This document shows, one piece after another, positions 1 to 64,000 of a stretch of DNA of 64,000 bases. The stretch comes from Citrobacter koseri (GTDB taxonomy: Bacteria > Pseudomonadota > Gammaproteobacteria > Enterobacterales > Enterobacteriaceae). Location: contig UAVY01000008.1 of NCBI GenBank assembly GCA_900446925.1, positions 310,001 to 374,000 on the forward strand, in the 5' to 3' direction. Below the pieces are notes generated by a model, which saw only the letters and a list, made by a program, of their open reading frames with translations, was not told the DNA's origin and searched no databases. The position numbers were made by a program, and so were the translations under genes. Position 1 is the first letter of the stretch. Every line of letters begins with the position of its first letter.

Positions 1-1017
1 GTGCGACTGGAACACGCGGTTCTGCTCGCTGTTAGAGAGGCGTGCATACAGCGGCAATACTTCGGTATGGCGCAAATTGAGTTTATTGAGCGCATCGGCG
101 GTATCGCGGATTTCGCGTTCGCCGCTCATAAAGATCAGGATATCGCCGGGACTTTCACGCCCCAGTTCATCCACCGCGTCAAAAATCGCCTGAAGCTGAT
201 CGCGCTCGGTATCGTCCGCTTCTTCGACAATCGGACGATAGCGCACCTCAACCGGGTACGTTCTGCCGGAAACTTCAATGATCGGCGCATTGTTAAAATG
301 ACGCGAGAAGCGCTCCGGGTCGATGGTCGCGGAGGTGATGATGATTTTCAGATCCGGGCGACGCGGCAACAGCTCTTTCAGGTAGCCAAGCAGAAAGTCG
401 ATATTCAGGCTGCGCTCATGCGCTTCATCAATGATGATGGTGTCGTACTGCATCAGCAGCCTGTCCTGCTGGATTTCCGCCAGCAGGATACCGTCCGTCA
501 TCAGCTTGACCATCGTGTTGTCGCTGACGTGATCGCTGAAACGGACTTTATAACCGATGCAGCCGCCCGGTTCCGTTTGCAACTCTTCGGCAATACGGTT
601 GGCAACGGTACGCGCCGCCAGACGACGCGGCTGCGTATGGCCGATCAGCCCTTTAATACCGCGCCCCAGCTCCATACAAATTTTCGGCAACTGCGTGGTT
701 TTACCAGAGCCGGTCTCCCCCGCCACAATCACCACCTGGTGGTCGCGAACGGCCTCCAGGATGGCCTGTTTTTTCTGGCTGACAGGCAGGTTTTCTGGAT
801 ACGTTATTTCCGGTCTGGCGGCTTCGCGCAGCACAATTTTACCTGCTGCCTGTTCAATCTCTTTCGCCATCTCCAGGAGAATGGCCTGTTGTGCATCAGG
901 TTTTTTAACCTTCTTCACGCCATGCAGGCGGCGGGCAAAGCGCTGCCTGTCACGCAGCATCAGCGTATCCAGCTGTTGCTGAAGTGCGGCGAAGGTGATT
1001 TTCTGTTGTTCTGTCAT
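1..1017 (-). CDS. hrpA: ATP-dependent RNA helicase HrpA, N-terminal 339 residues (3' end off window)
   Basis: DEAH-box RNA helicase; in E. coli HrpA resolves stalled or collided ribosomes on mRNA. The frame read leftward from the ATG at 1017 is open to the window edge with no frameshift. It begins MTEQQKITFAAL. Walker A is GETGSGKTTQ at about residue 95, the DEAH box is IIIDEAHERSL at about 190, and motif III is ITSATID at about 220. The full protein is about 1300 residues, so only the first helicase domain is present. It diverges from azoR, as in E. coli. A 348-residue open frame on the opposite strand is an antisense shadow. Confidence 0.95.
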   Translation of the reverse strand, partial: MTEQQKITFAALQQQLDTLMLRDRQRFARRLHGVKKVKKPDAQQAILLEMAKEIEQAAGKIVLREAARPEITYPENLPVSQKKQAILEAVRDHQVVIVAGETGSGKTTQLPKICMELGRGIKGLIGHTQPRRLAARTVANRIAEELQTEPGGCIGYKVRFSDHVSDNTMVKLMTDGILLAEIQQDRLLMQYDTIIIDEAHERSLNIDFLLGYLKELLPRRPDLKIIITSATIDPERFSRHFNNAPIIEVSGRTYPVEVRYRPIVEEADDTERDQLQAIFDAVDELGRESPGDILIFMSGEREIRDTADALNKLNLRHTEVLPLYARLSNSEQNRVFQSH

Positions 1018-1206
1018 AGCATTAGAGGGCAGTGCTCTGCCGGGTAAAATCTCTTTTTAATGATTGGTATAGAGTACCACATCGGCGCTTTTCGTGTGTT
1101 GTTCAATAATTTCGAACATAGGATTCGATATATTGCGCTATCTCTGCGACAGGATTGTGAATAGAGTGTCAACAAGCAACGGGGCTCACCCCATTCAAAC
1201 ACATAA

Positions 1207-1824
<618 letters not shown>

Positions 1825-1838
1825 GATTTATTTGCCTC

Positions 1839-1878
1839 ATCCGGCCTGCAAGGGGTGTCATCCTCCCGCAGGCCGGAT
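1839..1878. repeat. REP-like inverted repeat between azoR and ydbC
   Basis: Perfect 11-bp arms ATCCGGCCTGC (1839-1849) and GCAGGCCGGAT (1868-1878) around an 18-nt loop. The GCCGGAT core is typical of enterobacterial REP/BIME elements. It sits between two convergent genes and may act as a bidirectional transcription barrier. Confidence 0.75.
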
Positions 1879-1886
1879 AACCTCCA

Positions 1887-2756
1887 TCAGGCATTCATGC
1901 CATTCAGCACCGCAAGAACCTCATCCGAAAGTTGCAAATCCCCTGCCGCCATATTTTCACGCAAATGCGTCACTGACGACGTTCCCGGAATTAACAGGAT
2001 ATTGGCTGAACGTTGCAGCAACCATGCCAGCGCAACCTGCATTGGCGTCGCATTCAGGCTGGCGGCAACGTCGGAGAGCGTTGATGACTGCAACGGCGTA
2101 AACCCGCCCAGCGGGAAGAACGGCACATAAGCGATACCCTCGCCCGCCAGCGCGTCAATAAGTGCGTCATCCTGGCGATGGGCAATGTTGTACTCATTTT
2201 GCACACAAACAATTTCGGCAATCTTCCTCGCCTCAGCCACCTGGTTCGCGGTGACATTGCTCAGACCGATATGCTTCACCAGCCCCTGCTGCTGAAGTTC
2301 TGCCAGCACGCTAAAACTCTCTTCGATAGATCCTTCATGCGGGCCATGACCGTCGCCGAACATAACGCGCAGGTTGACCACATCCAGCACATCAAGTCCG
2401 AGATTACGCAGATTATCGTGAACCGCCTGCTTCAGTTCCGCAGGCGAGAAAGCGGGCAACCACGACGCATCTTCCCCGCGACGGGCGCCAATTTTGGTGA
2501 CGATCGCCAGATCGTCAGGATACGGATGCAGCGCTTCTCGAATGATTTGGTTCGTAACATGCGGGCCGTAAAAATCGCTGGTATCAATGTGATTCACACC
2601 CAGCGAAATCGCCTCCCGAAGCACCGTCAGCGCGACGTGACGGTCTCTCGGCGGGCCAAATACACCAGGTCCTGCCAGTTGCATTGCCCCATAGCCCAGC
2701 CGTTTTACCTGCCGGGAACCGAGAGAAAACGTCGCTGAATTACCGTGACTTGCCAT
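1887..2756 (-). CDS. ydbC: Aldo/keto reductase YdbC (pyridoxal reductase PdxI family)
   Basis: NADPH-dependent aldo/keto reductase; the E. coli homologue has been described as a pyridoxal reductase (PdxI) in vitamin B6 salvage. It is 289 residues with the AKR active-site segment GVNHIDTSDFYGPH at about 53 (Asp and Tyr of the tetrad) and KIGARRGE carrying the Lys at about 87. The C-terminal cofactor motif is LLIPGTSSVTHLREN. E. coli YdbC is 286 residues; the three extra are at the N-terminus, where MASHGNSATFSLGS replaces a shorter leader. It is convergent with azoR. Intact. Confidence 0.93.
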   Translation of the reverse strand: MASHGNSATFSLGSRQVKRLGYGAMQLAGPGVFGPPRDRHVALTVLREAISLGVNHIDTSDFYGPHVTNQIIREALHPYPDDLAIVTKIGARRGEDASWLPAFSPAELKQAVHDNLRNLGLDVLDVVNLRVMFGDGHGPHEGSIEESFSVLAELQQQGLVKHIGLSNVTANQVAEARKIAEIVCVQNEYNIAHRQDDALIDALAGEGIAYVPFFPLGGFTPLQSSTLSDVAASLNATPMQVALAWLLQRSANILLIPGTSSVTHLRENMAAGDLQLSDEVLAVLNGMNA

Positions 2757-2863
2757 AACTGCCCCTCTTGCTGAATATCGCTTCGGAGCAGACAGTATAG
2801 AAACTTACCCTGCAAATTATCGCGCTTTATCATACAAAACAGAAAATACGTAGAATCAATATC

Positions 2864-3271
2864 TCAATAGAACAACAACAGCATCAACCATCCCAGCCAC
2901 AGAATGGCAACCCAGTACAACGTACGCTGACACTGCTTTAACGCCCCCTGCTGCCGCCCGGCAAGCGTCAACGTCAGTAGCTTTTCTCGCTGCCAGATAA
3001 AGCAAAGCACTTCACCAGCTTGCTCGTTATTTTCTTCGTTGATAAGAGAAAAATACTGAGCATCAAGCCACAGTCGCCAGCAACCAAACCAGACAATGCC
3101 GCTCATCATAGCGATCATTGTGCGGAGTATCCCCGGTGGTGAGAGCAGGAGAGCCCAGGCCAGCGGTGGGAAAGTGAAGAGCAAAAAGAAACGCCAGCTA
3201 TTAAGCGTTTGCATCAACAAGCGAGCCTGTAGAAGATGCTTATTAGTTATGTTGTCACTTCTGTTTTCCAT
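2864..3271 (-). CDS. Small membrane protein of unknown function, last gene of the ynb operon
   Basis: 135 residues and not recognised as a named family. Two hydrophobic stretches are visible: residues about 27-62 (FFLLFTFPPLAWALLL onward) and the extreme C-terminus (VAILWLGWLMLLLFY). Between them is a polar region of about 40 residues. Its ATG (3271) lies inside the end of ynbD (stop at 3247), overlapping 25 bp, which points to translational coupling and co-transcription with the ynb lipid genes. I do not recall an equivalent next to K-12 ynbD. Low similarity to anything I know, so no function is assigned. Confidence 0.7.
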   Translation of the reverse strand: MENRSDNITNKHLLQARLLMQTLNSWRFFLLFTFPPLAWALLLSPPGILRTMIAMMSGIVWFGCWRLWLDAQYFSLINEENNEQAGEVLCFIWQREKLLTLTLAGRQQGALKQCQRTLYWVAILWLGWLMLLLFY

Positions 3272-4533
3272 TGTTTTAACAGCTCCAGATGTTCAGATGT
3301 AAAAACAACCTGCGGTCGCGTCTTTCGTAGTCGATCAACTGCGTCATCAACACCTAACCCCGGATAGCGATACAATAACCATGCCGCCCCCACCAATGCA
3401 CTGCGTGACAGTCCCAGCGCGCAGTGAATAAGGACGCTGCCATGAGTGATGCGCAATTGCTCCAGCGAACCCACTGCCTGATAAAGCGTGTCGTAGTCCG
3501 GTTTAACCAGATCCAGCATCGGTACGCAACAATAGACAACGTCTTGCGAAGCGTGGGAGCGGGGAAACTCACCGGTCAGATCCAGTACCGCCTGTTGCTC
3601 CACAGGTCTGCACGGATACGCACCTAAAAACAGCCCATCGACCAGAGGGCTGACCGCCGGTAAGCGGCGGGTATAGCAGTGCATAGAGAGCATCATCCCC
3701 AGTCGCCAGGGAAACAGCAGCCACCAGGCGGCGGGCGTTAACCGCCCCGTCCTGTCTTTTTGTAATGCCTCGACGCCGAGCGCACCATAAGCCAGCGCCA
3801 CAATCAGCAACGCCAATGTCGGCCACCACAACCAGGGCGTCACAAACGTGCCAGCCAGACACGCCAGTACACCAAACAGATAGCGAGTAGCCAGAATCTT
3901 ACGCTTACCAGAGGCGATGCGCCAACGCCATTGCCCCTGTCCCGGAATCAACCAGTCGATAACCATACCCACTGCCAGCCCGGTGATAACATCAATAAAA
4001 TGGTGCTGCCAGGTAGTCAGAACCGATACGGCAATCAGCAAAAACCAACCACCGTTCAATGCTTGCCATTTGCCCTTCAGATGACGATGGAAGTGCCGCC
4101 ACAGCAACCAGCACAAAATAATATGCAACGACGGCGACTGATTATACGGTAAATCAAACCGTTCAAGCTGACCAAAGAGCCAACCGGCCGGACCGGTTAT
4201 CTCCGGTCTGGTGAAGGTAAATTGCAGCGGAAATAACAAGAAGCCAATGCAGGCAATCAGTGAAGCCAACACTAATTTGCAGACCAGTCGCCGCTGTTCA
4301 TTCAGCGTTGTACAGACGAATAGCGACAGGCCGTACAGCAGATCCAGACTCCAGTAAGGAATAATAGTCAGGGGCACAAAAGGAATATGCCGCTCCCACT
4401 CAAAAACCAGACTACTAATGTTATCTCGCCCGGCGGTAAACTGGTTAACCTGCCCGTAGGTTAAAAAGAAAAACGGAGCAAGCAGCAGTAACCAGCCTAT
4501 ACCTTGCCGGTAAACAGAACGTCGGGTTGTCAT
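3247..4533 (-). CDS. ynbD: YnbD: PAP2-like phosphatase fused to a dual-specificity protein phosphatase domain
   Basis: 428 residues (E. coli 430). The N-terminal two thirds carries multiple membrane segments with PAP2/inositolphosphotransferase landmarks: NQSPSLHIILCW at about 170 and HHFIDVITGLAVG at about 215. The C-terminal third is a cytoplasmic cysteine phosphatase with HCALGLSRSA, a CX5R loop, at about 376, and an upstream Asp in PMLDLVKPDYD. It probably dephosphorylates a lipid phosphate or polyphosphate made by the operon; the substrate is unknown. The ATG at 4533 overlaps the restored ynbC stop in ATGA. A longer upstream reading exists only because a frameshift in ynbC opens that frame. 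Confidence 0.9.
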   Translation of the reverse strand: MTTRRSVYRQGIGWLLLLAPFFFLTYGQVNQFTAGRDNISSLVFEWERHIPFVPLTIIPYWSLDLLYGLSLFVCTTLNEQRRLVCKLVLASLIACIGFLLFPLQFTFTRPEITGPAGWLFGQLERFDLPYNQSPSLHIILCWLLWRHFHRHLKGKWQALNGGWFLLIAVSVLTTWQHHFIDVITGLAVGMVIDWLIPGQGQWRWRIASGKRKILATRYLFGVLACLAGTFVTPWLWWPTLALLIVALAYGALGVEALQKDRTGRLTPAAWWLLFPWRLGMMLSMHCYTRRLPAVSPLVDGLFLGAYPCRPVEQQAVLDLTGEFPRSHASQDVVYCCVPMLDLVKPDYDTLYQAVGSLEQLRITHGSVLIHCALGLSRSALVGAAWLLYRYPGLGVDDAVDRLRKTRPQVVFTSEHLELLKQWKTEVTT

Positions 4534-6295
4534 GATGCGCGACGCACCCGCCATAGAAACGGTGAAAATTCCCCACCCATCTATCAGTTGAGCGCATTTA
4601 TCGAACCCGGCCCTCCCACACCAGCGCATCCATTTCGCCTTGCGTACGCACACGCATCACCCATGCTTTTCCATCCTTATGACTGGTCAACGACCAGGCG
4701 ATGGTTTTTAACTGTGGATGCCAGGGCTGACCGGTGTAGATCAGAATACCTCCCGGCTCAATGGCATCTGCCAGCCCGGCAAGAGAATTACGTACCAGCG
4801 TATTTTCCGGGAACAATTCATACAGTCCTGAGACAATTCCCAGCGTCGGTCGAGGTAGCAGCGCAGCCAGTTCTTCACGGTTAAAAGCATCCCCCCTTTC
4901 AAAACGCGCACGTGCCGCCATTGCGCGAGACGCTATCATTTCCTGGCCTCTCGCCACATTTAATTCGCTGTAGTCTCGTAGCAAAATTTCATCCACTGCC
5001 GTTTCACTTTCCAGCGCATCAAGTACATAACGCCCGTGACCAGCAGCAACATCAACCACCCGCACCGTCGTTCCCTGCTCAGCAAGTTTGGCAACCGCAT
5101 GCTGAATCAACATCTGCATATGGATTTTACGCTGACGGATCCCTTTCCAGCCCACGCTATTGAGGTAGTTTTTGTCAATCAGACGCCCCAGTGCGCTGCT
5201 ACCCTGCGGTTGATTGCGATAGACATAATCGAGCGTACTGCCAGAATCAAACCCCGTTTCAAATCCCAGACGGACTCCAGTGGATTGCGTCCCCAGCATC
5301 TTCATTGCCATAGCGCAAGGTACGATAAGCGATGTCATTTAGCGAATAAGGTTCCGGCCCACCGCTTAACATTCGCCAGGTATCCGCCCCCGGACCCCAG
5401 CGGTCTTCGTCGCTATAGTCCAAAACGTTGAGGAGGCAGAGCATAGAGCGTATCAATAAACACGCGCATTTTATCAAACGCCAGATGCCTCTCTTTTTCA
5501 CCCAGAGTATCGTGATAAAACCCCGGCAGAATATGAATTTCTTTTAGCGGGTTGCGCAGTCTCTGGTAGAAATCGATCTGCGGCTGGCGGTGAACAACGT
5601 AATCCTCCCCGGAGACCAACATCTGCACTGGCAAGGTGATCGCGCTGGCATCGCTGACAATTCTCTCTGCCGTTTTGTAGAGATCGAGCAGGATATTAAC
5701 CGCGATAGGACGGGTGACCAGCGGATCCTGATTGAAACTTGCCACCCTCGCCGGGTCGTGGGTCAGATACTTGCCCTTCACGTAGGAGTTAACAAAAAAG
5801 AGCCCGCGCAGTCGGTGCATCAACGCCAGCCCTGAGCGGGCAAACGGCACATACAGTTTGACCTTAAACGCCGGTGATGCCAGCACCAGACCGCGGATGG
5901 TCGGGGCGTAGTCATGTACCCAGGTTGACGCCAACACCGCACCAACGCTTTGTGCCACAACCACCACATCCTCTATTGAGGCCTGACTGTCAGTTGCAAC
6001 AAAACGAACAAACTCATCCACATCCAGAACCGAACGAGCCAGCGATGGACTGTACCCGCGCGGGCCCGGCGAGCGCCCGTGCCCACGGGCATCCCCAGGC
6101 GTAGAACGCCGTATCCGGCATCGCCAGTTCATCGATAATATGTTGCAGACGACCAGAATGCTCATGTCCGCGATGGAACAGGACAATCACTTTCGGCGTT
6201 GCCCCTGCCGACGTTGCGGGCCAGTAGCGATAAAACAGCTCAACGTTGTCACTGGTTAAAAATTGCCGTTCTTCAGGCGCCCGTGTATTAATCAT
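4530..6295 (-). CDS. ynbC: YnbC: alpha/beta hydrolase fused to a SAM-dependent methyltransferase (five frameshifts as sequenced)
   Basis: Restored length is 586 residues (E. coli 585). The N-terminal domain is a monoacylglycerol-lipase-like hydrolase: LFHRGHEHSGR, WDARGHGRSPGPRG, nucleophile VVAQSVGAV, and the late catalytic His in PGFYHDTLGE. The C-terminal domain is a class I methyltransferase with motif I VVDVAAGHGRYVLDAL at about 410. Single extra G residues (sense strand) near 6097, 5417, 5308, 4612 and 4553 break the frame; deleting all five gives one open frame ending SMAVRRAS-stop at 4530. The ATG at 6295 overlaps the end of the acyltransferase gene by 8 bp. Likely acts on a lipid intermediate of the operon (inference). 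Confidence 0.85.
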
Positions 6296-6929
6296 GGGAA
6301 TGACTTCCTGTTGTTTGTTGCGAAAGCGCTACCAACTGGCACTTCAGATCGTCCATAAACGTGTTTTTATCGGAATTAAAACTCAGTGCGTTACCTACCG
6401 TGACGCCGATAAACAGCGGAAGCGGAATACGGTTTCCCTTGGCCATCACTCGCTCTGTTCCCCGCAGCCAGACAGGAATAATCGGGACTTCCGGCATGCT
6501 TTGGCTCAAATGCCATAACCCTGATTTCAGCGGCGACAGCTTACCTGCCTCGCCGCGCGTGCCTTCTGGAAAAAGGATTAATGTTTTTCCCTCACGCAAT
6601 GCCTGCTCGCACAGTGCCAGAGGGTTAGCCTCTCCGCCTTTACGTGAAATGGGGATAATGTTGAGAATATTGAGCGCAAACCACGCCATGATTTTATTAC
6701 GCAAGAAATAATCAGCCGCCGCGACGGGATGCACTTCAGCCTGACGGCAGAGTGGAAAAAGAGAAAGTAGCGCGAAGACATCCATGTGACTGTTGTGATT
6801 GGCCACCACAATCGCCGGGCCGCTTTTCGGCAATCTTTCTTGATATTTAACACGCAGACCAAGCCACAACCACATGATCGGCCAGACGATGCACAGCGCA
6901 AACAACGGACGAAGGATACGCGTCATCAT
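6288..6929 (-). CDS. PlsC-like 1-acyl-glycerol-3-phosphate acyltransferase in the ynb operon
   Basis: 213 residues with an N-terminal membrane anchor (PLFALCIVWPIMWLWLG) and the acyltransferase blocks in order: block I NHNSHMD (HX4D) at about 45, block III FPEGTRGEAGKLSPLK at about 121, and block IV VPIIPVWLRG. This family transfers an acyl chain to lysophosphatidic acid or a related lysophospholipid at the inner membrane. It lies 3 bp after ynbB and overlaps ynbC by 8 bp, so it is co-transcribed. I do not recall a separate acyltransferase between ynbB and ynbC in K-12, so it appears to be an extra or retained gene. Substrate unknown. Confidence 0.88.
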   Translation of the reverse strand: MMTRILRPLFALCIVWPIMWLWLGLRVKYQERLPKSGPAIVVANHNSHMDVFALLSLFPLCRQAEVHPVAAADYFLRNKIMAWFALNILNIIPISRKGGEANPLALCEQALREGKTLILFPEGTRGEAGKLSPLKSGLWHLSQSMPEVPIIPVWLRGTERVMAKGNRIPLPLFIGVTVGNALSFNSDKNTFMDDLKCQLVALSQQTTGSHSHD

Positions 6930-6932
6930 AGG

Positions 6933-7850
6933 TTAGTAGCAGAAGTAACGAATGAAATGAAAGAAGACGGGCGCGGTAAAGATCAGCGAATCGAGCCGAT
7001 CAAGGATGCCTCCATGTCCGGGTAACAGCGTGCCGCTGTCTTTAACACCGATATCGCGTTTGATCGCGGACATCACCACATCACCGCAAAATCCAGTTAT
7101 GCCAATAATCACACCTGCCAACAGCGCCATCGGCCAGTTTAACGGCGTAAGCAGCGGCCCCAGAATCATTGCCGCCACCGCCGTCGTTACCACGCCCCCC
7201 AGCAATCCTGCCAGGGTCTTATTCGGACTGACCTTCGGAATGACTCTGATACGGCCGAGCGATTTCCCCCACAGGTATTGAGCAATGTCGTTGAATTCGG
7301 TCAGCCCCACCAGAAACAGCACCAACAGTGCGCCGGTCTGTAGACCATCCGCAGGCAGTACCAGTAAAAAGGCGACATGGCTGAAGGCAAATACTGTCGT
7401 CATCAAACTCCAGTGCAGTTGAGACGCGGTACGTAAAAAGCCCTGCGTATCGCCTGTAAGGACCATCCGCGCAGGTAAGAACAGAAAAACATAAACGGGA
7501 ATAAACACCACAAACATGCCGTACCAGCCAATGCCAATCAGCCAGTAATTGATGGGGATGGCAATAAACATCCACAGCAGTGGCATACGGTCTGATTGTC
7601 GCGACGGTGCCAGCGTCAGAAACTCTTTTAGCGCTATAAAGCTCACCAGTGCGAAAAATGTCAGCGCCAGCCATTGCGGACTGAGCATCGCCAGCGAAAA
7701 CAGCACGATAATCACCCACCATGTGCGAATACGCAGCGTCAGTTCCTGCCAGTCTTTCCCTGGACGCAGCAGCACCAGTAATCCATTGACTACCGTTGCC
7801 ACCAGCAAAAGCGCAAAAATGACCGCGAGCGATTTCTCCAGCAACATCAT
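6933..7850 (-). CDS. ynbB: YnbB: CdsA-family CDP-diglyceride synthase
   Basis: Integral membrane phosphatidate cytidylyltransferase family, 305 residues (E. coli YnbB about 298). About eight hydrophobic helices are visible. The family signature near the C-terminus is complete: S-A-I-K-R, then KDSG and LLPGHGGILDRLDS at about 258-285, including the Asp residues that bind metal and CTP. It is a paralogue of the essential CdsA and would make a CDP-activated lipid for YnbA. The ATG (7850) overlaps the ynbA stop by 4 bp. Intact, unlike its neighbour ynbC. Confidence 0.93.
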   Translation of the reverse strand: MMLLEKSLAVIFALLLVATVVNGLLVLLRPGKDWQELTLRIRTWWVIIVLFSLAMLSPQWLALTFFALVSFIALKEFLTLAPSRQSDRMPLLWMFIAIPINYWLIGIGWYGMFVVFIPVYVFLFLPARMVLTGDTQGFLRTASQLHWSLMTTVFAFSHVAFLLVLPADGLQTGALLVLFLVGLTEFNDIAQYLWGKSLGRIRVIPKVSPNKTLAGLLGGVVTTAVAAMILGPLLTPLNWPMALLAGVIIGITGFCGDVVMSAIKRDIGVKDSGTLLPGHGGILDRLDSLIFTAPVFFHFIRYFCY

Positions 7851-8458
7851 TTCGCCTCCTCGTCATGTAATGCACTACGGCAGCGGTTGATGACCGTCCA
7901 CAGCAGCAACACGATTGCAACGCCCCACACGGCGTTATTCCAATGCAAAAGCTCTGGCCAGATCGCCAACCCCAGTCCCCAGGCACCAAACACCAGCGCC
8001 CTGTCGCTTTTCCCCAACGGCCCGGCATAGCTGCGCACGCCATTGATGGTTTGTGCCAGCACACCACAAAACTCGGTCATTGCCGCACAGAACAACATGA
8101 GCAGCACCAGCAACGTATTACTGTATGGCAGCAGCATAAAAGGCAGGTAGAGAGCGACATCAGAGAGAACATCCCCAGTCTCATTGAGAATGGCGCCAGG
8201 ACGTGATTTTTGATTGCACTCTCGCGCCAGCATGCCGTCCAACGCATTAAGCGCCATACGCACAAACAGCACGACAGGAAGCAGAAAAAATAAATCAGGA
8301 TGAGGAAAGAAAACTAACACCGCACCGGTGATCAGGGAAAGCGCCATCGCTGCAAGGGTGACGTGATTAGCGGTGGCATGGTGTTTGTACAACCAGAACA
8401 TCAATGGGCGCAGAAGCGCCTGAAAAGCGGGCTTTATCTGATAAAGCGTCATCATCAT
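7847..8458 (-). CDS. ynbA: YnbA: CDP-alcohol phosphatidyltransferase family protein
   Basis: 203 residues, with membrane helices throughout. First gene of the leftward ynb operon. The CDP-alcohol phosphotransferase motif lies at about residues 73-95: NALDGMLAR, then eight residues, then GAILNETGD. The first and third of the four canonical aspartates are Asn here (N-D-N-D). E. coli PgsA, for comparison, has D-D-D-D. Whether this changes metal use or substrate is unknown. It is expected to transfer an alcohol to the CDP-lipid made by YnbB. The ATG triplet at 8458 (MMM) leaves the exact start uncertain by one or two codons. Confidence 0.92.
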   Translation of the reverse strand: MMMTLYQIKPAFQALLRPLMFWLYKHHATANHVTLAAMALSLITGAVLVFFPHPDLFFLLPVVLFVRMALNALDGMLARECNQKSRPGAILNETGDVLSDVALYLPFMLLPYSNTLLVLLMLFCAAMTEFCGVLAQTINGVRSYAGPLGKSDRALVFGAWGLGLAIWPELLHWNNAVWGVAIVLLLWTVINRCRSALHDEEAK

Positions 8459-8566
8459 TCCCTGATAATCTATGAACTTTTGTCATAGTGCACTAATTAA
8501 TCACATCATGACGAATGCTTTCCATCAACTGAAGGTAAAATCAGATATTACCAACGTGTGGCAACG

Positions 8567-8890
8567 TTACTTTTTCAGCCACTTACCGTTAATGCCCTGC
8601 ACATACTCACCCGGCTTTGCACGGTCGACCAGCTTTTGTCCGGCCATTTTCGCCACCTCATCCACCGGAATCTGATGGCTTTTCGCCAGCTGTTGATAAC
8701 TGGCGCTACGCTCTTTATTAATCTCGCTGACGAGCGAGCGCGTTTCTGGATCGGTTGCCAGCGCCACCAGATAACCATTAAGCGTTTCCCCCACTCGCCC
8801 TTGCGTTCTCGCTTCGCTCAGGGTCAACGCGATGGCGTTGCAGCTCAATAAACTCAGGATAAGAACGGTCGCTCTAAGCTGTTTTTTCAT
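8567..8890 (-). CDS. ydbL: YdbL, DUF1318 periplasmic partner of YdbH-YnbE
   Basis: 107 residues (E. coli 108). Signal peptide MKKQLRATVLILSLLSCNAIA, then a DUF1318 domain with the conserved GRVGETLNGYLVA and AGQKLVDRAKPGEYVQGINGKW. In E. coli YdbL acts as a periplasmic helper for the YdbH-YnbE lipid bridge between membranes. I chose the second of two adjacent ATGs (8890) because GAGG lies 5 nt upstream; 8893 is the alternative. It follows ynbE by 7 bp. Last gene of the ydbH operon. Intact. Confidence 0.93.
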   Translation of the reverse strand: MKKQLRATVLILSLLSCNAIALTLSEARTQGRVGETLNGYLVALATDPETRSLVSEINKERSASYQQLAKSHQIPVDEVAKMAGQKLVDRAKPGEYVQGINGKWLKK

Positions 8891-8897
8891 CATGACC

Positions 8898-9080
8898 TCA
8901 GAACAAATCACTGCGTGACTTCAATAAACTTTCCACGTCCTTATCAACCTTGATATGAATTTCATGCTCAATTTTGACGTTCATATTGATGGTGATCGGT
9001 TCCTTCGGCGCTGCAACTTCAATACGCGGCGTACAGCCCGCCAGTAAGAAGAGCGCCAGCATGGCAATCATCGTTTTCAT
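8898..9080 (-). CDS. ynbE: YnbE, small outer-membrane lipoprotein
   Basis: 60 residues. Lipoprotein signal with lipobox LLAGC at about 12-16, then an amphipathic beta-prone stretch (ITINMNVKIEHEIHIKVDKD). In E. coli YnbE multimers extend the beta-groove of the AsmA-like protein YdbH at the outer membrane to complete a phospholipid path. It starts 9 bp after the ydbH stop and is followed closely by ydbL. Intact. Confidence 0.94.
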   Translation of the reverse strand: MKTMIAMLALFLLAGCTPRIEVAAPKEPITINMNVKIEHEIHIKVDKDVESLLKSRSDLF

Positions 9081-9089
9081 TGTTGTTCC

Positions 9090-11724
9090 TCACATTCCTT
9101 GCCTTCCGGGCAACGGGGTTTCCGGCAACGCGGTGTTTTGTTCAAGCCATGCCTGTAAGTTGTCGCCAAAACGCAAACTGCGCCAGAGCGTAAAGACATT
9201 TTCTTCATGGGTATAGTTCAGGTTAACTGTGCCGACTTTACCGTCCACATGGCTTTTACCCGTGACCGTCGCCTGCATGGTCAGCACGCCCAGATTGTCC
9301 AGATTAATCTTCGTCCACGAACGGGCAATCTCCCATATAGCGTAACCAGTTGATTGCCGCGCCCGCCGCCATATTGTCTTTGACGACCGCATCCGGCGGT
9401 ATCTTTATCGATACGCAGCGTCATCGGGCCTGGATTGGTTAACCAGCCGTCTTTAATGATCCATTTTTCATTGCTCAGCCATAGCGGAAGCGCGCCGCTA
9501 ACCGGGCCGGACATCGCAAATTGTTTGGGATTCACCGCGCTGATCAGTTCGCTGGAAGAGACATTTTGCAACCCGCAGCAGTGCCGGATCGTGCTGCGGC
9601 ATACGTAGCTGTTTCATGATGATTTTGCCGCCCAGCACATCCACGCTCACGTCACTCAGCAATAAAGGATTCTCTTCGCTCCACGGATAACTTCCCTGGA
9701 GATCGGCCGTGATATTTTTCGCGGTGACCTGGTTTACCACCTCTGCGATGCGTAATGACACCGGCCCGCGCGTCCCCCAGTTGCCAGGCACCCTGACTGA
9801 AACGGAACGGCAACACAAAATCGACGCCGTTGATTTGGTTGTCCGGCATCCAGGCGCTACCGCCTTTCAGTACGCCGTGTCCACCCCGCTTTCAAACCCC
9901 TGCTCCTCTGCGCGGAAAAAGCCACCTGCGCGTACAGTTCGCCTGCGCGCAAATTCATTTTCCAGTCAGGAGGCAGCAAGGGCTGGAAGACCGTAACAGA
10001 CTGTTTTGGCCACCAGGCCTGCCGCGTAAACGAATGCCGTCCCAGCGGCCCATTTACCCGTACTGGCCCAATCGCCCCCTGCGGTGCAGGTCGCCTTTGA
10101 ACTGGAATACCGTTGGGTCCGTTCCTTCAACGCTGAATTTGAGCGTTGACGGCGGTAAGACGCTGCCGCCGGTGAACACGGTATTGCCCGCATCCAGCGA
10201 TAACGCGCCGCTGAAGGTCGGGTTCCCGGCATCACGAACCCACACGATCGGTTTATCCAGCACCAGGCGCGGAGACGCCACCGTCATCGTGCCGTATTGC
10301 AGTTGATTGAATCCGGTGGACAGGTCGGTAAGCGTGATGGTGTTGTCGTGCCATTCTCCTTTCCCGGCAACATCCCAACCGGCGTTCATCGGAGTGAAGC
10401 TACCCTCGCCCCAGTAGCGCCACTGCCAGCGCCCCGCATCGGGAAGAAAATCATTCGCCAGCCCATCAAGATGCAGGACAAAGTCGCCCATCTTATTTTC
10501 GTGCGCGCGTAAAATTGCCTGTAATCGGCCATCAACTCCGCGTTGGGTAACTTTTACGCCAGCCAGCGGCCAGCGAATTTCGTCAATATCCAGAGAGTCG
10601 ATCACCCGGCCACGAGAACGCAACAGCGCGCCGGGTTCAAAGGTCAGTTGTGGATCGGCCAGACTGCCGGTGAGCTGTGTCGGCAGTACTGCATAAAAAA
10701 TCAGATCGTCCTGTTTCGCTTCACCGGTTAAACGCAGGGGCATGTCGCTGTTATCCATACTCAGCTTGCCTGGCCCAATCGTCAGCACCGCATTGCCTTT
10801 ACCCGCATCGCCTTGCGTCAGAACATTCAACCGGCCGCTTATCACCGCATTTTCAAGACCTGCCTGCCAGTTATTAATGTTGATCCCCAGACGTCCGCTC
10901 AGCGGAAAGCCCTGATACGGCCAGTTCCAGCGTCCATCGCTGATGGCAAGTTGCTGGCGAGTGACCAGCCAGGGGAGATCGAGCAGCGGCTCCGGGTTAC
11001 CGCGCGCCATGACGATCAGCTGTCCGGCGTTGTCCCGCCACTCCAGTTCCGCATCCACCAGCGACGGTTCCTGCGGCAGGCTCAGCGTTGCGACGGCGTG
11101 TCCGTTCACCGGCAGCCCGTCCGGCACCAGGGGCAGCGTAAATTCCCCTTCCAGTTTTACAGGGGGCTGATTTTCGAAGGCGCTCACCTCCAGTTGGCTG
11201 ACGGTGAAGTTTTGCCCGTGCAGCCGCCCCTGAAAGTTGACCTTCTCGCCCTGATAACGAATCTGTTGGAGGGCTGGCGTCAGCGAAAGCGACAATTTCC
11301 CCTGCCATTCCTGCCAGGGAGAAAGAATAAGCCTGTCGATATTAACCCAGGTATTAGGCAGCATAGACTGCCATTCTGCGAGCGTGCGCGGCGCCACGGG
11401 CGATGGTTCAGATTCAGGGAGTTTTGCCAGACAGGCGGAGTCCAGTTCAAGCGTACCGATATTCAGCTGCCAGCGGCTGGGATGGGTGAGTTCCGCGCCG
11501 CTCATGCGTGCTAACGGGCAGTCCTCCACCAGATAACGCAGCTCCGGGATATGCAGGCCGTGGCGCGTAAGTTTCGGGCTTTCATCCAGCGCGATACGCG
11601 TACCAACCGGTAACCAGATGCCCGCCAGCGTAGGAAGCCACAGGCCAAGCGTCATGAGCAGCGTTAACGGTATAAGGATCAATAATAAAAGTAGCGCGAG
11701 AACGGCTTTGTATTTACCCTTCAT
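9090..11724 (-). CDS. ydbH: YdbH, AsmA-like intermembrane lipid-transport protein (several frameshifts as sequenced)
   Basis: The first 550 or so residues are open from the ATG at 11724: a short cytoplasmic N-terminus, one transmembrane helix (LALLLLLILIPLTLLMTLGLWLP) and then a periplasmic beta-taco domain. From about 10,080 leftward the frame shifts repeatedly (near 10080, 9960, 9830, 9700, 9560 and 9370), but the frames together cover the rest down to the stop at 9090. The span fits the 879-residue E. coli protein plus or minus indels. YdbH is partly redundant with TamB and YhdP in moving phospholipids to the outer membrane. It diverges from the accessory block and leads ynbE and ydbL. Confidence 0.87.
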
Positions 11725-12068
11725 GGGTAGTTAATATCCTGATTTAGCAAAAATTAAGCCGGTAAGGCCCGTATTGTGGCATGTTTGGGCGCTCAGTTGA
11801 AGGCGTCGCCCTCACTAAGGATAGATGTTCTGCCGCGACCCAACAATTTTGAGGTCGTCTTAGAAATGATAAAGTTGATGATATAACAGAGCGTTAGTAT
11901 CCGATCCTTCTGCCATCTCACCATGATGGCGCACATCCGCAGTCAGGCAAACATTTTGTACTGAATTAACTCAGTCTCCTGATTTATTACGGAAAACAGA
12001 GGCGCAGAGGACTGACCATTTGCAGATCCTCTGCCTAGGCTCACATTCCTGCCATCCTGTAGCAGCGT
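11725..12068. other. Intergenic region upstream of ydbH
   Basis: 344 bp between the start of ydbH and the end of the DUF417 gene, both leftward. It must hold the ydbH promoter. No convincing gene, operator or strong terminator hairpin is visible by eye. It marks the left edge of the accessory block, where base composition begins to fall. Confidence 0.5.
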
Positions 12069-12512
12069 TTATACCCGGTATGTTCCATTCCTGAATGCCA
12101 GATACCGGGTAAGGTCATATTTCAGCAAAACTGCGCCAGCGCCAATCAAGAGAACATCCTTGATAATGAAGCTGTCAATTTTCCCCAGTTGTGGCAGCAG
12201 GCTCAGAGTCGTTACTCCTGTAGTGATAACAATGAGATCGCCTGGTATGCCAACACCAGGTCGGGCGAAGCCAATGATCAACGCAAGAAATGTAATGGTT
12301 TCCATAACGCCAAGGAAATAACTTCCCCCGTGGACACCAAAAATCAAATACAGAATATTGAGCCATGTTGATGAAATCAGAGGCTCCAGGGCCATAACTT
12401 CAAAGTCAAACCATTTATAAGTACCAAACAACATAAATACACCGATAACGCTCAGGCGAAGAATGACGATATCGTAATCTGAGCGAATGAATCGATTAAT
12501 GAAATTCTTCAT
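12069..12512 (-). CDS. DUF417 family membrane protein (YkgB/RclC-like)
   Basis: 147 residues with four hydrophobic segments: about 18-38 (VILRLSVIGVFMLFGTYKWF), 53-75, 77-98 and 105-140. FGTYKWFDFE and the GFARPGVGIPGD loop are characteristic of the DUF417 family, which includes E. coli RclC of the reactive-chlorine response. Unlike rclABC, no RclA flavoprotein or RclR regulator is adjacent. It is instead the last gene of a leftward run with a LuxR-type regulator 47 bp upstream. Function unknown. Intact and AT-richer than the flanks. Confidence 0.8.
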   Translation of the reverse strand: MKNFINRFIRSDYDIVILRLSVIGVFMLFGTYKWFDFEVMALEPLISSTWLNILYLIFGVHGGSYFLGVMETITFLALIIGFARPGVGIPGDLIVITTGVTTLSLLPQLGKIDSFIIKDVLLIGAGAVLLKYDLTRYLAFRNGTYRV

Positions 12513-12559
12513 TCATATTCTCCGGGAAGATAATAATGAGATGCCAGCCAGATTTTATC

Positions 12560-13021
12560 TCAGATGAGAAATATCAGTTCAAAAAAAGCATTCCGATCAA
12601 TGCCGTTACTTTTAAATGGCAGGTGCATTCCATTTTTTAAGCCAATTTTTTTCTTGATATTGTAAATATGCGAATATACTGTTTTCTTACTTCGACCTCT
12701 CACCCTGGCGATTTGCTCTACACTAAAGTGTTTATAGTATAAAAGGAAAGCGATAATTCTTTCATTATGTGTTAATGATTTACCTTGATCATTCAAACAA
12801 GAACCATGCTTCATATTGCAAGGCTCTGACTTGCAGGCAAGGTAAAAATCATACCCGTAGAAAAGTATGCTAATGAGTCCGGCGAACTCATTATCACAGA
12901 TAATAAAATACGTTTCTTTTTCGCTGTTAAAATGTTCAACGCCAAGTGCCTCACACGAGTTGAATAATACTTCAGCGCCTTGCTGAAAATAAAAATCATG
13001 CGTCGCGATGATAATTTTCAT
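12560..13021 (-). CDS. LuxR-type HTH transcriptional regulator (second of the block)
   Basis: 153 residues. The N-terminal 85 residues resemble a degenerate receiver-like fold (MKIIIATHDFYFQQGAEVLF) with a Cys-containing loop (ACKSEPCNMKHGSC). The C-terminal half has a LuxR/FixJ helix-turn-helix: SLTHNERIIAFLLYY, FSVEQIARVRGRS and KKTVYSHIYNIKKKIG. No phospho-acceptor Asp is obvious at the receiver end of strand 3, so it may not be a phosphorelay protein. It lies 48 bp after the adhesin gene and before the DUF417 gene, and is a likely local regulator of both (inference). AT-rich codon use suggests acquisition. Confidence 0.8.
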   Translation of the reverse strand: MKIIIATHDFYFQQGAEVLFNSCEALGVEHFNSEKETYFIICDNEFAGLISILFYGYDFYLACKSEPCNMKHGSCLNDQGKSLTHNERIIAFLLYYKHFSVEQIARVRGRSKKTVYSHIYNIKKKIGLKNGMHLPFKSNGIDRNAFFELIFLI

Positions 13022-13069
13022 TATTGCTCCATGAGCAGGGAGTAAAATACCCCCTGCTGTAAGCTTTAA

Positions 13070-14095
13070 TCAGAACTCCAGACTAATACCCGTGTTCCAT
13101 GAAACGGAATCTCCACCGGCCGCAACTGCCATTTTACCTGCAACATTGTCTGTAAAGCGATAGCCGATCCCAACGGCTACTGCCTGCTTATCTGAATATC
13201 CTCCCAATGCCGCAGTAGCATTAAATTTACCCACGCTATAAGGCTGGAATAAACCTGCAAGCGCCGCATTCTGAGCTGCACTTTCACGAATTTCTTTGCG
13301 GTTGTTAGATATCTGTTTTTGCAGACCATTCATTCTGTCTGCCGCCATTTTTTGCCAGGATTCATGAAGATCTAAACGGCGACTATTCTTACTGACCGCA
13401 GACTGGTTAGCATTGATTTTTCCAGATAAATATTTGCTGGTCTGAGAAAGCTCGCCACGAACAGTTTCCGTATTGCTGTCTATACGCGCGTAAGCATCCC
13501 TTTTTGACACTGCCGATTTCGCCGCGCAAGGAATCACCCTGCTGCTTAAGCTCGCCACGCACGGCTTTTGCATTACTGTCGGCCCGTGCGTAGGCATCCC
13601 TTTTGGCGCTGCCGATTTCACCACGCAGGGAATCACCCTGCTGCTTAAGCTCACCACGCACGGACTTTCGCATTATTGTCAGCCTGTGCAATTGCATCAG
13701 CTTTGGCCTGGCCGATTTCGCCGCGCAGAACATCCTTTTGTTCATCCAGTTCTTTATTAACCTTTCCAACGCTTACGGTCACGTCCTGTTTCACCGTATT
13801 TATTGCGTCCCGCTGTGAAGCCAGCGAGCGATTTTGAGCATTAATTTGTTCATTAATATAATTTTTCGTCGTATTTGCAGCATCATTTACACGCCCATTT
13901 ACATATCTAACCACCTCGTTTCGATAATTCTCCCCTTTTTTGAGAAAGAGATCGGGCTAATTCGATCAGTTCATTATTTAGTTCTCCCCTGGTAATTGTT
14001 TTGTTGGGATTGTTCTGATCTTCTGCCCAACTGATATTGCTTAGAGCCCCGAACAAAACCACACCTAACATAGAGGCCATAACATTCTTATGCAT
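13070..14095 (-). CDS. Small YadA-like trimeric autotransporter with 33-residue coiled-coil repeats (three frameshifts as sequenced)
   Basis: Removing one base near 13940 (A run), 13665 (C) and 13505 (A) gives a single 340-residue protein. It has a signal peptide ([24 protein letters not shown]), a stalk rich in Q/N/K/E/D coiled-coil sequence, and about three copies of a 33-residue repeat whose core is [18 protein letters not shown] YadA-type membrane anchor follows: [25 protein letters not shown] at about 278, then GIGYRF, ending ISLEF with the terminal Phe of outer membrane proteins. No globular head domain is visible, so it is a short adhesin or a surface stalk. It sits between two LuxR-type genes. 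Confidence 0.85.
13460..13740 (-). repeat. 99-bp tandem coding repeats in the adhesin stalk
   Basis: The segment TGCCGATTTC recurs at 13511, 13610 and about 13710, each followed by near-identical sequence. The spacing is 99, then 100 bases, the extra base being one of the frameshift insertions. The repeat encodes 33 residues. Copies differ at a few positions, more so toward the N-terminal copy. Confidence 0.85.
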
Positions 14096-14154
14096 GTAAA
14101 CACCCTTAAATTAAAATTAGGAACAATTTTTATCTATTGCAGAAATAAACAGAC

Positions 14155-14766
14155 TCAAACCAGAGAACAACAATCTGGAATTCGCCATCTTTTGCGTAGG
14201 AAGTTTTCAATCAACCAGACTTGCCTGATTCCAACTTTTAAATTAATTGCTATCATCTCTCGACTGAAGCCAGAAAGTATTAGTGCAAGAACACTTTTAG
14301 ACAGCTTCGATAACCTCCCGGAAGAAAGTCGCGCATGTGTTATTTCATTAAGTAAAGGTACTGTATCCGTAAGATATGCTGTATCCTGAACAGATTCTTT
14401 CCTTAGTAAAACAGGAGGAAGAAAATAAATTACACGCTGTATTGTTTTCTCGTGGTGTTTTACACCGCTTCTCCCTTCAATAGTGAAGTAGTTAAAAAAC
14501 TCAGCAATGGTCTCATCCACAGGCAAAAAATAGCCATGCTTAAATATCAATGCTGCGCACGGGTAACACTCCCGAACATGCAGCCAGAAACTCAAAAATA
14601 AAGACGGCCGCCCATATATTACGACAGTAGCTGAAGGATACCTGTGAAGCTGCTCCAGTAGACTACATGTAGAGCAGGCATTTTCAGTTATTGAAATTGG
14701 TTTATTCAATAAGGTTATCTTGCTTACTGTTCCAGGCTTATTCATCGACAGATTCATCGCGTACAT
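14155..14766 (-). CDS. LuxR-type HTH transcriptional regulator (first of the block)
   Basis: 203 residues, probable start at 14766 (14757 is an alternative). The N-terminal 135 residues are not recognised. The C-terminus has a LuxR-like helix-turn-helix: LSKLSKSVLALILSGFSREMIAINL, then VGIRQVWLIENFLRKRW. This resembles the enterobacterial EcpR/FimZ-like group only in layout. It is 59 bp upstream of the adhesin gene, same strand, and faces a long AT-rich leader region, so it is the likely first gene and regulator of the block (inference). Intact. Confidence 0.78.
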   Translation of the reverse strand: MYAMNLSMNKPGTVSKITLLNKPISITENACSTCSLLEQLHRYPSATVVIYGRPSLFLSFWLHVRECYPCAALIFKHGYFLPVDETIAEFFNYFTIEGRSGVKHHEKTIQRVIYFLPPVLLRKESVQDTAYLTDTVPLLNEITHARLSSGRLSKLSKSVLALILSGFSREMIAINLKVGIRQVWLIENFLRKRWRIPDCCSLV

Positions 14767-15557
14767 TTTTTATTCCATTAAAAAGTCGCTACGATACTGC
14801 GCGCAGTCATAATAACACCTCCAACTTAACTTCGCCGGATAAGACAGGATTTAACATGCTGTGTTGTTAATAGTATGTATTAAGTTACGGCAATATCACC
14901 CCTCCACTCTTGTTTGTATTAAACGTGTTAATAAAAATCACGAGGATTCCAGTTAAAATAACAAAACTAATTTCTTGGTTAAATTATGCTTATTTGGAAT
15001 CCTTTGACAATCCCTTGATAAACGGGATAACAGGAGCATATCAACACCTGTTTAAATAAGTGCAAAAAATAAAAGGGAAATTACTGCTGGTCACACCAGA
15101 CAGGACAATTGGTGAAATTTACAGAAATGTGATAAACATCACAGCAAATGAAAAAGTGCATTAAATTCATCATGGAATGGAGCGATGAGCGGAGCAATTA
15201 TCAATTTTTGTCAATCAATTGAAGCGATAGGTTATTTCGTATGAAAGTGAGGGTTTGCAGGTTATGTCTGTCGGTTGTTCGACGTTACGAACGTCTGTCA
15301 GCCTGATTCGCTACAGAAAGAATACGTCAGTCTGTGGAAGAGTAACTGACCCACTGATAAGGCGTGGGTTCAGAATGACCGGAAGGGAAATATGTGTTAA
15401 AGAAAGTTGTTTAATTTTTAGTATGATAGGTGCCTTAAGAAGAGATGTTCTAAAATTATTCATTATGTCATGGTCACGCCCTATCAATTATTTTTTAAAT
15501 TTTGTAAGATAATTTTAATTGATTCAATGTTATTCCACCATCGCTGGAGAAAGTCTT
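14767..15557. other. 790-bp AT-rich intergenic region between the accessory block and ldhA
   Basis: No credible gene. An 85-residue open frame at 15255-15512 (+) has no clear ribosome-binding site and an odd composition, so I reject it. A perfect CRP-type palindrome lies at 15128-15143. The region must hold the promoter of the LuxR-type gene (leftward) and of ldhA (rightward). It may contain remnants of an older insertion. Confidence 0.5.
15128..15143. promoter_or_regulatory. Candidate CRP-cAMP operator
   Basis: TGTGATAAACATCACA matches the CRP consensus TGTGA-N6-TCACA exactly, with flanking AAA on the left. It is about 415 bp before ldhA and 360 bp before the leftward LuxR-type gene, so the target gene is unclear. 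Confidence 0.55.
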
Positions 15558-16548
15558 ATGAAACTCGCTGTTTACAGTACAAAGCAGTACGACAAGAAGT
15601 ACCTGCAACATGTTAACGAGTCCTTTGGTTTTGAACTTGAATTTTTTGACTTTCTGCTGACTGAGAAAACGGCAAAAACCGCCAACGGTTGCGAGGCGGT
15701 ATGCATCTTCGTTAACGACGACGGCAGCCGCCCGGTTCTGGAAGAGCTGAAAAAACACGGCGTAAAATACATTGCGCTGCGTTGCGCTGGCTTCAATAAC
15801 GTCGATCTGGACGCCGCAAAAGAGCTGGGTCTGCAAGTCGTGCGCGTCCCGGCCTATTCTCCTGAAGCCGTCGCCGAACATGCGATTGGTATGATGATGA
15901 CGCTGAACCGTCGCATTCATCGCGCTTATCAACGTACCCGTGATGCAAACTTTTCACTGGAAGGCCTGACCGGTTTTACCATGCACGGTAAAACGGCTGG
16001 CGTGATCGGGACGGGCAAGATCGGCGTCGCCGCGCTGCGTATTCTGAAAGGTTTTGGTATGCGACTGCTGGCGTTTGATCCTTACCCAAGCGCCGCCGCG
16101 CTGGAGCTTGGCGTGGAGTATGTCGATCTGCCGACGCTGTTTGCGGAGTCTGATGTCATTTCTCTGCATTGCCCGCTGACAGCTGAAAACTACCATTTGC
16201 TTAATCATGCCGCGTTTGATCAGATGAAAAACGGGGTGATGGTGATCAACACCAGTCGTGGGGGCGTTGATTGATTCGCAGGCGGCAATTGAAGCGCTGA
16301 AAAACCAGAAGATTGGCTCACTGGGGATGGATGTCTATGAAAACGAACGCGATCTGTTCTTTGAGGACAAGTCCAACGATGTGATTCAGGATGACGTATT
16401 CCGTCGTCTGTCTGCCTGCCATAACGTGCTATTCACCGGGCACCAGGCTTTCCTGACCGCGGAAGCGTTGACCAGCATCTCGGAAACCACTCTGCAAAAT
16501 CTGGAACAGCTCTCAAAAGGTGAAACCTGCCCGAACGCCCTGTTCTGA
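15558..16548 (+). CDS. ldhA: Fermentative D-lactate dehydrogenase LdhA (one frameshift as sequenced)
   Basis: NADH-dependent reduction of pyruvate to D-lactate in mixed-acid fermentation. Restored length is 329 residues, as in E. coli. The nucleotide-binding loop VIGTGKIGVAALRIL is at about 152, the catalytic Arg in INTSRG at about 235, the Glu in GLDVYEN-type GMDVYENE at about 264, and the His in LFTGHQAFLT at about 296. One extra G in the GGGGG run near 16262 shifts the frame right after NTSRG; deleting it joins both halves. The ATG at 15558 has GGAGA upstream. An intact ldhA is expected in a facultative anaerobe, so an error is likelier than a mutation. Confidence 0.93.
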
Positions 16549-16555
16549 CCCTTCT

Positions 16556-16577
16556 GCTCCCCTGCGTTCAGGGGAGC
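16556..16577 (+). terminator. ldhA terminator-like hairpin
   Basis: Perfect 9-bp stem GCTCCCCTG / CAGGGGAGC with a CGTT loop, 7 bp after the ldhA stop. It is followed by only a weak T stretch (ACTTTC). Confidence 0.65.
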
Positions 16578-16661
16578 ACTTTCAGATAATCCCCGATGAT
16601 ATACCAGGCTATATCATTACAATTATGAATGATTTCCCGTCAGTAAATGTAGAGAGTTTTA

Positions 16662-17084
16662 ATGAAGAAGATCGTCGCACTGGTTGCACTCAGCATGCTT
16701 ATGGCAGGCTGTGTCAGCAATGGAAAAGTCTCCGTTAACCGTGATCAGCTACAGCATCACCGTTTTGTTCTGGAGAGTGTAAACGGAAAACCAGTCGCTG
16801 CGGGTAAGAACGCCCCGGAGTTAAGCTTCGGTGAAAAAATGACGGTTTCTGGCCGCATGTGCAACCGCTTCAGTGGCCAGGGCAAGCTGTCTGATGGCGA
16901 GCTGAAAGTCAAAGAAATGGCGATGACGCGTATGATGTGCGCCGACCCGCAGTTAAATGAACTGGATCACACCATTAGCGCGATGCTCAAACAGGGCGCG
17001 CAGGTCGACTTAACGGCTAACCAGTTGACGCTGGCGACCGCAGAACAAACGCTGATGTTCCGACTGGCTGATTTAGTGCATTAA
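16662..17084 (+). CDS. hslJ: Heat-inducible lipoprotein HslJ
   Basis: 140 residues, equal to E. coli HslJ. Lipobox LMAGC at Cys17, then a META domain: HHRFVLESVNGKPV, LSFGEKMTVSGRMCNRFSG and MTRMMCADPQLNELD. In E. coli it is a heat-shock gene that affects novobiocin resistance; its molecular role is unknown. The stop codon overlaps that of the convergent ydbJ. Confidence 0.94.
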   Translation: MKKIVALVALSMLMAGCVSNGKVSVNRDQLQHHRFVLESVNGKPVAAGKNAPELSFGEKMTVSGRMCNRFSGQGKLSDGELKVKEMAMTRMMCADPQLNELDHTISAMLKQGAQVDLTANQLTLATAEQTLMFRLADLVH

Positions 17085-17348
17085 TAGCTGCCGCAGCTTC
17101 CAGCGGCGAGCGACTGTTCACTACAGCGTTTGCCGTTGGGTAATGCGCACATGCCAATCGCCGATCCGTCAAGCTGACGGGCAACAGAGAGCGACCCGCC
17201 AATCATGGCGCAGTTAGCTTCCCCGGAACTGGACATTGCCGCCTTTAACCCCGGCGCAACATGCGCTGCCGTCGCCTGCTGAACAGGCTCATTACTACAG
17301 GGCCGACAATAATAACGCGGCACACCCCACTAAAAACGCTGCACGCAT
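17081..17348 (-). CDS. ydbJ: YdbJ, DUF333 lipoprotein (one frameshift as sequenced)
   Basis: Restored length is 88 residues. Start ATG at 17348, lipoprotein signal MRAAFLVGCAALLLSACS with lipobox LSAC, then SNEPVQQATAAHVAPG and a DUF333 domain with paired cysteines: NCAMIGGSLSV, GMCALPNGKRCSEQ and GSCGSY. One extra C in GGCCCTGT near 17309 breaks the frame between the lipobox and the mature part. The last four bases overlap the hslJ stop. Function unknown; the family is often next to hslJ. Confidence 0.87.
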
Positions 17349-17623
17349 CTCTCTCCCCTCTGAACGTTAGCCGAAACGACACCGCCATAAATAATAGGCA
17401 GGCTGCCCTGCGTCGTCGAGAGGCAAACTGCCCATTTATGCGGTTCATTGACATTTTTTAGCAATTTTTTTGCCCTCTCTTTGATCAAATCATTCATTCC
17501 CTCTATTCCAGGGACACAAAAGCGAAAATGGTAGAGATCGGGGTTTGCTAAAATAGAGAGATAACTATCAGGGCCCGCCGATGTTTCGCGAGTCCCTCTT
17601 TTTGTGCAATGTAAGGGTGTCAT

Positions 17624-20600
17624 ATGATCACTATTGACGGTAATGGCGCGGTTGCTTCGGTCGCATTCCGTACCAGCGAAGTTATCGCCATCTACCCAAT
17701 TACGCCCAGTTCGACAATGGCTGAGCAGGCGGATGCCTGGACCGGAAACGGGCTTAAGAACGTCTGGGGCGATACCCCTCGCGTCGTAGAAATGCAGTCG
17801 GAAGGCGGCGCCATCGCCACCGTTCACGGGGCATTACAGACCGGCGCGCTCTCGACCTCATTTACCTCATCTCAGGGCCTGCTGCTGATGATCCCAACGT
17901 TGTACAAACTGGCGGGACAGCTCACGCCGTTTGTACTCCACGTCGCCGCACGCACCATTGCTACTCATGCCTTGTCTATTTTTGGCGATCACTCTGATGT
18001 GATGGCGGTTCGTCAGACAGGCTGCGCCATGCTGAGCGCCGGTAGCGTTCAGGAAGCGCAGGATTTCGCGCTCATTTCGCAGATTGCCACGCTGAAAAGC
18101 CGCGTGCCATTTATTCATTTCTTTGATGGTTTCCGTACCTCGCATGAAATCAATAAAATTGTGCCGCTGGCAGATGACACCATTCTGAAACTGATGCCGC
18201 AGGCTGAAATTGACGCGCACCGCTCCCGCGCGCTCAATCCTGAACATCCGGTGATTCGCGGCACGTCTGCCAACCCGGATACCTACTTCCAGTCCCGTGA
18301 AGCCACGAACCCGTGGTACAACGCGGTTTATGACCACGTTGAACAGGCAATGAATGATTTCGCCGGGGCCACCGGTCGCCAGTACAAGCCGTTTGAATAC
18401 TATGGCCACCCGCAGGCGGAACGCGTCATTATTCTGATGGGTTCCGCAATCGGCACCTGTGAGGAAGTGGTGGACGAGCTGCTGGCGCGCGGCGAAAAAG
18501 TGGGCGTACTGAAAGTCCGTCTGTTCCGTCCGTTCTCAGCAAAACATTTATTACAGGCGCTGCCGGAAACCGTACGTACCGTCGCCGTACTGGATCGCAC
18601 CAAAGAGCCTGGTGCACAGGCCGAACCATTGTATCTGGATGTGATGACCGCGCTGGCGGAGGCATTCAACAGCGGCGAGAGAGAAACCTTACCGCGCGTG
18701 ATCGGCGGGCGCTATGGCCTCTCTTCAAAAGAGTTTGGCCCCGATTGCGTGCTGGCTGTTTTCAACGAACTGGCAAGCGCCAGACCCAAATCCCGCTTCA
18801 CGGTTGGCATCTATGATGATGTCACTAATCTGTCTCTGCCCCTGCCGGAAAACACCCTGCCCGGTACAGCGAAACTGGAAGCGCTATTTTACGGTCTGGG
18901 CAGCGACGGCAGCGTTTCTGCAACCAAAAACAACATCAAGATTATTGGTAACTCCACACCGTGGTATGCACAGGGTTACTTCGTCTATGACTCGAAGAAA
19001 GCTGGCGGCCTGACGGTCTCTCACCTGCGCGTCAGCGAGCAGCCTATTCGTTCCGCTTACCTGGTGGCGCAGGCTGATTTTGTCGGCTGCCACCAGTTGC
19101 AGTTTATTGATAAGTATCAGATGGCGGAACGTCTGAAACCAGGCGGTATTTTCCTGCTCAATACGCCGTACAACGCAGATGAAGTCTGGGCACGTCTGCC
19201 GCAGGAAGTTCAGGCGGTGCTGAACCAGAAAAAAGCGCGGTTCTTTGTGATTAACGCGGCTAAAATCGCCCGCGAATGCGGACTGGCGGCACGTATTAAT
19301 ACCGTGATGCAGATGGCCTTCTTCCACCTGACGCAGATTCTGCCTGGCGATAGCGCGCTGGCGGAATTACAGGGAGCGATAGCGAAAAGCTACAGCAGTA
19401 AAGGCCAGGAGCTGGTTGAGCGTAACTGGCAGGCGCTGGCGCTGGCGCGCGAATCGGTAACAGAAGTTCCGTTGCAGGCGGTGGACCCGCACAGCGCAAA
19501 TCGTCCTCCGGTGGTGTCTGACGCAGCGCCCGATTTCGTTAAAACGGTTACAGCCGCCATGCTCGCCGGGCTTGGTGACGCCCTGCCCGTTTCGGCGTTG
19601 CCGCCAGACGGCACCTGGCCGATGGGGACGACCCGTTGGGAAAAACGCAACATCGCCGAAGAGATCCCTATCTGGAAAGAAGAGCTGTGTACCCAGTGTA
19701 ACCACTGTGTCGCCGCCTGCCCGCACTCGGCGATCCGCGCTAAAGTGGTTTCGCCGGAAGCAATGGAGAACGCCCCGGCCAGTCTGCACTCGCTGGATGT
19801 GAAATCACGCGATATGCGTGGTCAGAAATACGTGTTGCAGGTGGCGCCGGAAGACTGCACGGGTTGTAACCTGTGTGTTGAAGTTTGCCCGGCGAAAGAC
19901 CGCCAGAACCCTGAAATCAAGGCCATCAATATGATGTCCCGCCTTGAACATGTCGAAGAAGAAAAAGTGAATTATGACTTCTTCCTCAATCTGCCGGAAA
20001 TCGACAAGAGCAAGCTGGAGCGCATTGATATTCGCACCTCTCAGCTGATCACGCCGCTGTTCGAATACTCCGGCGCCTGCTCCGGTTGTGGTGAAACGCC
20101 GTATATCAAGCTGTTGACCCAGCTGTATGGCGACCGCATGTTAATTGCCAATGCGACCGGCTGTTCTTCCATTTATGGCGGTAATCTGCCTTCAACGCCT
20201 TACACCACCGATGCCAACGGTCGCGGCCCCGCATGGGCGAACTCGCTGTTTGAAGATAACGCCGAATTCGGTCTGGGCTTCCGCCTGACGGTTGATCAAC
20301 ATCGCGTGCGCGTCATGCGCCTGCTGGAACAGTTCGCCGATCGCATCCCAACGGATTTAAACGACGCATTGCACGCCGACGCGACGCCGGAAGTTCGTCG
20401 TGAACAGGTCGCCGCATTACGCCAGTATCTGAAAGATGTCGACGGCGCGCATGAACTGTTAACCGATGCCGATGCGCTGATTGAGAAATCAATCTGGCTG
20501 ATTGGCGGTGACGGCTGGGCCTACGATATTGGCTTTGGCGGTCTGGATCATGTGCTGAGCCTGACCGAGAACGTCAATATTCTGGTTCTGGACACGCAGT

Positions 20601-21148
20601 GTTATTCCAATACCGGCGGGCAGGCGTCGAAGGCGACGCCGCTTGGCGCGGTCACGAAGTTTGGCGAACACGGCAAGCGCAAAGCGCGTAAGGATCTGGG
20701 TGTGAGCATGATGATGTACGGTCATGTGTATGTCGCGCAGATCTCGCTGGGCGCGCAGTTAAACCAGACGGTGAAAGCAATCCAGGAAGCGGAAGCGTAT
20801 CCGGGGCCATCGCTGATCATTGCGTACAGCCCATGTGAAGAACACGGCTACGACCTGGCGCTGAGCCACGATCAGATGCGTCAGTTAACGGCTACCGGCT
20901 TCTGGCCGCTGTACCGCTTTGACCCGCGTCGCGCCGATGAAGGTAAACTGCCGCTGGCGCTGGATTCCCGTCCACCGTCAGACGCGCTGGCAGAGACGCT
21001 GCTCAACGAGCAACGCTTCCGCCGCCTGAATGCACAGCAGCCAGACGTTGCTGAACAGCTCTGGAAGGATGCGACGGCGGATCTGCAAAAACGCTATGAC
21101 TTCCTTGCTCAACTGGCAGGTAAAGCGGAAAAGAGCGGTGCTGAATAA
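17624..21148 (+). CDS. nifJ: Pyruvate:flavodoxin/ferredoxin oxidoreductase NifJ (YdbK)
   Basis: 1174 residues, one polypeptide. It oxidises pyruvate to acetyl-CoA and CO2 and passes electrons to flavodoxin or ferredoxin. Visible domains: pyruvate-binding N-terminus with YPITPSSTMAEQADAW at about 25; two ferredoxin-type 4Fe-4S motifs, CTQCNHCVAACPH at about 690 and CTGCNLCVEVCPA at about 746; the third cluster in GACSGCGETPY at about 822; and the thiamine diphosphate fold with GGDGWAYDIGFGGLDH at about 962. Intact over 3.5 kb despite frame errors in its neighbours. Monocistronic, with a terminator shared with micC on the other strand. Confidence 0.97.
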   Translation: MITIDGNGAVASVAFRTSEVIAIYPITPSSTMAEQADAWTGNGLKNVWGDTPRVVEMQSEGGAIATVHGALQTGALSTSFTSSQGLLLMIPTLYKLAGQLTPFVLHVAARTIATHALSIFGDHSDVMAVRQTGCAMLSAGSVQEAQDFALISQIATLKSRVPFIHFFDGFRTSHEINKIVPLADDTILKLMPQAEIDAHRSRALNPEHPVIRGTSANPDTYFQSREATNPWYNAVYDHVEQAMNDFAGATGRQYKPFEYYGHPQAERVIILMGSAIGTCEEVVDELLARGEKVGVLKVRLFRPFSAKHLLQALPETVRTVAVLDRTKEPGAQAEPLYLDVMTALAEAFNSGERETLPRVIGGRYGLSSKEFGPDCVLAVFNELASARPKSRFTVGIYDDVTNLSLPLPENTLPGTAKLEALFYGLGSDGSVSATKNNIKIIGNSTPWYAQGYFVYDSKKAGGLTVSHLRVSEQPIRSAYLVAQADFVGCHQLQFIDKYQMAERLKPGGIFLLNTPYNADEVWARLPQEVQAVLNQKKARFFVINAAKIARECGLAARINTVMQMAFFHLTQILPGDSALAELQGAIAKSYSSKGQELVERNWQALALARESVTEVPLQAVDPHSANRPPVVSDAAPDFVKTVTAAMLAGLGDALPVSALPPDGTWPMGTTRWEKRNIAEEIPIWKEELCTQCNHCVAACPHSAIRAKVVSPEAMENAPASLHSLDVKSRDMRGQKYVLQVAPEDCTGCNLCVEVCPAKDRQNPEIKAINMMSRLEHVEEEKVNYDFFLNLPEIDKSKLERIDIRTSQLITPLFEYSGACSGCGETPYIKLLTQLYGDRMLIANATGCSSIYGGNLPSTPYTTDANGRGPAWANSLFEDNAEFGLGFRLTVDQHRVRVMRLLEQFADRIPTDLNDALHADATPEVRREQVAALRQYLKDVDGAHELLTDADALIEKSIWLIGGDGWAYDIGFGGLDHVLSLTENVNILVLDTQCYSNTGGQASKATPLGAVTKFGEHGKRKARKDLGVSMMMYGHVYVAQISLGAQLNQTVKAIQEAEAYPGPSLIIAYSPCEEHGYDLALSHDQMRQLTATGFWPLYRFDPRRADEGKLPLALDSRPPSDALAETLLNEQRFRRLNAQQPDVAEQLWKDATADLQKRYDFLAQLAGKAEKSGAE

Positions 21149-21176
21149 TACGGCTGTTTGAGTATTCGTCAGAACG

Positions 21177-21286
21177 AAAAAAAGCCCGAACCAAGGTTCG
21201 GGCTTGTCAATTCATTCGCTGGAAGATCAGTACTTATCGCAATGGCCCAACGAAAAAAGCAAAATGTGACAATAAAGGCATATAAC
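21177..21286 (-). ncRNA. micC: MicC small RNA
   Basis: Hfq-binding antisense RNA that represses ompC in E. coli and ompD in Salmonella. Read leftward from 21286, the 5' end GTTATATGCCTTTATTGTCA is the ompC-pairing seed. The middle (GTTGGGCCATTGCGATAAGT, then ACTGATCTTCCAGCGAATGA) matches what I recall of E. coli MicC. The 3' end is the GCCCGAACC hairpin followed by a T tract at 21183-21177. It lies between nifJ and ompN on the opposite strand, the same position as in E. coli. A short stretch after the seed appears about six bases shorter than the E. coli form. Confidence 0.9.
21184..21206. terminator. Bidirectional terminator of nifJ and micC
   Basis: AGCCCGAACC / GGTTCGGGCT hairpin with an A run on the left side, which serves as the T tract for micC. 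The right side has TTGTC, weak for nifJ. Confidence 0.8.
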
Positions 21287-21512
21287 CCGCGCAGAATATC
21301 GCAACAAAATTAAATTGTATAATTTTTATTTTATATGTTTTATTAAAAAACATTCATGTCAATTATCATCATTTCTGTAGAATTATTTAATTAAGATTTT
21401 ACTTAAGACGTAACAATTCATATTTATCTCTTTACGGAACTTCTCCTTTAGCATGATTTCACTTCCCTTATGGGGAGTCACAGGTAAATAAAAAAACTAA
21501 AGGGTTATTTCA

Positions 21513-22637
21513 ATGAAAAGAAAAGTACTGGCTCTCGTAATCCCTGCCCTGTTAGCAGCAGGCGCGGCCCACGCCGCTGAAGTTTATAATAAAGACGGCA
21601 ATAAATTAGATCTCTATGGCAAAGTAGATGGTCTGCATTATTTCTCTGATGACGCAAATTCTGACGGCGATCAAACATACATGCGTATGGGTTTCAAAGG
21701 TGAAACTCAGGTTAACGATATGATCACGGGTTACGGCCAGTGGGAATATCAAGTTCAGGCTAACGGTACCGAAGGTGATAAAGGTGACTCCTGGACTCGT
21801 CTGGCATTCGCAGGTATTAAAGTCGGTGACTATGGTTCATTCGACTATGGCCGTAACTACGGCGTACTGTACGACGTGGAAGGCTGGACCGATATGCTGC
21901 CAGAATTCGGCGGCGACTCTTATACTAAAGCAGACAACTTCATGACCGGCCGTGCAAACGGCGTGGCAACCTACCGCAATACCGACTTCTTCGGTCTGGT
22001 GGATGGTCTGAGCTTTGCGCTGCAATATCAGGGGGCGAATGAAAACCAGGTTACCAACGAGCAGGAAGGTACGGGCAACGGCGGCGACCGTAACGTGAAA
22101 AACTCCAACGGCGACGGCTTCGGTATCTCTTCAACTTACGATCTGGGTATGGGCGTCAGCTTCGGTGCGGCATATACCACCTCCGACCGAACAAATCAGC
22201 AAGCAAACCACTCCACTGCTGGCGGTGATAAAGCAGATGCGTGGACTGCTGGCCTGAAATATGACGCTAACAACATCTATCTGGCGACCATGTATTCTGA
22301 AACCCGTAATATGACTCCTTACGGTGGCTCAAACGGCAGTGATAACACCATTGCCAACAAAACCCAGAACTTTGAAGTTACAGCTCAGTACCAGTTCGAC
22401 TTCGGTCTGCGTCCTGCCGTCTCTTTCCTGATGTCTAAAGGTAAGGATCTGGCCGGCGGTGAAGATAAAGACCTGGTTAAATATGCTGACGTAGGCGCAA
22501 CCTACTACTTCAACAAAAACTTCTCCACTTATGTTGATTACAAAATCAACCTGCTGGATGAAGATGACAGCTTCTACACTCGCAACGATATGTCTACCGA
22601 CGACGTCGTTGCTCTGGGTATGGTTTACCAGTTCTAA
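21513..22637 (+). CDS. ompN: Outer-membrane general porin OmpN
   Basis: 374 residues, classical trimeric porin. Signal peptide [21 protein letters not shown], mature start [15 protein letters not shown], constriction-loop-3 region [22 protein letters not shown], sixteen-strand barrel, C-terminal GMVYQF with terminal Phe. Closest to E. coli OmpN (377) by sequence and by position between nifJ and uspF. The differences concentrate in the external loops, for example the [15 protein letters not shown] region, as usual for surface-exposed parts. Expression is normally low; MicC is adjacent but divergent. Intact. Confidence 0.93.
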
Positions 22638-22644
22638 GTTCGTC

Positions 22645-22670
22645 AGCCCGCTGGCAACGGCGGGCTTTTC
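22645..22670 (+). terminator. ompN terminator
   Basis: GCCCGCTGGCAACGGCGGGC hairpin followed by TTTTC, 8 bp after the ompN stop. Confidence 0.8.
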
Positions 22671-22778
22671 TCATAACAACAGTGTTTTATCTATACTAAA
22701 ACAATATATTTGTTGCGCTAAAACTCTCCATTGATAGATGATATATTGCATAAAGATCTGCTGTAGAGGACGCCTGCA

Positions 22779-22997
22779 ATGAACCATCATCCCGTTAAAT
22801 CATCCCGTATTGCATCCGTCGGCTATGACGAAACCTCCAGCACGCTGGAAATTCGTTTTCATCGAACCGGTACTCTGCAATATCTCGGCGTCCCGTCGCG
22901 TATTTTTCGTGATTTTCTTGTCGTGGTTTCTAAAGGCCGCTTTTATGACGGCGTGATCAAAGGGAAATTTCCAGAGCAGAAACCAAACTCACGCTAA
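22779..22997 (+). CDS. KTSC domain protein
   Basis: 72 residues, MNHHPVKSSRIASVGYDETSS start. The whole protein is a KTSC domain: conserved SSRIASVGYD, LEIRFHRTGTLQYLGVP and FYDGVIKGKFP. KTSC domains occur next to lysyl-tRNA synthetase-like or nucleic-acid proteins, but no specific role is established. A good ribosome site (AGAGGACG) lies upstream. Free-standing between ompN and uspF, same strand. Intact. Confidence 0.82.
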   Translation: MNHHPVKSSRIASVGYDETSSTLEIRFHRTGTLQYLGVPSRIFRDFLVVVSKGRFYDGVIKGKFPEQKPNSR

Positions 22998-23060
22998 AAT
23001 GTGACTCCTGTCATTGTACATAAAGTGCCATTAAGGGTTAAACTTTAATCGGATACTTAA

Positions 23061-23507
<447 letters not shown>

Positions 23508-23513
23508 ACGCAT

Positions 23514-23540
23514 CAGCCCGCACGCCGTTGCGGGCTTTTC
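23514..23540 (+). terminator. uspF terminator
   Basis: CAGCCCGCACGCCGTTGCGGGCTTTTC: a GC-rich stem followed by T's, 6 bp after the stop. Confidence 0.8.
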
Positions 23541-23725
23541 ATATCCACTTTTCAGCCCTGTACGCTTACCTGCAACCTGAGGTATAACGGGTATAAATGT
23601 GCTGACATTCTTCTCGCCAATCCGTACCATACACGCCACAGTTTTTATATCAGATTTCTTTTGCCGGTCTTTCCGGCGTGATGCATACTTTTCTGATGCC
23701 ACACAATGAATTGAGCCTCTATTAA

Positions 23726-24662
23726 ATGTCGCAAAATCAAGATATTAGCAAGAAAGAACAGTACAACCTGAACAAATTACAAAAGCGTCTGCGTCGTAAC
23801 GTGGGCGAAGCGATTGCTGACTTCAATATGATCGAAGAAGGCGATCGCATCATGGTGTGCCTTTCCGGCGGGAAAGACAGCTATACCATGCTGGAAATTC
23901 TGCGTAATTTGCAGCAAAGCGCGCCCGTCAACTTTTCTCCTGGTCGCCGTTAACCTTGACCAGAAGCAACCGGGTTTTCCCGAACACATTCTGCCGGAAT
24001 ATCTCGAGAAACTGGGCGTAGAGTATAAGATCGTTGAAGAAAACACCTATGGGATCGTTAAAGAGAAAATTCCTGAAGGCAAAACGACCTGCTCTCTGTG
24101 CTCCCGACTGCGCCGCGGTATTCTCTACCGCACCGCAACAGAACTGGGTGCAACCAAAATTGCGTTAGGCCACCACCGCGACGATATCCTGCAAACGTTA
24201 TTCCTGAACATGTTCTACGGCGGGAAAATGAAAGGGATGCCGCCGAAGCTGATGAGCGATGACGGCAAACACATCGTTATCCGCCCGCTGGCCTACTGCC
24301 GCGAGAAAGATATTGAGCGTTTTTCAGAAGCCAAAGCGTTCCCGATCATTCCGTGCAACCTGTGCGGGTCGCAGCCAAACCTGCAACGCCAGGTCATCGC
24401 CGACATGCTGCGCGACTGGGATAAACGTTATCCAGGGCGTATTGAAACCATGTTCAGCGCGATGCAGAACGTGGTGCCTTCTCATCTGAGTGATATTAAT
24501 CTTTTTGATTTCAAAGGCATTAATCATGATTCCGACGTAGTAGACGGTGGTGATTTAGCCTTTGACCGCGAAGAGATCCCTCTGCAACCCGCAGGCTGGC
24601 AGCCAGAGGAAGACGATAATCAGCTGGATGAACTGCGTCTGAACGTCGTGGAAGTGAAGTAA
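23726..24662 (+). CDS. ttcA: tRNA 2-thiocytidine(32) synthetase TtcA (one frameshift as sequenced)
   Basis: Iron-sulfur enzyme that thiolates C32 of certain tRNAs using ATP. Restored length is 311 residues, equal to E. coli. The PP-loop is [13 protein letters not shown] at about 45-57; the cluster-binding CXXC is [12 protein letters not shown] at about 120, with a third Cys in IPCNLCGSQ. One extra C near 23941 (TCTCCTGG) shifts the frame in the NFSLVAVNL region. This gene is the Rac prophage integration site in K-12, but no prophage is present here. Confidence 0.93.
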
Positions 24663-24672
24663 TTTCTGACTC

Positions 24673-24735
24673 AGCCGGATGGCGACGTAAACGTCTTATC
24701 CGGCCTACGATGCGCATAAGCACCTGTAGGCCGGA
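24673..24735. repeat. REP/BIME element between ttcA and dbpA
   Basis: GCCGGATGGCGACGTAAACG, then CTTATCCGGCCTAC and a third arm GTAGGCCGGA at 24726-24735. This is the standard enterobacterial REP consensus in inverted pairs, between two convergent genes. Confidence 0.85.
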
Positions 24736-24743
24736 ACGGGCAT

Positions 24744-26119
24744 TTATTTCAATAAACGAACCCGACAGCTCTTCCCTTTTATCTTTCCGTTCTGCAATTG
24801 CTTCCAGGCTTTCTGCGCCACAGGCTGGCGAACCGCCACATAAACATGGGCCGGATGTACGGTAATTTTGCCCAATATCAGCGCCATCCAGACCAATATC
24901 TCCCGTTAATGCTCCCAGCACGTCGCCCGGGCGCATTTTTGCTTTTTTACCGCCATCAATGCACAGCGTCGCCATTTCAGCTTCCAGCGGTACAACCGGA
25001 ACGTTGCCCGGCGGCGTCAGCCAGTTCAGTTTAAGTTGCAACATTTCAGACAGGATATTGGGCGCGCTGCGCCTCTTCCGGCGCGCAAAAGCTGATCGCC
25101 AGACCGCTGTTGCCTGCACGGGCGGTACGACCAATACGGTGTACGTGAACCTCCGGGTCCCACGCCAGCTCGAAGTTTACGACCAGCTCCAGCGACTTGA
25201 TATCCAGCCCACGCGCGGCGACGTCCGTCGCTACCAGTACGCGCGCGCTGCCGTTTGCAAAACGAACCAGCGTCTGGTCACGATCGCGCTGCTCAAGGTC
25301 GCCATGCAGCGATAATGCGCTCTGCCCGACAGAATTGAGTGCATCACAAACCGCCTGACAATCTTTTTTGGTATTACAGAAAACAACGCATGACGCAGGC
25401 TGATGCTGGCTCAGTAGCTTTTGCAGTAGCGGGATTTTCCCCTGCGAAGATGTTTCAAAAAACTGCTGCTCGATAGATGGCAGCGCGTCCACCGAATCAA
25501 TTTCAATCGTCAGTGGATTTTGCTGAACCCGACCGCTGATCGCCGCGATGGCCTCAGGCCAAGTGGCGGAAAACAGCAGAGTCTGACGGCGTGACGGCGC
25601 AAAGCGAATCACCTCGTCAATAGCGTCGCTAAAGCCCATATCCAGCATCCTGTCGGCTTCATCCATCACCAGCGTTTGCAGGGCATCCAGAGAAACAGTG
25701 CCTTTTTGCAGATGGTCAAGCAGGCGACCCGGCGTCGCGACAATAATATGCGGCGCATGCTGGAGAGAGTCTCGCTGCGCGCCGAAAGGTTGCCCGCCGC
25801 ACAACGTCAGGATTTTGGTATTAGGCAGAAAACGCGCCAGACGACGCAGCTCCCCTGCCACCTGATCGGCCAGTTCGCGCGTAGGACAAAGCACCAGCGA
25901 CTGGGTCTGGAACAGACTGGCATCAATATGCTGTAAAAGCCCGAGACCAAATGCAGCCGTTTTTCCGCTGCCGGTTTTTGCCTGCACGCGCACATCTTTT
26001 CCGGCCAGGATCGCCGGTAACGCAGCGGCCTGGACAGGCGTCATCTCAAGATAACCCAACTCGTTAAGATTCTCGAGTTGGGCGGCAGGCAGGACATTCA
26101 GAGTAGAAAAAGCGGTCAC
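24744..26119 (-). CDS. dbpA: ATP-dependent RNA helicase DbpA (two frameshifts as sequenced)
   Basis: DEAD-box helicase that acts on 23S rRNA helix 92 during 50S assembly. Restored length is 457 residues, equal to E. coli. Motifs in order: Q motif GYLEMTPVQ, Walker A QAKTGSGKTAAF at about 47, DEAD box VMDEADRMLDMG at about 152, SAT in LFSATWPEA, and HRIGRTARAG at about 335. The C-terminal RNA-binding domain includes KITVHPAHVYVAVRQ. Extra bases near 25066 (C/G run) and 24874 (GGG) break the frame in the last 110 codons. Removing them leads to stop TAA at 24744. Confidence 0.92.
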
Positions 26120-26148
26120 AATTTAATCTCGCGGTAAAAGACACACAG

Positions 26149-26331
26149 TCAGCAGGCGCGTATCCTCGCAGATCTCCGCTCTTGATGCGACAATTTAATC
26201 GGTTCTTCATCCGGCGGCGGATCTGGCATAGGTTGTGGGCGCGGGATAGGATCGGGAATCGGCACCGGATCGGTTGGTACGGAATCCGACTGGCGCGTTT
26301 GCATTTGCAACAACGTGAACAGGCTGGTCAT
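26149..26331 (-). CDS. Proline-rich small protein (YnaL-like)
   Basis: 60 residues. The first 16 residues are polar/hydrophobic (MTSLFTLLQMQTRQSD), then a Pro-rich run in which P alternates with V, I, D, R and M (PTDPVPIPDPIPRPQPMPDP), followed by PPPDEEP and a basic tail. No known domain. It lies between dbpA and fnrS on the same strand. A similar proline-rich gene (ynaL) exists near this position in E. coli, I believe, but I am not sure of the match. The strongly biased composition with a clean start suggests it is real. Confidence 0.55.
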   Translation of the reverse strand: MTSLFTLLQMQTRQSDSVPTDPVPIPDPIPRPQPMPDPPPDEEPIKLSHQERRSARIRAC

Positions 26332-26389
26332 ATTACCCTCCGGTCATACAGATTGACTCTTTTAGGGTAGACGCTGATATCCCGCAGGC

Positions 26390-26511
26390 AAAAAAAAGCC
26401 GACTAATCTAAGTCGGCGTCGTACGAATCAATTGTGCTATGCAGTAATTCAAAAAAGGAAGTAAGACAATATGGAGCGCAACGCCCATCGCTTGACGTTG
26501 CATTCACCTGC
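26390..26511 (-). ncRNA. fnrS: FnrS small RNA
   Basis: Anaerobically induced Hfq-dependent sRNA that represses mRNAs of aerobic metabolism. Read leftward from 26511: 5' GCAGGTGAATGCAACGTCAA, then GCGATGGGCGTTGCGCTCCA, which matches what I recall of E. coli FnrS, also 122 nt. The 3' end is the GCCGACTTAGATTAGTCGGC hairpin followed by eight T's. It lies between zntB and dbpA, as in E. coli. An FNR box sits at the expected distance upstream. Confidence 0.93.
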
Positions 26512-26546
26512 GAGAGAGATATTGCCCCGAATGGGTAGATTGTTTA

Positions 26547-26560
26547 TTGACTTCGCTCAA
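26547..26560 (-). promoter_or_regulatory. FNR box of fnrS
   Basis: Sense-strand TTGAGCGAAGTCAA, matching TTGAT-N4-ATCAA in both outer arms. Its centre is 42.5 bp upstream of the fnrS start (26511), the class II activator position within one base. Confidence 0.85.
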
Positions 26561-26606
26561 ATTATGCGGCGTTTTTCTGCTCAAAGGACGATGAAAAGCG
26601 TTGTTG

Positions 26607-27591
<985 letters not shown>

Positions 27592-28128
27592 AACGCCTCC
27601 ACATTCATTCAACGCTTTTTCGTTAGTCTAGCCTTCGGCGTATGTTAAGCAATACCTCATTATCCCATTGCGCTGAAATGATTCAGAAAAGTACGGTATG
27701 GCAGGAAAGGCGCCGGCATCACCGGCGCAAATGTGTTGTGCGAGACAATATGGGGTGTTCAACGGATGATAATTTACTTAATCGAAATTTATGAATTTTA
27801 GTCTGTAGATCGATAACCTTGCGTTGCATCATCAGCTTTAATATGTCGTACGGGAAAGGGTTAACCTCTTTCAGAATGATTAGCCTGAGTAATGTTTATA
27901 TAAGTCGCCATCAACCTTTCTTCCTTTTTACTCGTTCACACTTATATCGACCATTGAAAAAAAACTTATCATTCGTGGATTTGTCCTGGTTCCCTGCTAG
28001 ATTTATCTGCACGTCTATTGTTGTCTCCCGATTTGTGAAAAAACGCTCCATATCACTGTAAGCTGTTAATAAAAAAGCCATTCACCAATAAACCGGCAAC
28101 ACAGCATGTGAAGATAACGGGATTATCG
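27592..28128. other. Intergenic region between zntB and dgcM
   Basis: 537 bp, AT-rich and flanked by divergent genes, so it holds both promoters. An 80-residue frame at 27819-28061 (+) has no plausible start context or composition, and I see no sRNA I recognise. GGCGCCGGCATCACCGGCGC at about 27710-27729 is a small perfect inverted repeat near the zntB side. Confidence 0.5.
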
Positions 28129-29361
28129 ATGATTGCTCACGAACTCAATGCTCTGGATTTATTAAGTTTTCCTGTCTGGATTGTTTTACCACACACAGAA
28201 GAGTTAGTTTTCGCTAATACCGCCGCACGCGAACTGACACAGGAACAGACTTTCAGCCGTCTCAGAAAGGGGATATTTTCAACTTATGCGCAAAATGAAC
28301 TGCGCATGTACGTTGCTGATTTACACCACCATCACGATATTGTTGAAATTCTGACGGTCTGTCGTGATGGTAAGGAAATCGCCTTAACCTGCCGCCTCTC
28401 GGTTAAAACCCTGTCGACGCAGGGGGACGTTATTATTTTTGAAGGCATAGAGACACCCACGGCGCAAGGCCTCAAGGCCAGCCGTTCGGCAAACTATCAG
28501 CGTAAAAAACAAGGGTTTTACGCCCGTTTTTTCCTGACGAACTCCGCGCCGATGCTGTTGATAGACCCTTCACGGGACGGTCTGATCGTCGATGCCAATC
28601 TGGCCGCACTCAATTTCTATGGCTACAGCCATGAAGCGATGTGCCAGAAACATACATGGGAAATCAACGTATTAGGCCGCCAGATCTTACCCGTTATGCA
28701 TGAGATTGCCCGTCTGCCCGGCGGGCATAAGCCCTTAAACTTCGTCCATAAACTCTCTGACGGCACCACCCGGCACGTACAAACCTATGCGGGTCCCCTT
28801 GAGATATACGGCGATAAGCTCATGTTATGCATCATTCATGACATTACCGAGCAAAAACGGCTGGAACAGGAGCTGGAACGTGCTGCCCTGCATGATGCGC
28901 TGACCGGCTTACTGAACCGCAGGCAATTTTATCTTCTTACTGAGCAAAACCATACGCCCCATCTGTCGATGACAATGGATTACAGCCTGCTGCTAATCGA
29001 TACCGATCGCTTCAAAAGCATTAACGATTTATACGGTCATTTGAAAGGCGATGAAGTGCTGTGCGCTCTGGCGCGAACGCTGGAAGCTCGCGCACGTAAA
29101 GGCGACCTGGTCTTTCGCTGGGGCGGTGAAGAATTTGTCTTGCTGCTGCCGCGAACCTCGCTGGAGGTTGCGCTTAATCTTGCAGAATCAATACGCGCCG
29201 CCGTAGCGAAAGTCTGTATTCCTGGCCTGCCTCGTTTTACCGTCAGCATCGGCGTCGCACGGCACGAATCGAATGAAAGTATTGATGAATTATTTAAGCG
29301 GGTGGACGATGCCCTGTACAAAGCCAAAAACGACGGCAGAAATCGGGTGCTGGCGGCGTAA
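28129..29361 (+). CDS. dgcM: Diguanylate cyclase DgcM (YdaM)
   Basis: Makes cyclic-di-GMP from two GTP. In E. coli DgcM works with PdeR and the regulator MlrA to switch on csgD and curli. It is 410 residues from the ATG at 28129, equal to E. coli; a GTG seven codons upstream is less likely. PAS domains are at about 10-110 and 130-250 (FFLTNSAPMLLIDPSRDG). The GGDEF domain begins at LEQELERAALHDALTGLLNR (about 255). The active site is RWGGEEFVLLLP at about 338. The upstream allosteric RxxD site is not obvious. Intact. Its antagonist pdeR is in this window at 59.7 kb. Confidence 0.95.
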   Translation: MIAHELNALDLLSFPVWIVLPHTEELVFANTAARELTQEQTFSRLRKGIFSTYAQNELRMYVADLHHHHDIVEILTVCRDGKEIALTCRLSVKTLSTQGDVIIFEGIETPTAQGLKASRSANYQRKKQGFYARFFLTNSAPMLLIDPSRDGLIVDANLAALNFYGYSHEAMCQKHTWEINVLGRQILPVMHEIARLPGGHKPLNFVHKLSDGTTRHVQTYAGPLEIYGDKLMLCIIHDITEQKRLEQELERAALHDALTGLLNRRQFYLLTEQNHTPHLSMTMDYSLLLIDTDRFKSINDLYGHLKGDEVLCALARTLEARARKGDLVFRWGGEEFVLLLPRTSLEVALNLAESIRAAVAKVCIPGLPRFTVSIGVARHESNESIDELFKRVDDALYKAKNDGRNRVLAA

Positions 29362-29367
29362 TAAACG

Positions 29368-29393
29368 TCACAGGCTGCCCGTAAGTAGCCTGT
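29368..29393. terminator. Inverted repeat between dgcM and smrA
   Basis: TCACAGGCT / AGCCTGTGA, 9-bp arms around an 8-nt loop, between two convergent stop codons. No strong T tract on either side. Confidence 0.55.
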
Positions 29394-29401
29394 GAAGGCC
29401 C

Positions 29402-29965
29402 TTAACGGCTGCGTTTCGCGTGGCGCTCCCAGTTTTCCTGCTTTGCCTGCGCCGTTTTACGCAACGCAACATAACACGCTCCGCTGCCGCCATGATGAGC
29501 AGCGCCGTACAGTAAGCCTGAACGTCGTCAAATTCCGTCAGCCAACGCGCCACATAGCTGCGCACAATATTGGCATGCGCGTTATCTTCCCGCCCTTTGC
29601 CATGAATGATCAGCACGTTGCGTAAACCATCCTGACGCGCCTGGCAGATGAAGCTAAACAGCATCTTGCGACATTCCTCAACCGGCTGACGAAGCAAATT
29701 GAGACTCGCCTGCTGGCTGTATTTTCCCGAACGCAGTTTGTCGAGCACGCCCTGCTGCAACCCTTCCCCGGCGAAATTCCAGCGGTTCGCCCAAAGGAAG
29801 AATATCCAGAAACCCGGTAGTGAGAAAATTGTCGAGCTGGAGCGTATCGATACGCTGCGGCGCCCGTGAATTGCGCGTGGGCTGCCAGTGTACATCAGCG
29901 CAACGTTTCAACGGTTGGACATCCTCCATGGCGTCAAGAAACAGCGTTTTGTCGTCAAGGTTCAT
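29402..29965 (-). CDS. smrA: Smr-domain DNA endonuclease SmrA (YdaL), two compensating frame errors
   Basis: 187 residues when corrected, equal to E. coli. Small MutS-related (Smr) domain with LIIHGKGREDNAHANIVRSY at about 120 and PHHGGSGACYVAL at about 155 (restored). E. coli YdaL has DNA nicking activity. Two errors occur: an extra base near 29790 (REGLQQGVLD junction) and a missing C near 29503. The missing C turns CTG-CCT-CAT-CAT into CTG-CTC-ATC-ATG. Without the second, the frame runs past the normal stop at 29402. The second error is the only single-base deletion I found. Confidence 0.88.
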
Positions 29966-30489
29966 GATTCCTCCTCCAGCGCGTTAAGACAGGCACTATC
30001 ATAACCGCGCGCTATTATACCGACAACGGTTTACAGTTATTTCCAATAAACGACACTGGCTCAATTATCTGGCTATGCGCATCTCCACTATTTCATCCCC
30101 GGTAAAGCCACGTTTTATCCTGCGTTAACCGACAATTTCAGCGGGGCTTTTGTAAAATCAATTATGCCCTGAAAGTGGAATATCTCTTTTATAGCCGTTA
30201 TATAACTTTATTACCCGCTGAGGGAAAACCAGGCCGGGAAAAGGTTAAGGAAGCACTGCTGTGTAGATTTTAGGGGCTGGCGGATGTCGACAGTCCCTGT
30301 TTTTTATTCTCCTGCCGTGCTTCATTTTTTCAGCATCTTTATTTGTTCGCTTTTTCAACAAACAATGACGCTAAACGTATTATGCCCGCTTATCTTTTTA
30401 GGGGGATGGTTGCGGATATTGGTCGCATGGTATCTTGTTGAACTGCTGATGAGTCCGGGAATTATCCCGCCTGCAATGAGAGATAACGG
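29966..30489. other. Intergenic region between smrA and ogt, containing mcaS
   Basis: 524 bp. In E. coli K-12 the abg genes occupy this interval; they are absent here. Apart from mcaS I see no gene. A 70-residue frame at 30284-30496 overlaps the mcaS terminator and the ogt start and is rejected. Confidence 0.6.
30213..30306 (+). ncRNA. mcaS: McaS small RNA
   Basis: Hfq-binding sRNA that in E. coli controls curli (csgD), flagella (flhDC) and the PGA polysaccharide. The 3' half matches what I recall of E. coli McaS: GCACTGCTGTGTAG, then CTGGCGGATGTCGACAG and a T tract ending about 30306. The 5' half aligns loosely (ACCCGCTGAGGGAAAACCAG, then GCCGGG). A -10 box TATAAC at 30201-30206 fits a start at 30213. 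It lies divergent to smrA, as in E. coli. Divergence is greatest in the first 45 nt. Confidence 0.82.
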
Positions 30490-31007
30490 ATGCTGAGATT
30501 ACTTGAAGACAATATCGCGACCCCGCTGGGGCCGTTATGGGTGATTTGCGATGAGCAATTCCGCCTGCGCGCCGTCGAATGGGAGCAACACAGCGACCGT
30601 ATGGAACAGCTACTGGACATACATTATCGTTCAGAGGGATACGAGCGCATCGCCGCCAAAAATCCGGGTGGCCTGAGCGATAAGCTCACCGCGTATTTTG
30701 AGGGAAATCTCAGCATCATTGATACGCTGGAGACCGCCACCGAGGGAACGCCTTTTCAGCGGGAAGTATGGCAGGCGCTGCGCACCATCCCCCTGCGGTC
30801 CAGGTTATGCATTATGGTCAACTTGCCGAAAAATTAGGCCGTCCGGGAGCCGCTCGCGCCGTAGGCGCCGCTAACGGATCTAACCCGGTCAGTATCGTTG
30901 TACCCTGCCATCGCGTAATCGGGCGCAACGGGACAATGACGGGATATGCTGGCGGCGTGCAAAGAAAAGAGTGGTTATTACGCCATGAAGGGTATCTGCT
31001 GCTGTAG
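30490..31007 (+). CDS. ogt: O6-alkylguanine-DNA methyltransferase Ogt (two frameshifts as sequenced)
   Basis: Suicidal DNA repair protein that takes a methyl group from O6-methylguanine or O4-methylthymine onto its own cysteine. Restored length is 171 residues, equal to E. coli. The active-site motif is VVPCHRVIG at about 138. The helix-turn-helix Arg finger lies in [16 protein letters not shown]. Extra C residues near 30794 and 30801 shift the frame by two within TIPCGQVMHYG. Upstream of fnr, as in E. coli. Confidence 0.92.
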
Positions 31008-31168
31008 AAACCAGGCATTTTGTGCCTTACCCGTCACACTTTGATGTAAAGTAACCACTTATAAAGCATGGATTTTCAAAGGGATATAAATATTTCTCCT
31101 GCTTATGCCTGAATTATCCTCTATTGGGGGTAGCTCAGGCTTACGTGCTCACCAAAAAGATGTTAAAA

Positions 31169-31182
31169 TTGACAAATATCAA
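31169..31182 (+). promoter_or_regulatory. FNR box in the fnr promoter (autoregulation)
   Basis: TTGACAAATATCAA, 20 bp before the fnr ATG, matching the known autoregulatory site of E. coli fnr, where FNR blocks its own transcription. Confidence 0.85.
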
Positions 31183-31201
31183 TTACGGCTTGAGCAGACC
31201 T

Positions 31202-31956
31202 ATGATCCCGGAAAAGCGAATTATACGGCGCATTCAGTCTGGCGGTTGTGCTATCCCATTGCCAGGATTGCAGTATCAGCCAGCTTTGCATCCCGTTCAC
31301 ACTTAACGAACATGAGCTTGATCAGCTTGATAATATCATCGAGCGTAAAAAGCCTATTCAGAAAGGGCAAACGCTGTTTAAAGCAGGTGATGAACTGAAA
31401 TCGCTCTATGCTATCCGCTCCGGTACGATTAAAAGCTACACCATTACCGAGCAGGGCGACGAGCAGATCACTGGTTTTCATTTAGCGGGCGACCTGGTCG
31501 GCTTTGACGCGATTGGCAGCGGGCACCACCCGAGCTTTGCCCAGGCGCTGGAAACCTCAATGGTATGTGAAATCCCGTTTGAGACTCTGGACGATCTCTC
31601 CGGTAAGATGCCTAACCTACGTCAACAGATGATGCGTCTGATGAGCGGCGAGATCAAAGGCGATCAGGATATGATCCTGTTACTGTCGAAAGAAAAATGC
31701 GGAAGAGCGTCTGGCAGCCTTTATCTACAATCTGTCCCGTCGTTTTGCCCAGCGCGGTTTCTCTCCGCGTGAATTCCGCCTGACGATGACCCGTGGCGAT
31801 ATCGGTAACTACCTTGGCTTAACGGTCGAAACGATCAGCCGTCTGCTGGGTCGTTTCCAGAAAAGCGGTATGCTGGCGGTGAAAGGTAAATACATCACCA
31901 TCGAAAACAGCGATGCGCTCGCAGTGCTTGCTGGTCATACTCGCAACGTTGCTTAA
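31202..31956 (+). CDS. fnr: Global anaerobic regulator FNR (two frameshifts as sequenced)
   Basis: Oxygen-sensing 4Fe-4S transcription factor. Restored length is 250 residues. The sensing cysteines 20, 23 and 29 lie in [12 protein letters not shown] and Cys122 in SMVCEIPFE. The activating-region and dimer helix follow. The DNA-recognition helix contains [16 protein letters not shown] at about 205, with the FNR-specific E/S/R set. Extra bases at about 31258 (C) and 31693 (A) break the frame; the first lies just before the cluster cysteines. Loss of FNR would be crippling anaerobically, so I treat these as errors. Confidence 0.94.
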
Positions 31957-31979
31957 TCTTTCCGCAAGTAAGTCAGTTA

Positions 31980-32030
31980 TCCTTCTGTTAAATCATTAAA
32001 TTTTCCTGATTTATTGGTTTGACAGAAGGA
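31980..32030 (+). terminator. Inverted repeat after fnr
   Basis: TCCTTCTGT (31980-31988) pairs with ACAGAAGGA (32022-32030) over a 33-nt loop, 23 bp after the fnr stop. The right arm belongs to a segment repeated upstream of uspE (see the 32-bp repeat entries). Confidence 0.4.
31998..32029 (+). repeat. 32-bp direct repeat, copy 1 (flanks the fnr-uspE insert)
   Basis: Begins AAATTTTCCTGATTTATTG and ends CAGAAGG. It matches copy 2 at 33542-33573 at 29 of 32 positions. Confidence 0.75.
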
Positions 32031-32220
32031 ATCACACCACGTCAATAAGCTAAAGAAATCTCAAATACGTAGCCATCACTCCAGTTGGACACCACTGGCA
32101 TGGTTTACGCCCTGCCAGGCCGTTTTCGGATTAACCACATTGATTCATCATGCCGGAAAAGTACAATCCGCAGCGGCTGGCAACCGTTCTATATTCGCAC
32201 TATCGAACGATCGCCAGCTG

Positions 32221-32257
32221 GCCGCAGTTGCGTTCTTGCATACGACGCAACTGCGGC
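32221..32257. repeat. Perfect 13-bp inverted repeat
   Basis: GCCGCAGTTGCGT (32221-32233) and ACGCAACTGCGGC (32245-32257) with an 11-nt loop, 72 bp before the methyltransferase gene. No T tract follows, so it is not a simple terminator; it could be an RNA leader structure or an operator. Confidence 0.7.
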
Positions 32258-32328
32258 AACCTAACACCTTGTCATTTATAATGATTATTGATTTAATTCC
32301 CCCCGAAAACTATAAACAGGTGGAATTA

Positions 32329-32989
32329 ATGAATAGAAACACAGATAACGGATCTAAAGTTTACACCCCCCTCACACTAAAACTTTATGACTGGTGGGTC
32401 TTGGAGGGTATCAAATCGGCTTGCATGGGGGTGCCCCACTAAGGAATACCTTCTTCCACACTTCCTCCGACATTTAGGGAAAAAACATCTGGATATTGGT
32501 GTAGGAACCGGATATTACCTCACTCACGCTCCTGAAAGCCGTTTAATATCGCTAATGGATTTGAACGAAGCAAGCTTGAGCGCAGCATCAACAAGGGCTG
32601 GAGAAACGAAAATTCAGAGCAAAATTACCCATGATGTTTTCGAGCCTTACCCAAAAACCTTGCATAATCAATTTGACTCCATCTCCATGTTTTACCTTCT
32701 TCACTGCCTGCCTGGAGATATGGTCTGCAAAAGGATGTGTAATACAGAATGCCGGCGCAGGCTTTAACCGACAATGGCACTCTTTACGGGCGCTACCATT
32801 CTTGGTGATGGCGTTAAGCACAATACTTTCGGTCAAAAACTGATGCGCATTTACAACCGGAAAGGCATTTTCTCAAATACCGGAGATTCAGAGGCGGGCT
32901 TAACGCAAATACTGTCCGAGTACTTCGAGGATGTTAAAACTACGGTTAAAGGTACTGTAGTTATGTTTTCAGCTTCAGGAAAAAAATAA
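32329..32989 (+). CDS. Class I SAM-dependent methyltransferase (four frameshifts as sequenced)
   Basis: Restored length is 218 residues. It starts MNRNTDNGSKVYTPLTLKLYDWWV with GGTGG 8 nt upstream. SAM-binding motif I is HLDIGVGTGYYLTH at about 50; motif II region LISLMDLNEASLSAA; motif IV about FDSISMFYLLHCLPG. Extra bases near 32427 (G run), 32731 (A), 32764 (T) and 32797 (G) break the frame; deleting all four gives one open frame to TAA at 32989. Similar small methyltransferases occur in other enterics, but the substrate is unknown. Not present at this position in K-12. Confidence 0.8.
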
Positions 32990-33067
32990 CAGTCAGCCGC
33001 ACCAGGGTCCTGCATCGTGCGTAAACCCCGTCGTCAGCGGTTTGGTGAGTATAGAAAAAGTGTGACC

Positions 33068-33081
33068 TTGATCAAAAACAA
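33068..33081 (+). promoter_or_regulatory. Possible FNR-like site upstream of the small gene at 33189
   Basis: TTGATCAAAAACAA: a perfect left half (TTGAT) and a partial right half (CAA). It lies about 34 bp before a possible -10 TATATT at about 33109. Suggestive only. Confidence 0.35.
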
Positions 33082-33188
33082 AAAAAGATTATGGGCAAAG
33101 GTGTATTTATATTACGTTCGCTTCTGGACTGCGGCCCGGATTGTTAAGCGGATTTTTTGATACCCAGATATTAAGAGGAGAAAGAACC

Positions 33189-33392
33189 ATGATCACTTAT
33201 GATCGTAACCATAATCCTATTACTAATGGCAGTCGGGTTATGATTAATGGGACGGGCAGAACGGGTAAAATCGTTGCCATACATTCTAACGGGTTAACTC
33301 CAGCCCAGTTACGCCGCAACAAAACCGTCGAAGTGGAAGGCTGTGAAGGCCAGTTCGAACCCGTTGAACTGATCCGTCTTGGTTCCCACTAA
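33189..33392 (+). CDS. Small protein of unknown function between fnr and uspE
   Basis: 67 residues from ATG 33189, preceded by AAGAGGAGAAAG. Beta-rich and KOW/SH3-like by eye: [21 protein letters not shown], then [20 protein letters not shown]. No family I can name. It lies in the segment bounded by the 32-bp direct repeats and is followed by a hairpin at 33399-33420. Transcribed with uspE direction. Good ribosome site and compact fold make it likely real. Confidence 0.75.
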
Positions 33393-33398
33393 CGATAA

Positions 33399-33420
33399 GA
33401 ATGCCGCTATGGCGGCATTC
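33399..33420. terminator. Hairpin after the small gene
   Basis: GAATGCCGC / GCGGCATTC, a perfect 9-bp stem with a 4-nt loop, 6 bp after the stop. No T tract, so termination is uncertain. Confidence 0.6.
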
Positions 33421-33541
33421 ATGAATCAAACAGATTTAATTACAGACTCTACTAAGCAGCTATTTACCCCAGGTATGCCCCGGAAGTCTGATTTTACTGA
33501 TAGAAATTGTTTACATTCAATACACTGCCCTATAGAACAGC

Positions 33542-33573
33542 AAATTTTCCTGATTTATTGATCTGGCAGAAGG
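33542..33573 (+). repeat. 32-bp direct repeat, copy 2 (upstream of uspE)
   Basis: Begins AAATTTTCCTGATTTATTG and ends CAGAAGG, 29 of 32 positions the same as copy 1 at 31998-32029. The two copies are 1544 bp apart and bracket the methyltransferase and the small gene. Confidence 0.75.
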
Positions 33574-33651
33574 TTCCCCCCTGTTTCATTCAACATATAT
33601 GGGTTACTCTTTTAATTACAAACTGCGGTGACAGTTGTAAGGAGACCCTGT

Positions 33652-34606
33652 ATGGCTATGTATCAAAATATGCTGGTGGTCATCGACCCAAACCAGGACG
33701 ATCAACCCGCATTACGACGCGCTGTTTATTTGCATCAACGGATTGGTGGCAAAATTAAAGCCTTTTTGCCGATCTATGATTTTTCCTATGAAATGACTAC
33801 CCTGCTCTCGCCTGATGAGCGTACCGCGATGCGTCAGGGCGTCATCAGCCCAGCGAACAGCCTGGATACGCGAACAAGCGAAATACTACATCGAAGCAGG
33901 TGTTCCCGTTGAGATAAAAGTGGTCTGGCACAACCGTCCCTTTGAAGCCATTATCCAGGAAGTGATCAGCGACGATCACGATCTGGTGCTCAAAATGGCG
34001 CACCAGCATGACCGCCTGGAAGCGGTAATCTTTACGCCGACTGACTGGCATTTGTTGCGTAAATGCCCAAGCCCGGTATGGATGGTCAAGGACCAACCGT
34101 GGCCTGAAGGCGGTAAAGCGCTGGTGGCCGTGAACCTTGCAAGCGAAGAACCTTATCACAATGCGCCTGAATGAAAAGCTGGTCAAAGAAACGCTGCAAC
34201 TTGCAGAACAGGTGAACCACACCGAAGTCCATCTGGTTGGCGCCTACCCCGTAACGCCCCATCAATATCGGCAATCGAACTGCCTGAATTTGATCCGAGC
34301 GTTTACAACGACGCGATTCGCGGTCAGCATTTGCTGGCGATGAAGGCGCTACGGCAGAAATTCAGCATTGATGAGAAAGTGACGCATGTTGAAAAAGGGT
34401 TGCCTGAAGAGGTTATCCCGGATTTAGCCGAGCACCTACAGGCGGGTATCGTTGTACTGGGTACGGTTGGTCGTACCGGGATATCTGCGGCCTTCCTGGG
34501 CAATACGGCGGAACAGGTTATCGACCATTTGCGCTGCGATCTGCTTGTCATTAAACCCGATCAGTATCAGACACCGGTAGAACTGGACGACGAAGAAGAC
34601 GATTAA
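33652..34606 (+). CDS. uspE: Universal stress protein UspE (four frameshifts as sequenced)
   Basis: Tandem-Usp protein of 316 residues when corrected, equal to E. coli. The first Usp domain starts [18 protein letters not shown]; the second starts at about 155 and ends [20 protein letters not shown]. UspE helps motility, aggregation and DNA-damage survival. Extra C at about 33851, C at 34161, C at 34259 and G at 34272 break the frame. AAGGAG precedes the ATG at 33652. In E. coli it lies directly downstream of fnr; here 1.7 kb separates them. Confidence 0.93.
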
Positions 34607-34618
34607 GCCTATTTTCGT

Positions 34619-34645
34619 GCCGGGTAGCGCTTATGCCTACCCGGC
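34619..34645. repeat. REP-like hairpin between uspE and ynaJ
   Basis: GCCGGGTAG (34619-34627) and CTACCCGGC (34637-34645) around a 9-nt loop, between convergent genes. Confidence 0.7.
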
Positions 34646-34662
34646 GAAGCCGCTCACTCACG

Positions 34663-34923
34663 TTACTGTTTGTCCTCACCACCGAGGAAATAGATCCCCA
34701 GCGGAATGGCCAGCAGAATGGTGAAAACCAGACTGTAGACGCAAATCATTGATGACTGAATGAAATACATCGAGGTTGTCCACTCGGACAACGGAATATC
34801 ATACTGTTCGATCACGCCGCCGATAGTCGCCCGCGTAACCACTGATGCCGCAATAATAAACACCGCCAGCAGGCCCAACAGAAATTTCTTCCCCTTTGCT
34901 GTCTTCAGCTTTGTCATGATCAT
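34663..34923 (-). CDS. ynaJ: YnaJ, DUF2534 small membrane protein
   Basis: 86 residues (E. coli 85). Two transmembrane helices (LLGLLAVFIIAASVVTRATIG and FIQSSMICVYSLVFTILLAIPLGIYFL) and a short acidic tail. Family-level function is unknown; found next to uspE and ynaI across enterics. Intact. Confidence 0.93.
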   Translation of the reverse strand: MIMTKLKTAKGKKFLLGLLAVFIIAASVVTRATIGGVIEQYDIPLSEWTTSMYFIQSSMICVYSLVFTILLAIPLGIYFLGGEDKQ

Positions 34924-35159
34924 GGTATCGTCCTTTTGCAGATGAAAGCTCTGTTACTTGCGCGTAACAATACCATGACAATCCCCCGTTGTCTGCCACA
35001 CAAGTCGTGACATAATATTCACATCGCGCGTCCCTGTCTGAAAATGCGCTACGTCTTATTCTTTTTGATCAATGACCAGCGCATTCGAAGCGGATAAAAT
35101 ATCTGCACCTCAGAATCTTTTAGCGTTATATCAACCATACGGGGTAGTGACAGACCAAA

Positions 35160-36191
35160 ATGATTGCAGAATTTTTTTTCAAAAACGCGTTTAATCTGGC
35201 AATAATTTTTGGCAGTGGCGCCGCCTTACTTCTGATGAGTATTGTGTTTCGTCGTGGCGAGAAAAGAAGAAAAGGATTTATATTTCATGCCGTACAGTTC
35301 TTCGTTTATGCCCTTATCATCGGCACGCTGGGCAGTATCGCCAATAATGTTATTGAAAACTACGATCTGAAATTCATCTCTCCAAATGCCGTCGATTTTA
35401 TCTGCACATCTCTGATTGCGCTGATTCTGACAATAAAACTGTTTTTACTCATCAACCGCTTTGAAAAATCACAGATCGGTAAAGGCAGAGACGTCACCAG
35501 TGCGAAGATCCTGTCTCGCATTATTAAGATCACCATTATTATCGCCATCGTTTTACTCTATGGCGAACACTTTGGCATGAGTCTGTCCGGGTTGCTGACT
35601 TTTGGCGGCATTGGCGGCATCGCTGTTGGGATGGCGGGTAAGGACATTCTGAGCAACTTTTTCTCGGGGATTATGCTCTATTTTGATCGCCCCTTTAGCA
35701 TTGGCGACTGGGTTCGTTCCCCGGACAGAAATATTGAAGGCACCGTGACTGAAATCGGCTGGCGAATGACCAAAATTAACACCTTCGACCACCGCCCTTT
35801 ATATGTGCCGAATTCTATTTTCTCCGCCATTAGCGTGGAGAATCCCGGCAGGATGACTAACCGACGTATTAAAACGGTGATCGGGTTACGTTATCAGGAT
35901 GCCAGTAAAACAGGCGTTATTGTTGATGCGGTCAGAACGATGCTGCAAAACCACCCTGATATCGATCAGCACCAGACACTGCTGGTCTATTTCAATGAAT
36001 TCGGCGAATCATCGCTGAATATCATGGTCTATTGCTTTAGCAAAACCACCGAATGGGAAGCCTGGCTTGCGGTTCAGCAGGATATTTATCTGAAGATTAT
36101 CGACATTGTTCAGGCGAACGGCGCAGATTTTGCGTTCCCAAGCCAGACGCTTTATCTGGATAACGCCGCGTCACCGCAATCCGCAAATTAA
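35160..36191 (+). CDS. ynaI: Mechanosensitive channel YnaI (MscS family)
   Basis: 343 residues, equal to E. coli. A low-conductance heptameric channel in the inner membrane. It has extra N-terminal helices compared with MscS, then the pore helix region [30 protein letters not shown] at about 150. The beta domain follows with [19 protein letters not shown]. Intact. It shares a bidirectional terminator with mppA. Confidence 0.95.
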
Positions 36192-36217
36192 AAAAGACGC
36201 GGTATTCCGCGTCTTTT
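36192..36217. terminator. Bidirectional terminator of ynaI and mppA
   Basis: AAAAGACGCGG / CCGCGTCTTTT, a perfect 11-bp stem with TATT loop, A's on the left and T's on the right, directly after the ynaI stop. Confidence 0.9.
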
Positions 36218-36233
36218 CGCTCACTGCCGCATA

Positions 36234-37856
36234 TTATTTGTCGTGCTTCACAATATACATTGTCCGGCTATACGCCACGTCTTCCGGGTTATTTAATGGG
36301 ATAACCTTTCAGCCACGGTTTGATCAAACGTCCGTTGGTATACTGGTAAATCGGCCGCAATCGGCGCCTGTTCCATCAGGATTTTCTCTGCCGCGTTATA
36401 GTCCGCATTGCGCGCCTTCGCCGTATTTTCTACTGTCGCCTGCGTCATGATTTTATCGTAGGCCGGGTTATTGAAGCGCGAGATATTGCCCGTATGGGTC
36501 GAGGTTAACAATGACAGGAAAGTAGACGGTTCATTGTAGTCCCCCACCCAGGAGGCGCGGATAACATCAAAATTACCGGTGTTGCGGCTGTCGATATAGG
36601 TTTTCCATTCCTGGTTTTGCAGCTTCACCTCTACGCCCAGATTCTTTTTCCACATCGAGGCGACCGCAATCGCGATTTTCTGATGATTTTCAGATGTGTT
36701 ATATAACAGCGTCAATTTGAGCGGTTTCTGCGGGCCATAGCCAGCCGCAAGCAATAACGTTTTCGCCTGAGCATTGAGTTCTTCCTGGCTCATTTGTTCA
36801 AATGGCGAAGGATCGGGAGTAAAGCCTGCCGTCACGTCCGGGGTGAAACGCCAGGCCGGTTTCTCCCCGGTTCCTAACACTTTTTCCGCCATGATGCGGC
36901 GATCAATCGTCATGCTCAGCGCCAGACGAACGCGGGAATCCGCCGTCGGGCCTTTTTGGGTGTTAAACGCATAATAATAGGTGCCCAACTGCGGCGGTGT
37001 GTAAACCTGCCCCGGTATATCCTTCAGCAACTTCTGATACAGATTTTTCGGGAAAGATTCGGTGATATCGATATCGCCAGCCAGATAACGTTTAGTCGCT
37101 GACGACTCCTGATTAATCGGCAGGAAAGTCACTTTTTGCAGCACCGTCTTCGCATTGTCCCAGTAGTGGGTATTGGGCACCACCACCAGTTTTTCGTTGA
37201 CCACGCGATCATTCAACACATAGGCGCCATTGCCGATCAGGTTTCCGGGCTTCGTCCAGTCTTTACCGCTTTCTACATTGGCTTTCTGTACCGGGTAAAA
37301 AGCAAAGTTGGCAGTCAGGTTAACAAACCACGGCAGCGGTTTATCCAGCTGTATTTTTAGCGTGCGGGCGTCCACGGCGCTAACCCCAAGCGTATCCGGC
37401 GACGCTTTACCATCAATAATCGCCTGGGCGTTATTAATGCCAGCAAGGGCGGCAAAACCAGGCAAACGGTGACAGGGTTTTCGGATCAACCAGACGTTGC
37501 CAGCTGTAGACAAAATCCTGCGCGGTCACCGGAGTGCCGTCCGACCACTTTGCGTTATTGCGCAGGGTAAACGTCCAGATCCGGTTATCATTGGTCTTCC
37601 AGCGCGTAGCGACGCCGGGAATGATTTCCCCTTTCTCATTCTGATTCACCAGACCTTCAAACAAATCGCGAATGACCTGAATCTCCGGCAGCCCAACCGC
37701 TTTTGCCGGATCTAACGACGCCGGTTCATCTTTAATATGGCGGACCAGTTCTTGCTTCTCTGCCAGTACCGTTCCGCCGGGAACATCCGCAGCGTGTGTC
37801 AGGGAGACGCTGCTAATCAACAGCGCACAACAGGTAACTGAAACAGAGTGCTTCAT
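36234..37856 (-). CDS. mppA: Periplasmic murein-peptide-binding protein MppA (three frameshifts as sequenced)
   Basis: Solute-binding protein that delivers murein tripeptide (L-Ala-D-Glu-mDap) to the Opp permease. Restored length is about 539 residues (E. coli 537). Signal peptide MKHSVSVTCCALLISSVSLTHA at 1-22. The family signature is PGVATRWKTNDNRIWTFTLRNNAKWSDGTPVTAQDFVYSW at about 80-120. Extra bases lie near 37465, 36348 (G) and 36298 (A). The stop is TAA at 36234 after MYIVKHDK. Faces mpaA and ycjG, its pathway partners. Confidence 0.92.
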
Positions 37857-38084
37857 AAGATGCCCTTAAATGATGAAGTTAGATGACTGCGTAATTATTT
37901 GTTTCGCATGAAGGAAATGCAAACGTCTTCCTACAGAAAGTTGATATTAACCCGATATACGCATCCGCTTCCAGGAAGCCAGATAGAGGATATTGCATAG
38001 CGCGCGCAACGCGTGAAAACGATTTGATTATCTGGACAATTTGCACAACACTGCGAGTAATAACAACAGCATTCAGAGACACTT

Positions 38085-38813
38085 ATGACCGTTACCCGTC
38101 CTCGTGCCGAGCGCGGCGCATTTCCGCCAGGAACCGAACATTATGGGCGTTCATTGCTGGGAGCGCCGTTGATCTGGTTTCCGGCTCCGGCTGCCGATCG
38201 CGAAAGCGGCCTGATTCTGGCCGGAACGCACGGCGATGAGAACGCGTCGGTGGTGACGCTCTCGTGTGCGCTGCGTACGCTGAATCCTTCACTCCGCCGT
38301 CATCATGTGGTGCTGGCGGTGAACCCGGACGGTTGCCAGCTTGGTCTGCGCGCCAATGCCAATGGCGTCGATTTGAACCGTAATTTTCCGGCGGCGAACT
38401 GGAAAGCGGGTGAGACGGTTTATCGCTGGAACAGCAGCGCCGAGGAGCGCGATGTGGTGCTGCTTACCGGCGAACATCCGGGGTCCGAACCCGAAACCCA
38501 GGCGCTGTGCCAACTGATACACCGGGTGCATCCTGCCTGGGTGGTCTCCTTTCACGATCCTCTTGCCTGTATTGAAGATCCCAGACATAGCGAGTTAGGC
38601 GAATGGCTGGCCCGGGCATTCGAACTGCCGCTGGTCTCCAGCGTAGGTTACGAAACGCCCGGTTCGTTTGGAAGCTGGTGCGCCGACCTCAATCTGCACT
38701 GTATTACCGCAGAGTTCCCGCCGATCTCATCCGATGAGGCCAGCGAAAAGTATCTGATGGCGATGTCTACTCTGCTGCGCTGGCACCCTAAAGATGAAGT
38801 TGCCCGGTCGTAA
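38085..38813 (+). CDS. mpaA: Murein peptide amidase MpaA
   Basis: Zinc carboxypeptidase-fold amidase that cuts the gamma-D-Glu-mDap bond of murein tripeptide in the cytoplasm, giving L-Ala-D-Glu and mDap. 242 residues, as in E. coli. Zinc ligands: AGTHGDENASV (HxxE) at about 46 and a His in VSFHDPLACI at about 160. Catalytic Glu in CITAEFPPIS at about 217. Intact. Its last 26 bases overlap the convergent end of ycjG, the next enzyme in the pathway. Confidence 0.95.
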   Translation: MTVTRPRAERGAFPPGTEHYGRSLLGAPLIWFPAPAADRESGLILAGTHGDENASVVTLSCALRTLNPSLRRHHVVLAVNPDGCQLGLRANANGVDLNRNFPAANWKAGETVYRWNSSAEERDVVLLTGEHPGSEPETQALCQLIHRVHPAWVVSFHDPLACIEDPRHSELGEWLARAFELPLVSSVGYETPGSFGSWCADLNLHCITAEFPPISSDEASEKYLMAMSTLLRWHPKDEVARS

Positions 38814-39756
38814 ACCGTAAAGCGGGCTCGACATCCACCGCCAGCCAGGTGGGGCCATCGAGGTCAGCAAAACGCACCTGTGGTGCCAGCGGCAACGCTG
38901 CGCTGATGGCCCTGGAGGTACACAGCATACATCCCAGCATCAGCCCAAAACCCTGTTCTCTGGCTTCGACGGCCAGCGCCAGCGCTTCCGTCAGACCACC
39001 GGTTTTATCCAGTTTGATATTGACCATATCGTAGCGCCCCTGTAACGCCTTCAGGCTACTGCGGGTATGGCAACTTTCATCCGCGCAAATAGGGAGCGGA
39101 TGAACAAAATTTTCCAGCGCGGCGTCATCCTGCGCAGGTAACGGTTGTTCCAGCATCGCGACGCCTAAATCCGCCAGCAGCTGGCATCGCGCCGCCAGCC
39201 CTCTGTACGCCAGGACTCGTTTGCATCCACGATTAGCGTCGCATCGGCACGACGGAGCGAATCGCGACCATTCGTTCGCTGATCAGGTGATCGTCCAGCT
39301 TAATTTTGAGCAGTTTCGCCCCTTTTTCCCACAGTGCCGCCGCGCTGGCCGCCATCTGTTCAGGCGTACCGATCACGACAGTCTGTGCTGTTGTCAGCGT
39401 AGCGGGCAATTCAACGGCCACAAACTCCGCCAGCGTTTGCTTGCTGCTGGCGAGCGCTCAGATCCCCACAGCGCGCAATCGACCGCATTTCTGGCCGCAC
39501 CGGCGGGCAGCAATTTTTGTAGTGCTTCGCGGGTCAGCCCCTGTTCCAGTTGCGGCGCGATACTCATGATCTGCGCCAGCACACCGAGGCATCGCTTTCG
39601 CCATAACGTGGATAAGGCGTACATTCCCCTACGCCTTTTACGCCCTCTTCCTCCCAGCTCCACGACCACAACATGCGCTTCGGTACGACTTCCCCGGGCA
39701 ATCACAAAGGGCGTGTGCAGCGGCCAGGCCTCCTCATACACCTTAACAGATCTCAT
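38788..39756 (-). CDS. ycjG: L-Ala-D/L-Glu epimerase YcjG (three frameshifts as sequenced)
   Basis: Enolase-superfamily epimerase that converts L-Ala-D-Glu (product of MpaA) to L-Ala-L-Glu for use as nutrient. Restored length is 321 residues, equal to E. coli. The N-terminal capping domain begins MRSVKVYEEAWPLHTPFVIARGSRTEAHVVVV. The barrel has KIKLD (second Lys acid/base) at about 150, and the last metal-binding segments VNIKLDKTGGLTEAL at about 245. Three extra bases, near 39610, 39455 and 39215, break the frame. Confidence 0.9.
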
Positions 39757-39891
39757 TGGTTCTCCTTTTCTCGCCGTTTTTCACGTTGCAGATGCGTGGC
39801 GGTGGATTAAACACAAATAGCGTTTGCCGTGTTAACTGCTGATGGCATAAACTAGCCACGACGTTAACTATATGTAAACAGGAAGATAACC

Positions 39892-40401
39892 ATGTCACAA
39901 ACCGTTCATTTCCAGGGCAATCCAGTCGCCGTCGCCAACACCATTCCTCAAGCTGGTAGCAAAGCACAGGCTTTTACCCTCGTGGCAAAAAGATCTGTCT
40001 GACGTCACACTGGCTCAGTTTGCAGGCAAGCGCAAGGTGCTGAATATTTTCCCAAGTATTGATACCGGCGTTTGTGCGGCATCGGTACGTAAGTTTAACC
40101 AACTGGCGACAGAAATCGACAACACCGTCGTACTGTGCGTTTCTGCGGATCTGCCGTTCGCCCAGTCTCGTTTCTGCGGCGCGGAAGGTCTGAGCAACGT
40201 CATTACCCTTTCCCACTCTGCGTAATCCTGACTTCCTGAAAGACTACGGCGTTGAAATCACTGAAGGCCCGCTGAAAGGTCTGGCGGCGCGTGCCGTGGT
40301 GGTCATTGATGAAAACGACAACGTCATTTTCAGCCAGCTGGTGAACGAAATCACCAACGAACCTGACTATGCTGCTGCGCTGGACGTGCTGAAAAGCGTA
40401 A
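39892..40401 (+). CDS. tpx: Thiol peroxidase Tpx (three frameshifts as sequenced)
   Basis: Periplasmic/cytosolic peroxiredoxin that reduces lipid hydroperoxides with thioredoxin. Restored length is 168 residues, equal to E. coli. Peroxidatic Cys61 is in [13 protein letters not shown] and resolving Cys95 in SRFCGAEG. Extra bases near 39991 (A), 40211 (C) and 40395 (A) break the frame; the last one removes the authentic stop after LKA. Ends at TAA 40401. AGGAAG precedes the ATG. Confidence 0.92.
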
Positions 40402-40411
40402 GACGGTAAAA

Positions 40412-40444
40412 AAGCCCGATGGCGCAACGCTCATCGGGCTTCTA
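40412..40444. terminator. Terminator between tpx and tyrR
   Basis: AAAGCCCGATG / CATCGGGCTTC: perfect 9-bp GC stem, A's on the left and TTCTAAT on the right, between convergent genes. Likely bidirectional. Confidence 0.85.
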
Positions 40445-40459
40445 ATACTTGTGTCGTTT

Positions 40460-42002
40460 CTACTCTTCGCTTTTCTTCTGATTCAAACCGTATTCACGTA
40501 ACTTATTGGCAATCGCGGTATGTGAGACGCCCAGGCGTTTCGCCAGTTTGCGCGTGCTCGGATAATTGCGATAAAGCTGCGTCAGCACGGAGCGTTCAAA
40601 ACGGCTGGTGATCTCATCCAGCGAGCCTTCCATCGCATCTTCACCAACGGCAACGGTCGTGGCGTCGTAATCCGGCAGCAAAATATCCTGCGGACGTAAT
40701 TCGTACCCTTCAAGCTGCGTCAGCGCCCGGTAGATGGCGTTTTTAAGCTGGCGCACGTTGCCCGGCCAGCCATAACGGGTTAATACGGTGCTGAGATCGG
40801 CAGAGAGTTTCGGACGCGGCACGCCCTGCTCATCGGCAAAACGCGCCACGAAAAGTTCAGTGAGCGGCATGATATCCTGCGGGCAATCACGCAGCGGCGG
40901 CAGATTGAGCGTCAGCACATTCAGACGGTAGTAGAGATCCTCGCGGAACAGCCCTTTTTGCACCAGCTCCACCAGATTCTTCTGCGTGGCGCAGATCACC
41001 CGGACATCAACGTGAACCTCATGATCCTCGCCAACGCGACGGAAGGTGCCGTCGTTAAGAAAACGCAGCAATTTGGTCTGCATGCGTGGCGACATCTCAC
41101 CAATCTCATCCAGCAGCACCGAACCCCCGTTAGCCTGTTCAAAGAAGCCTTTTTTACCTTCCGGCGCATGACCAAACAGTTCGCTTTCAACCGCATCTTC
41201 AGGAATGGAGGCGCAGTTCAATGCCAGATACGGTTTTGCCGCACGCGGGCTTGCCAGGTGACAGGCATGGGCGAAGAGATCTTTACCGGTTCCGGTATCG
41301 CCGGTAATCAGCAGTGGCGCGCTCAGCGTAGCCAGCTTACGAGCCTGCTCTACGACATGCTTCATTTTCGCGCTGACGGCGATAATCTGGCTAAACGCGC
41401 TCAAATCCTGGGTCGTCAAATTCTGCAACTGACGCCCCATTCGGATGGTGGAACGTAACATAACGACAGCGCCCGTGAGCATGTACTCGTCATTTTCCCC
41501 TTGCAAATGAACCGGGGTAATCTCCATCAGGAAGTTCTGCCCATTAATCACCACATGCTCGTTGTGAGAGACCTGCGGGTTGCTCTCCAGCCAACGCTGG
41601 AAGTTGAAGCCGTTGATCAACTGCGCGGCAGTGTGATTGCGCATACGCTCCTGATTTTGTGCAAAAAGCTGACAGCTCGCGGGGTTCGCCATCTCTATTT
41701 TACTTTTCATATCCAGAGAGAGGAACGGGTTCCGGCAACGCTTCGAGCAGTGCGCTCAGCGCCAGATGCTCGCGTTCAGACGGCATCCACGGCACCGTAC
41801 GGACATCGGTCACGCCGGAAATGCGGCGGATCTCCGCCATCAGGCTGCTGAAGTTGGTGAACTCCAGTTCAGCAAAATTAAGGTAAATTCGCCCGATGGG
41901 GTCAATCTCAATACCGCGTAAATCAATGCTACGAAGCACCAGCAAATCGAGTAATTCGCGGGTCAGACCAAGACGGTCTTCACAAAAGACTTCCAGACGC
42001 AT
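40460..42002 (-). CDS. tyrR: Aromatic amino acid regulator TyrR (one frameshift as sequenced)
   Basis: Dual transcription factor for aromatic biosynthesis and transport genes. Restored length is 513 residues, equal to E. coli. ACT domain (MRLEVFCEDRLGLTRELLDLLV), PAS domain to about 190, AAA domain with Walker A LLITGDTGTGKDLFA at about 235. The sigma-54 contact loop GAFTGA is replaced by GHAPEGKKG, as expected for sigma-70-acting TyrR. Helix-turn-helix ends the protein (STRKLAKRLGVSHTAIANKL). One extra C near 41716 separates the first 95 residues. Starts at 42002. AAA and DNA-binding domains are intact. Confidence 0.94.
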
Positions 42003-42073
42003 GGGAACTTTCACCTAAAACAATGAGCTATTAGATAGATGATAAGCCAGTATTCGATTAGCAGGAAGGATTC

Positions 42074-42091
42074 TGTCAACAATTATTGACA
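42074..42091 (-). promoter_or_regulatory. TyrR box in the tyrR promoter (autoregulation)
   Basis: TGTCAACAATTATTGACA, a perfect palindrome with a 6-nt centre, fitting TGTAAA-N6-TTTACA with two symmetric changes. It lies 72 bp upstream of the tyrR start. Confidence 0.75.
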
Positions 42092-42150
42092 GCATGACGG
42101 AAAATTGGGCGCCGGGCCGTAAAGTTATACGGTCAGCGCCCTTCCAGCGA

Positions 42151-43212
42151 TCAGTTTTCGCGCGGGGTTTTGCTTTTCTGCAAGGTCTCTTTGACCTGAA
42201 CGATAAGCTGGCGACGAAAATCCCCCAGACGCGGCTTATCATCGTCGATCCACGGTAAGGGACGACACAGTTCCATCGCTTTGATGCCCAGACGAGCGGT
42301 TAACAGCCCGGCGCCAATACCCTGCGCCGCACGGGCAGACAAACGCGCCGCCAGATCCTGCGACATCCAGTCCATCCCGACTTCACGCACCAGCTCGCTG
42401 GCGCCCGCAAACGCAATATTGAGCAACACCAGACGAAACAGGCGCAGACGGCTGTAATACCCCAGTTCAATGCCATACAGCGTCGCAATGCGATTGATCA
42501 GCCGCAAATTTCGCCAGGCGATAAATGCCATATCCACCAACGCCAGCGGGCTGACGGCGATCATTAACGTGGACTCGGCGGCCGAACGGCTGATTTCACG
42601 TCGCGCCTGGGCATCCAGCACCGGTTGCACCAGTTGAGCGTATAAGCTGACCACTTCCCGATCGTTTTGCGTCTCGTGAATCGAAGCATACCAGCGCTGC
42701 AACGCCGGGTGAGACTGATCGATACCGGCCTGCTGCGCCAGCTTTTCGCAAAACGCACGGCCCTTTCCCGTACCGTGGCTGTGCAACAGGTCGCGCGCTT
42801 CATCCCGTTCATGCGCCCGCTGGCGTAATCGCCATAGCCGACGCCATTCGGTTGCGACCGAGCCAACGCCTGCGCCAATGATCAACGCCCCAGCGGCACA
42901 ACCGCCCAGCGCCACCCAGTCCTGGGTTTGCCATGCGTTCATAGTCCATTGCACGCCCTGGCCCACAACGCTGACGCCAAACAACGCCAGTCCCCCCATC
43001 ACCATCTTGCGCCACAAACTGCGTTTAGGGCGCAGCGCGGCATCAATGACCGCTTCCGCCTGCCCCTCGTCTTCCAGAGACTCATCCACCTGCGCGGGGG
43101 CAAAAGTCTGCGCCTGCGTCTCGCTGAAGGTCTGTTGCGTTTTAAGCGTCTGGTTTTGCTCCACCTCCAGTGGACCTGCGAAATCGATACGCGGTTTTAA
43201 CGGTTCGCTCAT
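42151..43212 (-). CDS. ycjF: YcjF, DUF697 inner-membrane protein
   Basis: 353 residues (E. coli 353). Soluble acidic N-terminus to about 68, two helices ([21 protein letters not shown] and [20 protein letters not shown]) and a C-terminal DUF697 domain. ycjF always follows ycjX and overlaps its stop by 4 bp here. Part of the wider Psp regulon in enterics; molecular role unknown. Intact. Confidence 0.94.
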
Positions 43213-44606
43213 CGCAATTTGTCTCCTATTAAAAATTCCAGCGCGGCATCCAGACGAATGTGCGGCAATGGTTTGTCCACATCCATTACCTGCGGGCGAA
43301 ACGCTTCAAACTGAAAACCCTGACTGTCCCAGAACGCTTGTCCCGGCAGGCGTGCGGGCACTTCGCCGGGGTACACCGTTAACGGCGTTCCGTCGCTTAA
43401 ACGGTTACCGCGTAAAGCCGGGATCTTTTCACCATTCACGTCGATCAATCCACTGGTCGTCGCCTGTACGGACGCCAGTCCCAGACAATCCATGCTGATG
43501 CCTTCAAACGCCGCGTTTTGCCAGGCATCCTGAATCAGTTGCTGGAGCAAAGAGACCATATTGGCATGTTGATCGACAGTCACATGGTCTGCCTTGGTCG
43601 CCGCAAACAGCAGTTTATCAATCACCGGGGAAAAGAGTCGGCGAAATAGCGTTCGCTGACCATAGTGGAAACTCTGCATCAATTGCGTCAGCGCCAGACG
43701 CATATCGTTGAACGCCTGCGGCCCGCTATTCAACGGTTGCAGGCAATCCACCAGTACAATCTGGCGATCAAACCGCAGGAAATGGTTTTTATAGAACCCT
43801 TTCACCACTTTTTCACAGTAGTAACTAAAGCGTTCACGCAACATTCCGGCGTTGGTGTGTTTGTCCGCCTGCGCCAGTATCGATTCGCCATGCGCATCCA
43901 CATCCGGCCACGGGAAAAACTGCAACGCAGGCGCGCCCGCCATATCGCCCGGCAGCACAAAGCGGCCAGGCTGAATAAAGTGCAGCCCCTGCTGTTTACA
44001 TTGGTGCAGATACGCCGTCCAGGCCGCGGCGATCTCCGCCAGGCGATTTTCATCAGCAGGCGCCAGCGGGTCCAGCCCCTGGCATAACTGACGCCATTTG
44101 GCCGACCATTCGCCCCGCAGCCCTTGCAATAAGCCGGTCATTTGCCGGGACCAGCTCAGGTAATCCTGCGCCAGCATCGGCAAGTCGAGCAGCCATTCGC
44201 CGGGATAATCGACAATCTCCAGGTATAACGTCGAGGTGTCTTTAAAATGGCGCAGCAAAGAATCATTGGATTTGTAGCGTAACGCAAGACGGATTTCGCT
44301 CACGCCGCGCGTTGGCGTCGGCCAGGCAGGCGGCTGGCCATAAAGCTGGGCCAGCCCTTCATCGTAGGTAAAACGTGGAATACCAAAATCACGTTGTGGA
44401 ACGCGTTTCACGCCCAGCAAACGCTCCTCACGCACCGCGCTTAGCAGCGGCAGTCGCGATCCGGCATGGATGTTGAGCAGTTGGTTAACCATCGCAGTGA
44501 TAAACGCGGTTTTCCCACTGCGGCTAAGTCCGGTAACGGCCAGACGTAAATGCCTGTCTATACCGCGATTAACCAGCGAGTTAAGTTCGTTTTTGAGTCG
44601 CTTCAT
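43209..44606 (-). CDS. ycjX: YcjX, P-loop GTPase-like protein
   Basis: 465 residues from ATG 44606, equal to E. coli. Walker [19 protein letters not shown] at about 24. Switch-like EIVDYPGEW at about 137, and TKADHV at about 345 as the base-recognition motif. DUF463 family, stress-induced with psp genes. An open frame 41 codons longer upstream has no ribosome-binding site and is rejected. Intact. Confidence 0.95.
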
Positions 44607-44702
44607 CGCCATCCTGTTGTGCCTGAAGAGTCCATAAAAAGTATAACGAGCAGGAAATAAAGATAGGGGCTGATTATTAATTATCAACTCTCTGAGGTGT
44701 TT

Positions 44703-44762
44703 ATGGCGACGCCGTTTACGCCGCCACAAGCAGAAAAGTACACCTGTTATCGTTCTTACTGA
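44703..44762 (+). CDS. Possible 19-residue small protein between ycjX and pspD
   Basis: MATPFTPPQAEKYTCYRSY, opposite in strand to its neighbours. GAGG lies 5 nt before the ATG. It is followed by a CAGGAT/ATCCTG hairpin. K-12 pspE would be near here, but nothing PspE-like is present. Could be chance; kept at low confidence. Confidence 0.3.
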   Translation: MATPFTPPQAEKYTCYRSY

Positions 44763-44820
44763 TGATCAGGATTTCATCATCCTGTACACATGGCCTTAAG
44801 AAAATATTTCCTGCATCCTC

Positions 44821-45042
44821 TTATCGCCCATAACGCCGGGATAATTTAGCCGCTGCCCGGCTCAGTAAAGGCTCAAGCGCCAACGCCAGCAACATCTTCA
44901 GCGGGCGCCGGGCCACGGATTTCACCGCCCACCCCGCTACGCCTGCGGGACCGTAGCGTAACGCGGTCAGGAGAACCAGCTTCCCTGCAAGTTTAAAGCC
45001 CGGCTTCACCTTTTGCCCGGCGCGTTGCCAGCGAGTATTCAT
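44821..45042 (-). CDS. pspD: Phage shock protein D
   Basis: 73 residues, as in E. coli. Peripheral inner-membrane protein with a hydrophobic centre ([25 protein letters not shown]). Last gene of the local pspABCD run, 10 bp after pspC. No pspE follows, unlike K-12. Intact. Confidence 0.93.
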
Positions 45043-45052
45043 CTCTGTCCTC

Positions 45053-45412
45053 TTACAATTGACGGAAGCGGCTGCGTAACGTGAAGGTATCAGAGGTCAC
45101 ATAGCGCTCCATTTCGCGTAAACGTTTTTCGCCTGCGGCCAGTTCACGATCCACCGCATCTAACAGTTCACCGCTGGAAGGCTGTTGCTCGCCCGTTGCC
45201 ATGCTGTCCGGCATCGGGTCCAGTACAAAAGAGAGAATGATGTAAGCCACCAGGGTGAAAAATGCCAGACCAAAGAAGATCGATAACACCACCAGGATAC
45301 GCACCAGTTTCACCGGTACATCAAGGTACTGCGCGATACCGGCACACACCCCTCGCACCATCCCCTGCTGCGGCATACGCCATAATTTCTTGTTCAGGTT
45401 AATTCCTCCCAT
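45053..45412 (-). CDS. pspC: Phage shock protein C
   Basis: 119 residues. Inner-membrane sensor that, with PspB, draws PspA away from PspF under membrane stress. PspC domain [33 protein letters not shown] at about 9-41, one helix at about 35-62, and a C-terminal Leu-zipper-like segment. Its start overlaps the pspB stop by one base. Intact. Confidence 0.95.
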
Positions 45413-45636
45413 TAGCGATCCCTCCAGTTCGGATGTTCGGCGTCAAGAATGGCTTCCAGCGCCTGAATACGCTCGCGCATGCGTTGCGCTTCGTCGGTTA
45501 GCTGCATTAAACGTTGCTGTTCGCTTTGCGACAATTCGCCCCGACCGGAACGGTTGCTGTAATGCAGCCATAACCAAATCGGTAACACGAACAGCACGAA
45601 AATGGTTAACGGTATGGCCAGAAATAACGCGCTCAT
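45412..45636 (-). CDS. pspB: Phage shock protein B
   Basis: 74 residues. N-terminal helix (ALFLAIPLTIFVLFVLPIWLWLHYS), then a cytoplasmic coiled coil (ELSQSEQQRLMQLTDEAQRM). Partner of PspC. Stop overlaps the pspC start. Intact. Confidence 0.95.
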   Translation of the reverse strand: MSALFLAIPLTIFVLFVLPIWLWLHYSNRSGRGELSQSEQQRLMQLTDEAQRMRERIQALEAILDAEHPNWRDR

Positions 45637-45690
45637 GAGTGCTCCTTACAGGTGATGAGCGGCGGCGCGTTCGGGCGCCGCCAGGTATTA

Positions 45691-46364
<674 letters not shown>

Positions 46365-46420
46365 TCAATCCTCACACGGTATGTTCTGATATCGGGCTAT
46401 GCCCTGCTACAGGGTTAATA

Positions 46421-46435
46421 CAATCTGCGTGCCAA
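46421..46435 (-). promoter_or_regulatory. Sigma-54 promoter of the pspABCD operon
   Basis: Sense strand TTGGCACGCAGATTG: GG at -24 and the TTG of the TTGC/TTGT element at -12, as in E. coli pspA. It is 60 bp upstream of the pspA start and divergent from pspF. Confidence 0.9.
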
Positions 46436-46533
46436 CTTTTTAATCTATTGATTATTAAAACAATGTACGATTTTACCTCACGAGAGAAATAGGCTAAAGT
46501 GGTGAATAACACTAACAAGTGGTGAATCTCATC

Positions 46534-47510
46534 ATGGCAGAATACAAAGATAACCTTCTCGGCGAAGCCAAACAGCTTTCTTGAAGTGCTGGAGCAGGTT
46601 TCCCATCTGGCGCCGCTGGATAAACCCGTGCTTATCATTGGCGAACGCGGAACAGGGAAAGAGCTGATCGCCAACCGACTGCATTTTCTCTCAACGCGCT
46701 GGCAAGGACCGTTCATCTCCCTTAACTGCGCCGCGCTCAATGAAAACCTGCTCGACTCCGAGTTATTTGGTCATGAAGCAGGCGCATTTACCGGCGCGCA
46801 AAAACGTCATCCCGGGCGCTTTGAACGCGCCGATGGCGGTACGCTCTTTTTGGATGAGCTGGCGGACCGCTCCCATGCTGGTTCAGGAAAAACTGCTGCG
46901 GGTGATCGAATACGGCGAGCTGGAGCGCGTCGGCGGCAGCCAGCCATTGCAGGTTAATGTGCGTCTGGTCTGTGCGACAAATGCCGATTTGCCGCAAATG
47001 GTGAGCGAAGGGACATTTCGCGCCGATCTGCTGGACCGGCTCGCTTTCGACGTCGTACAGCTTCCCCCTTTACGCCAGCGTCAAAGCGACATCATGTTAA
47101 TGGCCGAACACTTTGCCATTCAGATGTGCCGTGAGATTCATCTGCCCCTCTTCCCGGGTTTTACCGCGCGGGCGAGAGAAACCCTGCTTCAGTACCGCTG
47201 GCCGGGAAATATTCGTGAGCTGAAAAACGTGGTTGAGCGTTCGGTTTATCGGCATGGCAGCAGCGATTATCCGTTAGATGAAATTATCATCGACCCGTTT
47301 AAGCGTGACACTCCCGAACCGACGCCGCCGGAAACGCCCGTTTCTGTGCCATCATTGCCGCTGGATTTACGCGAATTTCAGCAACAGCAGGAGAAAGACT
47401 TTCTGCAAATCAGTCTGCAACAGGCGAAATTTAATCAAAAACGGGCAGCAGAATTGCTGGGTCTGACCTACCACCAGTTGCGCGCATTGCTCAAAAAACA
47501 TCAGATTTAG
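46534..47510 (+). CDS. pspF: PspF, sigma-54 activator of the psp operon (two frameshifts as sequenced)
   Basis: AAA+ enhancer-binding protein without a sensor domain. Restored length is 324 residues (E. coli 325). Walker [18 protein letters not shown] at about 30-46, GAFTGA in [10 protein letters not shown] at about 84, Walker [12 protein letters not shown] at about 105, and arginine fingers about 162-168. The helix-turn-helix is at the end ([25 protein letters not shown]). Extra bases near 46572 (A) and 46865 (G) break the frame. Divergent from pspA across the sigma-54 promoter. Confidence 0.94.
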
Positions 47511-47688
47511 CGCTCATGCCCGGGACAGTTGTTCTCATTCTGTGGGGGTAATATGTTAAGTGAATTAATTAGGTTTTCTTTATAATTAATTTCGATATTG
47601 GTTAATAACATAATAAAAATAATTACAAAGGTGATTGAATTTCCAGCGTAATGTTATACCCAACGATTTTGCATACAAGGGAAATGCT

Positions 47689-48189
47689 ATGAATTGGGAT
47701 AAACACGCAGCCGTAGAATACGCACGCAGACACGCTATGATGGGTGCGAGCCTGGCTGGCTTGTTAATCAGCTCTTCTGCTTTTGCGGCGTTGTCTCCCG
47801 GCGGACCCGAAGCTACAGCTTTAACATTTAATCGCTGGTACATATCCCAGTTAATACAGGAGAAAAATCCACTGGCTGATTATGAGGGACTCCAGCCCTA
47901 CGTTACAGCAAACACCATTGCTGCGTTAAAGACCTCAAATACAGCAGACCCAGGCTCCGAAGATGTACCCGATTCTGATATGTTCATCAAAGCCCAGGAT
48001 TTTGACGATGACTGGCAGCAAATAGAGATCGTCTCATCAGACTTAGATCCCGTATGTACACAGGTCTATGTCTCTTTCGGCGCTGAACAGAAACACACAG
48101 TAATAGACTGCATGGTGAAAGAAAACGGTACCTGGAAAGTACAATCTGTCGCAGGCCAGAAAATATTGCGAAACGTAAGCCTGAAGTAA
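47689..48189 (+). CDS. Secreted DUF3828-like protein between pspF and sapA
   Basis: 166 residues from ATG 47689 (AAGGG 8 nt upstream); a start 54 bp earlier is possible. N-terminal hydrophobic segment MMGASLAGLLISSSAFA is a likely signal with cleavage before ALSPGG. The mature part has conserved-looking FNRWYISQLIQEKNPLADYEGLQPYVT and a C-terminal beta region (VYVSFGAEQKHTVIDCMVKENGTWKVQSV). The layout fits the DUF3828 periplasmic family. In K-12 the puu operon lies here. Function unknown. No obvious frame error. Confidence 0.7.
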   Translation: MNWDKHAAVEYARRHAMMGASLAGLLISSSAFAALSPGGPEATALTFNRWYISQLIQEKNPLADYEGLQPYVTANTIAALKTSNTADPGSEDVPDSDMFIKAQDFDDDWQQIEIVSSDLDPVCTQVYVSFGAEQKHTVIDCMVKENGTWKVQSVAGQKILRNVSLK

Positions 48190-48366
48190 TCATGTATCAA
48201 AGCCCGTAACTTAACTGAACGGCATTTCCTTTGGTGTTTATTCAACCAGTATGACGATTCCTTCATCGCAATTGTGTACATTTACGCCAGTTGTCCGCAG
48301 TCATTTTTACCTGGCGGGCCGAAGTGCGATACACTTTGCAGATCGAATCTAAAAACCTTAAAAATT

Positions 48367-50015
48367 ATGCGCCTGGTTTTATCGTCTCTGATCGTGATGG
48401 CTGGACTCCTGAGTGGTCAGGCTGCGGCTGCGCCTGAACCGACTACGCACGCTGATATTCGCGACAGCGGTTTTGTCTATTGCGTCAGTGGCAGGTCAAC
48501 ACCTTCAATCCACAAAAAGCGAGCAGCGGCCTGATCGTTGATACGCTTGCCGCCCAGCTGTATGACAGACTGCTGGATGTGGACCCTTATACTTATCGTC
48601 TGGTGCCGGAACTGGCAGAAAGCTGGGAAGTGCTGGACAACGGCGCGACCTACCGTTTCCACCTGCGTCGCAACGTCTCTTTCCAGAAGACCGCCTGGTT
48701 CACCCCTACCCGCAAGCTGAACGCGGATGACGTGGTGTTTACCTTCGAGCGCATTTTTGATCGCAAACATCCCTGGCATAACGTTAACGGCGGCAGTTTT
48801 CCCTATTTCGACAGTTTGCAGTTTGCCGATAACGTAAAGAGCGTGCATAAGCTGGACAACAATATTGTCGAATTTCGCCTGACCCAACCAGACGCCTCCT
48901 TCTTATGGCATCTGGCGACGCACTATGCGTCGGTCATGTCAGCGGAATATGCGGCGCAGCTGACAAAGCAGGATCACCCGGAACTGATTGACCGCCAGCC
49001 GGTCGGCACCGGCCCGTTCCAGCTCTCGGAATATCGCGCCGGACAATATATTCGTCTGCAACGTCATGAGGGATTCTGGCGTGGTAAACCGCTGATGCCG
49101 CAGGTGGTGGTTGACTTAGGCTCCGGCGGCACAGGCCGTTTATCGAAATTGCTCACCGGCGAATGCGATGTGCTGGCCTGGCCCGCTGCCAGTCAGCTCA
49201 CGATTCTGCGCCGACGATCCGCGCCTGCGTTTGACGCTGCGCCCCGGTATGAACATCGCCTACCTGGCCTTTAATACCGATAAGCCGCCGCTGAATAATC
49301 CCGCCGTACGCCATGCGCTGGCGTTGTCGATCAACAACCAGCGGTTGATGCAGTCGATCTACTACGGTACAGCGGAAACCGCCGCCTCTATTTTGCCGCG
49401 CGCCTCGTGGGCCCTATGACAACGAGGCTAAAATTACAGAATACAATCCGGCTAAATCCCGCGAGCAGTTGAAAGCACTGGGGCTGGAAAAACTTAACGC
49501 TACAGCTGTGGGTGCCGACCAGTTCCCAGGCCTGGGAACCCCAGCCCGCTGAAAACCGCCGAGCTGATCCAGGCGGATATGGCGCAGGTCGGCGTAAAAG
49601 TGGTGATTGTTCCGGTAGAAGGTCGTTTCCAGGAGGCGCGGTTAATGGACATGAACCATGATCTGACGTTGTCCGGTTGGGCAACCGACAGTAACGATCC
49701 AGACAGTTTCTTCAGGCCGTTGCTGAGCTGCGCCGCCATTAACTCACAAACCAACTTTGCACACTGGTGCCATCCTGAGTTTGGACGGCATTCTGCGAAA
49801 AGCGCTCTCGTCCCAGCAGCTTGCGGCGCGTATTGACGCGTATGATGAAGCGCAAAATATTCTGGCAAAAGAGCTGCCGATACTGCCACTCGCCTCCTCG
49901 CTGCGTTTACAGGCTTATCGCTATGATATTAAAGGGCTGGTTTTAAGTCCCTTTGGTAACGCCTCGTTTGCCGGTGTTTCGCGGGAAAAAGAAGATGAGG
50001 TGAAAAAAACCATGA
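48367..50015 (+). CDS. sapA: SapA, periplasmic peptide-binding protein (five frameshifts as sequenced)
   Basis: Solute-binding component of the SapABCDF transporter, linked to antimicrobial-peptide resistance and, in E. coli, putrescine export. Restored length is 547 residues, equal to E. coli. Signal peptide [21 protein letters not shown]. Family block [29 protein letters not shown] at about 78. Five extra bases, near 48494, 49207, 49413, 49545 and 50008, break the frame. The restored TGA at 50015 overlaps the sapB ATG. Upstream AT-rich leader starts at about 48190. Confidence 0.93.
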
Positions 50016-50980
50016 TTATTTTCACCCTGCGTCGGTTTCTGCTGCTGTTGGTCACGCTGTTCTTTCTGACCTTTATCGGCTTTAGCCTGAGCTATTTCAC
50101 GCCCCATGCGCCATTACAGGGCGCATCGTTGTGGAACGCCTGGGTTTTCTGGTTTAACAGCCTGATCCACTGGGATTTTGGCGTTTCCAGCATTAACGGC
50201 CAGCTGATCTCCGAACAGCTCAAAGAGGTTTTTCCCGCCACGATGGAGCTGTGCATTCTCGCCTTCGGCTTTGCCCTGATGGTCGGAATCCCGGTGGGGA
50301 TGCTGGCAGGCGTAACGCGGAATAAATGGCCAGACCGTTTCATCAGCGCCCTCGCCTTAGTGGGATTTTCGATTCCGGTCTTCTGGCTGGCGCTGCTGTT
50401 GACGCCTGTTTTTCTCGCTCACGCTCGGCTGGCTGCCGGTATCAGGTCGTTTTGATCTGCTTTACGAAGTGAAGCCGGTCACCGGTTTCGCCATTATTGA
50501 TGCCTGGATTTCCGACTCGCCCTGGCGCGATGAGATGGTGATGAGCGCAGTGCGCCACATGGTATTGCCGGTGCTGACGCTGGCCGTCGCCCCCACCACG
50601 GAAGTGATTCGTCTGATGCGCATCAGCACTATTGAAGTGTATGACCAGAATTACGTGAAGGCCAGCGGCGACGCGCGTCTGTCACGGCTGACGATTCTGC
50701 GTCGGCATGTGCTACACAACGCGCTGCCGCCGGTGATCCCGCCGTCTCGGCTTGCAGTTTTCCACCATGCTGACGCTGGCGATGATCACCGAGATGGTCT
50801 TTAGCTGGCCGGGGCTGGGACGCTGGTTGATCAACGCTATCCGCCAGCAGGACTACGCCGCTATTTCCGCAGGCGTAATGGTGGTTGGTTCGCTGGTGAT
50901 TATCGTCAACGTGATCTCTGATATTTTTGGGTGCTATGGCTAACCCTCTGAAACATAAGGAATGGTATGCCTTACGATAG
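50012..50980 (+). CDS. sapB: SapB, transporter permease (three frameshifts as sequenced)
   Basis: Inner-membrane permease of the Dpp/Opp type. Restored length is 321 residues. N-terminal [26 protein letters not shown]. The EAA loop lies in [30 protein letters not shown] at about 208. Extra bases near 50424, 50747 and 50931 break the frame; the last removes the true C-terminus, which runs into sapC and ends YALR-TAG at 50980. Confidence 0.92.
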
Positions 50981-51861
50981 TGTGTACAGCGAAAAGCGCC
51001 CACCGGGAACGCTGCGCACTGCCTGGCGCAAATTTTATGGCGACGCTTCTGCGATGGTCGGTCTTTACGGCTGCGCAGGTCTGGTGGTGCTGTGTATTTT
51101 TGGCAGCTGGTTTGCTCCCTACGGCATCGATCAGCAGTTCCTCGGCTACCAGTTGTTGCCACCGTCCTGGTCGCGCTATGGCGAAGTCTCGTTTTTTCTG
51201 GGGACGGACGATCTGGGGCGTGACGTTTTAAGTCGCCTGCTGAGCGGCGCGGCGCCCACCGTCGGCGGGCGCGTTTATCGTCACGCTGGCCGGCAACGCT
51301 GTGCGGCCTGATTCTGGGCGTTGTCGCCGGGGCTACACACGGCTTACGCTCCGCCGTACTCAACCATATTCTGGACACCCTGCTCTCTATTCCGTCGTTG
51401 CTGTTGGCGATTATCGTTGTTGCCTTTGCCGGGCCGCATCTGAGCCACGCAATGTTTGCCGTCTGGCTCGCACTGCTGCCGCGTATGGTGCGCTCGGTCT
51501 ACAGCATGGTGCATGACGAGCTGGAAAAAGAGTATGTGATCGCCGCGCGCCTCCGATGGCGCCACCACGCTCAATATTCTCTGGTTCGCCATTCTGCCCA
51601 ATATTACCGCCGGTCTGATTACCGAAATCACCCGCGCGTTGTCGATGGCGATCCTCGATATCGCCGCGCTCGGTTTTTCTCGACCTCGGCGCGCAACTCC
51701 CCTCTCCTGAATGGGGCGCCATGCTCGGCGACGCGCTGGAGCTGATATATGTCGCGCCGTGGACGGTAATGTTACCAGGCGCGGCAATTATGATCAGCGT
51801 TCTGCTGGTGAACCTGCTTGGCGACGGCATCCGGCGCGCGATTATCGCGGGGGTGGAATAA
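50967..51861 (+). CDS. sapC: SapC, transporter permease (four frameshifts as sequenced)
   Basis: Second permease. Restored length is 296 residues. Begins [24 protein letters not shown]. The OppC-like family signature [20 protein letters not shown] is at about 75. The EAA loop is in [28 protein letters not shown] at about 190. Extra bases near 51280, 51300, 51553 and 51680 break the frame. Start overlaps sapB by 14 bp; stop shares bases with the sapD start. Confidence 0.9.
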
Positions 51862-52855
51862 TGCCGTTACTGGATATCCGCAACCTGACCATTGAATTTA
51901 AAACCGGCGAAGACTGGGTTAAAGCCGTAGATCGGGTCAGCATAACGTTAAATGAAGGGGAAATTCGTGGACTGGTCGGCGAATCCGGCTCCGGGAAAAA
52001 GCCTGATTGCGAAAGCCATTTGCGGTGTGGCGAAAGACAACTGGCGCGTCACCGCCGACCGTATGCGCTTTGACGATATCGACCTGCTGCGTCTTTCCGC
52101 ACGCGAGCGCCGCAAACTGGTCGGGCCATAACGTGTCGATGATCTTTCAGGAACCGCAGTCGTGCCTTGATCCTTCGGAGCGCATTGGCCGTCAACTGAT
52201 GCAGAATATTCCCGCCTGGACCTATAAAGGTCGCTGGTGGCAGCGTATTGGCTGGCGAAAACGCCGTGCCATTGAACTGTTGCACCGGGTCGGCATTAAA
52301 GATCACAAAGACGCGATGCGCAGTTTTCCGTATGAGCTGACGGATGGCGAATGTCAGAAAGTCATGATCGCCATTGCGCTCGCCAATCAACCGCGCTTGC
52401 TGATTGCCGACGAACCGACCAACGCGATGGAACCCACCACCCAGGCGCAGATTTTCCGCCTGCTGACGCGCCTGAACCAGAACAGCAATACCACTATTTT
52501 GCTGATCAGCCATGACCTGCAAATGCTCAGCCAGTGGGCAGACAAAATCAACGTTCTGTATTGCGGGCAGACGGTTGAAACTGCGCCCAGTAAGGATCTG
52601 GTGGCGACGCCTCACCACCCTTATACTCAGGCGCTCATCCGCGCGATACCGGATTTTGGCAGCGCCATGCCGCATAAAAGCCGCCTGAATACCATGCCAG
52701 GGGCAATCCCGCTGCTGGAACAATTACCGATAGGTTGTCGTCTGGGGCCGCGTTGCCCGTATGCTCAACGAGAATGCATTGAAACCCCGCGTCTGACCGG
52801 GGCGAAGAATCATCTCTACGCCTGTCATTTTCCGCTGAATATGGAGAAAGAGTGA
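51861..52855 (+). CDS. sapD: SapD, transporter ATPase (two frameshifts as sequenced)
   Basis: ABC ATPase that also supports Trk potassium uptake in E. coli. Restored length is 330 residues. Walker [17 protein letters not shown] at about 40 is itself hit by an extra A near 52000. Signature region [20 protein letters not shown] at about 155 and Walker [14 protein letters not shown]. The C-terminal oligopeptide-type Cys motif is [14 protein letters not shown] at about 290. A second extra base lies near 52126. Confidence 0.92.
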
Positions 52856-52856
52856 C

Positions 52857-53664
52857 ATGGTGGAAACTCTGCTCGAAGTGCGTAACCTGAGTAAAACCTT
52901 CCGCTACCGTACAGGATGGTTCCGGCGTCAGACCGTCGAGGCGGTAAAGCCGCTCAGCTTCACCTTACGCGAACGCCAGACGCTCGCCATTATTGGCGAG
53001 AATGGCTCCGGCAAATCCACGCTGGCGAAAATGCTGGCAGGAATGATCGCGCCGACCAGCGGCGAACTGCTGATTGACGATCATCCGCTGAAATACGGCG
53101 ACTACTCGTTTCGCAGCCAGCGCATCCGCATGATTTTTCAGGACCCGTCAACGTCACTCAATCCGCGACAGCGCATCTCGCAGATTCTGGATTTCCCGCT
53201 GCGGTTGAACACCGATCTGGAACCGGAGCAGCGACGTAAGCAGATTATTGAAACCATGCGGATGGTCGGCCTTCTCCCTGACCACGTCAGCTATTATCCG
53301 CACATGCTGGCGCCAGGGCAGAAACAGCGTCTGGGATTAGCCCGCGCCCCTGATTTTACGCCCGAAGGTGATCATCGCCGACGAAGCGCTGGCTTCGCTC
53401 GATATGTCGATGCGCTCGCAGCTCATCAACCTGATGCTGGAACTCCAGGAAAAACAGGGGATTTCGTATATCTACGTCACTCAGCATCTGGGGATGATGA
53501 AACACATCAGCGATCAGGTGCTGGTCATGCATCAGGGCGAAGTGGTCGAACGCGGCAGCACTGCTGATGTTCTCGCCTCTCCGTTACATGAACTCACCCG
53601 CCGTTTGATCGCAGGACACTTCGGCGAAGCCCTCACCGCCGACGCCTGGCGAAAAGATCGCTAG
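52857..53664 (+). CDS. sapF: SapF, transporter ATPase (one frameshift as sequenced)
   Basis: Second ABC ATPase. Restored length is 268 residues, equal to E. coli. Walker A IIGENGSGKSTLAKML at about 44, signature MLAPGQKQRLGLARAL at about 150 (LSGGQ replaced by LAPGQ), Walker B VIIADEALASLDMS. An extra C near 53347 breaks the frame after LARA. Starts 2 bp after the sapD stop. Confidence 0.93.
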
Positions 53665-53678
53665 CCTGAAGGAGCGTT

Positions 53679-53753
53679 ATGATGTTGTTGTCTGAACCAA
53701 TTAACGGCCATTTGGCCATCCACCACGCGCCCCGAATGCAGGAGCGCCCATGA
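53679..53753 (+). CDS. Possible 24-residue leader peptide between sapF and the next gene
   Basis: MMLLSEPINGHLAIHHAPRMQERP, with AAGGAG 5 nt before the ATG. Its TGA overlaps the next ATG (53750), as ATGA. This layout fits translational coupling. There is no separate evidence of expression. Confidence 0.4.
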   Translation: MMLLSEPINGHLAIHHAPRMQERP

Positions 53754-54586
53754 GAAAATATTCCTGGCTGATCCTGTGTCTGGCGCTGGCTGTGCTACTG
53801 GCGTCCGCTTTCGCATTCACTCGCGCTGACAACCAGACTGAACCGGCATTCGGCTACACTCTGGACTTCAAAAAACCGTTGTCCGGGATCGACAATTTAT
53901 CCTCCCTGAGCTACGTGCCCGAAGAAGATGTTTTTGTCGCCACCCTCAACAGACCCGCCACCATCCTCAAACTGTCTAAAAATGGAGAAATACTCGCCAG
54001 AAAAAAGCATCGCAGATCGGATTAAAGATGCTGAATCAATTGAATACGTGGGTAACGGGACATACTTACTGGTCGATGAAGCAGACTCCGCGATGTATGT
54101 TTACCAGCTCAGCCAGGATCTGGACATCAGGTCAGTGAGAAAAATAGAAACAGACCTGTTTGAGAACGCGCGCAACCGGGGAATCGAAGGCATTGCCTGG
54201 ATGGCCGGACGAAATGAACTCTATTTCGCCAAAGAACGTAAACCGGTCATGCTGTACCGAACCCAAAGCGACGGCGGCCTTACTCATTTTTCTGAGATCG
54301 TCCCCACTGGATGATCTGATTAAAAAATCTGGACGTAGACGATATCTCCGCCCTTCACATCCACGGTGAACATCTGCTGATCTTATCTGATGAGTCACGC
54401 AGCCTGACAGAGATAGACCTGAACGGCAATGTGCTGCGCCGGATGTCATTAACGCAGGGCGAAAATGGTCTTGAGGAAGATATCCCGCAACCTGAAGGCG
54501 TGTCGATGGATAAGGCTGGCAACATTTATATTATGAGTGAGCCGAACCTGTTTTATCGATTTGAAAAGGTCTCGACTGGCAGGTAA
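53750..54586 (+). CDS. SdiA-regulated-like (YjiK family) protein (three frameshifts as sequenced)
   Basis: Restored length is 277 residues. Signal or anchor helix at 5-25 (SWLILCLALAVLLASAFAF), then a beta-propeller-like domain: LSGIDNLSSLSYVPEEDVFVATLNRPATI, IADRIKDAESIEYVGNG, NRGIEGIAWM, NLDVDDISALHIHGEHLLILSDESRSL and PQPEGVSMDKAGNIYIMSEPN. This matches the SdiA-regulated protein family (YjiK of E. coli). Extra bases near 53993, 54307 and 54320 break the frame. It follows sapF closely, same strand. In K-12 and Salmonella other genes lie here. Function unknown. Confidence 0.8.
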
Positions 54587-54696
54587 ACCGTAAGTTCAGA
54601 CCCTTCTTTCCCGTTGAAGCGCGGTTTTTGACGGGAGAGAAGAAATGGCGATACGCGGGCTTTTGTGAAGTCAGAAAACACTGGAAACGTTTGAAA

Positions 54697-54773
<77 letters not shown>

Positions 54774-54774
54774 C

Positions 54775-54858
54775 TGGGCCGCCATCGAGGCCTCGAACCC
54801 CGTTCCCTACAACACCCACAACAAATGTCGTTCGCTCTTCCAGATGAGCTAATGGCGG
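54775..54858 (-). tRNA. tRNA-like gene with abnormal anticodon arm, one base upstream of tRNA-Thr
   Basis: Read leftward: acceptor CCGCCAT / ATGGCGG (7 bp), discriminator C and encoded CCA. D arm GCTC-ATCTGGAA-GAGC. T arm CGGGG-TTCGAGG-CCTCG. The D and T features are canonical, but 31 nt separate the two arms instead of about 22. A CGACA / TGTTG stem would have an 11-nt loop containing TGT. 84 nt with CCA. Either a tRNA with an enlarged loop, a pseudogene, or a gene corrupted by insertions. Identity undetermined. Confidence 0.6.
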
Positions 54859-55251
54859 TTTGACGGTTCTTGTGAGTTATCACGCACTTACGCATCATAA
54901 CGAACCGGCTGCGAATAATACATAAGTAGAATTAGTCATGCAACCATTATGATTCGTCCAAATGTATTTATCCCTTATATTCGCAGCGCGTCGCCCGCTC
55001 GTGCTGGTTGGATGAGGCGAACCTGATAGCGGGGTGATATACTGGACGGATGCAGGAAAATATCGAAAGTAAACAGGCTCGTCCTGCGCCGCCCCGGAGC
55101 TAAGTCACGGGAAATGACGGAAAAATATCGTGACACAAAGGGCTGTGAGTGGGATATAATTTCGAGCTAATTTCGAATAACTTTGAAATGTTGCTTTTAA
55201 TTTATTGATATTAAAAGCAAAAAATAAGTAATGACTATAAGGATTAAAGCT
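54859..55251. other. Intergenic region upstream of fabI
   Basis: 393 bp. K-12 ycjD is not found here. It holds the fabI promoter and, on the other strand, the promoter of the tRNA pair. AATCATAATGGTTGC-type AT-rich sequence but no gene. A long leftward open frame over fabI begins to its right and is an antisense shadow. Confidence 0.5.
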
Positions 55252-56040
55252 ATGGGTTTTCTTTCCGGTAAGCGCATACTGGTAACGGGTGTTGCCAGCA
55301 AATTGTCCATCGCCTACGGTATCGCTCAGGCGATGCGCCGCGAAGGAGCTGAACTGGCGTTCACCTACCAGAACGACAAACTGAAAGGCCGCGTGGAAGA
55401 GTTTGCCGCTCAACTGGATTCCAGCATCGTGTTGCAGTGTGATGTGGCTGAAGATGCCAGCATCGACGCTATGTTTGCCGAGCTGGGTAAAGTCTGGCCG
55501 AAATTCGACGGTTTCGTTCACTCTATCGGCTTCGCGCCTGGCGATCAGCTGGATGGCGACTATGTGGATGCCGTTACCCGTGAAGGCTTTAAAATCGCAC
55601 ACGACATCAGCTCTTACAGCTTTGTGGCGATGGCAAAAGCTTGCCGTAACATGCTGAATCCGGGTTCCGCCCTGCTGACCCTGTCTTATCTGGGTGCTGA
55701 GCGCGCAATCCCGAACTACAACGTCATGGGTCTGGCAAAAGCGTCTCTGGAAGCAAACGTGCGTTACATGGCTAACGCGATGGGCCCGGAAGGTGTTCGT
55801 GTTAACGCAATCTCCGCAGGTCCGATCCGTACTCTGGCCGCGTCCGGCATCAAAGATTTCCGTAAAATGCTGTCGCATTGCGAAGCGGTTACGCCGATTC
55901 GCCGCACCGTTACCATTGAAGATGTGGGCAACTCTGCCGCCTTCCTGTGCTCCGATCTGTCTGCCGGTATCTCCGGTGAAGTCGTTCACGTCGACGGCGG
56001 TTTCAGCATCGCAGCCATGAACGAACTGGAACTGAAATAA
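55252..56040 (+). CDS. fabI: Enoyl-ACP reductase FabI
   Basis: NADH-dependent reductase that finishes each cycle of fatty acid elongation; target of triclosan. 262 residues, equal to E. coli. Cofactor loop [16 protein letters not shown] at about 13, catalytic Tyr156 and Lys163 in [12 protein letters not shown]. Gly93 of the triclosan site is in [10 protein letters not shown]. Intact. Followed by a hairpin. Confidence 0.97.
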
Positions 56041-56056
56041 TCATTTCACTTCCCGC

Positions 56057-56081
56057 AATGGGCGGCGCAGCGTCGCCCATT
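56057..56081 (+). terminator. fabI terminator-like hairpin
   Basis: AATGGGCG / CGCCCATT, 8-bp stem with a 9-nt loop that adds inner pairs (GCGCAGCGT), followed by ATTCCC. 16 bp after the fabI stop. Confidence 0.7.
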
Positions 56082-56283
56082 ATTCCCTTCTCTGATGACG
56101 CCTTTCACCCCCTTCCATTCTTCGCGCGCTGTCGCATCGCGGTATATATCATTCTGATATTTATTATCACCTAACAATCTTTTATCCCCTCTCTTGCTTA
56201 CGCCAGGATAATGCAGCGAAAACGATCCGGCGTGATTCGACGACGACGTGTCCGGGTCGCCACTTTTAGACCAAGGAACGCCC

Positions 56284-57442
56284 ATGGAACAACGCCGAAT
56301 TGAAGGCAAAAGCCACTGGTATCATGAAACCCAGTCCAGCACTTATCCGCAAGAGGTTCTCCCGCTGGTGCCGGAAGCCGCGAACGTCGAGGACAGTTTT
56401 CTGCTGGATTTAGCGATCGCCGAAGACGTGCTTTTACCCTTTCAGTCCTGGTTGCACCCTGCCCGTCAACTTGCTCAACGCCTCTTTCCCGAGCGCGTCA
56501 CACAGAATCGTCTCCACACGTTCAGCGCCTATGAACGGATGAGTACCGCATTGACCGTTGCCCAGGTCTATGCCGTACAGCGGCTCTGTAACCATTACGC
56601 CGCGCGACTAACCCCGCTTCCCGGCCCGGACTCTTCCCGGGAGAGTAACCACCGACTGGCGCAAATCACGCAATACGCGCGTCAACTGGCCAGTTCCCCT
56701 GCGGTCATTAATGCCCGCGACCGCCAGCATCTTGACGATGTGGGTCTGACGACCTGCGACATCATTCTGATAAACCAGATTATTGGTTTTGTGGGTTTTC
56801 AGGCGCGCGTCGTGGCGATATTCCAGGCTTATCATGGACACCCCGTCCGCTGGGTGCCGGGCCTGGATATACAGCAATTCGCCGATGCGCAGCTTTTCCA
56901 GGAAAAGGACGCGCAATGGCACCCGGCGCAGGAAGGCGTGGAAATACGTTACGCCAGCGCCGAACAGCTGGAGTGCCTGTCTCACCATCAGCCGGTTGCA
57001 GAACTGCTGACGCTCGCGCCAGTCCTGGTTCACGAACCCGCCCTGCTTTCTTTACTTGGCACACTGCTCACCAGCGCCCTGCGTACGGATGCGCCACCGG
57101 CGTCGCTCCCGGCTCGCCACGCTGCTCACGTCACGCATCAATGGCAGCGTCGCCTGTTTTAATGAACAGTCACGCCACGCGGGTGAATGGGCAGAGACCA
57201 TTTCGGTGTTCCGCCGGGGTGAACGGGAGATACAGCACTGGGAAAGCCAACATCCGGTTGAGCGTCCTGTCACGCAAGCGATACAATGGCTGACCAGGGC
57301 GCCCGATCGTTTTAGCGCTGCGCAATTCACGCCGTTACTCGAACAAGGGGCGTCACTGGAACAGGCCGTCAACTTGCTGGGCTGGTGCGGATTGTGCGGT
57401 TGGTTGAACCGTTTAAAAATCGCGTTGGGCGAAACACATTAA
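56284..57442 (+). CDS. yciW: YciW, carboxymuconolactone-decarboxylase-like protein (one frameshift as sequenced)
   Basis: Restored length is 385 residues. It starts [20 protein letters not shown]. AhpD/CMD-like all-helical fold; [37 protein letters not shown] at about 153 has the place of the CMD active site, with a single Cys. In E. coli yciW is a CysB-linked gene for cysteine/methionine metabolism. One extra base near 57160 breaks the frame between [11 protein letters not shown] and [11 protein letters not shown]. It lies between fabI and rnb, as in E. coli. Confidence 0.87.
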
Positions 57443-57530
57443 CCGCGCCTTTACTGAAAGAGCGCTTGCTGCGCCAGGCAGAATCGCGTAAAACTGTCAG
57501 CCGCTCTTTTGGCCACGAAAATAGACAATT

Positions 57531-59465
57531 ATGTTTCAGGACAACCCGCTGCTAGCGCAGCTTAAACAGCAACTACATTCCCAGACGCCGCGTGCTGAAG
57601 GGGTGGTAAAAGCCACGGAAAAAGGCTTTGGCTTCCTGGAAGTCGATGCACAAAAAAGTTATTTCATCCCGCCGCCGCAGATGAAAAAAGTCATGCACGG
57701 CGACCGCATTGTCGCGGTGATCCATACGGAAAAAGAACGCGAGTCCGCCGAGCCAGAAGAACTGATCGAGCCCTTCCTGACCCGCTTCGTGGGCAAAATC
57801 CAGGGTAAAAACGATCGTCTGTCCATCGTACCGGATCATCCGTTGCTGAAAGACGCTATCCCATGCCGTGCCGCCCGTGGCGTGGAACACGAATTTAAAG
57901 AGGGTGACTGGGCCGTTGCCGAAATGCGCCGTCATCCGCTGAAAGGCGACCGCTCTTTCTACGCCGAGTTAACCCAGTTCATCACCTTCGCCGACGACCA
58001 CTTCGTACCGTGGTGGGTCACGCTGGCTCGCCATAATCTCGAAAAAGAAGCGCCGAACGGCGCGGCGACAGAAATGCTTGATGAAGGTCTGGTACGCCAG
58101 GATCTGACCGCGCTGGATTTTGTCACTATCGACAGCGCCAGCACCGAAGACATGGATGACGCCCTTTATGCGCAAGAGTTGGGCGAAGGTAAGCTGCAAC
58201 TGACGGTTGCGATTGCTGACCCGACCGCGTGGATTGCGGAAGGCAGCAAGCTGGATAACATCGCAAAAATCCGGGCGTTTACCAACTATCTGCCGGGCTT
58301 CAACATCCCGATGTTGCCGCGCGAACTGTCTGACGACCTCTGTTCCCTGCGCGCGCAGGAAGTTCGTCCGGCACTGGCCTGCCGCATGACCATTGCCGCC
58401 GACGGCACTATTGAAGATGACATCACCTTCTTTGCGGCCACGATCAAGTCGAAAGCCAAACTGGCCTACGACAATGTCTCCGACTGGCTGGAAAATACCG
58501 GCAGCTGGCAGCCTGAGAGTGACGCTATCGCCCAACAGATCCGCCTGCTCCAGCGTATTTGCCTGAGCCGTGGCGAATGGCGTCACAACCATGCGCTGGT
58601 GTTCAAAGATCGCCCGGACTATCGCTTTATTCTTGGAGAGAAAGGCGAAGTGCTGGATATCGTCGCGGAACCTCGCCGCATTGCGAACCGCATTGTGGAA
58701 GAGTCCATGATCGCGGCGAACATTTGCGCCGCCCGCGTGCTGCGCGACAAACTGGGCTTTGGTATTTACAACGTTCATATGGGCTTTGACCCGGCCAACG
58801 CCGACGCGCTGGCAGCGTTGTTGAAAACGCATGGCCTGCACGTTGACGCAGGAGACGTATTAACCCTGGAAGGTTTCTGCAAACTGCGCCGCGAGCTGGA
58901 TGCCCAACCGTCCGGTTTCCTGGACAGCCGTATTCGTCGCTTCCAGTCATTCGCAGAGATCAGCACCGAACCGGGCCCTCACTTTGGACTGGGTCTGGAA
59001 GCGTATGCAACCTGGACCTCTCCGATTCGTAAATACGGCGACATGATTAACCACCGCCTGCTGAAGGCCGTCATCAAAGGCGAAACCATCGCGCGTCCAC
59101 AGGAAGAGACAACGCAGCAGATGGCTGAACGCCGCCGCCTGAACCGTATGGCGGAACGTGACGTCGGAGACTGGTTATATGCGCGCTTCCTGAATGATAA
59201 AGCCGGTACAGAAACACGCTTTGCGGCGGAAATCGTTGATATCAGCCGCGGCGGGATGCGCGTTCGCCTGGTCGATAATGGCGCAATGGCCTTTATCCCG
59301 GCGCCGTTCCTGCATGCCGTACGTGACGAGCTGGTTTGCAGCCAGGAAAGCGGCACCGTGCAGATCAAAGGTGAAACGGTATACAAAGTGACGGATGTGA
59401 TCGATGTAACGATCGCGGAAGTTCGCATGGAAACCCGTAGCATTATCGCCCGGCCTGTCGCCTGA
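57531..59465 (+). CDS. rnb: Exoribonuclease II (RNase II)
   Basis: Processive 3'-5' exoribonuclease. 644 residues, equal to E. coli. Two N-terminal cold-shock domains, then the RNB catalytic domain with [18 protein letters not shown] at about 200 (Asp201, 207, 209 and 210 cluster), [20 protein letters not shown] at about 491 and a C-terminal S1 domain. Intact over 1.9 kb. Terminator follows. Confidence 0.97.
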
Positions 59466-59479
59466 CGTTTTTGATGTAG

Positions 59480-59513
59480 CGGCCTTTCTTTAACCGGAAA
59501 GGCCGTTTTTTTT
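59480..59513 (+). terminator. rnb terminator
   Basis: CGGCCTTTC ... GAAAGGCCG hairpin followed by TTTTTTTT, 15 bp after the stop. Confidence 0.9.
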
Positions 59514-59713
59514 CTGCCCGCCCCACCCACCGCACGCTACACTTCACTCATCCGTTCAGAATTATTTTTATCCGCTCGCTATGCTTTTTTCTGAATCTGG
59601 ATTACATATAAATACATAAGTAAAACAATATGTTCAGCCATAATTACCTCGTACGAATCATGGCTAACCTTTCTCCTGAGGCTGTATGCGCTTTAAACGG
59701 GATGGTAAGCATC

Positions 59714-61705
59714 ATGAAAGACGTTCTGGAGCCTGTTTCATTGTTTAGCGATTTGGGAACCCATAGCCCTTACTGGCGTTTATCGGATGACTGCGACACC
59801 CTGCGTTTATCCGCGACTGAGGCTGCCGACGCTGACCAGACCGTTGCGTTATCTTCCGAGCAGGCTGACCGCATCCGGGAGATGACCGTCATCACGTCAA
59901 GCCTGTTACTCACCCTTCCCGGTGAACATAATGCCGTTCCCGTGCAACTTGTCGGACGAAAAATCAACAAGCGCGAATGGGCAGGAAACGTATCGGTCTG
60001 GCATGATGCGCCCTCAGATACGCAGGAGGCCGTTCTGGGACTCTCCTTTGCCGAGCAGGTGGTATCAGAGGCCAACTCAGCGATCGTGATCCTTGACAGC
60101 CGCGGGAATATCCAGCGTTTTAACCGTCTTTGCGAAGAATACACCGGGTTAAAAGAACATGACGTCATTGGGCAAAGCGTCTTCAAATTATTTATGAGCC
60201 GGCGCGAAGCCGCGGCCTCCAGGCGCAACATCAGCGGTTTTTTCCGCAACGGCAACTCTTATGAGATCGAACGCTGGGTAAAGACCCGCAAAGGCCAGCG
60301 CCTGTTTCTGTTTCGGAATAAATTTGTCCATAGCGGCAGCGGTAAGAACGAAATCTTTTTAATCTGTTCAGGTACCGACATTACCGAGGAGCGGCGTACG
60401 CAGGAGCGTTTACGCGTACTGGCGAATACGGACACAATCACCGGGCTGCCTAACCGGAATGCCATTCATGAGCTGATTAACGATGCCATTGAAAACGCGG
60501 GCGACAATCAGGTCGGTATCGTCTATCTGGACCTGGACAACTTCAAAAGGGTGAACGATGCCTACGGGCATATGTTTGGAGACCAGCTGTTACAGGCCGT
60601 CTCGCTGGCGATCCTGAGTTGCCTTGAGGAGAATCAACTGCTGGCCCGCCTCGGCGGCGATGAGTTTATCGTTCTCGCCACGCAGACTTCGCAAGGGTCG
60701 CTGGAGGCCATGGCATCGCGAATTCTCACACGCTTACGTCAACCCTTTCGCATTGGCCTTATCGAGGTGTATACCGGCTGTTCTATCGGTATCGCCCTTG
60801 CGCCACAGCATGGGCATGACAGCGAAAGCGTGATTCGTAATGCGGATACCGCAATGTACACCGCGAAAGAAGGCGGACGTGGACAGTTTTGCGTGTTCTC
60901 TCCCGAGATGAACCAGCGCGTCTTTGAGTATCTTTGGCTGGATACCAATCTGCGCAAAGCGCTGGAAAACGATCAGCTCCTGATCCACTACCAGCCGAAG
61001 ATGACCTGGCGCGGCGAAGTCCGCAGCCTCGAAGCGCTGGTGCGCTGGCAATCACCGGAACGCGGGTTAATTCCCCCGCTGGAGTTTATCTCCTACGCCG
61101 AAGAGTCTGGGCTGATTGTCCCGCTGGGGCGATGGGTGATGATGGATGTTGTACGGCAGGTCGCCAAATGGCGCAGCAAAGGCATCAACCTGCGCGTCGC
61201 GGTGAATGTATCCGCCCGCCAGCTCGCGGATCAAACTATTTTTACCGACCTGAAGCAGGTGCTTCATGAACTGAACTTCGAATATTGCCCGATTGATGTC
61301 GAACTGACAGAAAGCTGTTTGATTGAAAACGAAGAGCTGGCGCTGACCGTCATCCAGCAATTCAGCCAGCTTGGCGCACAGATACATCTGGACGATTTTG
61401 GCACCGGCTACTCGTCGCTTTCTCAGCTTGCCCGCTTCCCCATTGATGCGGTCAAGCTGGATCAGACGTTTGTCAGAGACATTCATAAGCGGTCGGTTTC
61501 GCAATCGTTAGTACGCGCGATCGTCGCCGTAGCGCAGGCGTTAAATCTACAGGTGATTGCGGAAGGCGTCGAAAGCGCAAAAGAAGATGCATTTTTAACC
61601 AAGAATGGCGTCAACGAGCGCCAGGGGTTCCTGTTTGCCAAACCCATGCCCGCCGCCGCTTTTGAACGCTGGTACAAACGTTATCTGAATAAAAAGATGC
61701 GCTGA
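59714..61705 (+). CDS. pdeR: Cyclic-di-GMP phosphodiesterase/trigger enzyme PdeR (YciR, Gmr)
   Basis: 663 residues from ATG 59714 (E. coli 661); a start 84 bp upstream lacks a ribosome site. PAS domain at about 110-220 (ANSAIVILDSRGNIQRFNRL), GGDEF domain with LARLGGDEFIVLA at about 313, and EAL domain with SLEALVRWQSPERG at about 443 and DDFGTGYSSLSQL at about 563. In E. coli it represses DgcM/MlrA until c-di-GMP rises. It is the antagonist of dgcM in this window. Intact. Confidence 0.95.
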   Translation: MKDVLEPVSLFSDLGTHSPYWRLSDDCDTLRLSATEAADADQTVALSSEQADRIREMTVITSSLLLTLPGEHNAVPVQLVGRKINKREWAGNVSVWHDAPSDTQEAVLGLSFAEQVVSEANSAIVILDSRGNIQRFNRLCEEYTGLKEHDVIGQSVFKLFMSRREAAASRRNISGFFRNGNSYEIERWVKTRKGQRLFLFRNKFVHSGSGKNEIFLICSGTDITEERRTQERLRVLANTDTITGLPNRNAIHELINDAIENAGDNQVGIVYLDLDNFKRVNDAYGHMFGDQLLQAVSLAILSCLEENQLLARLGGDEFIVLATQTSQGSLEAMASRILTRLRQPFRIGLIEVYTGCSIGIALAPQHGHDSESVIRNADTAMYTAKEGGRGQFCVFSPEMNQRVFEYLWLDTNLRKALENDQLLIHYQPKMTWRGEVRSLEALVRWQSPERGLIPPLEFISYAEESGLIVPLGRWVMMDVVRQVAKWRSKGINLRVAVNVSARQLADQTIFTDLKQVLHELNFEYCPIDVELTESCLIENEELALTVIQQFSQLGAQIHLDDFGTGYSSLSQLARFPIDAVKLDQTFVRDIHKRSVSQSLVRAIVAVAQALNLQVIAEGVESAKEDAFLTKNGVNERQGFLFAKPMPAAAFERWYKRYLNKKMR

Positions 61706-61889
61706 GATGGGCAAAAAACAGGCGTTCGGGACAGGGTAAGAGGCCTCTGGTAACAAACTTATCTGCATGTAATAACAGAATATATAATATTACCCAATGG
61801 TTTTTGGCGAATCCTGTTTTTCCCCTTCTCTTTTGGCATTATTTTTTGCATCATGAAATTCATACATTTTTGACGTAAGGATGATAACC

Positions 61890-62073
61890 ATGTCTGATAT
61901 CGACGCCCAACGTGTTGCCGAACGCATTGATACCGTGCTGGATATCCTTGTTGCTGGCGATTACCACTCTGCCATCCACAACCTTGAAATTCTTAAAGCG
62001 GAGTTGTTAAGTCAGGTGAAAGAAGATACCGACGCCTCCTCGGACAAAACCCCGGGCTCCGTGGGAGATCTAA
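61890..62073 (+). CDS. yciZ: YciZ, small protein (one frameshift as sequenced)
   Basis: Restored length is 60 residues (E. coli about 57). [40 protein letters not shown] is nearly identical to E. coli YciZ. An extra G near 62055 (CCCGGG) removes the true end APWEI-stop at 62073. Regulatory family of unknown function. Start at 61890, not the earlier ATG at 61881, which has no spacing to its Shine-Dalgarno. Confidence 0.88.
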
Positions 62074-62161
62074 GTGACGCGAGCTTTTCGTGGCACCTGA
62101 CTCAGGAAACGCAGCATCCCTTATACTCCCCGGTACTGATACCGTTATAAAAATTAAAATT

Positions 62162-62914
62162 ATGAATTCCCGACAACAATCAATTTTGCAAATGGTCATT
62201 GATAAAGGCCAGATGAGCGTGGCTGAGCTGGCGAAAATCACCGGCGTCTCTGAAGTCACGATCCGACAGGATCTTAACACCCTGGAAAAACAGAGCTATC
62301 TGCGCCGTGCGCATGGTTTTGCCGTCTCGCTGGACAGCGATGACGTCGAAACGCGCATGATGACCAATTACACGCTCAAACGCGAACTGGCTGAATTTGC
62401 CGCATCACTGGTCAGCCCCGGCGAATCCGTATTTATTGAAAACGGCAGCAGCAATGCCCTGCTGGCCAGAACGTTAGCGGAACAAAAGGATGTCACCATT
62501 ATTACGGTGAGTAGCTATATCGCTCACTTGCTCAAAGAGACGCCGTGCGAAGTGATCCTCCTTGGCGGAATCTACCAGAAAAAAAGTGAAAGTATGGTCG
62601 GGCCATTGACCCGCCAGTTTATCCAGCAGGTTCACTTCAGTAAGGCCTTCATCGGTATCGATGGCTGGCAGCCGGATACCGGTTTTACCGGACGGGACAT
62701 GATGCGATCGGATGTGGTTAATGCCGTACTGGAAAAAGGCTCTGAAGCCATTGTTCTGACGGACAGCTCTAAATTCGGCGCAGTACATCCTTATACGCTG
62801 GGGCCGTTAACACGTTTTAGCCGCGTTATCACCGATTCCAGAATAAGTGCGGATCATCAAATGCAACTGGAACGCACCGGGCTGACGGTGAACATCATCG
62901 AACCTCGCGCCTGA
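62162..62914 (+). CDS. yciT: YciT, DeoR-family regulator
   Basis: 250 residues (E. coli 249). Helix-turn-helix [35 protein letters not shown] at about 19-54 and a DeoR sugar-binding domain ([26 protein letters not shown]). Regulator with roles in osmotic and carbon control. Intact. Confidence 0.95.
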
Positions 62915-63193
62915 GCGCATTGCAGATGATTTGCCGGATGGCAAATCATCTTTCCCCTCTGAGATTTTTCCGACAATCTAATTAAGACTATTTACCTGTT
63001 ATTAACAGGGTAAAGTCGTAAAATTTATATTAGCGATATAACAGGAAGTGACTATCACCTGCGTGATTTTAAGCTGTTACCCCTGCGCAACAAGGTTTTG
63101 CGGAAAGTCTCTTTAATGGCTTTAATGAACATCATTTTAGCTATAATTAAAGAGAACTTACTTCCGTGAATCAATTATTCAGGAGAAAGTATT

Positions 63194-63412
63194 ATGTTTA
63201 TGACGAGCAAAAAAATGACCGCCGCTGTTCTGGCAATTACCCTGGCGATGTCTCTGAGCGCTTGCTCTAATTGGTCTAAACGTGACCGTAACACTGCGAT
63301 CGGTGCAGGGGCTGGGGCGTTGGGCGGTGCTATTTTAACTGATGGTAGCACGCTGGGTACGCTTGGCGGGGCTGCGGTAGGTGGTGTTATCGGCCATCAG
63401 GTAGGTAAATAA
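63194..63412 (+). CDS. osmB: Osmotically inducible lipoprotein OsmB
   Basis: 72 residues, almost identical to E. coli OsmB. Lipobox LSAC at Cys24, then a Gly-zipper region GAGAGALGGAILTDGSTLGTLGGAAVGGVIGHQVG. RpoS- and Rcs-regulated in E. coli. Intact. The long upstream region (62915-63193) is AT-rich, as expected for its multiple promoters. Confidence 0.97.
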   Translation: MFMTSKKMTAAVLAITLAMSLSACSNWSKRDRNTAIGAGAGALGGAILTDGSTLGTLGGAAVGGVIGHQVGK

Positions 63413-63489
63413 TCTACGGTCGACCGGCTCGAAATAATAATACGGTAATTCTTTACAGGTCTTTACTCTAAATATACACAGTGAAATTT

Positions 63490-63524
63490 AAAGCCACGAT
63501 AAATAACTATCGTGGCTTTTTTCA
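63490..63524 (+). terminator. osmB terminator
   Basis: AAAGCCACGAT / ATCGTGGCTTT, perfect 11-bp stem followed by TTTT. Also ends yciH on the other strand (A's on the left). Confidence 0.9.
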
Positions 63525-63851
63525 TTAGCCGCCAGCCAGTTTAACTTTCATTCCTTTGGCTTCCAGTAATGATTTAATCAGATCGCGCTTATCGCCCTGA
63601 ATTTCAATTATTCCCTCTTTAACCGCCCCACCGCAGCCGCATTTTTTCTTCAGCTCAGCGGCCAGTTTGGTCAGTTCAGCATCATCCATATCAATGCCGG
63701 TAACGAGGCACACACCCTTACCTTTCCGCCCGCTGGTCTGGCGCTGAATACGGACGATACCGTCACCCTTTGGGCGTTCAACCGCCGCTTTCGGTTCGTC
63801 AATCCGGCCCGTTTCCGTGGAATAGACCAGACGGTTGTCAGAATTGTTCAT
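63525..63851 (-). CDS. yciH: YciH, SUI1/eIF1-like protein
   Basis: 108 residues. Homologue of eIF1; affects translation initiation fidelity in E. coli. SUI1 domain DGIVRIQRQTSGRKGKGVCLVTGIDMDDAELTKLAAELKKKCGCGGAVKEGIIEIQGDKRD at about 29-90. Its ATG shares a base with the pyrF stop (TGATG). Intact. Confidence 0.96.
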   Translation of the reverse strand: MNNSDNRLVYSTETGRIDEPKAAVERPKGDGIVRIQRQTSGRKGKGVCLVTGIDMDDAELTKLAAELKKKCGCGGAVKEGIIEIQGDKRDLIKSLLEAKGMKVKLAGG

Positions 63852-64000
63852 CAGGCTCCCCGTTTCAGTGATGCATTAATGGCCTTCAGGGTTTGCGCAG
63901 GGTCAGCAGACTGCGTAACCGGTCGTCCTATAACCATATAGTCCACGCCCGCCGCCAGCGCCTGTTCCGGCGTCATGATACGGCGCTGATCGCCAGCGTC
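63851..64000 (-). CDS. pyrF: Orotidine-5'-phosphate decarboxylase PyrF, C-terminal 49 residues (5' end off window)
   Basis: Last step of UMP synthesis. The visible part reads [18 protein letters not shown] then [20 protein letters not shown] and ends [16 protein letters not shown] at 63851. GRPVT carries the phosphate-binding loop. Upstream of yciH, same operon, as in E. coli. Confidence 0.95.

What the first reader, a model, noticed from the sequence alone, without database searches (positions are those of the whole stretch)
2864..8458. Six-gene lipid operon: acyltransferase plus CDP-lipid synthase, phosphatidyltransferase, hydrolase-methyltransferase and phosphatases
The genes overlap or nearly touch (4, 3, 8, 4 and 25 bp). 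Together they could build, activate, head-group, modify and dephosphorylate a lipid: PlsC-like, YnbB, YnbA, YnbC and YnbD. I do not recall the PlsC-like gene from the K-12 version. This looks like a self-contained minor phospholipid pathway whose product is unknown.
Basis: partly seen in the sequence, partly recalled or inferred. Interest (0 to 1): 0.7.

Follow-up and report, generated by a model that had tools for sequence, protein, structure and literature searches.

The report
Enterobacterial version of arc1 lipid-defence operon
This six-gene bacterial operon contains the same six kinds of gene as arc1, a Pseudomonas gene cluster that helps cells survive membrane-cutting toxins injected by rival bacteria, so the poorly understood E. 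coli ynb genes are probably a trimmed copy of that defence.

Summary
The six genes are at the stated coordinates. ynbC, however, is split over five frame segments in this assembly. That looks like assembly error: 18 of 38 matched frames of the nearest genome are split too, and relatives have ynbC intact.

The operon corresponds gene for gene to Pseudomonas arc1A-F (PA2541-36). Published PAO1 primers locate arc1 in a near relative, and all six families match. Gene order is permuted. In P. aeruginosa arc1 protects against type VI secretion attack, including lipase effectors (PMC8926400, PMC12663445, passages); 'ynb' is in the main text of neither. E. coli K-12 ynbABCD is a reduced arc1 lacking plsC and the sixth gene.

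The operon is accessory. It is absent from the nearest genome (about 99% identical flanks, 17-bp scar), and a Citrobacter plasmid carries all six genes.

YnbA replaces two of the four metal-binding aspartates of CDP-alcohol phosphotransferases with asparagine in 149 of 149 scorable rows. Nine other family members in five genomes keep all four.

Best reading: a dedicated pathway that makes or repairs a special phospholipid and helps withstand phospholipase attack. Homology to arc1 is shown; the product and the enterobacterial defence role are inferred.

The parts
7847..8458 (-). ynbA / arc1A: CDP-alcohol phosphotransferase-like membrane enzyme, 203 aa, with Asn in place of Asp at two of four metal sites (N71, N92)
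6933..7850 (-). ynbB / arc1F: phosphatidate cytidylyltransferase family (CDS), not CdsA itself
   Evidence: PF01148 231.8 bits; CdsA equivalog 92 bits against cut-off 385; 45% identical to Arc1F; CDS signature residues invariant or nearly so in 119 rows
6288..6929 (-). plsC-like / arc1E: lysophospholipid acyltransferase family; absent from the E. coli K-12 operon
   Evidence: PF01553 87.2 bits; HX4D and FPEGTR residues conserved in 113-114 of 114 rows; 35% identical to Arc1E; found in 3 of 5426 E. coli genomes, all on plasmids
4549..6295 (-). ynbC / arc1B: alpha/beta hydrolase fused to SAM methyltransferase; split over five frame segments in this assembly, full length in relatives; 3' limit approximate
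   Evidence: PF12146 and PF12147 on separate pieces; frame segments; full-length relatives; pieces 51-63% identical to Arc1B
3247..4533 (-). ynbD / arc1C: PAP2-like membrane domain plus dual-specificity phosphatase domain; start approximate
   Evidence: PF00782 55 bits; PAP2_3 and PAP2 below cut-off; CX5R, PSxH and HxxxD residues conserved in 144 rows bar gaps; 43% identical to Arc1C
2864..3271 (-). 135-aa predicted membrane protein, counterpart of arc1D; no known family
   Evidence: No Pfam or NCBIfam hit; profile-profile match to an Arc1D-type alignment, probability 97, E 9.7e-11; AlphaFold model of four helices, pLDDT 76
2856..8565 (.). Stretch present here and absent from the nearest genome G001, where 17 other bases lie between the two flanks
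   Evidence: Flank matches 1-2855 and 8566-20000 adjoin in G001; junction read
8459..8566 (-). Leader upstream of ynbA, with a Shine-Dalgarno-like stretch; promoter and regulation not determined
   Evidence: Sequence looked at by eye beside 12 other leaders; sigma-70 scan found no more sites than shuffles

Best explanation
The operon is the enterobacterial form of arc1 (antagonism resistance cluster 1). It probably runs a dedicated side branch of phospholipid metabolism that helps the inner membrane survive phospholipase attack. Proposed steps (inferred): the PlsC-like enzyme re-acylates a lysolipid or lysophosphatidate. YnbB activates the resulting acid as a CDP-lipid. YnbA, an atypical CDP-alcohol phosphotransferase, transfers it to a phosphorylated alcohol that is probably not inositol phosphate. 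YnbD removes the phosphate. YnbC hydrolyses an acyl ester and methylates the product or its head group. The small membrane protein assembles or anchors the enzymes. Shown here: the six-family homology, the conserved unit, the catalytic motifs and the Asp-to-Asn changes in YnbA. Taken from papers: the defence phenotype in P. aeruginosa. Not shown: the lipid product, co-transcription, and any defensive role in enterobacteria.
For: Six-family match. The published PA2541 start primer is exact in 1 of 398 Pseudomonadaceae-family genomes. In that locus 9 of 11 primer segments that I tried match with at most 1 mismatch, 1 with 3, and 1 is not found in place; six genes of the same families lie there. 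Window-to-Arc1 identities are A 50%, F 45%, E 35%, C 43%, and B 51-63% by pieces; D matches by profile at E 9.7e-11. In reverse, Arc1F finds ynbB (238 and 229 bits) far ahead of the next CDS (84 and 80) in G024 and G010, and Arc1A finds only ynbA. Conservation as a unit: 44 of 76 family loci have the full six in order; 49 of 81 mostly pseudomonad and xanthomonad loci have all six in arc1 order. A complete set lies on a Citrobacter plasmid. Phenotype of arc1: Gac/Rsm-regulated defence against B. thailandensis T6SS (PMC8926400, passages); arc1A needed for full resistance to lipase effectors TseL and Tle1 (PMC12663445, passages). Phosphorylated acceptor: YnbA R153 and R192 align with the two arginines of M. 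tuberculosis PgsA1 that hold the acceptor phosphate, while its R94, tied to inositol phosphate, is V, I or L in YnbA.
Against: No enterobacterial operon has been tested for defence in the papers seen. Gene order differs from arc1. K-12 ynbABCD lacks plsC and the sixth gene; 17 of 76 family loci lack plsC and ynbB in the cluster and 15 more are other partial sets, 6 of them ynbC alone, so the full set is not always needed in one place (16 of the 17 have a ynbB-plsC pair elsewhere). Arc1's role is called auxiliary beside arc3A in the 2025 paper, and no single B. thailandensis effector explained it in the 2022 paper. Two missing metal ligands could mean that YnbA is not a working transferase. Reverse searches were run for Arc1A and Arc1F only. 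The acyl donor, head group and methylation target are unknown.
Confidence: 0.55

Rival explanations
1. A minor phospholipid pathway for ordinary membrane maintenance or stress, with no special role in antagonism.
For: Enzyme classes and conserved motifs. A ynbC disruption gave polyphosphate accumulation, read there as cell stress, in HMS174(DE3) but not in the Keio deletion (PMC2435150, passages); ynbC is one entry in a table of mutated genes in a persistence study (PMC13313352, passage).
Against: In P. aeruginosa strains lacking Arc1-3 survived heat, peroxide, salt and detergent like wild type but not T6SS attack (PMC8926400, passages). Patchy and partly plasmid-borne distribution fits an accessory trait better than housekeeping.
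Confidence: 0.25
2. An extra phosphatidylglycerol synthesis route: PlsC, CDS, PgsA-like and PgpB-like steps rebuilt for membrane repair.
For: The arc1 authors note four products with homology to PG-synthesis enzymes (PMC8926400, passage).
Confidence: 0.08
3. A backup supply of CDP-lipid or GlcNAc-PP-DAG for the glycolipid MPIase or for enterobacterial common antigen (ECA).
For: YnbB overproduction raises MPIase (PMC6362211, passage). ynbB was one of five genes with fewer transposon insertions in a strain making only phosphoglyceride-linked ECA (PMC8609368, passage).
Against: MPIase was not significantly changed in the ynbB knockout (PMC6362211, passage); the ECA authors report ynbB as not necessary for phosphoglyceride-linked ECA (PMC8609368, passage, partly unpublished data). 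The other five genes are left unexplained.
Confidence: 0.05
4. The operon is decaying in the window's strain: ynbC is a pseudogene.
For: Four frame changes in ynbC.
Against: 18 of 38 matched frames of the nearest genome are split too, and 73 of 91 small indels are single-base insertions in the window. ynbA, ynbB, plsC and the sixth gene each align to a relative in one frame.
Confidence: 0.07

Closest known systems
Pseudomonas aeruginosa arc1A-F (PA2541-PA2536), antagonism resistance cluster 1
   Same: All six gene families in one compact cluster; ynbB/arc1F and ynbA/arc1A as best matches in reverse searches; same Asp-to-Asn pattern in YnbA and Arc1A
   Different: Order is ynbA-ynbC-ynbD-X-plsC-ynbB (A-F) in the pseudomonad locus and ynbA-ynbB-plsC-ynbC-ynbD-X here; regulation and defence role untested here. 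The compared locus is from a near relative (G1159, recalled as strain PA7), not PAO1 itself
Escherichia coli K-12 ynbABCD
   Same: Homologous ynbA, ynbB, ynbC, ynbD in the same order, near azoR and pdxI
   Different: No plsC-like gene and no sixth gene; its ynbB is 61.5% identical to the window's, against 90.5% for an E. coli plasmid copy
Phosphatidylinositol phosphate synthases (PIPS, PgsA1) and other CDP-alcohol phosphotransferases
   Different: D1 and D3 are Asn in every scorable row read; R94 of PgsA1, tied to inositol phosphate, is not conserved
CdsA phosphatidate cytidylyltransferase
   Same: CDS signature and Pfam family
   Different: 92 bits against the CdsA equivalog cut-off of 385; a separate, lower-scoring CDS exists in the same genomes

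Membership tests
arc1 (antagonism resistance cluster 1) | All six gene families present in one cluster | tested here: met
arc1 (antagonism resistance cluster 1) | Orthology rather than mere family resemblance | tested here: met
   Reverse searches of Arc1A and Arc1F in G024, G010 and G001; not run for Arc1B-E, which rest on pairwise and profile matches
[quoted passage not shown]
   No expression data; leader sequences only looked at
arc1 (antagonism resistance cluster 1) | Protection against T6SS attack | not testable with these tools
   Seen only for P. aeruginosa (PMC8926400, PMC12663445, passages)
CDP-alcohol phosphotransferase (canonical) | Motif D1xxD2G1xxAR...G2xxxD3xxxD4 with four aspartates | tested here: not met
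   D1 and D3 are Asn in 149 of 149 scorable rows of 150; D2 and D4 kept. Hence 'atypical, CDP-AP-like'
CDP-alcohol phosphotransferase (canonical) | CDP-AP membrane fold | tested here: met
   AlphaFold model, Foldseek and VIA-align
CdsA equivalog | Score above the curated equivalog cut-off | tested here: not met
   92 against 385 bits; it is a CDS family member, not CdsA
PlsC / LPLAT acyltransferase family | HX4D and FPEGTR motifs | tested here: met
   113-114 of 114 rows per residue. The narrower TIGR00530 subfamily cut-off is not met, 68 against 103 bits
Dual-specificity phosphatase | CX5R active-site motif | tested here: met
   C in 142 of 142 and R in 143 of 143 scorable rows of 144

The most novel reading that the evidence does not exclude
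YnbA/Arc1A belongs to an unrecognised clade of 'N,N-type' CDP-alcohol transferases in which two of the four catalytic aspartates are replaced by asparagine. The clade has its own dedicated CDP-lipid synthase (YnbB type) and acyltransferase, and occurs both in arc1 operons and in separate plsC-ynbB clusters. In arc1 it builds a novel, probably methylated phospholipid that resists or repairs damage by interbacterial phospholipases. The cryptic ynb genes of E. coli would be what is left of this immunity pathway.
Probability: 0.3. Interest if true: 0.8.

Novelty: new variant of a known kind. Interest (0 to 1): 0.6.

Why it matters
In the papers seen here YnbC is an ORF of unknown function (PMC2435150, 2008), YnbD has no function ascribed (PMC7413402, 2020), and YnbB has only an auxiliary role proposed in MPIase synthesis (PMC6362211). 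Tying these genes to arc1 gives them a testable function: survival of T6SS lipase attack. It also gives work on arc1 a genetically easy host. The uniform Asp-to-Asn change in YnbA is a concrete chemical clue that the pathway makes something other than PG, PS or PI, in line with the failed complementations by YnbB and YnbD.

Tried and rejected
Rejected: ynbC as a real pseudogene. PG duplication and MPIase/ECA supply (papers above). A link to octenidine adaptation in P. aeruginosa: that paper concerns smvR, pssA and pgsA (PMC8429429, passages). A specific promoter: the sigma-70 scan found 5 sites against a mean of 5.4 in shuffles; terminator-like sites were 16 against 7.5, but I could not place one convincingly. 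A fold for the sixth protein: no PDB match with E at or below 0.001, and the model has only pLDDT 76. Agreement of pairwise distances among the six families is high (Spearman 0.76-0.89 over 65 thinned loci of 94 with all six; 0.62-0.84 over the 32 that are not pseudomonad/xanthomonad-type), but no housekeeping control was run, so I do not lean on it.
Full report
WHAT IS THERE. Six genes lie on the minus strand between 8458 and 2864. Pfam gives CDP-OH_P_transf for ynbA, CTP_transf_1 for ynbB, Acyltransferase for the plsC-like gene, Hydrolase_4 and Methyltransf_20 on the pieces of ynbC, and DSPc plus sub-threshold PAP2 matches for ynbD. The 135-aa sixth protein has none, nor has it an NCBIfam match. 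The ynbC/ynbD junction cannot be read because ynbC is not one frame here.

THE BROKEN ynbC. A relative's YnbC aligns to the window in five segments over different frames. The window's own assembly is not held. Against the nearest held genome, G001 (98.7-99.3% identity in five aligned pieces), the window has 91 small indels over 57,488 aligned bases; 73 are single-base insertions in the window, 3 two-base insertions and 15 deletions. Of 48 non-overlapping G001 frames of at least 150 aa (mechanical frames, not curated genes), 38 match the window, and 18 of those 38 are split over more than one window frame. The break in ynbC is therefore most likely an assembly error. Seven of seven aligned relatives are full length, and in 72 of 77 family genomes the open frame at the best PF12147 match is 538-708 aa; in 5 it is shorter.

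ACCESSORY STATUS. G001 matches window 1-2855 and 8566-20000 side by side with 17 other bases between, so the whole operon is absent from a close relative. From its chromosome length (4,720,462 bp) I recall G001 as Citrobacter koseri ATCC BAA-895; no call names it. G024, another genus of the family, has the operon next to azoR and the ydbL-ydbH region, which suggests loss in G001 (inference). A Citrobacter sp. TSA-1 IncF plasmid carries all six genes near a Tn3-family transposase (the sixth confirmed by HMM). Three E. coli plasmids match with plsC present and the match ending inside ynbD; of these three, two gene tables were read and both show only a short ynbD remnant, one with an annotated frameshift in ynbA.

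E. COLI. K-12 RV308 has ydbD-ynbA-ynbB-ynbC-ynbD-azoR, without plsC or the sixth gene. A match to the ynb region occurs in 4563 of 5426 E. coli genomes. The plsC-like gene was found in 3 of 5426, all on plasmids.

DISTRIBUTION. PF12147 (the YnbC methyltransferase) occurs in 77 of 392 genomes of the family, 30 of 295 of the order sample and 15 of 369 of the class sample (12 over the cut-off). I fetched 76 of the 77 family loci (G636, a weak hit, was dropped). Of the 76, 44 have ynbA-ynbB-plsC-ynbC-ynbD-sixth gene in that order, 17 have ynbA-ynbC-ynbD-sixth gene without ynbB and plsC, and 15 are other partial sets, 6 of them ynbC alone. Of the 17, 16 have a full-length ynbB (41-47% identity) elsewhere, each beside a plsC. 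In 8 of those 16 stretches a third, weakly ynbA-like gene (63-77 bits) lies just upstream of plsC; the stretches reach only about 1.5 kb beyond the match, so others may be missed. I read the motif in 7 of the 8: all 7 have Asn at D1 and D3, and the motif's AR is AV. Two of two tested give no Pfam match.

THE LINK TO arc1. A search for the P. aeruginosa locus tags that I recalled as similar (PA2536-PA2541) led to one paper, PMC8926400. There PA2541-36 is named arc1A-F, one of three Gac/Rsm-regulated clusters that protect against T6SS attack by Burkholderia thailandensis; five of six genes are phospholipid-related (passages). A second paper, PMC12663445, found that arc1A is needed for full resistance to the lipase effectors TseL and Tle1, in an auxiliary role beside arc3A (passages). 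'ynb' occurs in the main text of neither (supplements not seen). The listings of paper searches showed no paper joining ynb to arc1; listings were capped, and the library holds open-licence PMC papers only.

TESTING IT. Appendix 3 of PMC8926400 (that section read whole) gives primers. The PA2541 start primer has an exact match in 1 of 398 genomes drawn from the family of a Pseudomonas genome, namely G1159 (6,588,339 bp; recalled as P. aeruginosa PA7). Of 11 primer segments that I tried, 9 match the fetched locus with 0-1 mismatch, 1 with 3, and 1 (best 5 mismatches, elsewhere) is not found in place. The start and end primers of PA2541 fall on the ynbA homologue, and those of PA2536 on the ynbB homologue. 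Between them lie homologues of ynbC, ynbD, the sixth gene and plsC. Thus arc1A=ynbA, B=ynbC, C=ynbD, D=sixth gene, E=plsC, F=ynbB. Identities to the window are 50% (A), 51-63% by pieces (B), 43% (C), 35% (E) and 45% (F). For D, a profile of 12 family sequences matches a profile of 6 sequences from the other gene order (two Pseudomonas-type, Xanthomonas, Lysobacter and two unnamed members of the order) with probability 97 and E 9.7e-11. In reverse, Arc1F hits ynbB at 238 and 229 bits in G024 and G010 against 84 and 80 for the next CDS, and in G001 only the latter kind (79.6 bits); Arc1A hits only ynbA, and nothing in G001. Of 81 loci (80 named, plus G1159), 49 show all six in the order A-F, 1 all six in another order, and 17 the order A-F without a recognised D.

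MECHANISM. Put together: re-acylation by PlsC, activation by YnbB, transfer by YnbA to a phosphorylated alcohol, dephosphorylation by YnbD, and acyl hydrolysis plus methylation by YnbC (inferred). Published negatives fit a lipid other than PG: YnbB did not complement a cdsA knockout (PMC6362211, passages; data not shown there) and YnbD did not complement PGP- or C55-PP-phosphatase strains (PMC7413402, passages). Both tests used the K-12 proteins. A ynbC disruption causes polyphosphate accumulation in one K-12 background but not in the Keio deletion (PMC2435150, passages). YnbC's hydrolase resembles monoacylglycerol lipases, which would suit removal of lysolipids (inference).

VERDICT. The reading as an unknown minor phospholipid pathway is upgraded: this is an arc1 operon in permuted order, and K-12 ynbABCD is a reduced one. 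Homology is near certain; the defensive role in enterobacteria is likely but untested; the chemistry is open, with the N,N motif as the most useful clue. Mended on re-checking: the count of clusters with a third gene (8 of 16, not 7), and the sixth gene of the Citrobacter plasmid, now tested. The odds did not change.

Noticed in passing
window 8566-64000: Many conserved frames are split: 18 of 38 matched to the nearest genome, with 91 small indels, 73 of them single-base insertions in the window, clustered in patches (for example 9.1-10.1 kb and 49-55 kb). The assembly looks uncorrected, so frameshift calls in this window should be doubted.
   Followed up: yes
L286-L291, L293, L296 (unnamed family genomes): A second cluster of a CDP-alcohol transferase-like gene, plsC and ynbB exists in genomes whose arc1-like core lacks plsC and ynbB. 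Its transferase also has Asn at D1 and D3 in 7 of 7 read (of 8), and two of two tested have no Pfam match.
   Followed up: partly
G001 C1 near 1387640-1387658: A 17-bp scar replaces the operon in a genome with about 99% identical flanks.
   Followed up: partly
L027 8711-6431: A three-gene ynbA-ynbB-plsC version without ynbC and ynbD nearby lies in another family of the order; its YnbA also has the N,N motif.
   Followed up: no
L001 and L314 (E. coli plasmids): E. coli plasmids carry a ynbA-ynbB-plsC-ynbC set with only a ynbD remnant; on one of them (L001) colicin and immunity genes lie within the fetched stretch.
   Followed up: no
window 30213-30307, 26394-26511, 21168-21289: Rfam matches to the small RNAs McaS, FnrS and MicC.
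   Followed up: no
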